58,874 nt of DNA, from NCBI RefSeq assembly GCF_000747095.1, contig NZ_JQGL01000142.1, positions 1 to 58,874 on the forward strand, read 5' to 3'. The notes under the pieces were generated by a model, which was not told the DNA's origin, ran no database searches, and saw only the letters and a list, made by a program, of their open reading frames with translations. Shown here one piece after another: positions 1-58,874 of the stretch; positions within the stretch are counted from its first letter, which is position 1; each line of letters opens with the position of its first letter. Origin of the DNA: Sulfuricurvum sp. MLSB (GTDB lineage Bacteria; Campylobacterota; Campylobacteria; Campylobacterales; Sulfurimonadaceae). Made by a program: the position numbers and the translations under genes.

Positions 1-281
1 TTATCCTTGGGGTAAGCGCCGACAGTACCAAGTCCCACCGAAATTTTATCGGAAAACAAAATCTTGATATTACCCTCCTCAGCGACCCGACGACCCAGAT
101 GATGCAGGACTACGGCGTATGGGCGATGAAAAAAAACTACGGCAAAGAGTATATGGGGATCGTCCGATCAACCTACATCATCGATCCAAAGGGAATTGTG
201 CAAGCGGCATGGACGAACGTCAAAGTCAAAGATCATGTGGCTAAAGTGAAAGAGGAACTGGCCAAACTGCAAAATGCGTGA
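1..281 (+). CDS. bcp: Peroxiredoxin, Bcp/PrxQ type (3' end only)
   Basis: Thiol peroxidase that reduces hydroperoxides with thioredoxin; cytoplasmic. The reading frame is open from base 3 to the stop at 279-281, and the true start lies outside the window. Visible C-terminal hallmarks are ILGVSADS near the left edge, then YGVWAMKKNYGKEYMG and VRSTYIIDPKG, which are characteristic of Bcp. The peroxidatic Cys region is upstream of the window and cannot be checked. The ATG at 99 is internal to the domain and not a real start. Confidence 0.88.
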   Translation, partial: ILGVSADSTKSHRNFIGKQNLDITLLSDPTTQMMQDYGVWAMKKNYGKEYMGIVRSTYIIDPKGIVQAAWTNVKVKDHVAKVKEELAKLQNA

Positions 282-300
282 TTGAAAAAGCGCGGTTTAC

Positions 301-380
301 TGCGCGCGAGCATGCTGCTGAGGAAAACTCAGCGTTAGTGTAGCCATCGGGATTTTATTCCGATGGCGTATAAAATCAAT
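301..380 (-). repeat. Copy A of a ~80-nt 3'-UTR repeat with hairpin
   Basis: On the minus strand, just after the DUF3373 stop codon, lies a block that aligns along its length with 4069-4150 (plus). The best conserved part is GGCTACACTAACGCTGAGTT here (326-345) against GGCTACGCTAACGTTAAGTT there, 17 of 20 identical. Flanking blocks GATTTTA-(T)ACGCCA also match. The core is an 8-bp hairpin, GCCATCGG (343-350) pairing with CCGATGGC (360-367). Both copies lie 3' of a gene in the same relative orientation. Confidence 0.6.
343..367 (-). terminator. Hairpin 3' of the DUF3373 gene
   Basis: Perfect 8-bp stem, GCCATCGG/CCGATGGC, with a 9-nt loop, 16 nt after the minus-strand stop codon. There is no good U-tract, so it may act as an mRNA 3'-end stabiliser or weak terminator. 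It forms the core of repeat copy A. Confidence 0.5.
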
Positions 381-382
381 AT

Positions 383-1897
383 TTAGAATTTGTATCGGAG
401 GTAGGCGCGGATGTCCTGCGCTTTGCTGACGGCGTCGGTTCCGCTCGAAACATCGCCGATTGCCGTAGGCGTTCCGCTGGAGCTGCCGAAGAAACCGTTG
501 CTGCCGGTATAATCGTAATCAATGTAGGTATAGCGCAGCTGGAAGGTTAAAATATCATCGACCAACGGCTCGGTGAAATACACTTCGTAGGCATCCCCGC
601 GTGCGGCGATCTTCGAACCGATCATCGTGTCTTCGCCATAGGTAATCGGCCGCCAGTAGTTCGATCCGTGGTTGAATTCGATTCCCCAGCGTCCCTCGTC
701 ACTTATAAGGGAAGGAAATTGGGTTCCGATCCAGTAGCTGTATCCCGTTTTACCGTCATTCGAACCGAGCATCCCCTGTTTTCCCGCATCGGGATCGGTT
801 TTGGACATCGCACCGCTGATAAAAACCGTCGTGTCGTCCAAAAAGTCGCTGATACCCTCGCCGATCCCGCTGACCATCGCGAACGCCGTTGCCGTATGAA
901 GGGCTCCGACCGCTTCCATGTTCGTCGAAACAGGTGTCACGGTATCGATGAGATTGGTAGCATACGTGTACTGTAATCCGGTACTGTATTGTTTGTCGTC
1001 GTACGGAACGACGATGATCCCGATCATGTCGTTATTGTTGGTCAGGGCATCCTCGCCGCTGTAGGGGGCTTTGGCAAATCGGGGTTCGGCATTGCTCATG
1101 CCGCGTCCCGCACAGAGTTTGAAATACGATCCGTCCAATCCGCTGATCTCTTCCATCCCGAATTTCGCGCTTGCGCCGTCAAATTCGACATTGACGGCGT
1201 GTGCCAGCGGCGAAGAGGCGTCAACGTCATCGCGCAGATTGATCAAGTGCCCTTCGGTAGAGGGGCGGCGTCCGATACTGAACGTCCAGGGGACGTCGGC
1301 ACCGAAGAATTCATCATCGTTGTAGAGGAAATAGGCGGAGCGGACACGGAGTTCGTCATTGTAGGCCGATTCGTTGCTGACCCAGTCAAACCCTTCAAAC
1401 GGGGCAGAAGAAGAGGCCATCGAACGTTCGCCGAAAATTTTGTTGTACGCCAATTGCCCTGTGAAACTGATGTTTTCGTTGGCGGCATAACTCATGTTGA
1501 GCCATAGACGGTTGCTGAAAAGGGCATCGTTTTTACGGGTGGTTCCGTCCGCCATTTTGTAGCGGAGATTATCCACGCTGGTGCGGAAATCGACGCCCCA
1601 TTTGAGATTATTGTTATTGGATTTTTTATTCAGATCATCGATCTGGTCTTGCATCTCTTCGAGCGTTTCGTCGAGTTTGGACGACGAAGCAACGGCTGTT
1701 TTGGAAGAGTCTGCCGAAGGGGCGGAGAGTTGGGAACTCAGTTTGGTATTTTCGTTTTTCAGAGCGTTGAGTTCGGCTTTCAAAGCCGCCATTTCGCGCT
1801 CCATTTTTTCAAACCGCTCCAGCAGCGCATCGTTGGCAATCGCACCGGTCGTCATGAACGCTGCGGCGATTGCCGAAACCATAATCCGTTGCTTCAT
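383..1897 (-). CDS. DUF3373 family outer-membrane protein
   Basis: Probable outer-membrane beta-barrel with an N-terminal coiled coil. The signal peptide is MKQRIMVSAIAAAFMTTGAIA. Next comes a heptad-rich region (ALLERFEKMEREMAALKAE...) and a Ser-rich linker. The remaining ~400 residues have alternating aromatic/polar strands and end in AYLRYKF, with the terminal Phe typical of barrel proteins. The start was set at the ATG at 1897 because AAGGAGA sits a few bases upstream. ATGs at 1900 and 1918 are in frame, but 1918 would spoil the signal peptide. The DUF3373 assignment rests on overall resemblance to this epsilonproteobacterial family; the barrel is inferred. The substrate is unknown. Confidence 0.75.
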   Translation of the reverse strand: MKQRIMVSAIAAAFMTTGAIANDALLERFEKMEREMAALKAELNALKNENTKLSSQLSAPSADSSKTAVASSSKLDETLEEMQDQIDDLNKKSNNNNLKWGVDFRTSVDNLRYKMADGTTRKNDALFSNRLWLNMSYAANENISFTGQLAYNKIFGERSMASSSAPFEGFDWVSNESAYNDELRVRSAYFLYNDDEFFGADVPWTFSIGRRPSTEGHLINLRDDVDASSPLAHAVNVEFDGASAKFGMEEISGLDGSYFKLCAGRGMSNAEPRFAKAPYSGEDALTNNNDMIGIIVVPYDDKQYSTGLQYTYATNLIDTVTPVSTNMEAVGALHTATAFAMVSGIGEGISDFLDDTTVFISGAMSKTDPDAGKQGMLGSNDGKTGYSYWIGTQFPSLISDEGRWGIEFNHGSNYWRPITYGEDTMIGSKIAARGDAYEVYFTEPLVDDILTFQLRYTYIDYDYTGSNGFFGSSSGTPTAIGDVSSGTDAVSKAQDIRAYLRYKF

Positions 1898-1955
1898 CAT
1901 TTCTCCTTGGTTGTGCATGTCCGCGTATTATCTTGATGCAACGATATTAACAAAA

Positions 1956-1961
1956 ATTATA
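1956..1961 (-). promoter_or_regulatory. -10 box for DUF3373 gene
   Basis: Minus-strand TATAAT within an AT-rich stretch, about 59 bp upstream of the ATG at 1897. No -35 is evident, as usual for this phylum. Confidence 0.5.
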
Positions 1962-1990
1962 TAAAAGTAATTTGAATAAGTTGGTTTTTG

Positions 1991-2008
1991 TGTGATAAAA
2001 ACGTGACA
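1991..2008. promoter_or_regulatory. Imperfect TGTGA-type palindrome
   Basis: TGTGAT-AAAAAC-GTGACA has the same 6-6-6 layout as the perfect palindrome upstream of the porin at 54209-54226, with one mismatch in each outer 6-mer. It lies about 50 bp upstream of the predicted DUF3373 transcription start and about 64 bp upstream of that of rpsB. It is a possible Crp/Fnr-family operator, by inference. Confidence 0.35.
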
Positions 2009-2051
2009 CGATTTCAGTATTAAATACAGATAAATTTAAGCAGCTTTTCAG

Positions 2052-2057
2052 TATAAT
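2052..2057 (+). promoter_or_regulatory. -10 box for rpsB-tsf
   Basis: TATAAT in the context TTTTCAGTATAATCC. It predicts a start near 2064 and a 5' UTR of about 145 nt. Confidence 0.6.
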
Positions 2058-2089
2058 CCGCACGATTTTCTCTCTTCTAAACGTTATTG

Positions 2090-2185
2090 ACGTGAGAAAA
2101 AAATCGCAAGCGTCTGTCGCAGTTCTCGTGCACCCGATGTCTCATCGGCTCTGTTAGCGCTCGCCCAAGTAAACGAAGAACACAA
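2090..2185 (+). promoter_or_regulatory. Structured rpsB leader (candidate S2 autoregulatory element)
   Basis: The leader contains a perfect hairpin, CCGATG-TCT-CATCGG. It is enclosed by GCAAGCG and CGCTCGC, which can pair with a single A-C mismatch. Long structured rpsB leaders that bind S2 are known in other bacteria. The assignment here is inference from position and pairing only. Confidence 0.35.
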
Positions 2186-2209
2186 ATATTTCTCTATCAG
2201 GAGTCCCTT

Positions 2210-2977
2210 ATGGTCACAATGAAAGACCTTCTCGAATGCGGTGTACACTTCGGTCACCAAACACGTCGCTGGAACCCAAAAATGAAAAAATACATTTTCG
2301 GCGTCCGCAAAAACATCTACATCATCGACCTTCAAAAAACATTGCGTTATTTCCGCAATGCGTATCAGCAAGTCGTTGACGCTGCGGCTGAGGGCAAAAC
2401 CGTCCTTTTCGTAGGAACTAAAAAACAAGCGCGCGTTGCGATTCGCGAAGCGGCTGAAAAATGCGGTATGCCATACGTTGACAACCGCTGGTTGGGTGGA
2501 ATGTTGACCAACTTCCCTACCATCCAAAAATCAATCCGCAAACTCGACATCATCGAAGAGATGCAAAACAGCGGCCAAGTTGACCTTCTGACTAAAAAAG
2601 AAGCGTTGATGATGAATCGCCAAAAAGAAAAACTGATCGCCTACCTCGGCGGTATCCGCCACATGAAAACGTTGCCGGACATGATGTTCGTCATCGATGC
2701 GGTTAAAGAACACATCGCGGTTCAAGAAGCTCGTAACCTCGGTATCAAAGTTGTTGCTCCTTTGGACACTAACTGTGACCCTGACGTTATCGATATCCCC
2801 ATCCCGGGTAACGATGATGCGATCCGCTCTATCCAACTTTTCTGTAAAGAAATGGCGGAAGCGATCAACGAAGGTAAAGCACTTGCCAACGGCGGTAACG
2901 ACGAAGCGGTAGCGGAAGAAGTTGCCGAAGAAGTTGCGGTTGAAGCGGCAGCTGAAGCAGTAGCAGAGGAAGCGTAA
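2210..2977 (+). CDS. rpsB: 30S ribosomal protein S2
   Basis: Structural protein of the small ribosomal subunit, needed for S1 binding. It opens with [24 protein letters not shown], the family N-terminus, and carries [20 protein letters not shown] and [11 protein letters not shown]. The C-terminal ~30 residues are a low-complexity Ala/Glu/Val tail. A GGAG motif precedes the ATG at 2210. It is followed after 2 bp by tsf, the usual pairing. Length of 255 aa is normal. Confidence 0.97.
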
Positions 2978-2979
2978 TC

Positions 2980-4047
2980 ATGGCAGAAATCACAGCAGCA
3001 ATGGTAAAAGACCTTCGTACGGCGACTGATGCGCCTATGATGGATTGTAAAAAAGCACTTACCGAGTGTGATGGTGATATGGAAAAAGCCAAAGAGTGGT
3101 TGCGTGACCGCGGTATGGCACAAACTGCCAAAAAAGCCGATCGCGTTGCAGCGGAAGGTCTTTTGGGCCTTAAAGTTTCTGAAACGTTTTCTTCGGCTTC
3201 ACTGGTAGAGATCAACTCTGAAACCGATTTCGTTGCAAAAAACGACGGTTTCATCGGCCTCGTAGGCAACACGGCGGCACACGTCTTTACGACAGGTGTC
3301 AGCACGGTTGACGAGTTGAACGAAACATCGTACGAAACAGGAACGTTTTCTGAGTACTTTACGGCTCAGGTAGCCCGTATCGGCGAAAAAATCGTTGTAC
3401 GCCGTTTCGCCACCCTCAATGCGGGTGAAAACGGATGCGTTAACGGGTACGTTCACTCAAACGGACGTGTCGGCGTACTCGTTGCGGCAACATGCGACAG
3501 CAAAAAAACCGCAGAAGCAATTGCTCCTGTTCTTAAAAACGTAGCGATGCATGCTGCGGCCATGAAACCTTCCGTACTTACGTACAAAGATTTCGACGCG
3601 GCATTCGTAGAAGCCGAAACAATCGGCCGCATCGAAGCGATCAAAACAGAGAACGAAGAACTTGCGCGTTTGAAAAAACCGCTTAAAAATGTTCCTCAGT
3701 TCATCTCAATGTCACAACTCACTCCGGAAGTTATGGCTGCAGCCGAAGAAGCGATCAAAGCTGAACTCGCCGCTGAAGGCAAACCGGAAAAAATCTGGGC
3801 AAACATCATTCCCGGTAAACTGGCTCGTTTTGTCGATGACAACACGACGTTGGACAAAGAGCAGGCATTGCTGGATCAAAAATACGTTATGGATGATTCA
3901 CTCACCGTTGCCGAAGCGGTTGCGAAAGCAGCGGCTGCGCACGGCGGTACTGCCGAAATCGTCGAATTCATCAAGTATGAAGTCGGTGAAGGTATCGAAA
4001 AACAAGTCAACGACTTCGCTGCCGAAGTCGCTGCTCAAATGGCGTAA
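2980..4047 (+). CDS. tsf: Elongation factor Ts
   Basis: Guanine nucleotide exchange factor for EF-Tu. It starts [27 protein letters not shown] and contains the [13 protein letters not shown] signature near residues 75-87. At 355 aa it is longer than the ~280 aa of enteric EF-Ts, with duplicated core-like segments, a length typical of epsilonproteobacteria. It is cotranscribed with rpsB (2-bp gap). Its stop codon lies inside a perfect hairpin. Confidence 0.96.
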
Positions 4048-4062
4048 TTCTTACGCCATTTT
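4037..4062 (+). terminator. Stop-codon-spanning hairpin of tsf
   Basis: AAATGGCGTAA (4037-4047) pairs perfectly with TTACGCCATTT (4051-4061) around a 3-nt loop. The TAA stop is part of the stem. Only short T runs follow, so termination may be partial or Rho-assisted. Confidence 0.6.
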
Positions 4063-4068
4063 CGCTCT

Positions 4069-4150
4069 ATTCGATTTTAACGCCACGGGAGCCAAGCCCC
4101 CGTCGGCTACGCTAACGTTAAGTTCTTCTCGGCGGAGAGCCCACGCACGC
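4069..4150 (+). repeat. Copy B of the ~80-nt 3'-UTR repeat
   Basis: It aligns with the minus strand of 301-380. The core hairpin is ACGGGAGC (from 4085) pairing with GCCCCCGT around CAA, with one mismatch and outer GCC/GGC pairs. The conserved block GGCTACGCTAACGTTAAGTT is at 4105-4124. A palindromic GCACGCCGGCGTGC follows at about 4145-4158. No ORF of substance lies here. Confidence 0.6.
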
Positions 4151-4195
4151 CGGCGTGCTCCTTGTACTATTTCTTTTTCTTAATCTAATTTCCTT

Positions 4196-4201
4196 TATAA
4201 T
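4196..4201 (+). promoter_or_regulatory. -10 box directly before the ABC ATPase gene
   Basis: TATAAT is separated from the ATG at 4208 by only 6 nt and no Shine-Dalgarno is visible. The transcript is predicted to start at or next to the ATG (leaderless). Confidence 0.55.
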
Positions 4202-4207
4202 TCTCGC

Positions 4208-4849
4208 ATGACACTACTAAATGCAACTTCTTTATCGCACGCTTTTGATTATCCGTTATTTGACGACATCTCGCTGAAGCTGGAGGCGGGCGAATCTATG
4301 GCAATCGTCGGCGTCAGCGGCAGCGGCAAATCGACCCTCATGCATATTCTCTCTTCCATGCTTCGTCCCAATTGCGGAAAAGTGGAGCTTTTCGGGAAAG
4401 ATATATACGCCCTCGGCGATTCGGAGCTGGTCAAACTTCGTCGCAACGATCTTGGGCTGATTTATCAGAGCCATTATTTATTCAAAGGTTTCAGTGCCTA
4501 CGAGAATCTGGAAGTGGCCGCCATTTTGGCGAACCAAGCGATTGATACGGCTTTGCTGGAGCGGCTTGGCATCGAGCGGGTGATTTCGCAGAAAGTGACC
4601 GAACTTTCCGGCGGGCAGCAGCAGCGCGTATCCATCGCGCGCGTTTTGTCCAAAAATCCGCGCCTTATTTTTGCGGATGAGCCGACGGGAAACCTGGATC
4701 ACGCAACGGCGGACGAGGTGATGGGAATATTCGAAGAGTATCTTGAGCGGAACAAGGCAGGAATGGTACTGGTAACCCATGATGAAAAGCTGGCCGGGCG
4801 TTGCAGCCATCTTTATCGGATGCAAAACGGTACGTTGAGCGCGGTTTAA
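4208..4849 (+). CDS. ABC transporter ATP-binding protein, LolD/FtsE type
   Basis: Cytoplasmic ATPase subunit of the MacB/LolD/FtsE superfamily. Walker A is GVSGSGKST (about residues 34-42), the Q-loop IYQSHYLF, the signature [15 protein letters not shown], Walker [13 protein letters not shown] and the H-loop VTHD. At 213 aa it is a stand-alone ATPase. No permease is adjacent; fliR follows after 2 bp. The partner permease, possibly LolC/E-like, must be elsewhere, so the lipoprotein-release role is inference. The ATG appears leaderless. Confidence 0.85.
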
Positions 4850-4851
4850 CA

Positions 4852-5616
4852 ATGGAATGGGCGGAACTTTTCAGCGAGACGCGGACGGTTGCGTTCATCC
4901 TGTTGTTCACCCGTTTTACCGCTTTGTTTATGGCGGTTCCGATTTTTTCGCACATGAACATTCCCATAAGCGTCAAAGCGGCAATGGCTTTTTTCTTTAC
5001 GATCTTTTTCTTCGGTGCCGTTCCCCCTTTGAACATTCCGACCGATGCGATGAGTTTGACCGTCGCGATTCTGGGAGAGATGCTGTTCGGTCTCGTGGTC
5101 GGGACCGTGCTGCAGCTGGCGTACCATGTCGTTACCTTCGCGGGGGGGCAAATATCGTTTATGATGGGATTTTCCCTCGCCTCGGCGATCGACCCGCAAT
5201 CGGGCGTATCCATGCCGATTGTAAGCCAATTCCTGGCATTGCTCGCATTGATGATATTGCTTGTATTTGATATGCACCATTGGATATTGCTTTACGCATC
5301 CGAATCGATTGCACAGGTCCCTCTCGGAGGATTTATGATTACTCCGGCACTGTTTCAATACATTATGCACGCGACCGTCAACATGTTCGTCGTCGGATTC
5401 ATGATCGCGTTTCCGATTACGGCGCTGTCCATTCTGGCCGACGTTATATTCGGAATGCTGATGAAAACGATGCCGCAATTCAACCTCCTTGTTATCGGGA
5501 TGCCGATCAAGATTGCCGTGTCGTTTGTCGTTTTGATGGCGACACTCGGGGCGACGCTTATGATCGTGACATCGCAGACGCAAAGCGCCTATAACTTTTT
5601 GGAAAAATTATTTTAA
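4852..5616 (+). CDS. fliR: Flagellar biosynthesis protein FliR
   Basis: Inner-membrane component of the flagellar type III export gate with FliP and FliQ. The protein is 254 aa and very hydrophobic with several membrane segments. It carries the family-like stretches LLFTRFTALFMAVPIFS, AGGQISFMMGFSLASAIDPQSG and MPQFNLLVIGMPIKI. The start was placed at the ATG at 4852, 2 bp after the ABC gene, giving MEWAELFSETRT. The in-frame ATG at 4801 would add 17 residues overlapping the upstream gene. Its end overlaps the convergent PLD-like gene by 9 bp. Confidence 0.93.
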   Translation: MEWAELFSETRTVAFILLFTRFTALFMAVPIFSHMNIPISVKAAMAFFFTIFFFGAVPPLNIPTDAMSLTVAILGEMLFGLVVGTVLQLAYHVVTFAGGQISFMMGFSLASAIDPQSGVSMPIVSQFLALLALMILLVFDMHHWILLYASESIAQVPLGGFMITPALFQYIMHATVNMFVVGFMIAFPITALSILADVIFGMLMKTMPQFNLLVIGMPIKIAVSFVVLMATLGATLMIVTSQTQSAYNFLEKLF

Positions 5617-6090
5617 ATAGGGTATCGAGCGTTTGATAAGCGGCTGAAGGGCTGAATGCAGGGAGATAATCGCATCGTGCTCATCGCTGCATCGAACCAG
5701 TGATGCATGATTGCTAAAACGTTCCTGTTCGATGGCGAGAGGGAGCGTGCACGCCAAGTGCTCGTCGATAATGACGGTGCTTCCTTCAAGTTTGCGGGCA
5801 TTATAAAAAAGCAGGTCAATCCGCTCATACTGTACAAGCGAGAGTGGATCGCCTTTAAGGTCCTGCACGATCAATGTGACGGCAGAGCCTTTTCTGGCCC
5901 CGTGCAGCAGCGCTTTTTTCAGATCGGCATGGTTGAAACGCGGCGTTAGAACAACAATGCGGTGAGAAGCAGATTTGAGTTCCTGTGCCAAAAAATGGAC
6001 AAAGAGATTCTGCTGGTCGGGAAGGAGAAAGTTCTTTTCCTGAGCGAAAAGAAGGGCAAACGGTAAAAGTATTCCCAGAAGTTTTATCAT
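5608..6090 (-). CDS. Exported PLD-like protein lacking HKD motif
   Basis: 160 aa with an N-terminal signal peptide (MIKLLGILLPFALLFA). The central fold resembles one phospholipase-D-like domain (RIVVLTPRFNHADLKKAL, AVTLIVQDLKGD, STVIIDEHLACTL). The catalytic HxK(x)4D motif is not present: DEHLACTL stands where it would be expected. The protein is therefore likely periplasmic and catalytically inactive, or it needs a partner. It is convergent with and overlaps fliR by 9 bp. Function unknown; the family call is tentative. Confidence 0.6.
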   Translation of the reverse strand: MIKLLGILLPFALLFAQEKNFLLPDQQNLFVHFLAQELKSASHRIVVLTPRFNHADLKKALLHGARKGSAVTLIVQDLKGDPLSLVQYERIDLLFYNARKLEGSTVIIDEHLACTLPLAIEQERFSNHASLVRCSDEHDAIISLHSALQPLIKRSIPYLK

Positions 6091-6106
6091 TTAATTTTTT
6101 TTTAGT

Positions 6107-6112
6107 TACAAT
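6107..6112 (+). promoter_or_regulatory. -10 box for chePep
   Basis: TACAAT preceded by a T-rich tract, the typical epsilonproteobacterial promoter form, about 55 bp before the ATG at 6168. Confidence 0.45.
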
Positions 6113-6167
6113 GATACCATTTAGCTTTTGATAGAACAAGAGCAAGTGAAAAGGGGTCGTATCGATC

Positions 6168-7670
6168 ATGACTATTCTGCTTTTTAACGACAATCCTGTA
6201 GTACAAAAACTGGTGGCTTTGAGCGCGCAAAAAACAAAAGACGATTTGACGGTCGCTTCATCGGTTGAGGACGTACAAGGAAGCGGATACGATTTGCTCA
6301 TTATCGACGATGCGTTGTACAGCGATGAGATCTTTACGGCGCTTAAAGAGTGCGTAGTTTACAAAAGCGCCCTGTTCATGGCAACACGCGGAAATATTAT
6401 TCCTGCCGGCTTTGACAATATCATCAACAAGCCTTTTCTTCCTACCGATCTGGTCGAAACGCTGATTCTGATTGAAAGAAATATTTCGGCGGCTTCAGTG
6501 CACGCAAAAGCCGTTGCAGCGGAAACGGCGGCTGCCGACAGTGAAGATGCATATGCCATCGACTTGCAAGAAACGCTTTCGGAAATAGATCATGACGCCG
6601 AAGGGTTCTTGGATCATGATCTGGAGTCGATGGACAGCGAGATGGGATTGGATGATTTGGACGATTTCATGCATGAGGCTCCTAAAACGGCTGTTTTGGA
6701 CCGTGAAGAGGTGCAGGAAGTGCAGGGTCTTTTGGAAGATGCGGAGAGTGATGCACTGATCGAAGACGATGAAATTACGGTCAAAGGGATCGACGATTTC
6801 GGGCTTCCCGAAAAGCTGCAAACCGAATCGGAAGAAGAGTTTGATTTCGGCGGACTGATCGAGAGCGAGCATGAGGCGATCATGTCGGAGGACTCTTTGG
6901 ATATGAATGCATTGAATCTGGACGAAGAGAGTGACGGGGACAATGTTGAAACGGCATCGGAAGAAAAATCTGCCGACGAAGAGATGGCGTTCGAGTTGCC
7001 GGACGAAGAAGAGATTCCCGATGATATGAGCGGATTTGAATCCCTGCAAACAACGCTGGAAGCGGATCAGGACGACGACGAGCTGGATTTTGGCGATGCA
7101 TTGGCGGATGTCGGTATGTTAGCTTCCGAAGAAGAGCTGAATATTCCGGAGCCGGAGGAAGACGCGAATGTGCTGATGGACGATGAGGCGTTCGGGGATC
7201 TTGAATTCCAGATACAAGAAGCCGTCGATGAACTGGAGCCGGAAGATTTGGATATGGAACTGGATGCGGAGACATTGGAAGATTTCGAACTCGGCGCCGC
7301 CGAAGAGGATTTTGAAGTTCTCGGAACGGATGAGAAGGTACTCGGCGAAGGATTTGACGAATTCGACATGCTGGATGAGCGCGAATTGAAGCTGGCCATC
7401 GGCGAAGAGGTCAGCGAAGATGATGAGCTTGAGATTCGCGTCGGCAGCAGCGACTATGCTTCGTTGAGCGCCGAAGCGCTGGCCGAAGCGGCAGGAGAAT
7501 CTGTAGCCGTGCACACCGCATTGTCAGCCGATGAACCGCTTGAAGCGGGGCATGCTGAAGGGGTAGGAGCGCTTCAAGCTCTGCTCAAAGCGTTGTCCAA
7601 TGAAGACGTCGCCAAATCGCTCAAAGGGCTGAACATCAGCATCAATATCAATTTTGGAAACGACAAGTGA
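6168..7670 (+). CDS. chePep: ChePep-like acidic chemotaxis regulator (poly-E-rich protein)
   Basis: 500 aa. The first ~110 residues look like a receiver domain (TILLFNDNPVVQKLV, YDLLIIDDALYSDE, FDNIINKPF with the receiver-type KPF). The middle ~350 residues are extremely Asp/Glu-rich and low in complexity. The C-terminus is a conserved segment, LQALLKALSNEDVAKSL and NISININFG. Architecture and its position directly before gmk-tatA-argS match H. pylori HP0322, described as ChePep, a polar chemotaxis regulator conserved in epsilonproteobacteria. Its stop overlaps the gmk GTG start. Function is transferred by synteny and architecture. Confidence 0.8.
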   Translation: MTILLFNDNPVVQKLVALSAQKTKDDLTVASSVEDVQGSGYDLLIIDDALYSDEIFTALKECVVYKSALFMATRGNIIPAGFDNIINKPFLPTDLVETLILIERNISAASVHAKAVAAETAAADSEDAYAIDLQETLSEIDHDAEGFLDHDLESMDSEMGLDDLDDFMHEAPKTAVLDREEVQEVQGLLEDAESDALIEDDEITVKGIDDFGLPEKLQTESEEEFDFGGLIESEHEAIMSEDSLDMNALNLDEESDGDNVETASEEKSADEEMAFELPDEEEIPDDMSGFESLQTTLEADQDDDELDFGDALADVGMLASEEELNIPEPEEDANVLMDDEAFGDLEFQIQEAVDELEPEDLDMELDAETLEDFELGAAEEDFEVLGTDEKVLGEGFDEFDMLDERELKLAIGEEVSEDDELEIRVGSSDYASLSAEALAEAAGESVAVHTALSADEPLEAGHAEGVGALQALLKALSNEDVAKSLKGLNISININFGNDK

Positions 7671-8290
7671 ATCTAGAAAGCGGAGCCATACTCGTCCTTT
7701 CCGGCCCAAGCGGAGCCGGGAAAAGTTCGTTGATTGCCAAAATCATCGACCATATCGGACCGACCTATTTTTCGATCTCTACGACAACCCGGCCGATGCG
7801 GGAAGGGGAGATCAACGGAGTCCATTACCATTTCGTCACCGAAAATGAGTTCAAAGAAGACGTTGAGCAGGAAATGTTCCTGGAATACGCGGTTGTCCAC
7901 GGCAATTATTACGGTACATCGCTTGGGCCGGTCAAAAAGGCGCTTAAAGAAGGAAAACTGGTTATTTTCGACATCGACGTGCAAGGTCATGATGCGGTTC
8001 AAAACCGTCTGGCGGACATAACGACGTCGGTTTTTATCACGACGCCGACGCTTCAGGAACTAAAACAACGTCTTCACGGCCGTTCAACCGACAGTGAAGA
8101 GATCATTGCCAAACGGGTAGAAATGGCCAAACGCGAAGTGCAGCGTATCAGCGAATACGATTTTCTGGTGGTTAACGACGATCTGGACACGGCTGCGGAA
8201 GTGCTTGTCTCGATCGCCAAAGCGGCCCGTATGAAAATCCCCACGCTCCGCATCAACGAATTCGTGCAGACGTGGGAAGCACAAGGGTAA
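7667..8290 (+). CDS. gmk: Guanylate kinase
   Basis: Phosphorylates GMP to GDP. The P-loop is LSGPSGAGKSS (about residues 12-22), followed by STTTRPMREGEINGVHYHFV with the GMP-binding Arg/Tyr residues. VIFDIDVQGHDAV and RLHGRSTDSEE complete the family pattern. GTG start at 7667, overlapping the chePep TGA by 4 bp (GTGA), which indicates translational coupling. Length of 207 aa is normal. Confidence 0.96.
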   Translation: MNLESGAILVLSGPSGAGKSSLIAKIIDHIGPTYFSISTTTRPMREGEINGVHYHFVTENEFKEDVEQEMFLEYAVVHGNYYGTSLGPVKKALKEGKLVIFDIDVQGHDAVQNRLADITTSVFITTPTLQELKQRLHGRSTDSEEIIAKRVEMAKREVQRISEYDFLVVNDDLDTAAEVLVSIAKAARMKIPTLRINEFVQTWEAQG

Positions 8291-8346
8291 GGGCGTATAA
8301 GTTCGGATAATCTTATAAGGACGGTTACAGCAATGAGCCGTTATAC

Positions 8347-8352
8347 TACAAT
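8347..8352 (+). promoter_or_regulatory. -10 box for tatA-argS
   Basis: TACAAT in the 92-bp gap between gmk and tatA. An AAGGA Shine-Dalgarno follows near 8371. Confidence 0.4.
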
Positions 8353-8382
8353 GCTAAATTTTTTACAGAAGGAATTCTGCGT

Positions 8383-8625
8383 ATGAGTATGCCAAGCGGA
8401 ACCGAATTATTACTGATTTTCGGAATTGTCATTTTGTTGTTCGGTGCGAAAAAAATCCCCGATCTTGCCAAAGGTATCGGACAGGGAATCCGTAATTTCA
8501 AAAAAGAGATGAAGGAAGAAGATGCTCCGGCAACGACAGCTTCTGCACCGGAAGCGCCAAAGCAAGTTGAACCTTCTACCACAGCTAGCGTAGAAGCTCC
8601 AAAAGACCAAGTCAAACAAGCGTAA
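8383..8625 (+). CDS. tatA: Twin-arginine translocase subunit TatA
   Basis: Forms the Tat protein-conducting pore in the inner membrane. Short N-terminal membrane helix ([15 protein letters not shown]), the [20 protein letters not shown] hinge with amphipathic helix, and a Pro/Ala/Glu-rich cytoplasmic tail. At 80 aa it is normal. A second in-frame ATG at 8389 is possible. It sits between gmk and argS, as in H. pylori. TatB/TatC are not in the window. Confidence 0.93.
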
Positions 8626-8628
8626 GCC

Positions 8629-10209
8629 TTGAAGCAACGGGTCAATGCGCTGTTGCGCGATAAATTTAACTGCGACGTTATCCTCGAAAAGCCGAAAGAC
8701 CGTTCTTTCGGCCATTTTGCCACCCCGATAGCTTTTTCACTTGCCAAAGAACTTCGTAAATCGCCGATGGCTATCGCCGAAGAGATTGCGGCGTCATTCG
8801 GTGATGAATCGATGTTCACGGCGGTCGAATCGGTCAAAGGGTACATCAATTTTCGTTTGTCCGAACACTTTTTGGACGAGTATGCCTCATGGGCGCTCAG
8901 CCACGGGAGCGAATTTGGAAATGCCGATAAAAAAGGGACGATTCTTTTGGAATACGTCAGCGCGAATCCGACGGGGCCGCTTCATATCGGGCATGCCCGG
9001 GGCGCCGTCTACGGTGACACGCTGCTTCGCCTAGGCCGTCATCTCGGATACGACATTACGGCAGAGTATTACGTCAACGATGCGGGAAATCAGATCGATT
9101 TGCTCGGCGTTTCGCTTCAGCTTGAAGGACGCAGCAGCTTACTCGGCGAAGCCGTCGAGTGGCCTGAGAAGTACTACCGCGGCGAGTATCTGAGCGATTT
9201 GGCCAAAGAGGCTGTCGAGCAATTCGGAGCCGATGCGCTGCGCGATGAAAGCCGCCAGAAAGAGCTGGCGCTTTGGGCCAAAGACAAAATCCTTGCGCTC
9301 ATCGTTGAGGATCTTAAAGCGGTGAACGTCCATTTCGATACGTTCGTCAGCGAAGCCTCTCTGTACAGCGAGTGGGATCGTGTCATGACCAAAATGGGCA
9401 GCGGCGTCTACGAAAACGAGGGGAAAACCTTCATCAAATCCTCGGCACTGGGGGATGACCATGACCGCGTCGTCGTTCGTGAAGACGGCCGTCCGACGTA
9501 TCTGGCCGGAGACATTATCTACCATAACCAGAAGTTTGAGCGGGGTTATGATCACAACATCAACATCTGGGGAGCCGACCACCACGGCTATATCGCCCGT
9601 GTCAAAGCGGCGGTTACCTTCCTCGGATACGACCACGAGAAGCTCGAAGTGCTCCTATCGCAGATGGTGAGTCTTCTCAAAGACGGAGAGCCGTTCAAGA
9701 TGTCCAAGCGGGCCGGAACGGTGATCCTGATGAGCGATGTTGTCGAGGAGATCGGAGCGGAAGCGCTGCGCTTCATGTTCGCGAGCAAAAAATGCGATAC
9801 GGCGCTCGAGTTCGACATCGAAGAACTCAAACGCCAGGACAGCTCGAATCCGATCTATTACATCCAGTACGCTCATGCGCGGATACAGACGCTGATTGGC
9901 AAAAGCGACAAAACGATGGACGAGATCATGGGCGCGCATCTGCACGGCTTGAGCGCAGATGCGGACGGATTGCTGTTCGAAGCGCTGCTGCTTCCGGAGA
10001 TTATCGAAGATGCTTTCGAATCGCGACAGGCTCAAAAACTGCCCGATTATCTCAAAGCGCTTGCCGCACGGCTGCACAAATTTTATTACGACAACCGGAT
10101 CATCGGAAGCGAAGACGAAGTCAAGCTTCTCAAACTCCTTCTTGTCGTTGCCCTCTCGATCAAAACAGGCCTCTCCCTGCTGGGGATCGAAGCCAAAGAC
10201 CGGATGTAA
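8629..10209 (+). CDS. argS: Arginyl-tRNA synthetase
   Basis: Class I synthetase that charges tRNA-Arg. HIGH motif in PTGPLHIGHARGAVYGD; KMSKR-like motif in EPFKMSKRAGTV; C-terminal DALR anticodon-binding domain (YIQYAHARIQTL onward). A TTG start at 8629, 3 bp after the tatA stop, gives an N-terminus (MKQRVNALLRDKF) aligned with the Add1 domain. Length of 526 aa fits. The stop codon lies in the loop of a perfect hairpin. Confidence 0.95.
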   Translation: MKQRVNALLRDKFNCDVILEKPKDRSFGHFATPIAFSLAKELRKSPMAIAEEIAASFGDESMFTAVESVKGYINFRLSEHFLDEYASWALSHGSEFGNADKKGTILLEYVSANPTGPLHIGHARGAVYGDTLLRLGRHLGYDITAEYYVNDAGNQIDLLGVSLQLEGRSSLLGEAVEWPEKYYRGEYLSDLAKEAVEQFGADALRDESRQKELALWAKDKILALIVEDLKAVNVHFDTFVSEASLYSEWDRVMTKMGSGVYENEGKTFIKSSALGDDHDRVVVREDGRPTYLAGDIIYHNQKFERGYDHNINIWGADHHGYIARVKAAVTFLGYDHEKLEVLLSQMVSLLKDGEPFKMSKRAGTVILMSDVVEEIGAEALRFMFASKKCDTALEFDIEELKRQDSSNPIYYIQYAHARIQTLIGKSDKTMDEIMGAHLHGLSADADGLLFEALLLPEIIEDAFESRQAQKLPDYLKALAARLHKFYYDNRIIGSEDEVKLLKLLLVVALSIKTGLSLLGIEAKDRM

Positions 10210-10219
10210 TTCATCCGGT
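10199..10219 (+). terminator. Stop-codon-spanning hairpin of argS
   Basis: ACCGGATG (10199-10206) pairs with CATCCGGT (10212-10219), and the TAA stop forms most of the 5-nt loop. A second small hairpin, TGCC-GCTTCGA-GGCA, and a T-rich stretch follow, so this is a plausible composite terminator. Confidence 0.5.
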
Positions 10220-10263
10220 GCCGCTTCGAGGCAGAATATTTTCTTTCCGATTCAGATCTGTAC

Positions 10264-10269
10264 TATAAT
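10264..10269 (+). promoter_or_regulatory. -10 box for the amidase gene
   Basis: TATAAT 28 bp before the ATG at 10298, with an AAGGTG Shine-Dalgarno between them. Confidence 0.55.
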
Positions 10270-10297
10270 TTCCAAAAATATTTTTTAAGGTGTTGCA

Positions 10298-11146
10298 ATG
10301 GTTAAAGTCGCCGCAATCCAGATGCAGATGAGCGAAAACAAATCGGCCAATATCGCAAAAGCCGAAGCGATGGTGCGCGAAGCGGCCGCTAACGGAGCTC
10401 GTATCATCCTGATTCCCGAGCTGTTCGAAGGGTATTACTTCTGCAAGGACATGGATGACAAGTATTTCAGCTGGGCCGCCCCGCGCGAAAACAACCCTCT
10501 TATCGCCCGTTTCAGCGCAGTGGCGAAAGAGCTTGGCGTCGTGCTGCCGATCAGCTATTTCGAGCGCGACGGGGAGCGTTATTTCAATTCTCTTGTCATG
10601 ATCGATGCCGACGGTACGGTGATGGAAAACTATCGCAAAACCCATATCCCGGACGGTCCCGGATACGAGGAGAAGTTTTATTTCGAGCCGGGCGACACCG
10701 GATTCAAAGTGTGGAATACCCGCTATGGCAACGTCGGGGTGGGGATTTGCTGGGATCAGTGGTTTCCTGAAACGGCGCGAAGCCTGACCCTGATGGGGGC
10801 CGACATGATCTTCTATCCCACGGCGATCGGCAGCGAACCCGAGATCGGGGTCGATTCGGCATCGCATTGGCAGCGGGTACAGATGGGGCACAGTGCGGCC
10901 AACATCATCCCCGTCATCGCCGCCAACCGTATCGGAGAGGAAGTCGGCGAGAGCTGCAGCCTGACGTTTTACGGCAGCTCTTTCATCACCGACCATACGG
11001 GCGAAAAGATCGCTGAAGCCTCACGCGACCAAGAGGAGATTCTCTACAGCGAGTTTGATCCGGCGGCGATCCGTGAACACCGCCATTACTGGGGGTTGAT
11101 CCGTGACCGCCGTCCTGAATGCTACGGAGAAATCGTCAAACGATAA
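10298..11146 (+). CDS. aguB: N-carbamoylputrescine amidase
   Basis: Nitrilase-superfamily hydrolase that converts N-carbamoylputrescine to putrescine, CO2 and ammonia. The catalytic triad is visible: Glu in LIPELFEGYY, Lys in NYRKTHIPDGPGY and Cys in GICWDQWFPE. The DGPGYEEKFYFEPGD and FYPTAIGSEP segments are typical of AguB. Length of 282 aa is close to the family norm. It stands alone with its own promoter; agmatine deiminase is not nearby. Confidence 0.87.
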   Translation: MVKVAAIQMQMSENKSANIAKAEAMVREAAANGARIILIPELFEGYYFCKDMDDKYFSWAAPRENNPLIARFSAVAKELGVVLPISYFERDGERYFNSLVMIDADGTVMENYRKTHIPDGPGYEEKFYFEPGDTGFKVWNTRYGNVGVGICWDQWFPETARSLTLMGADMIFYPTAIGSEPEIGVDSASHWQRVQMGHSAANIIPVIAANRIGEEVGESCSLTFYGSSFITDHTGEKIAEASRDQEEILYSEFDPAAIREHRHYWGLIRDRRPECYGEIVKR

Positions 11147-11200
11147 AGTGGAACTCCTTTTGCTTTAGTAAAACAAATACTACTGCAACGGGGGGTATCC

Positions 11201-11989
11201 GTGAGAGTCGTTTTGCGCAATAACGCTATCTTTGTCCAGGGAAGTTCTCAAACACTTGAAGAACCGTGGATGGAGGAATTCTTCGAACATCATGTCCACA
11301 ATACGCTGTTTCTCGATAACGGGGTGCTAGTACTCAACAACGAAAATTCTTCGGAGAAAAAAGAAGAATTCCTCGAAACCCTCAGCGACGAATATACCCG
11401 AGTCAATGATTTGTCCAGCCCGTTTTACCGTCGTTCGCTCAAACGGTGCAAAACGGCGGCAGTGCGGATCGAATTGCCCTATCGTCCGGAAGAAAAAGTG
11501 GAGATCGAGTTGTACGCATTCGGGCCGCATCGTGTACAGTTTACGCTATTGACCCCCAATACCTGGATTATGCGCTATCTCAAGCAGCAGCTTGCAAGCC
11601 TGATAGTGGAGGCCGCACCGACGCGGCTTGACATCGACGTGAGCACTCCGCAGGCCAAAGCCAGACTTGAAAAAACGCTCAACCGCCGCGAAGTACTCCA
11701 TTACGTGATCAATTACCAATACGACGATGAGTTTATGAGCCGTTTGTACAGCCAGTACAAAGGGTGGGGATTCAGCAATGAGAGTATCGACAAAATGCTG
11801 CGCTATCATGCTATTTTCGAACTTCCGGTCGGTACGAAAGCCGCGGACCTCAAAAAACGGTACCGCGAACTGGCCAAACGGTACCATCCAGACCGCGTAC
11901 AGACGAAAAGCCCGGAGATTATCAACAAATACACCCAGAAATTCCAGCTTCTGCAGGAAGCGTATGACGCACTACTCGCCGCGAGTTAA
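11201..11989 (+). CDS. DnaJ-domain protein with C-terminal J domain
   Basis: 262 aa. The J domain is at the C-terminus (about residues 200-262), with KKRYRELAKRYHPDRVQ and the HPD triad at about 229-231. The N-terminal ~190 residues match no domain I recognise. They include charged stretches and no obvious membrane segment. A GTG start at 11201 preceded by GGGGGG is assumed. It is probably an Hsp70 co-chaperone by its HPD motif. Its end overlaps the convergent DUF234 gene by 18 bp. Similar small J proteins occur in Campylobacter, by recollection. Confidence 0.75.
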   Translation: MRVVLRNNAIFVQGSSQTLEEPWMEEFFEHHVHNTLFLDNGVLVLNNENSSEKKEEFLETLSDEYTRVNDLSSPFYRRSLKRCKTAAVRIELPYRPEEKVEIELYAFGPHRVQFTLLTPNTWIMRYLKQQLASLIVEAAPTRLDIDVSTPQAKARLEKTLNRREVLHYVINYQYDDEFMSRLYSQYKGWGFSNESIDKMLRYHAIFELPVGTKAADLKKRYRELAKRYHPDRVQTKSPEIINKYTQKFQLLQEAYDALLAAS

Positions 11990-12877
11990 TACGCTCAAGT
12001 CTTCGGCGCTGAAAAGATAGAGTTTCGGCTCTTTGAGGTGGTGCAGTTCGTTCGAAAACCCCCGCTTGGCAAAAAGGAAAATCTTGTCCGGCAATAGGGA
12101 GAGTTTAAGACATTTGTCTTCGAGATGGCGCAACTCTTTTTTATTGACTTTGTGGTTAGTCCACTTGCACTCTCCGATCCACGTTTCCCCTGCATCGGTA
12201 TCGTAAAACAGATCGATTTCGACCTCCCGGTCCCAGTAGCTTCCCGAATCGATAATGTTCGTATCGAACCGATCGGCCAAAATTTCCCGGATATACAACC
12301 CGCACAGCTCTTCGAACGTAAAACCGACAAAGGCATTGTAATGAATGTGGAAGTGTTCCATAAAAGGCTCGAAGTTTCCGAAGCGTATCGAGTCCGAGAA
12401 CGGCTCCACAAAGGCAAACCAAAAGCGGATGAACGGCGTTGTAAAACGGAGCTTATGGCTGATTTTGTGACGCTCGATCTCTTTTTTGAACTTTTGTTTG
12501 GGGTGCTGGCGCATTAACGGCGTTTCCCGGGAACGCTCCAGTGTAAGATAGCCGCTGTAGCGAAGGTATTCGAATGCTTCGGCTCCGCGCTCTTTTCCGA
12601 TTCGTGCCCGCCGGTACGCGGAATGGTGGCGGCGGTCTCCGACTGCAACCGCCTGAAGCAGCCGTGTGTAGAGCCCTTCTTCGTGCAAAGGCCCCATCAT
12701 CCGTTCCCGATGATTCTCATACGGTTCGAGAATGTGGCGCAGCAGCAGTGTTTCGATCGTTTCGCCGGTATCGATCGCTTCGTCGATCCCTCCGAATACG
12801 GCAAAGAGGGAGATACACTCTTCCATGTCGCTCGGAAGGTTGCGGTGAAAAAAATCGCTGAAGAGTTTTTTATCCAT
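11972..12877 (-). CDS. DUF234 / PD-(D/E)XK nuclease-like protein
   Basis: 301 aa. The C-terminal half carries a PD-(D/E)XK-like signature: WDREVEIDLFYD (Asp), then WIGECKW (E-x-K). This matches the DUF234 domain usually found behind an archaeal-type AAA ATPase. No Walker motif is present, so the ATPase half is missing. The N-terminal half is helical and basic, with HKISHKLRFTTPFIRFWFAFVEP typical of DUF234 proteins. It follows dinB after 9 bp, but TATAAT also sits 8 nt before its ATG. Nuclease activity is inferred, not shown. Confidence 0.7.
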   Translation of the reverse strand: MDKKLFSDFFHRNLPSDMEECISLFAVFGGIDEAIDTGETIETLLLRHILEPYENHRERMMGPLHEEGLYTRLLQAVAVGDRRHHSAYRRARIGKERGAEAFEYLRYSGYLTLERSRETPLMRQHPKQKFKKEIERHKISHKLRFTTPFIRFWFAFVEPFSDSIRFGNFEPFMEHFHIHYNAFVGFTFEELCGLYIREILADRFDTNIIDSGSYWDREVEIDLFYDTDAGETWIGECKWTNHKVNKKELRHLEDKCLKLSLLPDKIFLFAKRGFSNELHHLKEPKLYLFSAEDLSVLTRGE

Positions 12878-12885
12878 TGCGAAGG

Positions 12886-12891
12886 ATTATA
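12886..12891 (-). promoter_or_regulatory. -10 box directly before the DUF234 gene
   Basis: Minus-strand TATAAT overlapping the dinB stop codon and 8 nt from the ATG at 12877. It predicts a near-leaderless mRNA independent of dinB. Confidence 0.45.
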
Positions 12892-14173
12892 CCGAATTCT
12901 CTTTGGAGCGAAATTCATTTCCCCACCGCAGCATATCAAGGCCGTGTTTATTGCGGATGCGGACCGCGGCATTATCGAGCGTCTGTTCGTGCAGATCGGC
13001 TTCGTAATCAAGCAGGGAAAAGACCCGATGGGTTTGAGAACTGAAATGCGATGCACTGAGTCCGAGATGTGTGAGCGCACCTTGCGGATGCAGATCGGCC
13101 TTGGCAAAGAGAGACAATGCCAGCGCTCGGAAGCGCCGTTCACTGAAGAAGCGTGATTCGCTGAGGCTTTGATGGGCTTTGGGATAATGCAGATAGTGCA
13201 GGGTGAGGGTAAAGGTCGTCGGATAGACTTCGAGCCGTTGAATCGCGTAGGCCAGATGCCGTGCGAGGATGGCGATGCGCCGGCGCAGTTCGTCCCGCTC
13301 AAAGACCGGATCAAACGTGCGTGAAATACCGATCGATTTGCGCGGCGCACGCAGGCTCAATGCTCCGATATCGTGCCCGCTGACACGTTCGTACAAAGCT
13401 GCGGCATAAGGCCCCCAGGAGCGGACCAGAGATTCGGCTCGCAGCAGGTCTCCGAGAGTTTCGAGACGGTATTCGCGGCAGCGGCGCTGAATGCTCCGTC
13501 CGATTCCGGGGAACTTTTCGACCGGAATATTTCGGACAAAGGGGATGATCTCATCCGGAAGAAGCGTGCGGCATCCGAACGGTTTGGCTTCGTCGGTGGC
13601 GAGTTTGGCGATGTATTTGGAATGGGCCGCTCCGATCGAGACGGGCAGGCAGAGATGCCGTTTGATCGCATGGCGGAGCGAATCGTTGAACTCAGGAACG
13701 TCCGCATCTTCTACCCACCCCTCCAGATCGCCGTAAAACTCGTCGATGCTTGCCTGCTCTACCATCGGGATTCGTTCAAGCAAAAAATCGTGTAGAGCGT
13801 GGGAAAGGCGGTGGTAGAGGCGCATATTCGGAGCCTTGATAATAAGCGACGGGCATCGTCCGAGTGCTTCGCGGATGCTCATTCCCGTCGTGACGCCGAA
13901 AGAGCGCGCCTCATAGCTGGCGGTCGTGACGATGCCGCGGATGCGTCCGTCAGGATCGATGTACTGCGCAAGATCATCCCCCTGATAGCGGTGGAAAAAG
14001 GTGCCGACGAACGAGCCCGTATTATCGATGAGCAGATCCTGGCGGGAGTTTTCGTCCGAGAAGATATAAGGGTCTCCCCGTCCTCCGATGGCGACGGGTT
14101 TGCCGTTCAAAGACGGATCAACCGTTCGTTCGGCCGAGACAAAAAAGCAGTCTAAATCGATATGTATTTTCAT
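12887..14173 (-). CDS. dinB: Y-family DNA polymerase (DinB/Pol IV-like) with insertion
   Basis: Translesion polymerase. Catalytic acidic residues lie in HIDLDCFF (residues 4-11) and ASIDEFYGDL (Asp144-Glu145). Other family blocks are TTASYEARSFGVTTGMS, PVSIGAAHSKYIAKLATDEAKP and the HhH-like FPGIGRSIQRR. Between AIGG and the SYEAR block there are about 48 residues (31-79) where classical DinB has about 10, including a DENSRQDLLIDNTGSF segment. At 428 aa it is longer than the ~350 aa norm. A TACACT box 7 nt upstream of the ATG hints at a leaderless start. Confidence 0.85.
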   Translation of the reverse strand: MKIHIDLDCFFVSAERTVDPSLNGKPVAIGGRGDPYIFSDENSRQDLLIDNTGSFVGTFFHRYQGDDLAQYIDPDGRIRGIVTTASYEARSFGVTTGMSIREALGRCPSLIIKAPNMRLYHRLSHALHDFLLERIPMVEQASIDEFYGDLEGWVEDADVPEFNDSLRHAIKRHLCLPVSIGAAHSKYIAKLATDEAKPFGCRTLLPDEIIPFVRNIPVEKFPGIGRSIQRRCREYRLETLGDLLRAESLVRSWGPYAAALYERVSGHDIGALSLRAPRKSIGISRTFDPVFERDELRRRIAILARHLAYAIQRLEVYPTTFTLTLHYLHYPKAHQSLSESRFFSERRFRALALSLFAKADLHPQGALTHLGLSASHFSSQTHRVFSLLDYEADLHEQTLDNAAVRIRNKHGLDMLRWGNEFRSKENSV

Positions 14174-14242
14174 GCGGGCAAGTGTAGTCGAACAAAAAGC
14201 GAAGAGGGGAAAATATGGCAGAATGCACGTCGGTGCACCCGC

Positions 14243-14575
14243 TTACGTCGAAGCGATGACTTTTTCGATTTTTTTGAGGATCTCACTTACTTTGGCGCCA
14301 TAGAGGTCGAGCTGAACCTTATAGGTGTTGGAGAGAGGTGCGCCCGATGCGAGGTCTTCGACGATGCCGATCATGGTGTGCAAAAAATCCCGATGGGAAG
14401 CGCAATCATGACAGACGGTCGTGTTTTCGCACATCCCTTCGTTCATGGCGACATACGCGTTTTGGGTCGCTTCGCTGAGCTGCTTAAAGTAGCCGTCGTC
14501 TTTTGCGCCCGCCGTTTTTAAAAGGCCGTCGACTTCATGGAACCGGGTGTATGCCTCACGGATAATATCGGACAT
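14243..14575 (-). CDS. Small uncharacterised protein with Cys/His cluster
   Basis: 110 aa, largely helical, with no signal peptide. The distinguishing part is MCENTTVCHDCASHRDF in the middle: three Cys and two His that could bind a metal or form disulfides. It ends in LYGAKVSEILKKIEKVIAS. A strong AGGAGATAACG Shine-Dalgarno precedes the ATG, and a TATAAT box lies at 14608-14613, so it is a genuine gene. I do not recognise the family. Confidence 0.7.
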   Translation of the reverse strand: MSDIIREAYTRFHEVDGLLKTAGAKDDGYFKQLSEATQNAYVAMNEGMCENTTVCHDCASHRDFLHTMIGIVEDLASGAPLSNTYKVQLDLYGAKVSEILKKIEKVIAST

Positions 14576-14607
14576 CGTTATCTCCTATTCGAAAATCGTT
14601 CGTATCA

Positions 14608-14613
14608 ATTATA
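14608..14613 (-). promoter_or_regulatory. -10 box for the 110-aa protein gene
   Basis: Minus-strand TATAAT, about 33 bp upstream of the ATG at 14575. Confidence 0.5.
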
Positions 14614-14655
14614 ACTAAAAATTAATTTGTTGAGTATCGGAAACGGCAAGTAGGG

Positions 14656-14661
14656 TACAAT
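14656..14661 (+). promoter_or_regulatory. -10 box for the aldo/keto reductase gene
   Basis: TACAAT about 50 bp before the ATG at 14713, followed by AAAAGGAG at 14697-14704. Confidence 0.45.
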
Positions 14662-14712
14662 TGCACATAAGTGTATAGAAACGCCCGGCGGCGCAGAAAA
14701 AGGAGTCAAACT

Positions 14713-15729
14713 ATGGAATACCGCTATATTGGGCGCAGCGGGTTGCGAGTATCCCCGATTTGTCTGGGAACGATGACGTTTGCCAGCCAGTGCGACGAGA
14801 AAACGGCATTTGCCATCATGGATAAAGCCTACGACGCGGGGATCAACTTTTTTGATACCGCCGAGCTTTACCCCGTTCCTCCGACCGAAGAGCTTGCAGG
14901 CATCACCGAAGAGATCGTAGGGCGGTGGCTCAAAACCAAGGCTCGAGAGAGCCTGATTTTGGCGACAAAAGTCGCCGGAGCCGCGTCGGGATGGTTTGTC
15001 CCACCGATCCGTCACGGTCTGACGGCGATTGACCGTTTCCACATCGAGCGGGCAGTGGAGGGATCGCTAAAGCGGCTGGGAACCGATTACATCGATCTGT
15101 ATCAGATGCACTGGCCCGATACGGTCGTTCCGATCGAAGAGTCGATGCGGGCGTTCGACGCCCTCGTGCAAAGCGGCAAGGTACGCTACATCGGCACCTC
15201 CAACGACACGGCGCGCGGAACGATGAAATCGCTGATGGTTTCAAAGTACGAAAAGCTGGCCCGGTTCGAATCGATCCAAAATAATTTTTCCCTCCTGAAT
15301 CGCCGCGATTTGACCGAGATTGCCCAGCTTTGTCGCGAGGAAAAAATTTCCCTTTTGCCGTATTCGCCGCTTGGAGGCGGAGTGCTCAGCGGGAAGTACA
15401 ACCAAAGCGCCAATGCCGCGGGACGTTTCAGCGATTACATCCAGTCCCCGAACAAACGGCAGCGTTTGATGGCGGCGCGCTTCTTGAACGACAAGACCCT
15501 GGCCTCGACGCAGGAGTATCTGCGGATCGCCGCCGATGCAGGGATGCACCCCGTCACGATGGCGATCGCGTGGAGCAAGCAGTTCGATTTCGTCGCCTCT
15601 ACGATCATCGGGGCGACGTCGGCGGAACAGCTGAATGCAAGCCTTGCGGCGATGGACGTCACACTGCGTGGCGACATACTTCAAAAACTGGATGAGGTAC
15701 ATGCGAAAATTCTCTATCCTATGGGCTAG
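14713..15729 (+). CDS. Aldo/keto reductase, Tas-like
   Basis: NADPH-dependent TIM-barrel oxidoreductase. The catalytic tetrad is visible: Asp and Tyr in FFDTAELYPVPPTEE, Lys in LATKVAG, His in LYQMHWPD. The YPVPP and TEEIVGRWLK blocks resemble E. coli Tas. The start at 14713 (MEYRYIGRSGLRVS) is supported by AAGGAG 9 bp upstream. An in-frame ATG at 14671 would add a basic, non-homologous leader. 338 aa is normal. Physiological substrate unknown. Its 3' end overlaps the lipoprotein gene by 29 bp. Confidence 0.9.
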   Translation: MEYRYIGRSGLRVSPICLGTMTFASQCDEKTAFAIMDKAYDAGINFFDTAELYPVPPTEELAGITEEIVGRWLKTKARESLILATKVAGAASGWFVPPIRHGLTAIDRFHIERAVEGSLKRLGTDYIDLYQMHWPDTVVPIEESMRAFDALVQSGKVRYIGTSNDTARGTMKSLMVSKYEKLARFESIQNNFSLLNRRDLTEIAQLCREEKISLLPYSPLGGGVLSGKYNQSANAAGRFSDYIQSPNKRQRLMAARFLNDKTLASTQEYLRIAADAGMHPVTMAIAWSKQFDFVASTIIGATSAEQLNASLAAMDVTLRGDILQKLDEVHAKILYPMG

Positions 15730-16198
15730 TGCCGTTGCGGTGATAATCGCAGGGTGCAGTACAAAACACTATACCCACAGCGAACCCAAGATGATCACCC
15801 TGAAAACCCCCAAATTCAAATTTGCCGATACGGGATACCTCCGCAGTGACGGGATGAGCGTCGAGCTCGAACTCTTCGCCGCTGGGATGGCGGTTGAAAA
15901 AATCACCATGAACGGCGAAGTGTGCGTCAGTGCCGGGTGTATGAGCGAAGAGAAATTTGTGAAAGAGTACCTTTATCGGGATTACCCGAGCGACACGATG
16001 CGAAGCGTCCTGCTGGGCAGGGATATTTTCGGCGGAAAAGGGAAAGAGGAGATGTGCGACGGGCGGCTTTTCCAGTTTATCCGGGATGATGAGATGGACA
16101 TCATGTACCGCAGGGGCAAAGGGGAGATTTATTTCAAAGACCGTCTCAACGGCATCATCGTCAAGATCGCCGATCTTGACGCGAATCAATCCCGCTAG
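15701..16198 (+). CDS. Small lipoprotein
   Basis: Starts inside the 3' end of the aldo/keto reductase gene at ATG 15701. This gives a clean lipoprotein signal, MRKFSILWASAVAVIIAGCS, with lipobox IAGC. Mature part is about 145 aa. It contains GEVCVSAGCMSEEKFVKEYLY and GRDIFGGKGKEEMC, with three Cys that could form disulfides. Upstream in-frame ATGs at 15635 and 15692 would destroy the signal peptide. It is probably anchored in the outer membrane. It resembles Campylobacter/Helicobacter lipoproteins of unknown function, so no role is assigned. Confidence 0.8.
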   Translation: MRKFSILWASAVAVIIAGCSTKHYTHSEPKMITLKTPKFKFADTGYLRSDGMSVELELFAAGMAVEKITMNGEVCVSAGCMSEEKFVKEYLYRDYPSDTMRSVLLGRDIFGGKGKEEMCDGRLFQFIRDDEMDIMYRRGKGEIYFKDRLNGIIVKIADLDANQSR

Positions 16199-16211
16199 GA
16201 ATCCCGTCCGC

Positions 16212-16217
16212 TACAAT
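16212..16217 (+). promoter_or_regulatory. -10 box for the HCO-like gene
   Basis: TACAAT 19 bp before the ATG at 16237; an AAAGGG Shine-Dalgarno lies between. Confidence 0.45.
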
Positions 16218-16236
16218 CTAAAGAAAAAAAGGGTTC

Positions 16237-17472
16237 ATGATGAATGTTTCCCCCGATTTCTCTTTGCCGATCCGAATTATCGCCCCCTATTTTCTGATCG
16301 GTACGGCCTTTTATATCCTCTCTATGGGGTATTTATGGTTTTTGGATCCTTCGGTGGTTGCGGGGGAGATGCGACTTATCGGTTGGGTTCACGCGTACAT
16401 GATCGGTTTTGTTATGAGCGTAATCGTCGGAGCGATGGGACAGCTTTCGGTTGTTGTCGGGGAAGTGCATCACCGCTATCCCTCCCTATTTGTGTGGATC
16501 GCTCCGTTGTTGGCGGGGGGAACCGCTGTGCTGTTCATCGGCTTTGTGGCCGTTCCTTCTCTCCTTGTAATCGGCGGAGGGGCTATTATCACGGCATTGG
16601 GTCTGTTTGCGTTTAATCTGTTCGTCACGCTTCGTCGCAGCCGCCGCCGTACCGCGGTGACCCGCTCGATGCAGTGGAGCACCTTTTTTCTTTGGATCGG
16701 TTTGGGATTTGGGCTGTGGATGGCGCTGGGGTATGCCGGTGTTGTGGCAATGGATCCCTCCCGATGGTTGTCGGCGCATATGATGGCGGTGTTCGGCGGA
16801 TACGTGATGCTGAACATTATGGGGGTGAGTACGGTGCTGCTGCCGATGTTCGGAGCGTGCGCGCGTCCCTCGGACAACGACCACGCGATCAGTTTTTACG
16901 CGATGATTGCCGCGGTAGGGATGATGATCGCCGCCGCATTGACCCGTATCCACGCGCTGGAGGTGGCCGCGCTTGTCGCGGCGGCGGGGTCGGTTCTGTA
17001 TTACTTGCTGCAGGTTTACCGCATTTTTACCTCGAAAAAGCGGCGCTACAGCGATATATGGGAACGTTCGGTCGCGGCGGCGTTCGTCGCGCTCGTTGCG
17101 TCGATGGGGGTGGGGGTTTACGGGTACGTTATGGAAAATGAGAAAAGCGTTTTGGTCGCATTTTGGCTTTTGACGGGCGGTTTTCTCGGTTTTTTGATTG
17201 CCGCGCATTTGTACAAAATCGTTCCGTTTCTGGTATGGTTTGAGCGTTTTGCCCCGTTGATCGAAGAACGCGACGTTCCGACGATGCAGCAGCTGCTTCC
17301 CTCACGCTGGGCCGATGTGCAGTGGGGTACGGCTCTGGCGGGCGTGGCGAGCATTGCGCTGGCGGTCGGTTTTGAGCATACGGTGTTATGGCAGGCCGGA
17401 GCGTTTTTGATGAGCGTATCGGGGGGTGTGCTGGCAGCAATCGTGATCAGGATTTTGTGGGTTAAGTTATAA
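16237..17472 (+). CDS. Multi-pass membrane protein resembling heme-copper oxidase subunit I
   Basis: 411 aa with roughly 11-12 predicted membrane helices. Conserved-looking His residues fall in helix contexts typical of heme-copper oxidase subunit I relatives: GWVHAYMIGFVMSVIVGAMGQL, VVVGEVHHRYP, LSAHMMAVFGGYVMLNIMGVS followed by LLPMF, and AAHLYKIVPFLVWFERFAP. The full set of heme a3/CuB ligands cannot be confirmed, and no partner oxidase subunits are adjacent. It could be a stand-alone HCO-like or NnrS-like protein binding heme or copper. The call rests on pattern, not on a database match. Confidence 0.55.
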   Translation: MMNVSPDFSLPIRIIAPYFLIGTAFYILSMGYLWFLDPSVVAGEMRLIGWVHAYMIGFVMSVIVGAMGQLSVVVGEVHHRYPSLFVWIAPLLAGGTAVLFIGFVAVPSLLVIGGGAIITALGLFAFNLFVTLRRSRRRTAVTRSMQWSTFFLWIGLGFGLWMALGYAGVVAMDPSRWLSAHMMAVFGGYVMLNIMGVSTVLLPMFGACARPSDNDHAISFYAMIAAVGMMIAAALTRIHALEVAALVAAAGSVLYYLLQVYRIFTSKKRRYSDIWERSVAAAFVALVASMGVGVYGYVMENEKSVLVAFWLLTGGFLGFLIAAHLYKIVPFLVWFERFAPLIEERDVPTMQQLLPSRWADVQWGTALAGVASIALAVGFEHTVLWQAGAFLMSVSGGVLAAIVIRILWVKL

Positions 17473-17473
17473 T
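17468..17473 (+). promoter_or_regulatory. -10 box for the aminotransferase gene
   Basis: TATAAT overlapping the stop codon of the HCO-like gene, about 31 bp before ATG 17504. AGGAGAAAAGGG lies between them. Confidence 0.5.
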
Positions 17474-17503
17474 GGCACTCTTTATGAGAGCAGGAGAAAA
17501 GGG

Positions 17504-18649
17504 ATGAAACTCAGTCAACGCAGCGGCACCATCGAACAGTCCCATATCCGGTCTATGACCCGCGCATGCAGCGCTTTGAACGGGATCAACATGGCGCAGG
17601 GGGTGTGCGATCTGCCCGTCCCTAGCGAAGTGATCGAGGGGGCCAAATCGGCGATGGACGAGGGGATCAACATCTATACCCCGACCGAAGGGCTACCCCG
17701 TCTTCGCGAAGCGATTGCGCTAAAAATGAAGCGGTTTTACAACGTGGAGGTAAGCCCGGCACAGGTCCTCGTCAGCGACGGGGCGACGGGGGCCTTTTAC
17801 ACGGCGTGTCTTTCGCTGCTCGAACCGGGAGACGAGGTGATGCTATTCGAACCCTACTACGGTTATCACCGCTCTACCTTAACGGCACTCGGAGCAGTGC
17901 CGACGTTTGTTCGCCTCGAAGCCCCCGATTGGACGCTCGATATGAAGGCGCTCGAAGCGGCTCTCACTCCCAAAACCCGCGCTATGGTGATCTGCAATCC
18001 TGCCAACCCGAGCGGAAAAGTCTATACACGTGATGAATTGGAGCAAATCGGTGCTTTTGCCGAAAAATACGATCTGATCGTGTTTTCCGACGAGATGTAC
18101 GAGCACTTCCTCTACGACGGCGCCGTCCACGTCCCAGCCCTCTCGGTCCCAAGCCTCGCACAGCGGTGCGTGACGATGTCGGGATTTTCGAAAGTGTTCA
18201 GCGTTACCGGATGGCGGCTGGGATACGCCATCGCGCCGCAACACGTCATCGAGGCGATGGCACAGTTCAACGATCTGATCTACGTTTGCGCCCCCGCGCC
18301 GCTTCAGATCGGGGCGGCGGTCGGGCTGGAGACACTCGGGGATGAGTATTACGCGGAACTCTCCCGCGTGCATCAGCACAAACGCGATCTCTTCTGCGCT
18401 GCGCTGCGCGATGCCGGTCTTTCCCCAAGCGTCCCGAGGGGGGCGTACTACATCATGACCGACGTCAGCGGCGTGGCGGGGAATGACGACTTTGAAAAAG
18501 CTATGGCCATTCTGGAAGCCACGGGAGTCGCCTCGGTTCCCGGACGGGCGTTTTATCACGACGACACGGGGCGCAACATGGTACGCTTTTGCTATTCTAA
18601 ACCTCTGGACGTACTTGCCGAAGCCGCGGAACGGATTCGACGGCTGTGA
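17504..18649 (+). CDS. PLP-dependent aminotransferase, class I/II
   Basis: Fold-type I aminotransferase of the aspartate/kynurenine aminotransferase group. The PLP lysine is in MSGFSKVFSVTGWRLGY. Supporting blocks are ICNPANPSGKVYTRDEL, FSDEMYEHFLYDG and the C-terminal MVRFCYSKP with the carboxylate-binding Arg. At 381 aa it is normal. It probably transaminates an amino acid with 2-oxoglutarate; the specific substrate cannot be read from the sequence. It is the last core gene before the accessory island. Confidence 0.88.
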   Translation: MKLSQRSGTIEQSHIRSMTRACSALNGINMAQGVCDLPVPSEVIEGAKSAMDEGINIYTPTEGLPRLREAIALKMKRFYNVEVSPAQVLVSDGATGAFYTACLSLLEPGDEVMLFEPYYGYHRSTLTALGAVPTFVRLEAPDWTLDMKALEAALTPKTRAMVICNPANPSGKVYTRDELEQIGAFAEKYDLIVFSDEMYEHFLYDGAVHVPALSVPSLAQRCVTMSGFSKVFSVTGWRLGYAIAPQHVIEAMAQFNDLIYVCAPAPLQIGAAVGLETLGDEYYAELSRVHQHKRDLFCAALRDAGLSPSVPRGAYYIMTDVSGVAGNDDFEKAMAILEATGVASVPGRAFYHDDTGRNMVRFCYSKPLDVLAEAAERIRRL

Positions 18650-18655
18650 TATAAT
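18650..18655 (+). promoter_or_regulatory. -10 box for the DUF4258/YgiT pair
   Basis: TATAAT immediately after the aminotransferase stop, about 35 bp before the TTG start at 18690. GAGAAGGT is a plausible Shine-Dalgarno. Confidence 0.5.
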
Positions 18656-18689
18656 AACGATACTTGGCAAAAAGAGAAGGTAAGATACA

Positions 18690-18965
18690 TTGCACTTCAT
18701 TTACAGAACCCATGCGATTGAGAGAATGTTCCAGCGGGATGTGAATGAAGAAGATGTTGAACATGTTGTCAAAAACGGTGAAATTATTGAAAGTTATCCC
18801 GATGATTACCCTTATCCCTCATTTTTGGTTTTAGGGTATTTCAATAAACGACCGTTGCACGTCGTCTATGCAAGAGACGAAGCTGAAAATGTTATTGTCA
18901 TCACGGTATATGAGCCGACAGCGGAAAAATGGATGGAAGATCTAAAAACAAGGAGAGAACGATGA
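18690..18965 (+). CDS. DUF4258 protein, probable toxin of a TA pair
   Basis: 91 aa. TYR-THAIERMFQRDVNEEDVEHVVKNG is the DUF4258 signature (conserved His/Arg residues, then the helix ERMFQR). PLHVVYARDE and VITVYEP form the terminal strands. DUF4258 proteins resemble RelE-fold ribonucleases. Pairing with a YgiT-type zinc-finger gene, by a 4-bp ATGA overlap, suggests a type II toxin-antitoxin operon in toxin-first order, as in mqsRA. TTG start with Shine-Dalgarno GAAGG. Toxicity is inferred. Confidence 0.78.
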   Translation: MHFIYRTHAIERMFQRDVNEEDVEHVVKNGEIIESYPDDYPYPSFLVLGYFNKRPLHVVYARDEAENVIVITVYEPTAEKWMEDLKTRRER

Positions 18966-19192
18966 AATGTGTGATTTGCAAACACGGCGAGACTCAGCAT
19001 GGTTCTACGACGGTTACACTGGAAAAAAACGGTTCCACGATCGTTTTTAAACACGTTCCCGCCCATGTGTGCGATAACTGCGGAGAAAAATACGTTGATG
19101 ATACGGTGACTGCCGAACTATTGAAAAAAGCGCAGGAGATCATCAAAAACGGCGTTGAAGTCGATATTCGGGAATTTCAAAGCGCGGCGTAA
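18962..19192 (+). CDS. YgiT-type zinc-finger protein, probable antitoxin
   Basis: 76 aa. Two Cys pairs, MKCVICKHGE and HVCDNCGEKYVDD, form the MqsA/YgiT-type zinc ribbon. The tail TAELLKKAQEIIKNG resembles the linker after the ribbon. No obvious HTH_3 DNA-binding domain follows, so unlike MqsA it may lack autorepression. The start at 18962 is supported by AAGGAGAG and the ATGA overlap with the DUF4258 gene. The in-frame ATG at 18929 lies within the upstream gene. Confidence 0.82.
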   Translation: MKCVICKHGETQHGSTTVTLEKNGSTIVFKHVPAHVCDNCGEKYVDDTVTAELLKKAQEIIKNGVEVDIREFQSAA

Positions 19193-19252
19193 ACTTTCCC
19201 CGTCATTTCCAATTCGAGTGAGCATCTAGCTTCAATTAAAGCAAGGTATATT

Positions 19253-21079
19253 TTGGCAATTGTAAATCAGCATATCAATGAATTTTTAGATTACTACCTA
19301 AATTTGAGTGAGCCTCAATATGCCGTTTTACTTTCTGGAAAATGGGGGAGTGGGAAAACTTTTTTCATTAATGAATTCAAAGAAAAAAATAAAAGTAGTT
19401 ATAAATTTATCCATATTAGCTTATTTGGTTTGAAATCGAAAGAAGATATTCACAAGCAAGTCATTTTTAAATTATTTGGATTACAGAGTAATACAGTTTC
19501 TAAGACTATGGAGATCGCTGGAAAAGTAATCAAAGGTATATTAAAAAAATATGCAGGTGTAAATATTGCTCTATCAGATATACCAATTGACATAGCCCTG
19601 AAGCGAGAATCAGATCAAAAAGTGATTTTTATTTTTGATGATTTAGAAAGAATAGATAGCGGTTTATCCGAAGTTCTTGGCTACTTAAATGTACTAGTTG
19701 AAGAGTTAGACCAAAAAGTTATCCTTCTTGCTAATGAAGAAGAAATCAAAGATCGCCAAATTTATGATGCGTTCAAAGAAAAAACAATTGGAAAAACATT
19801 TCATATTCAGCAAAATTTTCATAAAGCATTTGAAATTTTTGTTGATTCATTGAGTGATGGTAAAAAAATTATTATAGAAAACAGGGAAAATATTGAAGCT
19901 GTTTTTGATGCTTCTGGATATAAAAACTTAAGAAGTTTACGTCAAGGAATGTTGGATTTTAATCGATTAATAGGCTCTTTTACTCCTAAATTTCAAGAAA
20001 ATACTAAATTGATGACGGAATTTATTCAAGTTTTTTTTGCATTTTCTCTTGAAGTAAAAAGTGGAAAACATAAGCTTCCTAGATTAGATATTTCTCATAA
20101 AGACCAGCTAAATAGAATTTATGAAGGAGAATCCGAGAAAGAAAAACCTTTTATTTTACACATAGTTGAAGAATATAACCTTGATAATTTTGTATTACCA
20201 AATTATCTATGGTTAAAATTTTATTGGAATCAGTATTTAGATGCTGAAGAGATTTCAAATAGTTTGAGTAAAAGTCGATATTTTTTCAAAGAAGAGAAAG
20301 AAGAATGGATTAATCTTTGGCACTATTTGGATTTAGAAGAGGAAGAGTTTAAAATTGCACTTAATTCGGTCTTGGAAAAACTTAATCAAAATGAGTATTT
20401 AGAACCTGCAATTTTCATGCATGTCGTAGGGATATTGTTACGTTTAAATGAAAGAAATCTTTATTCTAAATCTGCTTCAAGTATTGTAGCCGATATGAAA
20501 AAATACATTAACGATAACCGAAAAAATTGGATAGATTTGCAGGCAGTAGATGAGTATAGAATAGATAATTCTCATATTGGATTAGGGTATATGAATGAAG
20601 AGTCCAATGAGTTTCAAGAAATTAAAAAATATCTTTTAGAGAAAAGTGAAGAAACAATATATGAAGGATTGCCACAGGAAGGAAGTGAAGTTTTAGCGAG
20701 CCTAGGACGTAGTGATATTGAAAAGTTTATAGAGCTTCTATCGGTAAATAGAGAAACTATTCTTTATCGGCTTCCCGTATTTCAATCAATTTCTCCTGAC
20801 GAGTTTTTTGAAACATTGAAGAAAATGGAAAATAAGTATTATAGGGATGTTATGAGCGTACTAAAAAAACGCTACGAGAGGGTGGACTTTGAAGAAAATA
20901 CTCCTTTATTGGATGAATTGGATTTTTGGAAAAAACTTTTTGGAATAATAACAACCTACATACAAAACAATCAAACCACTATAAAAACTGTTTGGTTCGG
21001 ACACTTTTGTGCAAGTATTGAAAAACAGATAATTCAAAAAATAGAAAAACAATTAGAACAAATTAAAGGAAAAAAATAA
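19253..21079 (+). CDS. KAP-type P-loop NTPase, horizontally acquired, defence candidate
   Basis: 608 aa. Walker A GKWGSGKT (residues 29-36) and Walker [10 protein letters not shown] (126-133) match the KAP NTPase family. The stretch [15 protein letters not shown] and [24 protein letters not shown] are typical of soluble KAP-like proteins. The C-terminal ~400 residues are charged and helical, with no domain I recognise and no clear membrane helix. Base composition is strikingly AT-rich compared with both neighbours. It uses a TTG start preceded by CAAGG. Its stop overlaps the nfo ATG by 1 bp (TAATG). KAP-family NTPases often occur in antiviral loci, but a defence role here is inference. Confidence 0.75.
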
Positions 21080-21927
21080 TGTCGAATAAATTCGTAGGCG
21101 CGCACGTCTCCGCTTCGGGCGGAGTCTTTAACGCCCCCCTCAACGCGATGGCGATTCATGCCAAGGCGTTTGCCCTTTTTACGAAAAACCAGAAACAGTG
21201 GGCGGCAAAGCCTCTGGACGATGAAACGATCGCTCTTTTCAAAGACAACCTCGCCAAAAGCGGCATTTTGCCCAAACACGTATTGCCGCACGATTCGTAT
21301 CTGATCAACCTCGGTCACCCCGAAGAGGAGAAACGGCAAAAATCGCTCGAAGCGTTTATCGATGAAACGCGCCGATGCGCTCAGCTCGGACTTGATCGGC
21401 TCAATTTCCATCCGGGGAGCCACCTCAAACAGATCAGCGAGGAGGAGTGCATCGACCGGATCGCATCGTCGATGAACGAAACGCTGAAGGTGACGGACGG
21501 GGTCAGCCTCGTCATCGAAAATACGGCCGGGCAGGGGAGCAATCTGGGATGGCGGTTTGAACACCTCGCCGCGATCATCGATCGGATCGAGGACCGCTCG
21601 CGCGTCGGCGTCTGCATCGACACCTGTCACATGTTTACCGCCGGATACGATATCCGAACCCCCGAAGCGTATGAGGCGACGTGGAATGAGTTTGAGCGGA
21701 TCGTCGGTTTCAAATATCTGATGGGGATGCACATCAACGACTCCAAGCCCGATCTGGGTAGTCATGTCGACCGCCACGATTCGATCGGCAAAGGCAAGCT
21801 CGGCATCGAGCCGTTCCGCTACATCATGAACGATCCGAGAATGGACGATATCCCGCTGGTACTCGAGACGATTGACGAGACGATCTGGGCGCAGGAAATC
21901 GAACTGCTCTATTCACTTCAGGCATAG
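21079..21927 (+). CDS. nfo: Endonuclease IV (AP endonuclease)
   Basis: Cleaves abasic sites in DNA; a trinuclear zinc enzyme. The metal-binding signatures are present: [38 protein letters not shown] and [23 protein letters not shown]. Length of 282 aa is normal. Composition returns to the genome average, so it is a core gene. Its ATG overlaps the stop of the KAP gene, whose last codons (AAAGGA) provide the Shine-Dalgarno. Confidence 0.96.
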
Positions 21928-21949
21928 TACGTCTGTAAGCGTAAATGGC

Positions 21950-21955
21950 TATAAT
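21950..21955 (+). promoter_or_regulatory. -10 box for the AAA ATPase gene
   Basis: TATAAT 27 bp before the TTG at 21982. GAAGGACACC supplies the Shine-Dalgarno. Confidence 0.5.
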
Positions 21956-21981
21956 TTACACAGATTAAGAGAAGGACACCT

Positions 21982-23718
21982 TTGAAATATTTGATCGACT
22001 TTCTGGAAAATCCTGCGATTGAACAGACCCATATTTTTCAGCACCTCAAATGCACCTCCGAAGAAGCGAAAGTATTGCGGCTTCTGACCCGCAAATTTTT
22101 ACAGGCGCAGGAAGACGTTGTCGTTGCGGAGCTGCTTCAGGAACTCTACGGGGCCGAAGACTACTCGTTTCTGAGCCATTTTGGAGAAGTGAAGACGCTG
22201 ATGGAACTCGGATGGCTGACGCACCACTCGTTTACCCCCATCAAGATCAGCGAACTCTCCCAGCTGGAACTTTACAATACTCCCGTCGCACTGACGTCGG
22301 TGTTTATGAAGCTGATCGAAGAAGGATCGCTTGAGATGACCCTTCCCGACATCAAACCCTATGCCGACCATTTGGAATATCTGCAGGATCAATTCTTTCG
22401 GATCGAACTCTATCAAAAGATGTCCATCATCCGTCACAACGGCAACGAACACTCCTTGGGGATCAACCGGATTCAGAAAAAACTCGACCTTCTCGAAAAG
22501 CGGATCGAAGAGCGGATCGTCCAGACGTCGCACGACGTCGTGCTGGACCGTTTTTTCAAAAACAAAAAACTCGAGCCGAAAGAACAGGTGATCTTTCTCG
22601 CCCTGCTCAAAGAAGAGTACAGCGCGACGGAGGGGAACCTTCGGGAGATGAACACCCTGATCGATCTGATCAGCTTTGATGATTACGAACGGATCAAAAA
22701 CCGCGCCCTTCTCGAAGACGGTTCGCGCCTTATCAACGAGGACGTCATCGATTACGAAGAGATGCTCAACCCTTTCGGCGGAATATCCAGAGCGTTCTAC
22801 ATTGTCGATGAGGTGCTGCAGTCGATCATGCACCCGCAGAAAAAGAAAAAAGTACGCAAACTCAAGCTCGACATGCTGATCAAAGAGCAGGACATTTTCG
22901 AACTGATCGAACCTTCGACGTCGCTTGAGAATGTCGTTTTGAACCCTTCCACCGAACAGACCCTCCAGAACCTGATGCGTCAGCTTGATCGCGAAGTGGT
23001 ATCACGCCTGCACGAGTGGGGGATCAAGGACAAAAAAGCGGGCATCGATGCCCGGATTATCTTCTACGGCCCTCCGGGAACGGGGAAAACCCTGACGGCC
23101 CATTCGCTCTCCCGCTCGCTGAAACGGCAGGTGCTGAGCTTTGACTGTTCGAAAATTCTCTCGATGTACGTCGGCGAAAGCGAAAAGAACGTCCGTAAAA
23201 TCTTCGATACGTACGCCGATTTGACGCGTCAGACGAAAACGGAGCCGATCCTGCTGCTCAACGAAGCCGATCAGTTTCTTTCCTCCCGCTCTTCGGGGGT
23301 TGGATCCTCCGCCGATCAGATGCACAACCAGATGCAGAATATTTTTCTGGAACAGATCGAGAAATTTCAGGGGATACTGATCGCGACGACCAATCTGCTC
23401 GAAAACATCGATCAGGCTTTCTCGCGCCGGTTCAATTACAAAATCGAGTTCAAAAAACCCGATCAGAAACAGCGTTTGGCGCTATGGCAGATGATGCTTC
23501 CCAAAAACGCTCCGTACGAAGCGGGATTTGATATCGAAAAACTTGTCTCGTATCCGCTGACAGGAGGACAGATCAACCTGATCGTCAAAAACACCGCCTA
23601 CCACGTCGCCGCACGCAAAGAAGGGGTATTCCGCCTCGACGACTTTATCGCCGAGATCAAAAAAGAACGCTCGGGCAGTTTCGAAGGGGAAAAGTCGATG
23701 GGATTCATCAACCACTGA
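21982..23718 (+). CDS. AAA family ATPase
   Basis: 578 aa. The N-terminal ~330 residues are helical, and the C-terminal AAA module has Walker A FYGPPGTGKTLTAH (about 360-375). Walker B reads ILLLNEADQF, with Asn in place of the usual Asp before the catalytic Glu. A sensor-like ATTNLLENIDQAFSRRF with arginine finger follows. Homologues with an NEAD box occur in other bacteria by my recollection. The substrate is unknown; a remodelling or unfoldase role is likely. TTG start with good Shine-Dalgarno. Confidence 0.8.
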   Translation: MKYLIDFLENPAIEQTHIFQHLKCTSEEAKVLRLLTRKFLQAQEDVVVAELLQELYGAEDYSFLSHFGEVKTLMELGWLTHHSFTPIKISELSQLELYNTPVALTSVFMKLIEEGSLEMTLPDIKPYADHLEYLQDQFFRIELYQKMSIIRHNGNEHSLGINRIQKKLDLLEKRIEERIVQTSHDVVLDRFFKNKKLEPKEQVIFLALLKEEYSATEGNLREMNTLIDLISFDDYERIKNRALLEDGSRLINEDVIDYEEMLNPFGGISRAFYIVDEVLQSIMHPQKKKKVRKLKLDMLIKEQDIFELIEPSTSLENVVLNPSTEQTLQNLMRQLDREVVSRLHEWGIKDKKAGIDARIIFYGPPGTGKTLTAHSLSRSLKRQVLSFDCSKILSMYVGESEKNVRKIFDTYADLTRQTKTEPILLLNEADQFLSSRSSGVGSSADQMHNQMQNIFLEQIEKFQGILIATTNLLENIDQAFSRRFNYKIEFKKPDQKQRLALWQMMLPKNAPYEAGFDIEKLVSYPLTGGQINLIVKNTAYHVAARKEGVFRLDDFIAEIKKERSGSFEGEKSMGFINH

Positions 23719-23772
23719 CGCACTCTATTTTCGGCAGTAAATACGATACCTTGATTTGCGATGCAAAAGTAG

Positions 23773-23778
23773 TATAAT
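23773..23778 (+). promoter_or_regulatory. -10 box for the chemoreceptor gene
   Basis: TATAAT about 43 bp before ATG 23821, followed by AAGGAGAATCG. Confidence 0.5.
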
Positions 23779-23820
23779 GGTCGTTTTGCGAATGTAGAAT
23801 ATGGGATCGAAGGAGAATCG

Positions 23821-24912
23821 ATGGGCTGGTTTAGTGATGATTTGGCACTAAAAAATGAGCTTTCAGAGCTGAAAAAAGAGAACGAAGTGCTGAAAGAAGA
23901 GAATGAGAGACTTTCGGAACGTCTTCGCGAGCAGGAGACGCTGCTTGCCGAACAGGCGAGCCCTGAATACGGCAACGCAACAGCGCTCATGACCTACCAA
24001 AATGAGCAGCTAAAGCGTAATCTGGCAGATATTCAAGGAAACATGGCCGCTTCCGTTTCCTCTTCACGGGAAAATATCACCCAGTCGACGTCATTGCTTG
24101 AAAACATCATTGATCTCGGAGACAAAGCAGCGGGAATTTCCACGACGCTCGAAGGGCTGAATGCACTGGCCCTTGATTCGATGGAAACCGTACAAGCGCT
24201 CTCGGAGCGGGCGCAGGATGTGGCGAGTATTTTAGGGCTCATCAAGGATATTTCGGATCAGACCAATCTGCTGGCGCTCAACGCCGCCATCGAAGCGGCG
24301 CGTGCGGGGGAACACGGACGTGGATTCGCCGTCGTTGCCGACGAAGTGCGCAAGCTTGCCGACCGCACCGACAAAGCGATCAGCGAGATTCATATTTCGC
24401 TGCAATCGATGAAGCAGGACGTCACGACGATCGGCGAGAAGTTCGAAGATATTCAGTCAACCATCTCCGAATCGAACGCCTCTATCGCCAGTTTTAATTC
24501 CCATATGCACACGAACGCACAGATGATGCGCGAGACGTTCGGCAGTACCGAACATACTGCGGAACGGGTCTTTATGAGTCTGGCAAAACTCGACCATGTG
24601 TTGTGGAAAGTCAATACGTATCTTTCCGCCGTGACCCGAAAAGAGCAGTTTACGTTTGTCGACCATCACAACTGCCGTCTCGGAAAATGGTACGAGCAGG
24701 GCGAAGGGGCTCAATTTTTCAAGCAAACGCCGAGCTATACTACGCTGGAATCGCCCCACTCGGTGGTTCATAATACGACCCACAAAATTTTCGATCTGAT
24801 GCATACGGAAACGGTCGGATCGGATGCACTCGTGCGGGCATTTGAAGAGATGGAACATGCCAGCGACGGCGTATTTGCCATCCTTGACCAAATGCTTCAG
24901 GAAAAACAATAA
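23821..24912 (+). CDS. Cytosolic chemoreceptor with C-terminal CZB domain (TlpD-like)
   Basis: 363 aa with no membrane segment. Order of parts: an N-terminal coiled coil ([20 protein letters not shown]), the MCP signalling helix with hairpin tip [40 protein letters not shown], then a C-terminal CZB zinc-binding domain. Probable CZB ligands are His in LDHVLWK, His and Cys in [15 protein letters not shown], and His in [12 protein letters not shown]. The layout matches H. pylori TlpD, a soluble receptor for redox or metabolic stress. It lies just upstream of complex I, but its own promoter suggests a separate unit. Confidence 0.88.
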
Positions 24913-25028
24913 GATAGCATTTTGCTTCGAAAAGTAGCACAAGTGCTCTCATCTCCCCCTTGCACGGGCAAAAGTGCCTTCACAAGATTGTAGCAATTTG
25001 ATACGTTGAAGGTCATTTCTTGCCATAG

Positions 25029-25045
25029 TGTTACAAAATATAACA
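25029..25045. promoter_or_regulatory. Inverted repeat upstream of nuo (candidate operator)
   Basis: TGTTA-CAAAATA-TAACA, a perfect 5-bp dyad in AT-rich DNA about 200 bp before nuoA. The regulator is unknown. Confidence 0.3.
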
Positions 25046-25138
25046 TAATTCCCCATCCTGCCGCTTGGCGATGTTCCCTATCGTTACAGCTTCCCGAAAA
25101 TATCGATTCGATAAGGGTTTGTTTAATCCTCTTTTTGT

Positions 25139-25144
25139 TATAGT
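25139..25144 (+). promoter_or_regulatory. Candidate -10 box of the nuo operon
   Basis: TATAGT preceded by a T-rich tract (CTCTTTTTGT). It predicts a leader of about 82 nt. Confidence 0.4.
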
Positions 25145-25145
25145 G

Positions 25146-25197
25146 CAACAACTGTTTTTAGAGAAACCGTACTTTCAACGGCAGTTTCGGGCTGTTG
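25146..25197 (+). promoter_or_regulatory. Hairpin leader of nuoA mRNA
   Basis: GAAAC-CGT (25163-25170) pairs with ACGG-CA-GTTTC (25178-25188), with a 2-nt bulge. The outer segments CAACA (25146-25150) and TGTTG (25193-25197) can extend it. It is a possible stability or regulatory element of the operon, by inference. Confidence 0.35.
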
Positions 25198-25232
25198 ACA
25201 AGTATGCCATCAACCACAAAAGGTCGGAATTA

Positions 25233-25622
25233 ATGGAGCATTACAACGTCGCAAACCCTTATTTCGGGGTATTTGTACTGTTCGTGCTGACGTTCGGGGC
25301 ATTTTACGCCACGACGGTTATCGCACGCCTTGCCAGCCGCGCTTTGGCGGCCAAAGACACGGAAAAGCTGAAACTTACGGTGTACGAATGCGGACCGGAG
25401 GTGACCAAACAGCCTAACCGTATTTCGACGCAGTTTTACCTGTTTGCGTTGTTATTTTTGCTGTTTGACGTGGAGATCGTGTTTATGTTCCCATGGGCAA
25501 TTGATTTCAAACTCCTCGGCTGGTTCGGTTTTGCCGAGATGATGATGTTCATCCTGCTGCTGGCAATCGGATTTGTTTACGCTTGGAAGAAAGGGGCGCT
25601 CGAATGGCACAACATCAAGTAA
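25233..25622 (+). CDS. nuoA: NADH-quinone oxidoreductase subunit A
   Basis: Three-helix membrane subunit of complex I at the junction with the peripheral arm. The start at 25233 gives [20 protein letters not shown], and the in-frame ATG at 25065 would add 56 unrelated residues. YECGPEV is the conserved cytoplasmic loop motif, then [13 protein letters not shown]. Length of 129 aa is typical. First gene of a 14-gene operon; overlaps nuoB by 19 bp. Confidence 0.95.
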
Positions 25623-26113
25623 ATTATCTCAAAGACGGCGGTCTTCCCGTCGCATTGACCACCATTGACAAAGTCGTCAACTGGGGGCGTTCGAACTCAC
25701 TGTGGGCATTGACCTACGGATTGGCATGCTGCGGTATCGAGATGATGGCTTCGGGTGCATCGCGCTACGATTTCGACCGTTTCGGGACGATTTTCCGTGC
25801 ATCTCCGCGTCAGGCGGAGTTGATGATCGTGGCAGGGACGCTGACCAAAAAGCACGCCGAATTCATCCGCCGTCTGTACGACCAGATGACGGAACCCAAA
25901 TGGGTTATTTCAATGGGTTCATGCGCCAACACCGGCGGTATGTTCAACACCTATGCGACAGTGCAGGGTGTGGACCGCGTTATCCCGGTCGACCTCTACC
26001 TGCCCGGCTGCGCTCCGCGCCCGGAAACGCTTCAATACGCGGTAATGCTGCTACAGCAAAAAATCCGCCGCGAAAGTGCGAATAAATCACAAAAACCAAA
26101 AAGGTTGATGTAA
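25604..26113 (+). CDS. nuoB: NADH-quinone oxidoreductase subunit B
   Basis: Carries cluster N2, the last iron-sulfur cluster before quinone. The ligand Cys residues appear in [19 protein letters not shown] and LPGCAPRPE. The start at 25604 (MAQHQVNYL) lies inside nuoA. 169 aa. Its stop shares one base with the nuoC ATG (TAATG). Confidence 0.96.
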
Positions 26114-26919
26114 TGAGAGCTTACACCCCTAAAGACGATGTACAGAAAAAACCCTATTACACCGACCGTTACTGGGTTGCTCCTCAAGTAGCCAAAAGCG
26201 ATGTGAGCGAAGACGAAGTATTTGCCGCCGACCTTGAAGCGATCAAAGCTTCATTCGAAGTTCTGGATGCGTATATCCAAGTCGGTCAAATGGTTGTCGT
26301 GATCAATGCTACGGACAATTTCGGCGTAATCAAAATGTTGAAAAATGAACGTGAGTACAATCAGCTTTCCGAACTGAGCGCGATCGACTGGCTTGCCCAG
26401 GAAGGAAAATTCGAAGTATTCTATCAGATGCTTAGTATGTCCAAGCGCAAACGCCTCCGTATCAAATGCAAAATCGGCGAAAAAGAGTCGATCGAGAGCG
26501 TTGAGAAACTGTTCCGTTCCGCCGACTGGAGCGAGCGTGAGATGTACGACATGTTCGGGATCGTCATCAACAACCATCCGTACATGAAACGTATTTTGAT
26601 GCCGGATGACTGGGAAGGCTATCCGCTTCGCAAAACCTACCCGCTTCAAGGGGACGAATTCGCTCAATGGTACGAAGTGGACAAAATCTTCGGAAAAGAA
26701 GCGCGTGAGATCATCGGGCCGGAAAACCGCGATCCTGCACGGGTCGACCGCTACGACACCGAGCGTTTTTCGCGCCTCGGACACGAAGTACCGCGCGGCA
26801 CCGACATCACTCAGGGTGAGCCGGATACGCTCATTCAGTATCAAGAAGAAGGCGGCGCCTTTATGATCGAGAAATTCGACGCACAAAAAACCGTTACGAT
26901 CTCCGATCGCGACCGTTAA
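26113..26919 (+). CDS. nuoC: NADH-quinone oxidoreductase subunit C
   Basis: 30-kDa peripheral subunit near the quinone site, separate from NuoD (not fused as in E. coli). Family signature: [43 protein letters not shown]. The N-terminal ~40 residues and the C-terminal ~60 (PGTDITQGE region) extend beyond the core. 268 aa. Confidence 0.94.
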
Positions 26920-26928
26920 GGATCAAGC

Positions 26929-28155
26929 ATGCAACAATCTAATAGACTTAGACCTTTTTTCGAAAATATTACGTTTGACCGCGACGACAATGAGCTGATC
27001 CTCAACTTCGGTCCGCAGCATCCCTCTGCGCACGGACAGTTGCGTTTGATGCTGCATTTGCAGCAAGAACAGATCACCAAAGCCCATCCGGACATCGGGT
27101 ATCTTCACCGCGGTATGGAAAAGATGGCGGAAAACATGATCTACAACGAGTTCATGCCGACGACCGACCGTATGGACTACATCGCGTCAAGCTCGAACAA
27201 CTACGGATTTGCCCTTGCGGTAGAACGCCTCATCGGTCTTGAAGTACCGCGCCGTGCGAAAGTAATCCGTATGATGCTCCTTGAGACGAACCGTCTGATG
27301 TCGCACCTTTTCTGGCTCGCGACGACGGCTCTGGATATCGGGGCGATGACCGTGTTCCTGTTTGCGTTCCGCGAGCGCGAATATCTGATGGATTTGATCG
27401 AGGATTACTGCGGCGCGCGCTTGACGCACGCGGCGGTCCGCATCGGCGGTGTCCCGCTTGACTTGCCGGATAACTTTATCGCAGACCTGCGCAAGTTCCT
27501 TGACAAACTGCCGGAGAACATCAAAGACTACGAAGATCTTCTCGATACCAACCGTATCTGGAAAATGCGTATGGAAAACGTGGGTGTGATTTCCAAAGAG
27601 ATGGCGCTCAGCTGGGGATGTTCGGGCGTTATGTTGCGTGCATCGGGCGTCGAGTGGGATATCCGCAAAGAAGAGCCGTACGAGCTTTACGACGAAGTGG
27701 AATTCAATGTTCCGGTTTCAGACAAAGGCGATAACTACGCGCGTTACAAACTTTACATGGCAGAGATGCGCGAGTCCGCGAAAATCCTGTATCAGGTGAT
27801 CGACATGTATGAAGGGACCGGCCCTGAGTTGATGGCCCATGCGCCGCAGTACATTTCGGCTCCTAAAATCGACATCATGACCCAAAACTACTCGTTGATG
27901 CAGCACTTTGTCCTCGTGACGCAGGGGATGCGTCCGCCGGTCGGTGAAGTGTATGTCGCGACCGAGTCTCCGAAAGGGGAACTGGGGTATTTCATCAATT
28001 CCCAAGGCGGAGCCTATCCGTACCGTCTTAAACTCCGCGCGCCGTCTTTCTGGCATACGGGTATTTTGACCGATCTGCTGCCGGGACACTATATCCCTGA
28101 CGTTGTATCAATCATCGGGACGACCAATATCGTCTTCGGTGAAGTAGACCGCTAA
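26929..28155 (+). CDS. nuoD: NADH-quinone oxidoreductase subunit D
   Basis: 49-kDa subunit forming the quinone pocket with Nuo[17 protein letters not shown] carries the His-rich quinone-site loop. [15 protein letters not shown] and the C-terminal [18 protein letters not shown] are canonical. 408 aa. AAGGATC precedes the ATG. Confidence 0.97.
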
Positions 28156-28169
28156 TAGAGGAGCATGCA

Positions 28170-28394
28170 GTGAAACGCTACGATTTGCGTCACCTCAAAG
28201 GTGACTTTTACGACCGCATGGGTTCTATCCTTAAAACGGAAGCACAAAGCGGCGAAGTGATCATTTTTTTGTTTGAGATCGGCGATTTTTCTCCGATTCA
28301 AAAGTCGGCCGATTTGGTTAAAGAACTCGGATGCGAGCTGATGAACTCTCTGAAGTTCAACGAAGCCGACTGGACCATTGTGGTCAAAAAATAA
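28170..28394 (+). CDS. Small complex I-associated protein in the NuoE position (HP1264-like)
   Basis: 74 aa, GTG start preceded by GAGGAG. It has no resemblance to NuoE: no Cys pair for a [2Fe-2S] thioredoxin-like cluster. The only Cys is in KELGCELMNS. It has the size and position of HP1264/Cj1575c, the small protein known to take the nuoE slot in epsilonproteobacterial complex I clusters. It probably contacts the input module encoded next, but its role is unknown. Confidence 0.75.
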   Translation: MKRYDLRHLKGDFYDRMGSILKTEAQSGEVIIFLFEIGDFSPIQKSADLVKELGCELMNSLKFNEADWTIVVKK

Positions 28395-28403
28395 GGAACC
28401 GTT

Positions 28404-30440
28404 GTGAGTAAAGTCTATTTCTCCACGTGGCGCGGTGAGCAGATCAACAACATCGGCAAAGCCGATGAAGAGTGGGAAAAATCTGCGTATAACCTCCCGT
28501 TGGAATACAACGAGCATGCCTCTTCGAAAGCCTTTATCGGCTGGGACGGCGTAGCGCTTTTCAGCCCGGATGTGGATGTGGTACGTTTGGCGACGGAGTA
28601 CGCCGCGCAGTATCAGGTCTATTCCGAGGCATGCGGCCGCTGTGCTCCGGGGCGTTGGGGCGGACGGATCCTGTATGATCTGCTCGACAAAATCGCTCGC
28701 GGCGAAGGTGCTCTTTCGGACATGGAGCATCTCAAAGAGGTCTCTAAAACGATGCAGGAAACCTCCAAATGCGAGATCGGCAAAACCGTTCCGAACCCTC
28801 TGCTGGATCTGATGAATCACTTCGAGTCGGAATTTATGGCGTGCATCGAAGGACAAAAACCTTCCAAGCATTACCATATGCACGATACGAATTACATCGC
28901 TAAAATCACCGCTCCGTGCATGGACGCCTGTCCGGCGCATGTTGACATCCCCGCCTACATCGAGGGTGTGCGCGATTTGCGTTTTGACGATTCGCTGATG
29001 GCGACGCGCCAGACGATGCCTCTGGCCCACACGTGCGGCCGTGTATGTCCGCATCCGTGCGAGACCGAATGCCGCCGTACGAATCTGGACGAGGCGATCT
29101 CTATCATGGAGCTCAAACGTCTGGGTGCCGATTACGAGACCGATCACGGATTCGGATTTTTCCACCCTGCGCAGAAGAAGCCCTCTATCGGCAAAAAAGT
29201 GGCGGTGATCGGCGCGGGCCCTGCGGGTCTTACGGGAGCGTATTATCTGGCGCTTGAAGGTGTCGACGTCGACGTGTACGAAGAGCTTCCGGTCCTCGGT
29301 GGAGAGGTGGCGGTCGGGGTTCCCGAATACCGCATGCCGATCGACAAGTACAATCAGGACATCGAAGCGGTCCGTGATCTTGGGGTAAACTTCATCACCA
29401 ATACGAAAGTCACCGCCGACATGATGCGTCAGTTTGAAAACGATTATGACGCGGTCCTCGTCGCTACCGGAACGCGTATTTCGAAAAAAGTCTATTGTGA
29501 CAACGAACGTCCCGAGATTCAGGGATACTGGGGAGCCATCGACTTTTTGGACAAAGTGAACCTGCAGGTCAAATACGACATCATGGTTCCCGAAGCGGAC
29601 CAGAAGCGGCACATGCTTCCGGCCAATTTCGTCGACCTGAGCGGCAAAACGCTTGCGTGCGTCGGGGGCGGGTTTACCTCGATGGACGTTGTCCGCTGCG
29701 CAATCCGTGCCGGTGCGAAAAAAGTGATCATGCTGTACCGCCGCGACGAAGCGACGATCATCAAAAACACGACGTACGAAGAGTATCACGAAGCGGTCGA
29801 AGAAGGGGTCGAGTTTATTTTCCACTCCGCAGTCGCCAAAATGAACGACGAAAACGACGTTCTCAAATCGTTGACGGTGGACCGTTTCGAACTCGTTCCA
29901 GACCCGAACGGCGGACGCCCGACGCTTGAGAAGATCGATGGGGCATCTTTTGATATCGACGTCGATTACCTGATTCCGGCCGTATCTCAGAGCGCCGATC
30001 TCAAACTCCTCCCCGAAGAGTGGGAGATCGAGCGCACCTCATGGGCGACGATCAAAACCAACGGCAAGGACTACATGACCTCTCGCAAAGGGATCTTTGC
30101 GGCGGGCGACTGCGAATACGGCCCGATGACGATCGTCAACGCCGTCGGTCAGGCCAAACGGGCCGCATCGGTGATGGCCCGCTATGTCCAGAGCGGCGAG
30201 ATCACGCTGAGCGACGATGAGATTATGGAAGACCACCTGCGCAAGCTCAAAGTCTATGATAAGAAAGAGAAAATCAAAGGGTGGCTTCCGGGCCTTCCTA
30301 GAGCGCACAGCGAAGTGCTCACCGTGGATGAGCGCAAAGACAACAACCGTGAAGTCAAATACGGCTTTACGCAGGAAGAGGCGTTAGCCGAAGCGGAGCG
30401 CTGCATGCGCTGTTATTACATCGCGATGGTCGCGCACTAA
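28404..30440 (+). CDS. NuoF-replacement: N3-like domain fused to GltD-type FAD/NAD(P)H oxidoreductase
   Basis: 678 aa, GTG start with AAGGA. Residues ~1-155 resemble the C-terminal iron-sulfur part of NuoF: ACGRCAPGRWGG stands where NuoF has SCGxCxPCR, so the third Cys is Gly, and SKCEIGKTVPNPL carries the last Cys. Residues ~170-240 hold GltD-type [4Fe-4S] motifs, CMDACPAHVDIPAYI and CGRVCPHPCETECRR. FAD motif KVAVIGAGPAGLTGAYYL; NAD(P)H motif ACVGGGFTSMDVV, followed by MLYRRDE, whose arginines suggest NADPH preference. GIFAAGDCEYGPMTIV closes the fold. The FMN/NADH domain of true NuoF is absent. Probably the electron-input subunit of this complex I; donor inferred. Confidence 0.82.
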   Translation: MSKVYFSTWRGEQINNIGKADEEWEKSAYNLPLEYNEHASSKAFIGWDGVALFSPDVDVVRLATEYAAQYQVYSEACGRCAPGRWGGRILYDLLDKIARGEGALSDMEHLKEVSKTMQETSKCEIGKTVPNPLLDLMNHFESEFMACIEGQKPSKHYHMHDTNYIAKITAPCMDACPAHVDIPAYIEGVRDLRFDDSLMATRQTMPLAHTCGRVCPHPCETECRRTNLDEAISIMELKRLGADYETDHGFGFFHPAQKKPSIGKKVAVIGAGPAGLTGAYYLALEGVDVDVYEELPVLGGEVAVGVPEYRMPIDKYNQDIEAVRDLGVNFITNTKVTADMMRQFENDYDAVLVATGTRISKKVYCDNERPEIQGYWGAIDFLDKVNLQVKYDIMVPEADQKRHMLPANFVDLSGKTLACVGGGFTSMDVVRCAIRAGAKKVIMLYRRDEATIIKNTTYEEYHEAVEEGVEFIFHSAVAKMNDENDVLKSLTVDRFELVPDPNGGRPTLEKIDGASFDIDVDYLIPAVSQSADLKLLPEEWEIERTSWATIKTNGKDYMTSRKGIFAAGDCEYGPMTIVNAVGQAKRAASVMARYVQSGEITLSDDEIMEDHLRKLKVYDKKEKIKGWLPGLPRAHSEVLTVDERKDNNREVKYGFTQEEALAEAERCMRCYYIAMVAH

Positions 30441-30450
30441 GGAGGGATGG

Positions 30451-32706
30451 ATGATCAATTTTACGATTAACGGCCAGCCCGTCACCGCGCAAAAAGGGGA
30501 GACGATTCTCCAAGCGGCCCGCAAAGCGGGTTTTTACATCCCGACGATGTGTTATCTCGAAAAAACGACCCCGTGTGCATCCTGCCGTCTGTGTGTTGTC
30601 GAGACCGACAAAACCGACGGATTCATCCTCAGTTGTCAGACCCCACCTACCGAAGGGCTCTCTGTCACGATCGATTCGGAAAACCTCAAGGCAGAGCGGA
30701 CGAACATCATGCGTCTCTATGACGTCAATCATCCGTTGGAATGCGGCGTGTGCGACAAGTCGGGGGCGTGCGACCTTCAGAACAAGACACTCGAATTCGG
30801 GGTTTCGGCGCAGCATTTCAGTGCCAAGGAACAGCACCGCACAATCGAGCATTGGGGATTGATCAATTACGATCCTTCCTTGTGCATCCTGTGCGAAAAA
30901 TGCGTCCACGTCTGTAACGAGATCATCGGAGACGATGCCATCGAATTGCAGTTCGGAGGATACAAATCCTCCGTCGTGCCGAAAAACAGCGAGAAACTCG
31001 ATTGTACGTTCTGCGGCGAATGTATCGCTGTCTGTCCGGTCGGAGCGCTCGTGAGTTCGGATTTCCAGTACAGTGCCAACGCGTGGGAACTGACCCAGAT
31101 TCCTGCGACGTGTGCGCACTGTTCGGCGGGATGTTCGCTGGTATACGAAGTGCGCCATACGTCAAACGCACTCGGCGCCAAACCGAAGATTTACCGTGTG
31201 ACCAACGACTTTGAACACGCAACCTTGTGCGGTGCGGGACGGTTCGGTTTTGACTTCGGCAGCGAGGGGGCCAAAGACGAAGCGGAGCTTGCCCGCGCCG
31301 TCGATGCGATCCAAGAGCACAAGGCGATCCGCTTCAGCTCGCTGATCACCAACGAAGAAGCCTATATCCTCCAAAAGCTCAAAGAGAGTGCGGGAATCAA
31401 GCTGTACAACGAAGAAGCCAGAGCCTATCAGGATTTCATGAAAGCCTACGGCTCGATCAGCGGCAAAAAAAGCACGGGCGGAAGTATCGACGCGGTAGCG
31501 AAAAGCGACGGTGTCATCGTATTCGGCGGAAGAATCGCGACGGACAATCCGGCGCTCCGCTACGCGATGACGACGGCTGCGCGCCACAACGGGGCGAAAG
31601 TCGTCTACATGCATCCGCTTGAAGACGCACTGCTGCAAAACGTCGTGACACAGTACGTCAAATACGAAGTCGGAACCGAAGAGGGCGTTGCGGCGATGCT
31701 CGCCAAAACGTTGCTGAAAGAGGCCGATGTCAGCGAAGAGACACGCCGTTATTTTGACGACCTTGACGAAGGGTACTTGTGCGCCGAAAGCAATGTCGGA
31801 GACGAAGAGTTTGAGCGGATCTCGAAAACTTTTGCACGCACCAAACGCAAAACATTGATCATCGGAAGCGATCTGCTAAGTCACGGGCGTGCGCAAAATA
31901 TCGCGAGATTGTGCGCCATGATCGAAGCGTATACCGATTTTTCGGTTGTTGTTGCGGCACCGAGCGTCAATACCGTCGGTGTGTCGCTCATCTGCGATCT
32001 TGATGCGGACGGCGCGAATGTGAAAGCGGTCGGATACAACGCGCACGGCGTCTACACGATGGGCTCATTCGGCAACGTACAGCTTCGGCTGCCGGCGCTG
32101 AATTCTCAGGAAGGGACGTTCGTCAGCATCAACCATCAGGTACTTCCGACCAACGTCGCGGTCGCGTTTGAAGGGTATACCTTGAACGATGTTGCTTCGC
32201 GTCTTGGCGTAAGCAGCGCCAACACGATCGATTACACCGCGCAGCTGCCGGTATCGAGCGGATTCAGCGGAAGCGAGTTCGACGCGCTGGGGAACTTTTA
32301 CGGACCGCTGGGCGAAGACAGACGGGGGTATGTCCTTGAAAACGTCGATGTCGAAGCCGACGGAGAGCTTGAAGAGGTGGAAGATCTGCCGGAGTTCAAC
32401 GGTACGGTCGTGTACCGCTGCAATCCGGTGAATCAGTTCAATGCGTATACGGCGCAAAGCCGACAGCTCGAAAAAGATACAGCTTTGCGCGGTTCGGCTC
32501 AATTTGCGGCTGCCGCAAAAATTGCGAACGGTGATAAAATTCGCGTTGAGTTCGGCTCGGGAAGCGAAGAGCGTATGTTCGTACTCGACGGCGAGATGAA
32601 AGGGACCGTGGCGCTGGTGCCCTCGTATGACGGGGCGTACGGTGCGGCGAACGATCGTTATCGGTTCGAAAAGGTAAAAATTTCGAGGGTGGGGAGTGAA
32701 GTATGA
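30451..32706 (+). CDS. nuoG1: NADH-quinone oxidoreductase subunit G, first copy
   Basis: 751 aa. All cluster motifs are present: the [2Fe-2S] set (MCYLEKTTPCASCRLC ... LSC), HPLECGVCDKSGAC (His plus three Cys), LCILCEKCVHVC, LDCTFCGECIAVCPVG and the N7-type set TCAHCSAGC ... LCGAGRFGFD. The C-terminal ~450 residues are a reduced molybdopterin-oxidoreductase-like region. AAGGAGG precedes the ATG. It shares its layout with the next gene but has diverged strongly, so this is an old duplication. It overlaps nuoG2 by 4 bp (ATGA). Confidence 0.93.
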   Translation: MINFTINGQPVTAQKGETILQAARKAGFYIPTMCYLEKTTPCASCRLCVVETDKTDGFILSCQTPPTEGLSVTIDSENLKAERTNIMRLYDVNHPLECGVCDKSGACDLQNKTLEFGVSAQHFSAKEQHRTIEHWGLINYDPSLCILCEKCVHVCNEIIGDDAIELQFGGYKSSVVPKNSEKLDCTFCGECIAVCPVGALVSSDFQYSANAWELTQIPATCAHCSAGCSLVYEVRHTSNALGAKPKIYRVTNDFEHATLCGAGRFGFDFGSEGAKDEAELARAVDAIQEHKAIRFSSLITNEEAYILQKLKESAGIKLYNEEARAYQDFMKAYGSISGKKSTGGSIDAVAKSDGVIVFGGRIATDNPALRYAMTTAARHNGAKVVYMHPLEDALLQNVVTQYVKYEVGTEEGVAAMLAKTLLKEADVSEETRRYFDDLDEGYLCAESNVGDEEFERISKTFARTKRKTLIIGSDLLSHGRAQNIARLCAMIEAYTDFSVVVAAPSVNTVGVSLICDLDADGANVKAVGYNAHGVYTMGSFGNVQLRLPALNSQEGTFVSINHQVLPTNVAVAFEGYTLNDVASRLGVSSANTIDYTAQLPVSSGFSGSEFDALGNFYGPLGEDRRGYVLENVDVEADGELEEVEDLPEFNGTVVYRCNPVNQFNAYTAQSRQLEKDTALRGSAQFAAAAKIANGDKIRVEFGSGSEERMFVLDGEMKGTVALVPSYDGAYGAANDRYRFEKVKISRVGSEV

Positions 32707-35189
32707 GTGACATAACGATTACCATAGACGGCCGCACGGTTCAGACGCAAGAGGGCGAATACATCCTCAATGCGGCGCGTGCGAATGGTATTTTTATTCC
32801 GGCAATCTGTTATTTGACGCGATGTTCGCCGACGCTGGCGTGCCGTATCTGTCTGGTCGAAGCCGACGGCAAACAGGTCTATGCGTGTAATGCCAAAGCC
32901 AAAGAGGGGATGAACATTACGACGACGACCCCCAATATCGAAGCGGAACGCCGCGCGATCATGGAAGTGTACGACGTTAACCACCCGCTTGAGTGCGGCG
33001 TGTGCGACCAGTCGGGCGAATGCGAGCTTCAGAACTACACACTCGAAATCGGTGTCGATTCTCAGACCTATTCCATTGCCGATACGCACAAACCGGCGCA
33101 GGACTGGGGCTTTATCCATTACGATCCGGCATTGTGTATCATGTGTGAGCGTTGTATCACCGTCTGTAAAGACATGATCGGGGACGCTGCCCTCTCGACC
33201 GTGGCACGTGGCAGCGAGGGGATCGATGCCGCGTTCAAAGAGTCGATGCCCAAAGACGCCTATGCGATGTGGAACAAGCTGAACAAATCGCTTATTGCCC
33301 CGAACGGCGGCGATACCCTCGACTGTACCGACTGCGGTGAATGTTCGGCGGTATGTCCGGTCGGAGCATTGGTCAGTTCGGATTATCAGTACACTTCAAA
33401 CGCATGGGAACACAAACAGATCCCGGCGACGTGCGCTCATTGTTCGGCGGGATGCCAGCTCAGTTATGACATCAAACATACGAGCATAGCCGATACCGAC
33501 GAGAAAATCTATCGCGTCAAAAACGAATGGAACTACGTCTCCTTGTGCGGTGCGGGACGCTACGGATACGATTTCGAAAACCGCGTTGCCGCCAAAGACG
33601 TACACGCATTTGATGCGGCGGTAGCGGCATTCAAAAAAGCCGATACGATTGCGTTTACCTCGACGATCACCAACGAAGAGGCACTGATCCTTCAAAAGCT
33701 GAAAGAAAAATACGGCTACCGCCTGATCAACGAAGAGGCGCGAGTGTTCAAAAATTTCCTTGCGTCGTACGCTTCGATCAGCGGAAAATCGCTTTACGGC
33801 GGGGATTTGAAACAGGTGCACGAAGCCGATTTTGTCGTCTCAATCGGAAGTGCGCTCAAAACCGACAACCCGAATGCCCGTTTCGCGATGAACAACGCGC
33901 TCTCCATGAACAAAGGTGCCGGGCTCTATTTCCATCCGATCCTCGATCCGGTTATTCAGGAAATGTCGAAGAACGTCACGCAGATCGCGCACGCTCCGAT
34001 GATGGAAGAGGCGGCACTGTACCTGATGCTCGATCTTTTCGGGGACAAAGCCTCCATGCCTTCGGATATCGTTTCGTATCTGGCGGGCTTTCATTCGACC
34101 AAAACCGTCACCGTCGATGAGATGGTGGATGAAAAAGTGACCGAGACGGTCGTGAAAAAAGTCCTCAACGAAGAGACCGGGATCGAAGAAGAAGTCAGCG
34201 AAGAAGTGACGAAGACGGTCAAGAAAAAAGTCTCCAAAGAGGTCGAAATCGACGACAACGCTTTGTTTGCGCTACTGAACGCAGGTGACAAATTCGCCGA
34301 AACGCTGGAAAAATATCTGGCGAAAAAAGAGACGTTCGCGCTGATGGTAGGGCCGGATCTGTATACCCACACTAACAGTGCGAACTGCGCCCGTCTGGTT
34401 GCGCTGATCGAAAAATACACTCCGTTCAGCGTGACGATGATTCCGAACCTCTCAAACACTCTTGGGGTTGCGATGATCTGTGATCTGGACAGTGAACGCG
34501 GAAGCTATTGTGTCGGTTACAACGTAGCAGGCGATTTCACCCTCAGCGCTTTGGGCAACGGCGATCTGGATATGCCGGCCCTGAACCAGCAAGAGGGGAC
34601 CCTTACGGGCATCGACAAGCGGGTCAATCCGACCAATGCGGCGCTTTCGTACGGCGGATATGTCCTGAACGATATCGCCAACGCACTGGGGCTGAATACC
34701 AAATATACGGTCGAATACACGAAGCAGCTTCCGGCATCGGCGGGATTCAAAGCGCTTGAATTCGACGCGCTCCCCAACTACTACACCAACAGCGGTGAAG
34801 AGGTACGCGGGTATGTGATGGAGAACGTCGCGGTGCCGACAAGCGGCGATGAGAAAGTTGCCGCGTTCGATGCACGCTCGGCAATGGCGGGAAGCCTCGT
34901 CTATCTGGCCAATCCGGTGTTGCAGTTCTCGGCGTTCACCGCACGTGCGCATCAGCTGCAAAGGTCGGGCGGAGTGTACGTTTCCAAAGGGTATATGGAA
35001 GCGAACGGCTTGGGCGAAGGTGAGCGCGTTCGTGTCAAAACGGCACGCGGCGAGCTTGTCGTCAACGTTATTTGTGACGGTAAAATCGACGGAGATATCG
35101 CATATCTTCCGACATTCGATACGCAGATCAATTCCGAAGCACTGTTTGACGGTTACCGTTTTACGAGTGTATCAATTCAAAAGGTGTAA
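32703..35189 (+). CDS. nuoG2: NADH-quinone oxidoreductase subunit G, second copy
   Basis: 828 aa, close to the length of the single NuoG of Campylobacter and Helicobacter, so probably the canonical copy. Ligand sets: ICYLTRCSPTLACRIC, HPLECGVCDQSGEC, LCIMCERCITVC, LDCTDCGECSAVCPVG, TCAHCSAGC and LCGAGRYGYD. Compared with NuoG1 it has an insertion between the second and third clusters (EGIDAAFKESMPKDAYAM) and a charged Lys/Glu/Val-rich insertion around residues 460-515 (VTETVVKKV, EEVTKTVKKKV). Paralogue of the preceding gene, translationally coupled to it. Confidence 0.93.
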   Translation: MSDITITIDGRTVQTQEGEYILNAARANGIFIPAICYLTRCSPTLACRICLVEADGKQVYACNAKAKEGMNITTTTPNIEAERRAIMEVYDVNHPLECGVCDQSGECELQNYTLEIGVDSQTYSIADTHKPAQDWGFIHYDPALCIMCERCITVCKDMIGDAALSTVARGSEGIDAAFKESMPKDAYAMWNKLNKSLIAPNGGDTLDCTDCGECSAVCPVGALVSSDYQYTSNAWEHKQIPATCAHCSAGCQLSYDIKHTSIADTDEKIYRVKNEWNYVSLCGAGRYGYDFENRVAAKDVHAFDAAVAAFKKADTIAFTSTITNEEALILQKLKEKYGYRLINEEARVFKNFLASYASISGKSLYGGDLKQVHEADFVVSIGSALKTDNPNARFAMNNALSMNKGAGLYFHPILDPVIQEMSKNVTQIAHAPMMEEAALYLMLDLFGDKASMPSDIVSYLAGFHSTKTVTVDEMVDEKVTETVVKKVLNEETGIEEEVSEEVTKTVKKKVSKEVEIDDNALFALLNAGDKFAETLEKYLAKKETFALMVGPDLYTHTNSANCARLVALIEKYTPFSVTMIPNLSNTLGVAMICDLDSERGSYCVGYNVAGDFTLSALGNGDLDMPALNQQEGTLTGIDKRVNPTNAALSYGGYVLNDIANALGLNTKYTVEYTKQLPASAGFKALEFDALPNYYTNSGEEVRGYVMENVAVPTSGDEKVAAFDARSAMAGSLVYLANPVLQFSAFTARAHQLQRSGGVYVSKGYMEANGLGEGERVRVKTARGELVVNVICDGKIDGDIAYLPTFDTQINSEALFDGYRFTSVSIQKV

Positions 35190-35192
35190 ACA

Positions 35193-36182
35193 ATGGATGC
35201 AGCATTCATTATCGAAACGATCGTAAAAATCGTTGTCATCATGTTGATTTTTTCCGCGCTCGCAGGGTTTGGAACCTATTTCGAGCGTAAGGTTCTGGCG
35301 TTTATGCAACGCCGCCTCGGGCCGATGCACGTCGGACCGTACGGATTGCTTCAGATTATGGCGGACGGGATCAAGCTTTTTACCAAGGAAGACATCGTTC
35401 CCCAGAACGTCGTCAAGCCGATTTTTAAAATCGCTCCGGTCATCACCGCGGCGACCGCTTTCATGGCGGCGGCGGCGATTCCGTTTTGGCCTCAGTTTAC
35501 CGTTATGGGTTATACGGTCCATCCGATCGTTGCGGATATCAATGTCGGTATCCTCTACGTCCTTGGGGTCATGGCCATCGGTCTTTACGGACCGCTTCTT
35601 GGGGGTATGGCATCGGCGAACAAATGGTCGTTGATCTCGGCGGCTCGGAGTGCGGCGATTTTCATTTCCTATGAAGTCATTACGGGTCTATCCCTCCTTG
35701 CGCCGTTGATGATGGTCGGATCGTTGTCGCTGATCGATATCAACAACTACCAAGCCGGCGGCATTACGAACTGGATCGTCTGGTCGCAGCCGGTCGCGTT
35801 TATCCTTTTCTGGATCGCCGCGTTTGCCGAGACGGGACGTACGCCGTTTCACCTCGTGGCCAACGACCACGAGATCATCGACGGTTTCGGTACCGAGTAT
35901 TCGGGTATGCGCTGGGGTCTGTTCTTTATCGGTGAATACGCCAATATGTTCTTCATCTCGTTTGTGATGGCGATCATCTTCCTGGGCGGTTTTGGTGACG
36001 GTACGATTGCGGGGGCGGTACAGCTGATCCTCAAAGTAGCGTTTTTCTTTTTCTTTTTCCTCTGGACACGTGCCGCATGGCCGGATGTCCGACCTGACCA
36101 GTTGATGTGGTTGTGTTGGAAAGTATTAATGCCGATCGCCGTGCTCAACGTTATCGTTACCGGCATCGTGATGATGTTCTAA
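35193..36182 (+). CDS. nuoH: NADH-quinone oxidoreductase subunit H
   Basis: Membrane subunit that lines the quinone chamber. Eight or so helices; signatures include YFERKVLAFMQRRLGPMHVGPYG, AFAETGRTPFHLVANDHEI and GFGTEYSGMRWGLFFIGEY. 329 aa, normal. It begins 3 bp after nuoG2. Confidence 0.96.
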   Translation: MDAAFIIETIVKIVVIMLIFSALAGFGTYFERKVLAFMQRRLGPMHVGPYGLLQIMADGIKLFTKEDIVPQNVVKPIFKIAPVITAATAFMAAAAIPFWPQFTVMGYTVHPIVADINVGILYVLGVMAIGLYGPLLGGMASANKWSLISAARSAAIFISYEVITGLSLLAPLMMVGSLSLIDINNYQAGGITNWIVWSQPVAFILFWIAAFAETGRTPFHLVANDHEIIDGFGTEYSGMRWGLFFIGEYANMFFISFVMAIIFLGGFGDGTIAGAVQLILKVAFFFFFFLWTRAAWPDVRPDQLMWLCWKVLMPIAVLNVIVTGIVMMF

Positions 36183-36195
36183 GGGGGTACGTGTT

Positions 36196-36819
36196 ATGCA
36201 TCATGAAGAACCGTTTAAAGACCGTAATGTGAGCGAACAAAGCGCCTATTATTTCGTCGATATCGAAGCCTATCCCGAAAACGGATGGGATAAATTCAAA
36301 CAGGTTGCCCGTCGTACGTTCAGCGGCGAACTGTTTGTCGGATTGTGGGTCGTACTGCGTGAGATGATCAAATTTGATATCCACACCGTGCAGTATCCGA
36401 AAGAGAAACTCCCGATCGGGCCGCGTTACCGTGCGGTTCATAAACTGTTGCGTTTGTGGGAATCGGGATACGAGCGCTGCATCGGGTGCGGGCTGTGCGA
36501 AAAAATCTGTATCTCCGATTGTATCCGCATGGACACGCGTATCGACGAGAACAGCCGCAAAGAGGTCACCGAGTACAGCATCAATCTCGGACGCTGCATC
36601 TTCTGCGGTTACTGTGCCGAAGTATGTCCTGAGTTGGCGATCGTTCACGGCCCGCGTTTCGAGAACGCTTCGGAACAGCGTGCCCATTTTGTCATCAAAG
36701 ATGATATGTTGACCCCGCTGGATTTGCTCAAAGCAGGTGAACAGGCCGAATATCCGGGCTTCGGTGCGGTTATCCCGGGAAGCGATGCGTCGGTCAAAAA
36801 GACCCCGCTTGCGTATTAA
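36196..36819 (+). CDS. nuoI: NADH-quinone oxidoreductase subunit I
   Basis: Ferredoxin-like subunit with two [4Fe-4S] clusters (N6a and N6b). Motifs CIGCGLCEKICISDC and CIFCGYCAEVCPE. 207 aa, with a longer N-terminus and C-terminal tail than E. coli NuoI. Confidence 0.96.
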   Translation: MHHEEPFKDRNVSEQSAYYFVDIEAYPENGWDKFKQVARRTFSGELFVGLWVVLREMIKFDIHTVQYPKEKLPIGPRYRAVHKLLRLWESGYERCIGCGLCEKICISDCIRMDTRIDENSRKEVTEYSINLGRCIFCGYCAEVCPELAIVHGPRFENASEQRAHFVIKDDMLTPLDLLKAGEQAEYPGFGAVIPGSDASVKKTPLAY

Positions 36820-36830
36820 GGAGTTTAGGT

Positions 36831-37415
36831 ATGTTTGAAGCAATTGCTTTTTATCTGTTTGCGGCGTTGACGATTGTGATGTTTACGATCACCGTAATGA
36901 CGTCTCAAGCGTTATACGCGTTGACGGCAATGGCGGCAGGGATGATTTTTATCTCGGCGTTTTTCTTTATTCTGGGAGCCGATTTTTTGGGTGCTATCCA
37001 GATCATCGTGTATACCGGTGCGGTAATGGCGCTGTATGCGTTCGGGATGATGTTCTTTGATACGACCCGCAATGTCGTGGAAAAACGGACCAATCCGCAA
37101 ATCGTATTTATTCTTGGAACGTTGGCAGCCATTATGGTTGTTGCGATTGTCGTCGCTCCGATCGTTTCCAACAACATTCAAGCTCTTTATCCGATTCAGG
37201 AGGGGGTAGGTAACTCTCAAGCGGTGGGAATGGTATTGTTTACCAAATACCTCGTACCGTTTGAAGTAGCGGCGGTTATGCTGCTGGTTGCTATGATCGC
37301 GGGGATCGTCCTCGCCGGCAAGAAAATGGACAAATCGCTCACATTGATGGCCGAAGAAGAGATCGAGATGATGCATGCGTCTACTGAAACACACCAAGAG
37401 AGAGGGGAACACTGA
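36831..37415 (+). CDS. nuoJ: NADH-quinone oxidoreductase subunit J
   Basis: Five-helix membrane subunit. FILGADFLGAIQIIVYTGAVMALYAFGMM is the characteristic broken helix 3. 194 aa. Its stop overlaps the nuoK ATG by 1 bp (TGATG). Confidence 0.94.
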   Translation: MFEAIAFYLFAALTIVMFTITVMTSQALYALTAMAAGMIFISAFFFILGADFLGAIQIIVYTGAVMALYAFGMMFFDTTRNVVEKRTNPQIVFILGTLAAIMVVAIVVAPIVSNNIQALYPIQEGVGNSQAVGMVLFTKYLVPFEVAAVMLLVAMIAGIVLAGKKMDKSLTLMAEEEIEMMHASTETHQERGEH

Positions 37416-37720
37416 TGGAAATTACCCTTACCCATTATCTGGTTTTATCGGCGGTATTGTTTGCGATCGGTTTGATCGGGGTCATGCGTCGTAAAAACCT
37501 TTTATTGCTTTTTTTCGCTACCGAGATTTTGCTGAATGCGACCAACATCGCATTTGCGGCGATTTCCCACTATATCGGCGATTTGAGCGGACAAATGTTT
37601 GCGTTTTTCATTATCGCGATTGCGGCATCGGAAGTAGCGGTCGGTTTGGGACTGCTCATCGTGTGGTACAAACGTACCGGCAAGATCGATCTTGATCAAA
37701 TGACTTCAATGCGAGGATAG
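37415..37720 (+). CDS. nuoK: NADH-quinone oxidoreductase subunit K
   Basis: Three-helix membrane subunit with the conserved helix Glu residues: FFATEILLNATNIAF and IAIAASEVAVGLGLLIVW. 101 aa, normal. Confidence 0.96.
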   Translation: MEITLTHYLVLSAVLFAIGLIGVMRRKNLLLLFFATEILLNATNIAFAAISHYIGDLSGQMFAFFIIAIAASEVAVGLGLLIVWYKRTGKIDLDQMTSMRG

Positions 37721-37723
37721 TCT

Positions 37724-39610
37724 ATGGAACTTTATTTATATATTGCACTCTTCGCTCCGCTGGCCGGGTCGCTTTTTGCGGCGCTGTTCGGCATGTCCCC
37801 GAAAACGAAATTGACGGGATATGTGGCGTCGGCTCTGTTGTTCGCTTCGTTTGTGAGCAGCGCTGTTTTATTGAACTACGTCATGAGCGGTCACACGGTT
37901 CATGTTGAACTGATGACATGGATGGCGACGGGAGATCTGTACATTCCGTTCGGATTTGTCGTCGATCAGGTAAGCGTCGTCATGATGATGGTTGTTACGA
38001 TCGTTTCGACCGTTGTACACGTCTATTCGATCGGGTATATGGACCACGACAAAGGGTTCAACCGTTTCTTCTCATGGCTTTCGGCATTCGTGTTCTCGAT
38101 GATGGTTCTCGTCATGAGCGACAACTTTGCGGGGCTTTTCATCGGATGGGAAGGGGTCGGTCTGTGTTCATGGGGACTCATCGGATTCTGGTACCAGAAA
38201 GAATCGGCAACCTGGGCGGCGAACGAAGCGTTCATTATGAACCGCATCGCCGACCTTGGGATGTTGATCGGTATTTTCCTGCTGTATTGGAATGTTGGAT
38301 CGCTTCAGTACGATGTCGTATTTGCAGAGGTCGGCAACCTTCCGATCGCCGTGGTCACCTGGATCGGTATTTTCCTTTTCATCGGAGCGATGGGTAAATC
38401 GGCTCAGTTCCCGCTGCACACATGGCTTGCAGACGCGATGGAAGGTCCGACTCCTGTTTCGGCTCTGATCCACGCGGCAACGATGGTTACGGCCGGGGTT
38501 TATCTGGTCGTCCGTGCGAATCCGATTTATGATTTGATTCCGAATGTCGGCATCTTTATCGCCAGCCTCGGTGCGTTTGTCGCCCTTTTCGCGGCGTCTA
38601 TGGCGCTGGTGAACCGCGATATGAAACGAATCATCGCGTATTCGACATTGTCGCAGCTGGGGTATATGTTTGTAGCCGCAGGCTTGGGAGCGTACTGGGT
38701 TGCGTTGTTCCACCTGATGGCGCACGCGTTTTTCAAAGCGCTGCTGTTCCTCGGTGCGGGTAACGTCATGCACGCGATGCACGACGAACTTGATCCGTTT
38801 AAAATGGGCGGATTGCGCAAAGTGATGAAAGGGACGTTCGTGATGATGACTCTTGCATCAGTTGCTTTGGCGGGTATCTATCCGTTTGCCGGATTCTTCT
38901 CAAAAGATTTGATTCTGGAAGTCGGATTCGTTGAACACCACTACGTCATTTACACCGTATTGTTACTGACGGCCGGTTTGACGGCATTCTATTCTTTCCG
39001 TCTGGTTGCTTTGATCTTCCACGGCGAAGAGCGCTACAAACTGTTCGGCATCCATCCGCATGAAGCGTATAAATTCATGCTGGTGGCTATGTCACCGCTG
39101 CTGGTTCTGGCAATCATCGCCGGGGCATTCAAAATGACCTATTATCAGCTGGTGATCAATCTGCTTCCCTCGACGCAGTACCACGTTCACAGTGAGATGA
39201 CGTATTGGATCATGACGATCGGAACGCAGCTGTTTGTTATCGCGGCGATTGTGTTTGCGTACAAAAAATACGCCAACTGGAGCAGCGTTCCGGACGGAAC
39301 GTCGAAAATGGAAAACCGTTTTTGCTACAAACTTTTGTGGAATCAGTATTACATTCCGAAGTTTTACGAAGAGGTTTTTTCGAAACCGTATTTGGAACTT
39401 TCCCGCATCGCATGGAAACAGATCGATCTTAAAATCGTTGATGCAACCGTCGATGCGATCGCGAACGCGATTTACAAAACGGGTGAGAATACACGCGATA
39501 TTCAGGACGGGAACCTCTCCAGCATGCTACGCTGGATGGTTGTCGGTCTGGTCGTTTTACTGGCGCTTGCCGTTGCCTTCACCGTTGGTTACAACGCGGT
39601 CGGCGCTTAA
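37724..39610 (+). CDS. nuoL: NADH-quinone oxidoreductase subunit L
   Basis: Distal antiporter-like proton channel with a C-terminal lateral helix. Motifs: FIGWEGVGLCSWGLIGFW (key Glu), GAMGKSAQFPLHTWLADAMEGPTPVSALIHAATMVTAGVYLV and STLSQLGYM. 628 aa, with the long C-terminal extension present. Confidence 0.97.
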   Translation: MELYLYIALFAPLAGSLFAALFGMSPKTKLTGYVASALLFASFVSSAVLLNYVMSGHTVHVELMTWMATGDLYIPFGFVVDQVSVVMMMVVTIVSTVVHVYSIGYMDHDKGFNRFFSWLSAFVFSMMVLVMSDNFAGLFIGWEGVGLCSWGLIGFWYQKESATWAANEAFIMNRIADLGMLIGIFLLYWNVGSLQYDVVFAEVGNLPIAVVTWIGIFLFIGAMGKSAQFPLHTWLADAMEGPTPVSALIHAATMVTAGVYLVVRANPIYDLIPNVGIFIASLGAFVALFAASMALVNRDMKRIIAYSTLSQLGYMFVAAGLGAYWVALFHLMAHAFFKALLFLGAGNVMHAMHDELDPFKMGGLRKVMKGTFVMMTLASVALAGIYPFAGFFSKDLILEVGFVEHHYVIYTVLLLTAGLTAFYSFRLVALIFHGEERYKLFGIHPHEAYKFMLVAMSPLLVLAIIAGAFKMTYYQLVINLLPSTQYHVHSEMTYWIMTIGTQLFVIAAIVFAYKKYANWSSVPDGTSKMENRFCYKLLWNQYYIPKFYEEVFSKPYLELSRIAWKQIDLKIVDATVDAIANAIYKTGENTRDIQDGNLSSMLRWMVVGLVVLLALAVAFTVGYNAVGA

Positions 39611-39616
39611 GGAGTA

Positions 39617-41167
39617 ATGATGATGGATCATATTTTATCGCTTTTGATTTTTTTCCCGGCATTGGCGGCAATGCTCGGGTTTGTTGTCCGACAAGACAGC
39701 ATCCGCGCGTACGGTATCGCCGTAGCGGGGATCGAATTTTTCCTCTCGTTGTGGCTATGGTATGCGTACGATCCGATGGTTTCAGGGATGCAGTTCATGG
39801 AAGCGGCTCCTTTGATTCCGGCGTTCGGAATCAATTATTTGCTGGGTATTGACGGGATTTCCCTCTTTATTATTATTCTTTCGACGTTTTTCACGCTGAT
39901 CGGTATTGCGTCTCTGACCGAAACGCGCCGCGTTAAAGACATGATTATCACTTTGTTGTTCCTTGAGATGACGATGGTGGGTGTGTTTGCGGCGCTGGAT
40001 GCGATCGTGTTCTATGTGTTCTGGGAACTTTCTCTCGTTCCGATGCTCTATATTATCGGTGCATGGGGCGGACCGCTGCGTATTTATGCGTCGGTCAAGT
40101 TCTTCCTTTATACGTTTGCCGGATCGCTCGTCATGCTCGTCGGTATGCTCTTTATGGCGTACTTTTACTATCAAGCGACCGGGACATGGAGCTTTTCGAT
40201 TCTGGAGTGGTATCGCCTGATTTTGCCGGAAAACTTCCAGATCTGGTTGTTTGTCGCGTTCTTCCTCGGATTCGCGATCAAGGTTCCTATGTTTCCGTTC
40301 CATACATGGCTTCCGTATGCGCACGGACAGGCTCCGACCATCGGTTCGGTGATCCTTGCGGCTATTTTGCTGAAAATGGGAACCTACGCGTTCGTCCGTT
40401 TTTCGCTTCCGCTTTTCCCGGATGCGTCGGTATTTTTCATGTTTCCGATCGCCATCATCGCGATTATCATGATCATCTATACGGCGATGGTGGCGTACGC
40501 GCAAGAAGACATCAAACAAGTCGTCGCCTACAGCTCGATTTCGCACATGGGGGTCATCATCCTCGGTACGTTCGCCCTGAACGTTGAAGGGGTGAGCGGT
40601 TCGGTCTTTTTGATGATCGCCCACGGGGTCGTTTCCGGCGCGCTGTTCCTTTTGGTCGGCGTGATTTATGATCGCCGTCATACGAAACTGATGAGCGAAT
40701 TCGGCGGATTGGCATCGGTCATGCCGCGCTACGCAACAATTTTCGGGATCATGATGATGGCATCGGTAGGGCTTCCGTTGACGATCAACTTCGTCGGGGA
40801 ATTTTTGAGTCTTCTCGGGTTCTATAAGCAATCGCATATGTTGACCCTCACCGCAGGGGTGGCGATTATCGTCGGCGCGATCTACATGCTTTCGGCGTAC
40901 AAAAAAGCGTTTTTCGGTCAGGTGAGCAAAGAAGAGAACACAAAACTCAAAGACCTTAACAAAACCGAGCTGGTCGGACTCGTACCGCTGGTCATCGTCG
41001 CGATCTGGTTGGGAGTTTATCCCAAGCCGGTGCTGGAACCGATCAACAACAGCGTTGAATCGGTCATTCAGCTGATGCACGATAAAGCGCAAAGCGCTGA
41101 AGCCAAAGAGCGCATCCCGAACCTTTCTGAGTCCAACGGGATTATTTCAATGCAGGAGGCACACTAA
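39617..41167 (+). CDS. nuoM: NADH-quinone oxidoreductase subunit M
   Basis: Antiporter-like proton channel. [55 protein letters not shown] and [10 protein letters not shown]. 516 aa. Three consecutive in-frame ATGs (39617, 39620, 39623) follow GGAG; the middle or last is better spaced, but the exact start cannot be decided. Shares one base with nuoN. Confidence 0.96.
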
Positions 41168-42672
41168 TGTTGGAGCCTGTCAATGTTTCACTGGCGTCGC
41201 TGAATCTGGCAACGCTGGCACCTATGCTCATCGCCATCGTCGGTGCGCTTTCGATGTTGGTGATCGATCTTGTCAAGGGGGGATTACACAAATCTCTCTA
41301 TGTCATGGTCAGTTTGCTCTTTTTGCTCCTTGATTTGGGGGCTTTGGTCGATTTTGGCGGTGTCTTTCTGAAAAACGGGACGGTTCTTGGATTCTTTGAC
41401 GTGATGCTGATGGACGGAATTGCCATTCTGTCGCAGATCATCATTGTTGCGGGTTCGATGCTTTTTATCCCGTTGGCGCTGACATCCAAGCGGTTCCATG
41501 AGTACAACTATCCTGAGTATTTTTCTCTGTTCCTGTTCATGATCGCGGGTTTTCAGTTCATGGTAGCAACGGACAACCTGATCCTCGTTTTTGTCGGTCT
41601 TGAAACGGCATCATTGGCGTTGTACACTCTTATCGCATTGCACAATCGCCGCAAATCGTTCGAAGCGGCGGTCAAATATTTTACAATGGGAGCATTGGCA
41701 GCCGGATTCTATGCTTTCGGTGCGATGATTTTGTATGCGATCAGCGGTTCGGTCGAGATCAACCAGATCGCGACGATACTCGCAGAAGATCATTACAGCA
41801 ATATCGGCTACGTCCTGATCGCCGTCAGTTTCATGATTGCGGCGTTCGGTTTCAAACTCTCTATGGTTCCGTTTCATACGTGGACGCCGGACGTTTATGA
41901 AGGCTCGTCGGCGGCACTTGCCGGATACATGTCTATTGTCCCGAAAATTGCCGGATTCGTCGTGGCAATGCGCTTGTTTGAATTCCTCGTTCACAGCGGC
42001 GTCGTATGGCTGCAGGTGATCCTCTACATCGGAGTTGTCGTGACGATGACGGCGGCGAACATCTGGGCGCTGGTGCAGACCGACGTCAAACGGATGTTGG
42101 CGTATAGCTCGATTTCGCATGCGGGATTCGTCATGGCGGCGATTTTGATCGGTACGACACAGGCCAATACGGGGTTGTTCCTTTATTGGGCGCTGTTTAG
42201 TTTCACAAACCTCGGTGCCTTTACAATGCTGTGGGTGAATCGCCAGAAAAACCTGCTACCGGGGCAAAGCTCAGACCATCCGTATGAGAAATTTTCCGGT
42301 ATGGTCAAAACAATGCCGATGGCGGCGATCATGATGGGTCTGTTTATGCTCTCGCTTGCGGGTATTCCGCCGTTCGGTCTGTTCTGGGGCAAAATATACA
42401 TGATCGGCTCAGCCGTCAGCGCCGGCTATACGCTGTTGGCGCTCATCATGGCTCTAAACTCGGCGATTGCGGGATACTATTATCTTAAACTGATTGTCTT
42501 CATGTTTATGAAAGAGCCGATGGTCGGGTATGAGGGGTATTATCTGATGAACGCCTCTTTGTCGCTCAAAACAATCATCGGTGTTGCGGCGGTCGGAACG
42601 ATATTCGCCGTTTTTGCCGTGAACCCGCTTTTGGAAGTCATTACATTATTCGTGTATAATAGCGGCTATTAA
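41167..42672 (+). CDS. nuoN: NADH-quinone oxidoreductase subunit N
   Basis: Third antiporter-like subunit. [41 protein letters not shown] with key Glu and Lys, [31 protein letters not shown] and YSSISHAGF. 501 aa. Last nuo gene; a TATAAT box for pflA lies in its final codons. Confidence 0.96.
42655..42660 (+). promoter_or_regulatory. -10 box for pflA within the end of nuoN
   Basis: TATAAT 26 bp before the pflA ATG; AAAGGGGG supplies the Shine-Dalgarno. It suggests expression of pflA apart from nuo read-through. Confidence 0.5.
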
Positions 42673-42686
42673 TTCACAAAGGGGGC

Positions 42687-45047
42687 ATGGTGCGATATTG
42701 GATAGTTCTATCCCTCTGTCTCCCCCTTTTTGCCATGGAGCTAACGCTCCAAAGCGGCAAAGAAGATTCTCAAACCTACAGTATTCTTCACCTGCAGCAC
42801 ACTGCACCGTTTGAATGCCGGGCAACGGACAATGAATTCGGTGAGACGAAGCGCATAGATTGCCGTTTCACACCGCTGGCTCCGCAAAAATTCTCTCCCA
42901 TCGACAACGCGTATCTCAAAATAACGGGTACCGCAACGGCGGGCGGATATACCATTACGATCCTTCCCAAAAAGAAAATGAAGCTTTACCCTGTTTCGTT
43001 TGACCTGACCAAAGCATCGCAGACGTATGAAAGCGACGTCAAAACAGCGAAACAGTGGACCGTTTTGGGATATGCGCATACGCCACCGTTGGTTGCTGCT
43101 CCCGCACCGAAACCGACCGCTTTTAACTTCCCGGTCAAAATAGAAAAAAATATCGAACCCTACGTCGGCGGGCTTGACCTCAAAGGCAATCCGATCAAGA
43201 TCGCGCGGGCGCAGGACGTGACCGACTACATGCAGATGAAAAAAGCGTACGAATCCAAAAACTATGACAAGGTTTTGGACCTGGCCGATTACACGCTGAA
43301 ACACTATCCCAATACCGTGTTTAAAAACGAGCTGCTGCTGCATCAGATCCGAGCGTATCATGAAAAAGAAAACTATGAGCGGGTGATAGAAATCTCCAAA
43401 CAGTTTTTGCGCGATTACTCCTCGGATCAGCAGGTTGCCGAAGTACTGGCCTATACGGCGAATGCCTACGGCAAAAACGGCCTTACTGCCGATGCCGATT
43501 ACTTTTATGAGCGGTTGTTCAACGAACACGGCGACAGCCCGTATGCAGCGGTCGGGATGATTTACAAAGCCAAACAGCTGGAATTTTCCGGCTCGCCCAA
43601 AAGAGCCATGTATTATTACCAAAAAGCTTTGGAAACGAGCCCTGATGTAGAAGTGGCGTCCCAAGCGGCGTTCAAGCTGGCGCAGCTGGAGCTGGGAAGC
43701 GGAAATACGGAAAAAGCGGCGGAGTATGTCGATAAAGTCATCAAGGCCAATCCGAAATATTTGAGCAAAGTGCGCAGCGACGCAACGAATATGTCCGATA
43801 CATTCGTTTATCGCAAAGATTTCAAAACGGGGATCAAAATCGCCGAAGCGTTGCTAAACAATACCGATAAAAAGAGTTCTTCACATGAAGTTTTGCTCAG
43901 AAACCTCGGATTGCGGCTGGCGCAGGCAGACCGAAAAACGGAAGCTATGAAGCGGCTGAACGAATACCTCAAAACCTATAAATACGGAGAGTATATCGAA
44001 GAGGTCCGCCGTGCGAAAGACGGCTTGTTTTTTGAAGAAGGCGAATCCAATACGACCGGCGAGATAAAAAAATACGATGATTTGATTTCACGTTACGGAA
44101 ATGAAAGTGTCGGACGCAAAGCGCTTTATAAAAAAGCGCAGCTCCTGCTGAAAGAGAAAAAATACAAAGAAGTATTGGATATGGAGAACGAGCTCCATCG
44201 CCTTGACTCGGAAGAGTACCCCAAAACCAACGCCATCATTTCCCAAAGTGCGATAGGGCTCCAAAAGCAGTATCTAAAAGAGGGTAAATGCGTTGAAGCA
44301 CAGACACTTCAGCGAATGTATAAGATCAAACTTCTCCCCCAATGGGACGGGCTGATGTTCGACTGTGCGATCAAGACGACCCAGTACGCTTCCGCCAAAA
44401 AGATCGCCCAGACCCACCTAAAAGCCAAATCGATTGCGGAAAGACAGGTGTGGCTGTCACGAATGGCCAAAACACAGTTCGGGCTAGGCGAGTACAAGCA
44501 GGCAATCAAAGCGGGAAATGAGCTGGTGAAACTTCTTGCAACGGAACCGAACCCACCGCTGAACGAGATTTATCGAGTCATGTACGACGCGTCGCAAAGA
44601 CTCGGTAACAGCGAGGGGATGATCCGCTACATCAAAGCGGTTGAAACGGCATTTCCGGGCGATTTCAAGGATATCGAACGCTATACGCAGATGGTAAGCC
44701 TTGGACTAAAACAGAAGAATGAGGCAATGCTGCAGACGTATGCGCGCAAAGTCATGGTACTGCAGGGGCGTACCAAAACGTATACGCAAAGCCCGTATAT
44801 CGAGTTTACATTGGCCCAGTCGCTTCAGAACATCGACAAAGACGCTGACGCGCTGGAGGTGCTCAAAACGCTCAACAATCGAAAGCTGAATGCGGAAAAA
44901 CGCTCGCGCCAGCAGTATCTTATCGGTGCCGTCGCCCAAAAATTGGGACGCAAAGCTGAAGCGCGCGGTGCATTCAATGCCAGTATCAAAGCCGACAAAA
45001 ATTCGGCATGGGGAAAACTGGCGAAAGATGCACTAGGGTTGTTGTAG
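42687..45047 (+). CDS. pflA: PflA-like periplasmic flagellar motor protein (TPR)
   Basis: 786 aa with signal peptide MVRYWIVLSLCLPLFA. An N-terminal beta-rich region (~1-140) is followed by a Pro/Ala linker and a long array of TPR-like helices (YMQMKKAYESKNYDKVLDLA, AAFKLAQLELGSGNTEKAAEY, and so on). Size, architecture and position after nuoN match PflA of Helicobacter and Campylobacter, a component of the periplasmic disk that widens the polar flagellar motor and recruits stators. It overlaps convergent miaA by 15 bp. Confidence 0.85.
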   Translation: MVRYWIVLSLCLPLFAMELTLQSGKEDSQTYSILHLQHTAPFECRATDNEFGETKRIDCRFTPLAPQKFSPIDNAYLKITGTATAGGYTITILPKKKMKLYPVSFDLTKASQTYESDVKTAKQWTVLGYAHTPPLVAAPAPKPTAFNFPVKIEKNIEPYVGGLDLKGNPIKIARAQDVTDYMQMKKAYESKNYDKVLDLADYTLKHYPNTVFKNELLLHQIRAYHEKENYERVIEISKQFLRDYSSDQQVAEVLAYTANAYGKNGLTADADYFYERLFNEHGDSPYAAVGMIYKAKQLEFSGSPKRAMYYYQKALETSPDVEVASQAAFKLAQLELGSGNTEKAAEYVDKVIKANPKYLSKVRSDATNMSDTFVYRKDFKTGIKIAEALLNNTDKKSSSHEVLLRNLGLRLAQADRKTEAMKRLNEYLKTYKYGEYIEEVRRAKDGLFFEEGESNTTGEIKKYDDLISRYGNESVGRKALYKKAQLLLKEKKYKEVLDMENELHRLDSEEYPKTNAIISQSAIGLQKQYLKEGKCVEAQTLQRMYKIKLLPQWDGLMFDCAIKTTQYASAKKIAQTHLKAKSIAERQVWLSRMAKTQFGLGEYKQAIKAGNELVKLLATEPNPPLNEIYRVMYDASQRLGNSEGMIRYIKAVETAFPGDFKDIERYTQMVSLGLKQKNEAMLQTYARKVMVLQGRTKTYTQSPYIEFTLAQSLQNIDKDADALEVLKTLNNRKLNAEKRSRQQYLIGAVAQKLGRKAEARGAFNASIKADKNSAWGKLAKDALGLL

Positions 45048-45932
45048 AATCTTCGACGCGATCGTGAAGAGTTCGTCGGAACTTCCGCTTGATGCTAAAG
45101 CAAACTGGTTCGCATTGAATGTCTGCTGCCGTTTGGCCAGCTGTGCCGTATGGATGGTGATTAGCTCGCGCAGTTCTTCTTTGGAAATTTTGCCATCAAG
45201 ATAGCCCAGCGTTTCGATGATCCCGATCGCCTTCATGCTGTTGGGAAACCTTCCGTACCGCCGCTCCAGCTCGGCGACTTCGTCGATCAATCCCGAAGCG
45301 ATCATTTTTTCCGTTCTTAAGGCGATCCGTTGACGCAATACGTCACGCTCTATTTTAAGATCCAGCACGGGGCATTCGGCAATGACAGGTCGCGGAGGGT
45401 TCAGGGCAAACCACGTTGAAGGCGGGAGCATAGTTTGGAGATAGATCAGGAGCATCTTTTCGATTCTGTATGCATCGCCGGGGGTTATTTTTGCCATCGA
45501 AACCGGATCGATGCGGCTTAGAAATTCGTGCGTTTGGGAAAGGTCGAGTAACATCTCTTTGGCTTTTTGGAGTGTGTCGGAGGAAAAATCGGGGATGGGT
45601 GAGAGACCTTCGACCATGCTTTTGAGATAAAAGCTGCTGCCGCCGACGATGATGAGGTTTTTTCCCTGCTCGGTTGCCTGATGGCTCGCACGCCCGTATT
45701 CATCGATAAATGTTACCACGCTTGCGTTGGTCGCGGGAGAGAGGCGGTTAATGCCGAAGTGTTCGACAAGGCAAAGTTCCTCTTTGGACGGTTTGGCGGA
45801 TGCGATATCGATCTCTTGATAGATACTGAGCGAATCGATCGATAAAATGAGGGCATTGCAATTTTGAGCGAGGGTGAGGGCCAGATCGCTTTTTCCCGAT
45901 GCGGTGGAACCGATAATTGCCAACTGTTTCAT
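45033..45932 (-). CDS. miaA: tRNA dimethylallyltransferase
   Basis: Adds the dimethylallyl group to A37 of tRNAs reading UNN codons; substrate for MiaB, which is also in this window. P-loop GSTASGKSDLA near residues 8-18; SIDSLSIYQEIDIASAKPS; VGGSSFYLKSMVEG; FNANQFAL at the end. The start was set at 45932 (MKQLAIIG), matching the family. The in-frame ATG at 45950 would add MGIIAF. A TATAAT box sits 7 nt upstream, so the mRNA is predicted to be leaderless. Confidence 0.93.
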   Translation of the reverse strand: MKQLAIIGSTASGKSDLALTLAQNCNALILSIDSLSIYQEIDIASAKPSKEELCLVEHFGINRLSPATNASVVTFIDEYGRASHQATEQGKNLIIVGGSSFYLKSMVEGLSPIPDFSSDTLQKAKEMLLDLSQTHEFLSRIDPVSMAKITPGDAYRIEKMLLIYLQTMLPPSTWFALNPPRPVIAECPVLDLKIERDVLRQRIALRTEKMIASGLIDEVAELERRYGRFPNSMKAIGIIETLGYLDGKISKEELRELITIHTAQLAKRQQTFNANQFALASSGSSDELFTIASKILQQP

Positions 45933-45939
45933 AAATGCA

Positions 45940-45945
45940 ATTATA
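45940..45945 (-). promoter_or_regulatory. -10 box directly before miaA
   Basis: Minus-strand TATAAT, 7 nt from the miaA ATG at 45932; no Shine-Dalgarno is present between them. Confidence 0.5.
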
Positions 45946-45994
45946 CCCATACTCGGGGAACCTGAAACGATGTAGCGTCAAAGATATTTTACGA

Positions 45995-46000
45995 TAAAAT
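45995..46000 (+). promoter_or_regulatory. -10-like box for the prenyltransferase gene
   Basis: TAAAAT 28 bp before the GTG at 46029; AAAGGTG is the Shine-Dalgarno. Confidence 0.35.
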
Positions 46001-46028
46001 AAAACCAACTGTTATACAAAGGTGATAC

Positions 46029-46889
46029 GTGAAGCGACTGGCGAAAAAACTGCAGGATTTTAACGAACTGGTGATGTTTCAGCATACCGTTTTTTCTCTT
46101 CCGTTTATTTTTATCGCAATGATCGTCGCCGCAGACGGATGGTTCGGATTCACATTGCTGATTCTAGGGGTACTTGCGGCGATCAGCGCGCGTAACGCCG
46201 CAATGGGATTCAACCGTTACGTTGACCGTGTTTTTGACGTTGACAACCCTCGAACGGCAGGACGACCCAGTGTCGATGGAAGGCTTAATCCGGCATCGAT
46301 CGCGATTTTCACTGCGGTGAACGCTTTGGTGTTTATGGCGGTCGCCTATTTCATCAACGATCTTGCCTTTTATTTGAGCGGGCCGATTATTATCGTATTG
46401 CTCAGCTATTCGTATTTCAAACGGTTCAGTTCGATGGCGCATATTGTTTTGGGGATATCGCTCGGGCTTGCTCCGATAGCCGGAGCGGTAGCGGTTACCG
46501 GAGCGATTCCGTTGTGGTCGGTATGGTTGAGCATCGGCGTTATGTTTTGGGTAGCCGGGTTTGACCTGCTGTATTCGCTGCAGGATATGGAGTTTGACCG
46601 CGAACGCGGGCTGCATTCGATCCCTTCGCGTTTTGGCAGTGCCGCCACGCTGAAAATTTCGGCATTGTTTCATCTTTTAGCCGTTCTTTTCTGGGCGTTG
46701 TTCGTCGGCGAAGCAGATTTGGGCTATTTTGCAGTGGCTGCCGTTGTCTTTTCGGCTCTGATGCTGACGTATGAACACTATCTGGTGCGACGTGATTTTA
46801 CTCAGATAGACCGCGCTTTTTTTACGGTGAACGGGTATCTCGGATTCGTGTTTATCGGGCTGATTATCTTGGATGAGGTGATAGTATGA
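46029..46889 (+). CDS. mqnP: UbiA-family prenyltransferase, probably menaquinone MqnP
   Basis: Integral membrane enzyme, about 8 helices, that joins a polyprenyl chain to an aromatic acid. The two Asp-rich motifs are NRYVDRVFDVDNPRT and YSLQDMEFDRERGLHS. Epsilonproteobacteria make menaquinone by the futalosine pathway, so MqnP is the likely assignment, and menaquinone is the acceptor for the complex I encoded here. 286 aa, GTG start. Followed by a 4-bp ATGA overlap. Confidence 0.85.
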   Translation: MKRLAKKLQDFNELVMFQHTVFSLPFIFIAMIVAADGWFGFTLLILGVLAAISARNAAMGFNRYVDRVFDVDNPRTAGRPSVDGRLNPASIAIFTAVNALVFMAVAYFINDLAFYLSGPIIIVLLSYSYFKRFSSMAHIVLGISLGLAPIAGAVAVTGAIPLWSVWLSIGVMFWVAGFDLLYSLQDMEFDRERGLHSIPSRFGSAATLKISALFHLLAVLFWALFVGEADLGYFAVAAVVFSALMLTYEHYLVRRDFTQIDRAFFTVNGYLGFVFIGLIILDEVIV

Positions 46890-47407
46890 GTGATGTACGG
46901 CTGATTGACGCTCCTTTGGAGGTGGCATTCGATAATGTGGCGGTTGATACGCAGGGATTTGAAAGAGAATATTCCCGGATGAGCGAGAGCGAAGACGATG
47001 CGATAGGCCAATGGCTGAGAAATGCCAAAGCCAAAGGGGAGACGAGCGAGAGCGATCCGGTTGCCATCCATCTGTTGGTCGAGCTGTACCGTAAAATGGA
47101 CCGTCTCGAAAATTTGATCCTCAATACGGCTCCCCAGCGGATCGATTTGACGCAAAGCGGGGCAATAGGCCGGATCGGATTCGAGCATTTTGAACTCCTT
47201 GAACCGCTGTTGGTCACGGGTGAGAACTATTACGGGCGGCTTGAATTGCCGGTTCATCCCAAGAGGGATACGGCGCTGTACTTTGAAGCTCTTTCTCCCG
47301 TACTGGCGAAAATCATCCGAATTCATCCGCGCGACGAGAGCGAGTGGGGATCGTACATGATGGCGCGCGAGCGGGCAATGATCCGTCACTTGAAAGGGCA
47401 CGAATGA
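46886..47407 (+). CDS. Uncharacterised protein, possibly PilZ-like
   Basis: 173 aa, soluble and acidic in its first half. The middle (RKMDRLENLILNTAPQ) is helical, and the C-terminal half (IGFEHFELLEPLLVTGENYYGRLELPVHP) looks beta-rich, somewhat like a divergent PilZ domain, but without the RxxxR motif. ATGA-coupled to the genes on both sides, so it is translated with the prenyltransferase and the membrane protein downstream. The family assignment is only a suggestion. Confidence 0.65.
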   Translation: MSDVRLIDAPLEVAFDNVAVDTQGFEREYSRMSESEDDAIGQWLRNAKAKGETSESDPVAIHLLVELYRKMDRLENLILNTAPQRIDLTQSGAIGRIGFEHFELLEPLLVTGENYYGRLELPVHPKRDTALYFEALSPVLAKIIRIHPRDESEWGSYMMARERAMIRHLKGHE

Positions 47408-47919
47408 CTTACGGAATCGAGATTGCGCTGATCGCTCTGGCCGTTATGGTGGTGGGGCTTATCTATTACGTCGTGAGCAAAGAGAGCGAAACGCATTCGC
47501 AGATTCGAGCCGTCGCCAAAGCGGCGGAAGATCTTCACAGAGAATTGTTCATGATGGACAAACGGCTCAAGCAGGAGCTTGAGATCATCGCATCGCTGCA
47601 AGAGAGTGTTCCGGTGAGTCAGCATTCGCTCCACGCGGAACTGGGACGCGAGGTGAACGAGATATCGGTTCCCATTATGGAATCGTTGGGGGTTATCGAG
47701 GAGAGTTTCACATCCCACAAAGAAAAAACCGAAAGCCGTTTGCGTTATCTTGAAGAGCGTATCCGAAACCTTTCTCTGCCAACGTCGATCAGCGGATTGG
47801 ATGATGAAAAAGTGATCACCCGATACAATCAGGGCCTTGAAGTAGACGCGATTGCCAAAGAGTTGCGATTGTCGAAAGCCGAAGTCGAATTCGTCTTGAA
47901 AATCAACCAACTCAGATAG
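47404..47919 (+). CDS. Membrane-anchored DUF6115/DUF2802-like protein
   Basis: 171 aa. N-terminal membrane anchor (YGIEIALIALAVMVVGLIYY), a coiled-coil middle (about residues 30-130) and a C-terminal helix-turn-helix-like motif, RYNQGLEVDAIAKELRLSKAEVEFVLKI. This order fits DUF6115 (formerly DUF2802), found near motility genes in many bacteria. The start at 47404 creates the ATGA overlap; the in-frame ATG at 47344 lies within the upstream gene. Function unknown. Confidence 0.75.
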   Translation: MTYGIEIALIALAVMVVGLIYYVVSKESETHSQIRAVAKAAEDLHRELFMMDKRLKQELEIIASLQESVPVSQHSLHAELGREVNEISVPIMESLGVIEESFTSHKEKTESRLRYLEERIRNLSLPTSISGLDDEKVITRYNQGLEVDAIAKELRLSKAEVEFVLKINQLR

Positions 47920-47936
47920 TTATAAGGTTTATCAGC

Positions 47937-47942
47937 TATAAT
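47937..47942 (+). promoter_or_regulatory. -10 box for tRNA-Arg
   Basis: TATAAT 17 bp before the mature tRNA 5' end, followed by a T-rich stretch. Confidence 0.55.
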
Positions 47943-47959
47943 TTCGTTCTCTTTTAAAT

Positions 47960-48036
47960 GCGTCCGTAGCTCAGCTGGATAGAGCACCGGTTTGCGGTAC
48001 CGGCGGTCAGGGATTCGAATTCCTTCGGGCGCACCA
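47960..48036 (+). tRNA. tRNA-Arg (anticodon GCG)
   Basis: 77 nt with encoded CCA. The acceptor stem GCGTCCG pairs with CGGGCGC (one T-G). D arm GCTC-AGCTGGATA-GAGC; anticodon stem CCGGT/ACCGG with loop TTGCGGT, so the anticodon is GCG. The T arm has loop TTCGAAT. It reads CGC, and CGU by wobble. Most bacteria use tRNA-Arg(ACG), deaminated to inosine, for these codons. Confidence 0.95.
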
Positions 48037-48098
48037 CTTACTCGCACTTCACTAACAATCAACCAACTTTAAACTTTATCTCGGTTTTCACAATCTCG

Positions 48099-48848
48099 CT
48101 AGATCAGTCTGCGCAGTTTTCCCCATGCAAGCCCAAGATACTCGTGAAACGCCGCTTCGGAACGTTGCAGCCCTTCGGCCGAAGGCAAGTCCCAGATTTC
48201 GGCCGCTTTTTTGACCTGGAAATCGGTCGGTGCGGGGAGTACGTTGACTCCCGCTTTGGCAAAAAGCGCCGCGGCTCTGGGCATGTGCGATGCTGAGGTG
48301 ACTAAGATCAGCGGTTCGCCGCCAACGATCGCTTTCACTGCCAATGCCTCTTCGGCCGTATCTTTGGGCATTTCGAGGAGAATGATGTCGTTTGAAGGCA
48401 CCCCCAGCATCATCGCCATTTCGGCGTTTTTCCGGGCGTTGGAAACGACATCGGTATAGCCGAACCCGCTGAAGATCAGTTTCATCCCCGGACGGCTTTT
48501 GTAGAGGGCCACCCCTTCGTTCACACGGACCAGCGATGCCGTACCCAGCTGCGAGGAAAGGGGAATGTCGGGATTGCTTGCATGGCCGCTTCCCAATACG
48601 TGAATATAGCGCGCATCGGCATGCGTCGAGGGTTTGAAGCTTGGATAGCGTTCTTCGAGAGGGAAAATCAGCAGGGAAGAGAAGGGAGCGTATGAAAGAA
48701 GGGTGATCCAGGCGACTGCCGCAAAAATCACTCTCCCGGACCATTTGAGCGATCCACGGTACCAAAGGTAAAGCCCGATCCCGAACAGGATCAAAAAAAG
48801 GGGGAAGGGCATCAGCACCGACCCAAGGGCTTTTTTCAGAAAAAACAT
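48099..48848 (-). CDS. YdcF/ElyC-like DUF218 membrane protein
   Basis: 249 aa with two N-terminal membrane helices (LFLILFGIGLYLWY; VIFAAVAWITLLSYAPF), then the DUF218 domain: YIHVLGSGH, RVNEGVALYKSRPGMKLIFSG, LLEMPKDTAEEALAVK and LVTSASHMPRAAALF. ElyC/SanA-type proteins act in cell-envelope or peptidoglycan homeostasis, but the exact role here is unknown. It starts directly after the rsfS stop with no gap, third in the nadD-rsfS operon. Confidence 0.82.
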   Translation of the reverse strand: MFFLKKALGSVLMPFPLFLILFGIGLYLWYRGSLKWSGRVIFAAVAWITLLSYAPFSSLLIFPLEERYPSFKPSTHADARYIHVLGSGHASNPDIPLSSQLGTASLVRVNEGVALYKSRPGMKLIFSGFGYTDVVSNARKNAEMAMMLGVPSNDIILLEMPKDTAEEALAVKAIVGGEPLILVTSASHMPRAAALFAKAGVNVLPAPTDFQVKKAAEIWDLPSAEGLQRSEAAFHEYLGLAWGKLRRLI

Positions 48849-49178
48849 TTAGGCTTTGGCTTTGCGCGCCGCAATCTCGCTCAAAAAAGTTTCCAAATCG
48901 TATTTGCTCCGGTATTGCGGGGTTAGGATGTGGATCAGGATATCTCCCAGATCGACCGCGATCCAGTCCCCGCTCTCATCGATGCCTAAAAACTGTTCTT
49001 CGGGTTTAAGCCCTTTTTTGAGGTAGTCGAGCAACGCGAAAGTGTGGCGTTCGTTCAATGACGAGGCGATGATAACGTAATCGGCGAAATAGTCTCCGCC
49101 GCGAAGATCGAACACTTCGATCGCTTCGGCTTTGTTTTGGTCCAAAATCTGGCTGATTTTTTCAATTCGTGAGTTCAT
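48849..49178 (-). CDS. rsfS: Ribosomal silencing factor RsfS
   Basis: Binds L14 and blocks subunit joining during starvation. Family blocks: IEVFDLRGGDYFADYVIIASSLNERH, WIAVDLGDILIHILTPQYRSKYDLE. The start at 49178 (MNSRIEKISQIL) gives 109 aa, typical. The longer in-frame start at 49283 is within nadD and non-homologous. Overlaps nadD by 17 bp. Confidence 0.93.
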   Translation of the reverse strand: MNSRIEKISQILDQNKAEAIEVFDLRGGDYFADYVIIASSLNERHTFALLDYLKKGLKPEEQFLGIDESGDWIAVDLGDILIHILTPQYRSKYDLETFLSEIAARKAKA

Positions 49179-49707
49179 TGAGTTCCTTGTAATAGGTGAT
49201 GATTTCGTTTTCAATCTCCGGTTCGAGCCCCAAAGGGGTAAACCGGTTCCGAAAATCGGTTGAGCTGATCGGTACGTCGACACGCAGTTCGATCATGTTG
49301 GCCGGTATGGGAATCTCTCCCCGTGAGGCGACGGCCCAGCGGACCATGGCGTTCAGTTCGTCAAAACAGTGCCATTGTTCCAGGGTATCCAGATTGTCCG
49401 CACCGATGATGAGGTAAATCTCATCGCAGAAGGGTGCGAAGTGTCTGACTGTTTCGATGGTGTAGACGCTTCTGCGCTGAGCGAGTTCAAAATCGCTGAT
49501 CTCGACCTTTTCGTACGAGGCAAAAATTTTTCTCAGCCATTGGTACCGAACGGTTCCTTCTGCCCGCACGACCGGTTTAAACGGGTTGCGTTCCGCGGGC
49601 ACGATGACCAGCCGATCGATCGGCAAAGCTCTCAGCGCTGCGGTGACAACACCGACATGACCGGCATGAGGCGGATCGAAACTGCCGCCGTAAAGTGCAA
49701 GCTTCAT
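49162..49707 (-). CDS. nadD: Nicotinate-nucleotide adenylyltransferase
   Basis: NAD biosynthesis; joins ATP and nicotinate mononucleotide. Nucleotidyltransferase motif YGGSFDPPHAGHVGVV, VPAERNPFKP, and the ISSTDFRNR motif near the C-terminus. 181 aa. The nadD-rsfS pairing is common in bacteria. Confidence 0.94.
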   Translation of the reverse strand: MKLALYGGSFDPPHAGHVGVVTAALRALPIDRLVIVPAERNPFKPVVRAEGTVRYQWLRKIFASYEKVEISDFELAQRRSVYTIETVRHFAPFCDEIYLIIGADNLDTLEQWHCFDELNAMVRWAVASRGEIPIPANMIELRVDVPISSTDFRNRFTPLGLEPEIENEIITYYKELNELTN

Positions 49708-49729
49708 AGCCCTGTCTTTTTTAATCCAA

Positions 49730-49735
49730 ATTATA
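49730..49735 (-). promoter_or_regulatory. -10 box for nadD-rsfS-ydcF operon
   Basis: Minus-strand TATAAT, about 23 bp before the nadD ATG. Confidence 0.5.
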
Positions 49736-49747
49736 ACCGAATTTTGG

Positions 49748-49753
49748 TAAAAT
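49748..49753 (+). promoter_or_regulatory. -10-like box for gapA operon
   Basis: TAAAAT in the 77-bp divergent gap between nadD and gapA. Confidence 0.35.
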
Positions 49754-49784
49754 CACCCCCTAATTAAGAGCTTAGGACTAGGTG

Positions 49785-50789
49785 ATGGCACTGAAGATTG
49801 CTATTAACGGCTTTGGCCGGATCGGCCGATCGGTAACCCGCGTCATCGCCTCGCGCGAAGATGTGGAGCTGGTTGCGATCAATGACATGACATCGATCGA
49901 CATGATGCTGTACCTGCTGCAAAACGATTCGGTTCACGGTCCTTTTGACGGAGATGCGGCCATTGCAGACGCAAACCATCTTCTGATCAACGGGAAACGG
50001 ATCGAGGTTTTCAGCGAAAAAAACCCTGAGAACCTTGATTTCGCCTCTTGCGGAGCGGATGTCGTTTTGGAATGCAGCGGACTCTTTTTGACGGGCGCAT
50101 TGACAAAGCACCATCTGGACAAAGGGGTCAAAAAAGTGATCCTTTCGGCGCCGACGAAGGACAGTGACATTCCGACGTACGTACTGGGGGTCAATGAACA
50201 CCTGTACCAAGGGGAACGGATCATTTCGAACGCTTCGTGCACGACGAATTGTTTGGGACCGATCGCGAAAATCCTGGATGAGACGTTCGGAATCGAAAAA
50301 GGGCTGATGACGACGATCCATGCCTATACCAACGGTCAGGCGGTTATCGACAGCGCGCACGGCACCGATATGCGCCGCTCGCGCGCCGCAGGGGTCAATA
50401 TGGTTCCCACAACGACCGGAGCCGCGAAAGCGATCAGTCTGGTATTGCCGAATCTGGAAGGAAAACTGCACGGTCAAAGCGTACGGGTGCCGACGCCGGA
50501 TGTCTCTATGGTCGATTTGAACGTACTGGTGTCACGCCGAACCAGCAAAGAGGAGATCAGCGCCCTGTTCAAATCGTACGCGCTTAATCAGCTCAAAGGG
50601 ATATTGGAAGTCGATGAACGTTATCGGGTATCTCAGGATTTTGTCGGATCAGCGTTCAGCGCCACAGTGGCCGATGACCTTATTCAGGTTATCGACGGGA
50701 ATCTGATCAAAATCATGGCATGGTACGATAATGAATGGGGATATTCGAACCGTCTGATCGAGATGGCTTTGTTTATCAGTAAAAAATAA
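49785..50789 (+). CDS. gapA: Glyceraldehyde-3-phosphate dehydrogenase
   Basis: Glycolysis/gluconeogenesis. NAD-binding [11 protein letters not shown] at the N-terminus, catalytic Cys in [12 protein letters not shown], and [11 protein letters not shown] near the end. The start was set at ATG 49785, 7 bp after AGGA; a GTG at 49782 is also in frame. 334 aa. First gene of gapA-pgk-tpiA-fabI. Confidence 0.96.
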
Positions 50790-50820
50790 ATTTATCAATC
50801 TTACAGTAAGAAGGAAATGT

Positions 50821-52011
50821 ATGCAGTTGCTCAGCATCAAAGAGTGTGATATCAAAGGCAAAAAAGTATTTATCCGATGCGATTTTAACGTCCCGATGGA
50901 CGATTACGGCAATATTACCGACGATCGCCGTATCCGTTCGGCATTGTCCACGGTCAATTACTGCCTGGATCAGGGATGTGCGATTATTCTGGGTTCTCAT
51001 TTTGGCCGTCCGAAAGGAGAACCGGATGAAAAGTATTCCCTCTCCCCGATTGCACGACGTCTGCATCAACTTCTGAAAATCGACATTAAAATGGCCGCTG
51101 ACGTTGTCGGAGAAAGCGCGATGAAACTGGCTTCCGAACTTAAAGGCGGAGAGATCCTTTTGCTCGAAAATCTCCGTTTTGAAAAAGGGGAGACGAAAAA
51201 CGATCCCGAACTCAGCCGTGCGATGGCATCGATGGCGGAAGTCTACATCAACGACGCGTTCGGCGTCAGCCACCGCGCCCATGCGTCGGTTGAGGGCATT
51301 ACGGCGTATTTTGATGACGAGCACAAAGCGGCAGGCTTTTTGCTCCAAAAAGAGATTCAGTTTTTCGGTACGCTGCTTGACCGTCCCGTACGCCCTTTTG
51401 CGGCGATCGTTGGGGGAAGCAAGGTTTCGGGCAAACTTGAAGCGCTGATCAACCTGTTGCCCAAAGTCGACAAAATACTTATCGGAGGGGGGATGGCGTT
51501 TACATTCCTCAAAGCATTGGGTCACGATGTCGGCAATTCGTTGGTAGAAGACGATCTGATCCCCGAAGCACTTAACATCATGGAAGAGGCCAAAAAACTC
51601 GGCGTCAAATTCTATCTTCCGGTCGATGTCGTTGCGGCAGAGAAGTTTGCTCCCGACGCCATGAGCCGCTTGGTAAGCATCCAAGAAATTCCAAGCGGTT
51701 GGATGGGATTGGATATCGGACCCGCAACGGTGCGGTTGTACCGTCAGGTGCTGGCCGATGTTCAAACGATTTTGTGGAACGGACCGATGGGCGTGTATGA
51801 AATGGATCGATTTGCGCGCGGCTCGAACAAAATCGCCCATTTTGTCGCCGATTCGTACGCAACGACGGTTGTAGGCGGCGGAGATACCGCTGATTTGGTC
51901 CAGCGCGTGGGTTTGGACGAGGAGATTACCTTCATCTCCACCGGCGGCGGAGCGTCGCTGGAGCTGCTGGAAGGTAAAGTGCTTCCCGGCGTCAAACCGC
52001 TGTTGAAATAA
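50821..52011 (+). CDS. pgk: Phosphoglycerate kinase
   Basis: Transfers phosphate between 1,3-bisphosphoglycerate and ADP. Motifs [65 protein letters not shown] and GGGDTADLV. 396 aa, normal. Preceded by AAGGAAATGT. Confidence 0.96.
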
Positions 52012-52025
52012 AAAAGGAGACCGTC

Positions 52026-52745
52026 ATGATAGTGTGTGCGAATTTTAAAGCCAATAAAACGCGACAGGAAACGCAGGCCTATATGGCGGTTGTGGAATCG
52101 TTTGTCAGTGCCAACGGCATCTCCGATACGGTTATCGTGTTTCCGCCGTTTACGGCTCTGGAGCATTACGGACGAAATGTACTGGTCGGGGTACAAAATG
52201 CCTATCCGGTACAAAACGGCGCATTCACGGGGGAAATCGCTCTTGAGCAGCTTGAAGAGTTCGGGATCGAAACGATTCTGATCGGTCACAGCGAGCGCCG
52301 TCATATCCTCGGTGAAACGCAAGAGTCAATTGCCGAAAAATTTCGTTTTTTCGCGGAGCGGGGCTTCGCCATCGTTTACTGCGTCGGTGAACCGCTGGAA
52401 GTCCGCGAAGAGGGGAACGACGCCTTGATGGAGTATATTGACAAGCAGTTCGAAGGGATCGACCTGAAGTATCCCGATCTGATCATCGCGTACGAGCCGG
52501 TATGGGCGATCGGGACAGGGCTGACGCCGTCGTTACGCGACATCGAGCTTATCCATGGCGCCCTTCGCGCCAAAACATCCGCTCCGCTGTTGTACGGCGG
52601 GAGCGTAAAGGTTGATAACGCCCGGGAGATTATGGCGCTTGACAATGTGGAGGGCGTATTGGTCGGATCAGGCGCCCTCAGTGCAAGTGATTTTTGTAGC
52701 ATGATCGAACAGGCTTCAGAATTAAATACGAAAAAAGGAGAATAA
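52026..52745 (+). CDS. tpiA: Triosephosphate isomerase
   Basis: Interconverts dihydroxyacetone phosphate and glyceraldehyde 3-phosphate. Lys in CANFKANK, His in IGHSERRHI, Glu in AYEPVWAIGTG, and the phosphate loop LYGGSVK. 239 aa, slightly short as in other epsilonproteobacteria. AAAAAGGAG lies upstream. Confidence 0.95.
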   Translation: MIVCANFKANKTRQETQAYMAVVESFVSANGISDTVIVFPPFTALEHYGRNVLVGVQNAYPVQNGAFTGEIALEQLEEFGIETILIGHSERRHILGETQESIAEKFRFFAERGFAIVYCVGEPLEVREEGNDALMEYIDKQFEGIDLKYPDLIIAYEPVWAIGTGLTPSLRDIELIHGALRAKTSAPLLYGGSVKVDNAREIMALDNVEGVLVGSGALSASDFCSMIEQASELNTKKGE

Positions 52746-53573
<828 letters not shown>

Positions 53574-53580
53574 GTCAAAC

Positions 53581-53614
53581 CGGGCGTTCGGAGAATTATC
53601 TCCTGTTTCGCCCG
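53581..53614 (+). terminator. Two-level hairpin after fabI
   Basis: Outer stem CGGGCG/CGCCCG encloses inner stem GGAGA-ATTA-TCTCC. It lies between convergent genes and may stop transcription from both sides, although neither side has a long U-tract. Confidence 0.55.
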
Positions 53615-53632
53615 ATCATATGTTACCGATAG

Positions 53633-54115
53633 TTACTTACCAACCACCGGAAGAGTGTTCATCATGTCTACGTGAGAAGGCTCTTTGGGCTTCCCTTCAT
53701 TCATTTTTGCTTTATTATCATGATAGACTTTCCACTTATCCGCATATTTTTGCAACGTAAACGGCGTGTTGTCCTCGGGTTCGGGTTCTGCCGGCACGGT
53801 TGTCGTCACGACCTCTCCGCTTGGCGCGGTCGTCGTCGTGACGACCTGTTTTGAATCTTTAGTGACCGTTACGACCGTTCCGTCCGCTGCTTTTGTCGTT
53901 GTCGTGACGGGTGCGGACTGGGTCATTGGGGTCCATTCCTCTTTTAGCCATGCATCCAGCGAGCGCTGCATTGCACCCCCTTCGGAAGCTGCGGTACTGC
54001 TTGGAGAGACCGTTTGGAGCGATGCGTTTTGAGACGGAGAGACTCCTTCGCGGTTGGCACAGCCGATTAAAGTCAAGGCACAGGCAGTTGCGGTGATGAC
54101 GAACGATGCTTTCAT
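53633..54115 (-). CDS. Thr/Val-rich lipoprotein
   Basis: 160 aa. Lipoprotein signal MKASFVITATACALTLIGCA (lipobox LIGC). Ser/Thr/Ala-rich linker, then a repetitive beta-like segment, VTTTTKAADGTVVTVT followed by KQVVTTTTAPSGEVVTTTVP, and a Lys-rich C-terminal domain. Shine-Dalgarno AAAGGA lies upstream. I do not recognise the family; it is probably anchored in the outer membrane. Confidence 0.75.
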   Translation of the reverse strand: MKASFVITATACALTLIGCANREGVSPSQNASLQTVSPSSTAASEGGAMQRSLDAWLKEEWTPMTQSAPVTTTTKAADGTVVTVTKDSKQVVTTTTAPSGEVVTTTVPAEPEPEDNTPFTLQKYADKWKVYHDNKAKMNEGKPKEPSHVDMMNTLPVVGK

Positions 54116-54208
54116 TATCGAATCCTTTGAATTATTTGATAAATTGATACTAAATACATACTATACCATAAACCCACTCATAAACTCTCCGCCGCTCCAA
54201 AAATTAAT

Positions 54209-54226
54209 TGTGACATTTTTGTCACA
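54209..54226. promoter_or_regulatory. Perfect TGTGAC-N6-GTCACA palindrome
   Basis: An 18-bp site, TGTGAC-ATTTTT-GTCACA, in the divergent region between the lipoprotein and porin genes. The half-site resembles Crp/Fnr-family operators, with a spacer 2 bp longer than the E. coli CRP consensus. It is about 100 bp upstream of the predicted porin start. A near copy lies at 1991-2008. The regulator is inferred. Confidence 0.45.
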
Positions 54227-54309
54227 TTCCCTAAAATAGGGATTTGCTAGTGGTAAACAGAAAGTAAATGAAATTTTTTTTTCACAGCTATGTTTAAGAT
54301 TAGCGGCGT

Positions 54310-54315
54310 TACAAT
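54310..54315 (+). promoter_or_regulatory. -10 box for the porin gene
   Basis: TACAAT with T-rich tracts upstream; predicted leader about 45 nt, ending in TAAGGAGAATCA before the ATG at 54367. Confidence 0.5.
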
Positions 54316-54366
54316 TAATCCCGACGAAACAAAAACATAAGGTCAAACTTAACTTAAGGAGAATCA

Positions 54367-55611
54367 ATGAAGTTAGTAAAAATGTCTCTTGCCGCAGCAG
54401 TAATGCTGGGCGCAAGCGCGTTCGCAATCGATAATGTAAAGGTAAGCGGTGACGCGAAACTTTACTACGGTACCGATAACAAAGATCAGGCAGCAGGTAT
54501 CAGCGACGATCTTTTCGATCAAGCTAACAGCTATGCTGACACGGCGCTTCGTTTGGGTGTAACCGCTGATTTGGTTAAAGGTGTTTCTATGGGTGCGACG
54601 GCATACGCCATCAGTACTCTCGGACTTGAAAACAACCTTGTTGCGAACACTTGGACGGGTGGACACGATACAGCTGTTGAAGACAACTCATGGATGGGCG
54701 AACTCTGGTTGGCCGGAACAATGGGTAAAACAACTCTTAAAGTAGGTCGTATGGAGCTTGATACTCCGTTGGCGTTCTCTGAAAAATGGTCAATCGTTCC
54801 GAATACGTTCGACGCAGCAGTTGTTATCAACCAAGACATCCCTGACACAACTGTTGTTGCGGCATGGGTCGGTAAAAGCAACGGTGTTGACGCCATCACT
54901 GCAAGTGCTTCTGCTGCGGACAGAGACGGTATCATGAGAGACGCCGCTAAATTCGGTACGTTCATGGAAAACGGCGCGTACGCTGCCGGGATCGTAAACA
55001 ACTCGTTCAAACCGTTGACACTTCAAGGGTGGTACTACAACATCGGTATGGTTGCGGATGCTTTCTGGCTTCAAGCGGACATCGACTGCCAACTGGTTAA
55101 AGGTGTTAAAATCGGTGCTCAATACGCAGATATCGATCCTAAAAAAGACGGTAAACTTGGTAACACGGCACAAGACTCTTCTGCATACGCGTTCAAACTT
55201 GCGTATCAAGGGATCGAAGGGCTGAACGTTTCGGCTGCGTATTCACAAGCGGATGACAAAGGTACTGTTCAAATCCAAAACGTTGCGGCATCAGGTCAGT
55301 CTAAACTGTATACTGAAGCATGGTGGAACTACACCTATGTTGGGTCTAAAGACGCGGAAGCCGTTAATTTGACAGCTGAATACACGATGAAAGACGTTGC
55401 AAAATTCGGTGTATACTACACAACTGTCAGCAATGACATTGCTGCAGGTGTTGCAGGAAGCACAAAAGAGATGGACGAAGTTGCGGTAACAGCTACTAAA
55501 TCTTTCGGACCGTTGGATGCAACATTGGCATACGTTTCAACGGATGCTGACGACCAAAACAACGGAAGCCAGTACGATACCGTACAAGCATATTTGACTC
55601 TTAACTTCTAA
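54367..55611 (+). CDS. Major outer-membrane porin (Campylobacter MOMP-like)
   Basis: 414 aa. Signal peptide MKLVKMSLAAAVMLGASAFA, then alternating beta strands and a C-terminal strand AYLTLNF ending in Phe. DALRLGVTADL-like strands, LKVGRMELDTPLAFSEKWSIVPNTFDAAVV and the YADIDPKKDG turn fit the epsilonproteobacterial MOMP family. Its codon use looks biased toward common codons (GTT, GCG, AAA, CTT), as in highly expressed genes. Strong Shine-Dalgarno and terminator. Substrate range unknown; probably a general porin. Confidence 0.82.
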   Translation: MKLVKMSLAAAVMLGASAFAIDNVKVSGDAKLYYGTDNKDQAAGISDDLFDQANSYADTALRLGVTADLVKGVSMGATAYAISTLGLENNLVANTWTGGHDTAVEDNSWMGELWLAGTMGKTTLKVGRMELDTPLAFSEKWSIVPNTFDAAVVINQDIPDTTVVAAWVGKSNGVDAITASASAADRDGIMRDAAKFGTFMENGAYAAGIVNNSFKPLTLQGWYYNIGMVADAFWLQADIDCQLVKGVKIGAQYADIDPKKDGKLGNTAQDSSAYAFKLAYQGIEGLNVSAAYSQADDKGTVQIQNVAASGQSKLYTEAWWNYTYVGSKDAEAVNLTAEYTMKDVAKFGVYYTTVSNDIAAGVAGSTKEMDEVAVTATKSFGPLDATLAYVSTDADDQNNGSQYDTVQAYLTLNF

Positions 55612-55612
55612 G

Positions 55613-55650
55613 AGGTTCTTGTCCCCTTTTGGGGATGAACCTTCTTTTTA
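55613..55650 (+). terminator. Rho-independent terminator of the porin gene
   Basis: AGGTTC-TT-GTCCCC, loop TTTT, GGGGAT-GAACCT, then TCTTTTTA. Long GC-containing stem with a T-tract, immediately after the porin stop codon. Confidence 0.85.
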
Positions 55651-55670
55651 CTTTTCTTTCCCTCTTCCGC

Positions 55671-55676
55671 TATAAT
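55671..55676 (+). promoter_or_regulatory. -10 box directly before the permease gene
   Basis: TATAAT 6 nt from the ATG at 55683, with no Shine-Dalgarno; predicted leaderless mRNA. Confidence 0.5.
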
Positions 55677-55682
55677 CATCGT

Positions 55683-56636
55683 ATGAAATATCTGTTCCGT
55701 TCTCTTGCGTATACTGTTTTAATGTTAGTATTGATTTCACTGCTCTCATTCGGGGCGATTCATATGGCGCCTAACAGCTTTAGCGGCGGCGAACTCAACC
55801 CTAACATGACACCCGAAGCAATTGCGCAGCTTAAAGCGGTTTATGGTCTTGACAAGCCGTTATTCCGACAATATGCGGATTGGGTCGTCAATCTGGTGCA
55901 TCTGAACTTTGGGATTTCGTTTACGAACGGTGCACAGGTCAGCGAGGTGGTTGCGGAGAGGTTACCGGTAACGCTGTGGATGAATATCGTTGCTTTGCTG
56001 TTGACGTTCGTCCTCTCGTTATGGCTTGGGATAACGGCTGCGATGCATTATGGAAGCCGCAAGGATAGCGCCTTGATACAATTTTCGCTGGTGAGTTTTG
56101 CGATGCCTTCGTATTATCTGGCATTGGTGCTGATGCTGCTTTTGGGTTTTGTGCTGGGCTGGTTTCCCCTGAACGGTCTGCATTCTCTCGAACCTCCTGC
56201 AGGGATAGGGTATTATCTTGATATGGCGTGGCATTTGACGCTTCCGATCGCAGTGATGGTTTTTGTAGGGGTTGGAAGTTTAACACTCTACGTCCGTTCG
56301 CTGGTGATCGAAATCCTCAAAAGCGACTATATCTATTTTGCCCGCGCGCGTGGCATCGACGAGAAGAAAATTATCCGTTATTATATACTTCCCAATCTGC
56401 TTCCTCCGATTGTGACGATGCTGGGGCTTTCTTTGCCCGGTTTGATCGGAGGATCGGTAATTCTTGAATCAATATTCGGTATCGAAGGAATGGGGCAGCT
56501 TTTTTATCTCTCGGCAATGAGCCGGGATTATCCGGTGATAATGGGGATTTTGATGATGAGTGCGTTTTTGACGCTGATCGGCAATCAGATTGCCGATGCG
56601 ATACTTTTGAAGTTAAATCCGTTTGTGAAGAGATGA
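55683..56636 (+). CDS. ABC transporter permease, DppB/OppB family
   Basis: 317 aa inner-membrane permease of the peptide/nickel transporter family. N-terminal helix, then the family stretch LKAVYGLDKPLFRQYADWVVNLVHLNFGIS. The EAA-like loop is ARARGIDEKKIIRYYILPNLLPPIVTMLGL, followed by GGSVILESIFGIEGMGQLFY. The start at 55683 (MKYLFRSLAY) is favoured because the in-frame ATG at 55629 falls inside the upstream terminator. It stands alone: no DppC, ATPase or binding protein is adjacent, so the substrate cannot be stated. Confidence 0.87.
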   Translation: MKYLFRSLAYTVLMLVLISLLSFGAIHMAPNSFSGGELNPNMTPEAIAQLKAVYGLDKPLFRQYADWVVNLVHLNFGISFTNGAQVSEVVAERLPVTLWMNIVALLLTFVLSLWLGITAAMHYGSRKDSALIQFSLVSFAMPSYYLALVLMLLLGFVLGWFPLNGLHSLEPPAGIGYYLDMAWHLTLPIAVMVFVGVGSLTLYVRSLVIEILKSDYIYFARARGIDEKKIIRYYILPNLLPPIVTMLGLSLPGLIGGSVILESIFGIEGMGQLFYLSAMSRDYPVIMGILMMSAFLTLIGNQIADAILLKLNPFVKR

Positions 56637-56645
56637 TAAAGTTTT

Positions 56646-57776
56646 TTAATTCCCGAAAAGCGCTTCGAGCGAGCTGAGTCCCTCTTTTTTCTCTTCGGCC
56701 GCTTTTTCGCCGGCGGCGGTACCGCCTTGTTCGTTCAGCTCGATGGTGTAACCGGTGAGCATTGAGGCGAGGCGGATGTTGATACCGCTTTTACCGATCG
56801 CTTTGGATTTTTGATCGCTCGGAAGGGTAACGATCGCTTTTTTCTCCCCTTCTTCGGTCTCTTCTACCGTAACGGCGGAGATAATCGCCGGACTCATGGC
56901 ACGGGAAATGAACAATTCAGGTTGCGGAGTATACTCGACACAGTCGATATTTTCGCCGCAGAGTTCTTCGCTCACCGCGTTGATCCGTACCCCGCGTACC
57001 CCGACGGTCGCACCGATCGGATCGATCTGGGGACGGTTGGTGTAGAGGGCGATTTTGGCACGTTCACCCGGAATACGGGCACATTTCTCGATCACAACGA
57101 TGCCGTCTTTGATTTCGGGAACTTCGAGAGCAAGAAGCTCTTCGAGGAATTTTGGAGACGTGCGTGAAAGTTCCATCGAGATACCGTTGATTTTATCAAC
57201 ATGGACGCGGCGCACGATCGCGCTCACCATATCGCCGACTTTGAATTTTTCGCCTTTGATGCGGTTTTTCATCGGCAGGACCGCACGGATTTCATCGATT
57301 TCGATCGTCGTGTTCTGCTGTTCGTCGACGCGGGTAACGCGTCCCGAGACGATCTGATTGATCTTGCTTTTGTATTTGTCGTACAGTTCGTTTTCGACGA
57401 GGCGCTGAATATGAAATTCTATTTCGCGGTGCAGTGTTGCAAATGCGCTTCGGCCGTAGCTTTCGATATCGTGCTCCATCTGGAGCTGATCTCCGATTTC
57501 GGCATCTTCGTCGATTTCCAGGGCATTGGTCAGGCTCATGTAGGCGCCTGTTTCTTCCCCTTCCAGTTCCGGAGCGTCGTCGGCGACTACGGTGATGATC
57601 TGGCGGAGTTTGACCTGTTTGGTACGCTCATCAATGTCGGCTTCAAAGGCAAACGTCGGATTGATAATCCGTTTGGCGGTTTGGATGAAAGACGTTTTGA
57701 TCGCCTCTTTGACGTTTTCGCGGCTGAGACCTTTTTCGTTGGCAATCGAATCAATAATATCTAAAATATTTTCCAT
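56646..57776 (-). CDS. nusA: Transcription termination/antitermination factor NusA
   Basis: RNA-polymerase-associated factor. N-terminal domain MENILDIIDSIANEKGLSRENVKEAIKTSF, S1 domain around GRVTRVDEQQNTTIEI, then KH domains with GVRGVRINAVSEEL and KAIGKSGINIRLASMLTGY. At 376 aa it lacks the acidic C-terminal repeats of E. coli NusA, as is usual outside the gammaproteobacteria. Convergent with the permease gene, 9 bp apart. Confidence 0.95.
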   Translation of the reverse strand: MENILDIIDSIANEKGLSRENVKEAIKTSFIQTAKRIINPTFAFEADIDERTKQVKLRQIITVVADDAPELEGEETGAYMSLTNALEIDEDAEIGDQLQMEHDIESYGRSAFATLHREIEFHIQRLVENELYDKYKSKINQIVSGRVTRVDEQQNTTIEIDEIRAVLPMKNRIKGEKFKVGDMVSAIVRRVHVDKINGISMELSRTSPKFLEELLALEVPEIKDGIVVIEKCARIPGERAKIALYTNRPQIDPIGATVGVRGVRINAVSEELCGENIDCVEYTPQPELFISRAMSPAIISAVTVEETEEGEKKAIVTLPSDQKSKAIGKSGINIRLASMLTGYTIELNEQGGTAAGEKAAEEKKEGLSSLEALFGN

Positions 57777-57852
57777 AGCAATATCCTTGTTGGTAATCGA
57801 AACTCATAAAAAAATCGGTTTGGTTGGGAAAGCTTTTTTATGAAGGAAAAGT

Positions 57853-57858
57853 ATTATA
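57853..57858 (-). promoter_or_regulatory. -10 box for nusA
   Basis: Minus-strand TATAAT, about 77 bp before the nusA ATG. Confidence 0.4.
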
Positions 57859-57897
57859 CATAATTTTCTCTTAATACGATATTTATCGAAACACCGA

Positions 57898-57903
57898 TAT
57901 AAT
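57898..57903 (+). promoter_or_regulatory. -10 box for HP0268-like gene and miaB
   Basis: TATAAT about 42 bp before ATG 57945; GAGAGAAGGGAA supplies the Shine-Dalgarno. Confidence 0.5.
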
Positions 57904-57944
57904 CCCGACAATATCAAGAACTCTATGAGAGAAGGGAATACAGA

Positions 57945-58187
57945 ATGGAACTCAAAATTGCCCGCAGCGAACATGACGCGAAACCAAAGAAAATCGACCT
58001 GAAAAAAATCACCGAAATGGTCGAAAAAACCAATTCGCTGATGCTCTATTTTGATCGTGAAAATTCGCACAAAGACCTTCTTGCCCTGCAAGATCACTTC
58101 GAAGGGGAAGGCAAAAGCTTTTATATGCGCGAAGTGCGCTACGGTCTCTCCGCTAACGAGTACATGTACGAGGTTCATATCCTCTAA
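57945..58187 (+). CDS. HP0268-like small protein
   Basis: 80 aa, the same length as H. pylori HP0268 and in the same position before miaB. Similar blocks: [22 protein letters not shown] and [20 protein letters not shown] at the end. HP0268 has been reported as a small alpha/beta (Smr-like) nicking nuclease; whether this homologue has activity is untested. Its TAA stop shares a base with the miaB ATG (TAATG), so the two are coupled. Confidence 0.78.
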
Positions 58188-58874
58188 TGTCCAAAAAACT
58201 CTTTATCGAAACGCTCGGATGCGCGATGAACGTTCGCGATTCCGAGCATATGATTGCGGAGCTGAACGCACAGGAAGGGTATGAACTCACGGACGACGCG
58301 CGCGAAGCCGACCTGATTTTGATCAATACCTGTTCGGTCCGTGAAAAGCCGGTTCATAAACTCTTCTCCGAACTCGGCGGTTTTAACAAGCTCAAAAAAG
58401 AGGGGGCAAAAATCGGCGTTTGCGGCTGTACGGCTTCCCATCTTGGCAAAGAGATCATCAAGCGCGCACCGTATGTGAATTTTGTTCTCGGAGCGCGCAA
58501 CGTTTCCAAAATCGGGGAGGTGATTTATCGGGACAAAGCGGTCGAGATAGACATCGATTTCGACGAATCGCAGTTCGCCTTCAAAGATTTCCGCTCAAGC
58601 CCTTACAAAGCCTACATCAATATCTCGATCGGATGCGACAAGCAGTGCACGTTCTGCATCGTCCCTAAAACGCGCGGCGACGAGATCTCCATACCGGCCG
58701 ATCTGATTGTCGCCGAAGCGCGCAAGGCCGCCGAATCGGGAGCCAAAGAGGTGTTTTTGCTTGGGCAGAACGTCAATAACTACGGCCGCCGCTTCTCCGG
58801 TCAGCATGAAAAAGTCAACTTTACCGAGCTGCTCCGCCGTGTGAGCGCAGTCGAGGGGATCGAGCGGATTCGCT
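58187..58874 (+). CDS. miaB: tRNA-2-methylthio-N6-dimethylallyladenosine synthase (5' part)
   Basis: Radical-SAM methylthiotransferase that modifies the i6A37 made by MiaA. The visible 229 residues include the N-terminal cluster Cys residues ([30 protein letters not shown]) and the radical-SAM motif [18 protein letters not shown]. The frame is open to the end of the window; the TRAM domain lies beyond it. Confidence 0.95.

Follow-up and report, generated by a model that had tools for sequence, protein, structure and literature searches.

Clusters N1b, N5 and N4 are the on-path clusters of known complex I. Cluster N7 has been reported to lie off this path and to be needed for stability, and a review of NuoG variation gives a range of three to five clusters per protein (PMC5123574). 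In Campylobacter jejuni, cj1574c and cj1575c were described as replacing nuoF, and Cj1574c is stated in reviews to act with flavodoxin in bringing electrons into complex I (PMC4178425). The name nuoXY is used for these replacement genes (PMC6682613), and the Helicobacter pylori protein HP1264 was reported to bind FMN (PMC6269979). Our literature search found neither an account of one complex with two NuoGs nor a statement that the Cj1574c/HP1265 protein ('NuoF/NuoY') derives from NuoG; the 2008 papers on C. jejuni complex I and on Sulfurimonas denitrificans, which lay outside this search, may already mention two nuoG genes. Here we analyse a nuo operon with two nuoG genes from Sulfuricurvum sp. 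MLSB (contig NZ_JQGL01000142.1). The window is the whole stretch of 58,874 nucleotides that was analysed, and all positions refer to it.

The nuo operon and its two nuoG genes

The gene order is nuoABCD, NuoE*, a NuoF-N3/GltD fusion gene, nuoG1, nuoG2 and nuoHIJKLMN:

25065..28155, + strand: 5' part of the operon, with nuoA (longest ORF 25065-25622; homologues start near 25233), nuoB (25583-26113), nuoC (26113-26919) and nuoD (26929-28155)
28170..28394, + strand: NuoE* (NuoX), 74 aa, homologue of the FMN-binding HP1264 (PDB 2LXR, E=2.2e-23)
28404..30440, + strand: NuoF-N3/GltD fusion gene (Pfam PF10589, PF14691 and PF07992)
28632..28652, + strand: incomplete N3 ligand motif C77-G-R-C80-A-P-G83 (CGRCAPG) of the fusion protein, with Gly in place of the third cysteine
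30451..32706, + strand: nuoG1, 751 aa, with N1b, N5, N4, a second ferredoxin-type [4Fe-4S] cluster and N7, then a molybdopterin-like C-terminal domain
32703..35189, + strand: nuoG2, 828 aa, with cluster sites as in nuoG1, overlapping nuoG1 by ATGA
35193..42672, + strand: 3' part of the operon, with nuoH (35193-36182), nuoI (36196-36819), nuoJ (36831-37415), nuoK (37415-37720), nuoL (37724-39610), nuoM (39617-41167) and nuoN (41167-42672)

The genes nuoH, nuoI, nuoJ and nuoL were checked against relatives, and nuoK, nuoM and nuoN were named by position and length alone. The whole genome contains one NuoD in a nuo operon, and each of the Nuo subunits other than NuoG is encoded once, in one operon. 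Among named genomes, those of Sulfuricurvum are most closely related. Another PF00346 (NuoD-like) protein, at G000:C139:6780-7499, is possibly a subunit of a group 4 hydrogenase. Elsewhere in the window, positions 19253-21079 encode a P-loop ATPase resembling the KAP family, and this gene adjoins an endonuclease IV-like gene.

The original prediction described two tandem, divergent NuoG subunits with intact ligand sets, N7 included, which are coupled by a 4-bp overlap. We have confirmed each of these points. The two ORFs are intact and adjacent, lie within one nuo operon and overlap by 4 bp (ATGA), and the proteins are 41% identical in a whole-length comparison. Both score above the cut-off of 591 bits of the NCBI curated NuoG equivalog NF006305 (NuoG1 884.6 bits, NuoG2 1179.8 bits), and both fall below the cut-off of 470 bits of the stricter TIGR01973 (234 and 189 bits, respectively). 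They are the only PF10588 proteins in the genome, without a third. The ligands found in NuoG1 are C34/C45/C48/C62 (N1b), H94/C98/C101/C107 (N5), C145/C148/C151/C195 (N4) and C221/C224/C228/C260 (N7), and those in NuoG2 are C36/C47/C50/C62, H94/C98/C101/C107, C145/C148/C151/C218 and C244/C247/C251/C282, respectively. A second ferredoxin-type [4Fe-4S] site, which had not been mentioned in the prediction, is present in both NuoGs and brings the number of cluster sites to five per protein. E. coli NuoG is not known to have the cysteines of this extra cluster. The sites outside N1b, N5 and N4 were located in the ligand alignment as follows:

30913..31023, + strand: second ferredoxin-type cluster ligands C155...C185/C188/C191 of NuoG1, present in 97-98 of 99 rows
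31111..31230, + strand: N7 ligands of NuoG1
33165..33344, + strand: second ferredoxin-type cluster ligands C155...C208/C211/C214 of NuoG2, present in 91/91 rows
33432..33548, + strand: N7 ligands of NuoG2

Five clusters in one NuoG lie inside the known range, since three to five have been described (PMC5123574); the unusual part is the presence of two five-cluster NuoGs in one operon. The N1b, N5 and N4 ligands are invariant in the 91 NuoG2 rows and in every NuoG1 row with an uncut N-terminus. Sites outside this set, such as N7 and the second ferredoxin-type cluster, are sometimes lost among relatives. The NuoG2 N7 is missing in three genomes of families f7 and f9 (L129, L130 and L133) which keep the whole double-NuoG module, and it is also gone from the single NuoG of the examined f3 and f10 genomes and of the f7 genome G122; in all of these proteins the cysteines are replaced and an NPHSSDC-type motif is found. 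(Family f3 appears to be Campylobacter-like, f2 Helicobacter-like, f10 Sulfurospirillum-like and f7 Arcobacter-like.) Similarly, the second ferredoxin-type cluster of NuoG1 was lost in L120 and L133, and the L133 NuoG1 is also without N7, while N1b, N5 and N4 remain. N7 is no reliable sign of the electron wire, and its role as a bridge between NuoG1 and NuoG2 is ruled out by the three f7/f9 genomes with the whole module that lost the NuoG2 N7.

In the AlphaFold model of NuoG1, residues 270-645 form a confidently predicted molybdopterin-like domain, and formate dehydrogenases and complex I NuoG occurred throughout the Foldseek match list of this model. The result for NuoG2 was similar, with an additional long beta-hairpin insert. 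The Fe-S halves of both models were unreliable and gave no structural information, with pLDDT values mostly below 50 and shallow alignments.

34092..34259, + strand: lysine/glutamate-rich insert of NuoG2, modelled as a long beta-hairpin arm

This insert is found in most, not all, relatives, with or without NuoG1. A function of the hairpin as a clasp for NuoG1 is unsupported, as the insert occurs in many single-NuoG genomes and is missing from some with the tandem.

The fusion protein encoded upstream of nuoG1 consists of a NuoF N3-cluster domain, from which the flavin/NADH domain is missing, and then a GltD-like unit for FAD and NAD(P)H, and its PDB matches are GltD/Nfn/HylA and NuoF/HydB. The third N3 cysteine of the solved NuoF and HydB proteins corresponds to Gly83 in 92/92 homologues. 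The N3 site would therefore have three cysteine ligands or carry no cluster, and the place of this domain in a wire is doubtful. A genome-wide search, in which E. coli and others were matched, gave no match to canonical NuoE (PF01257) or to the FMN/NADH domain of NuoF (PF01512).

Distribution and history of NuoG1 and its remnant

The NuoG1-NuoG2 tandem was found in 76 of 80 named loci, mostly from Sulfuricurvum and Sulfurimonas, and the other four loci are cut by contig ends. The order of the fusion gene, nuoG1 and nuoG2 and their translational coupling are conserved among relatives. In a sample of 150 Campylobacterota genomes, 127 had any match. The NuoF-N3 domain gave 33 strong matches in nuo operons of the 150 genomes, and the Fe-S half of NuoG1 is present in exactly the 33 genomes which have the fusion gene upstream. 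NuoG2 occurs alone in 85 genomes, none of which has the N3 fusion. Fisher's test of 33/0 against 0/85 gives 5e-30, a value that is too small since the genomes are related; the number of state changes on a tree is a better measure. The strict pairing with the fusion gene identifies NuoG1 as the paralogue linked to the input module. NuoG2 is the orthologue of the sole full NuoG in Helicobacter- and Campylobacter-type genomes, and one member of the Helicobacter-type family (L150) retains the whole module. No relatives were found among viral contigs. The remaining nine of the 127 genomes have a distant NuoG only, with a weak NuoF-like match in six of them; they are G012, G017, G024, G108 and G132 (f3 g14) and G008, G030, G106 and G127 (f7 g12), in which the nuo operon or complex I is probably replaced or different.

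A phylogeny of the two NuoGs had been named beforehand as a check. In the tree of the Fe-S halves, a branch with 100/99 support parts the paralogues across all families, with NuoG1 on one side and every single NuoG inside NuoG2. A recent local duplication is thus ruled out, and the NuoG1/NuoG2 split, as placed by this tree, predates the divergence of the Campylobacterota families.

The genomes with a single NuoG have kept a part of NuoG1. All 18 distinct single-NuoG operons that were read contain a gene of about 230-340 codons between NuoE* and NuoG, and in 18/18 this gene proved to be what is left of the NuoG1 C-terminal domain. By position, it is cj1574c of C. jejuni. The remnant family matched the C-terminal half of NuoG1 with E=3.8e-57 and that of NuoG2 with 1e-21 (hhalign). 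A tree of the shared columns separated NuoG1 and the remnants from NuoG2 and the single NuoGs (split 100/100); in this tree the f2 remnants group with f2 NuoG1, and the remnant of one f7 genome is joined (99/86) to a full-length NuoG1 from a different f7 genome. All remnants are without the Fe-S half and without a common internal block (about residues 519-637), so that two blocks of nuoG1 survive in the Cj1574c/HP1265-slot protein:

31483..32004, + strand: first surviving block of nuoG1, residues about 345-518
32362..32703, + strand: second surviving block of nuoG1, residues about 638-751

The profile matches and the tree splits show that the 'NuoF replacement', as judged at the sequence level, represents the tail of a second NuoG. 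This gives an origin to the Helicobacter and Campylobacter subunit that had for a long time been described only as taking the place of NuoF. The results suggest that these bacteria lost the NAD(P)H input unit and kept the tail of the extra NuoG copy.

The tree of the operon backbone contains at least four changes between the full and the reduced states, and on the NuoG2 tree the grouping of the reduced (single-NuoG) genomes as one clade was rejected (AU p=4.5e-6). NuoG1 and the fusion gene therefore come and go as a unit, and a single loss of the module is rejected on the NuoG2 tree. The tree of the remnant domain does not reject it: when the remnants were aligned with NuoG1 alone, a single origin of the truncation stood (AU p=0.077), which leaves room for a single truncation followed by transfer between lineages. 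Most simply, the double-NuoG state would be ancestral.

A putative enlarged peripheral arm and its alternatives

The original prediction had offered two explanations of the second NuoG, two complex variants or one enlarged arm with a longer electron wire from the unusual input module. The co-occurrence of NuoG1 with the fusion gene and the persistence of the NuoG1 tail beside nuoG2 favour one arm behind the unusual input module and disfavour two variants. NuoG1 and NuoG2 probably follow one another within a single complex I, as parts of one enlarged peripheral arm. NuoG2 would be the core NuoG joining NuoI and NuoB, and NuoG1 would be part of the input module formed with the neighbouring NuoF-N3/GltD fusion protein; its Fe-S half is strictly paired with the fusion gene, which points to NuoG1 as serving this input. 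The FAD of the GltD-like domain would take up electrons from NAD(P)H or, in the reverse direction, release them to make NAD(P)H. The path would lead from the Fe-S clusters of the fusion protein through N1b-N4-N5 of NuoG1 and N1b-N4-N5 of NuoG2 to NuoI, NuoB and menaquinone. A second port, open to flavodoxin or ferredoxin, would be made up of the FMN-binding NuoE* together with the NuoG1 C-terminal domain. From these data we infer the physical co-assembly of both NuoGs, their serial order and the longer electron wire through them, as well as NAD(P)H as the substrate and the direction of flow. NADPH is a candidate substrate by analogy with GltD and Nfn, to which the GltD-like domain is related.

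Full ligand sets are kept by both paralogues, NuoG1 follows the GltD-type input and NuoG2 occurs without it, as could be expected if either NuoG docked on the same NuoCDI site and two alternative complexes were formed, with GltD-type input to NuoG1 and flavodoxin input to NuoG2 and NuoE*. We regard this as rather unlikely because every other subunit is encoded once, in one operon, and nuoG1 and nuoG2 are translationally coupled, and the persistence of the NuoG1 tail beside NuoG2 after the loss of the Fe-S half is hard to square with mere replacement. The reported role of Cj1574c in electron entry with flavodoxin (PMC4178425), together with this tail beside NuoG2, argues that a NuoG1-derived chain works alongside NuoG2 in one complex. 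The same report that the remnant acts in complex I speaks against a separate soluble NAD(P)H:acceptor oxidoreductase of the StnABC kind, formed by NuoG1 and the fusion protein and simply co-transcribed with nuo genes. GltD-like and NuoG-like domains are partners in one chain in StnC and HylA, but the genome is without a NuoE-type or flavin-bearing NuoF partner and in all examined families the genes have stayed within the nuo operon, which makes this explanation quite unlikely. A mainly structural or assembly role of NuoG1, whose clusters would carry no catalytic current, could account for the many lineages which keep just its non-Fe-S C-terminal domain and for the loss of its N7 and second ferredoxin cluster in single lineages. 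It appears very unlikely, however, since no complete NuoG1 sequence deviates in the N1b, N4 and N5 ligands, and genomes without the input gene are exactly those without the Fe-S half.

The serial wire through NuoG1 and NuoG2 is the best reading, as N1b, N5 and N4 are invariant in both paralogues, whereas the off-path N7 is sometimes lost. Against the serial arrangement, we know of no solved precedent for a second NuoG in series. With two NuoGs, the predicted complex I would carry about ten Fe-S clusters in these subunits in many free-living Campylobacterota that metabolise sulfur, hydrogen and nitrate, and its predicted NAD(P)H input would differ from that of any solved complex I. More tentatively, though still plausibly, there may be a dual-input arm in which the two NuoGs lie in series from the GltD-type NAD(P)H input to the membrane arm, while NuoE* and the NuoG1 tail provide a port for flavodoxin/ferredoxin. 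Such an arm could couple NAD(P)H, flavodoxin or ferredoxin and menaquinone, possibly by electron confurcation or by reverse transport that makes NADPH, and the enzyme of Helicobacter/Campylobacter would have descended from it by reduction. Reverse electron transport making NAD(P)H in lithoautotrophs is a suggestion, which was made for Nautilia too. Which donor feeds complex I in these bacteria, a question of long standing, thus becomes directly testable.

Comparison with known systems

The operon shares the NuoA-D and NuoG-N architecture and the N1b/N5/N4/N7 ligands with the canonical 14-subunit complex I of E. coli, Thermus thermophilus and Aquifex aeolicus. Among solved sequences, the Aquifex NuoG (7q5y) comes closest, and it shares the cysteines of the extra ferredoxin-type cluster. 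In contrast to canonical complex I, two NuoGs are present here, NuoE is absent, and NuoF is cut to a ligand-deficient N3 domain fused to a GltD-like domain. A GltD-like NADPH/FAD unit paired with a NuoG-like Fe-S unit is also found in StnABC (Sporomusa-type Nfn) and HylABC. These enzymes differ in being soluble, without a membrane arm, and in having NuoE and a flavin-bearing NuoF; moreover, their GltD and NuoG parts form one chain, whereas these are separate genes here.

The Campylobacterota-type complex I (epsilon-Nuo, with nuoXY for nuoEF) of C. jejuni and H. pylori shares the operon order, NuoE*/NuoX and the NuoG2-type NuoG with this locus. It is likewise without the NADH-oxidising NuoE/NuoF, and its gene before nuoG is homologous to NuoG1. 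The homologue of NuoX/HP1264 between nuoD and nuoG was found here too. Flavodoxin or ferredoxin was reported as the donor for C. jejuni complex I (PMC4178425) and would be a candidate donor here. The C. jejuni-type genomes have neither the fusion gene nor the Fe-S half of NuoG1, whereas the slot of the short Cj1574c/HP1265 subunit holds here a full-length NuoG1 with five cluster sites and the fusion gene ahead of it.
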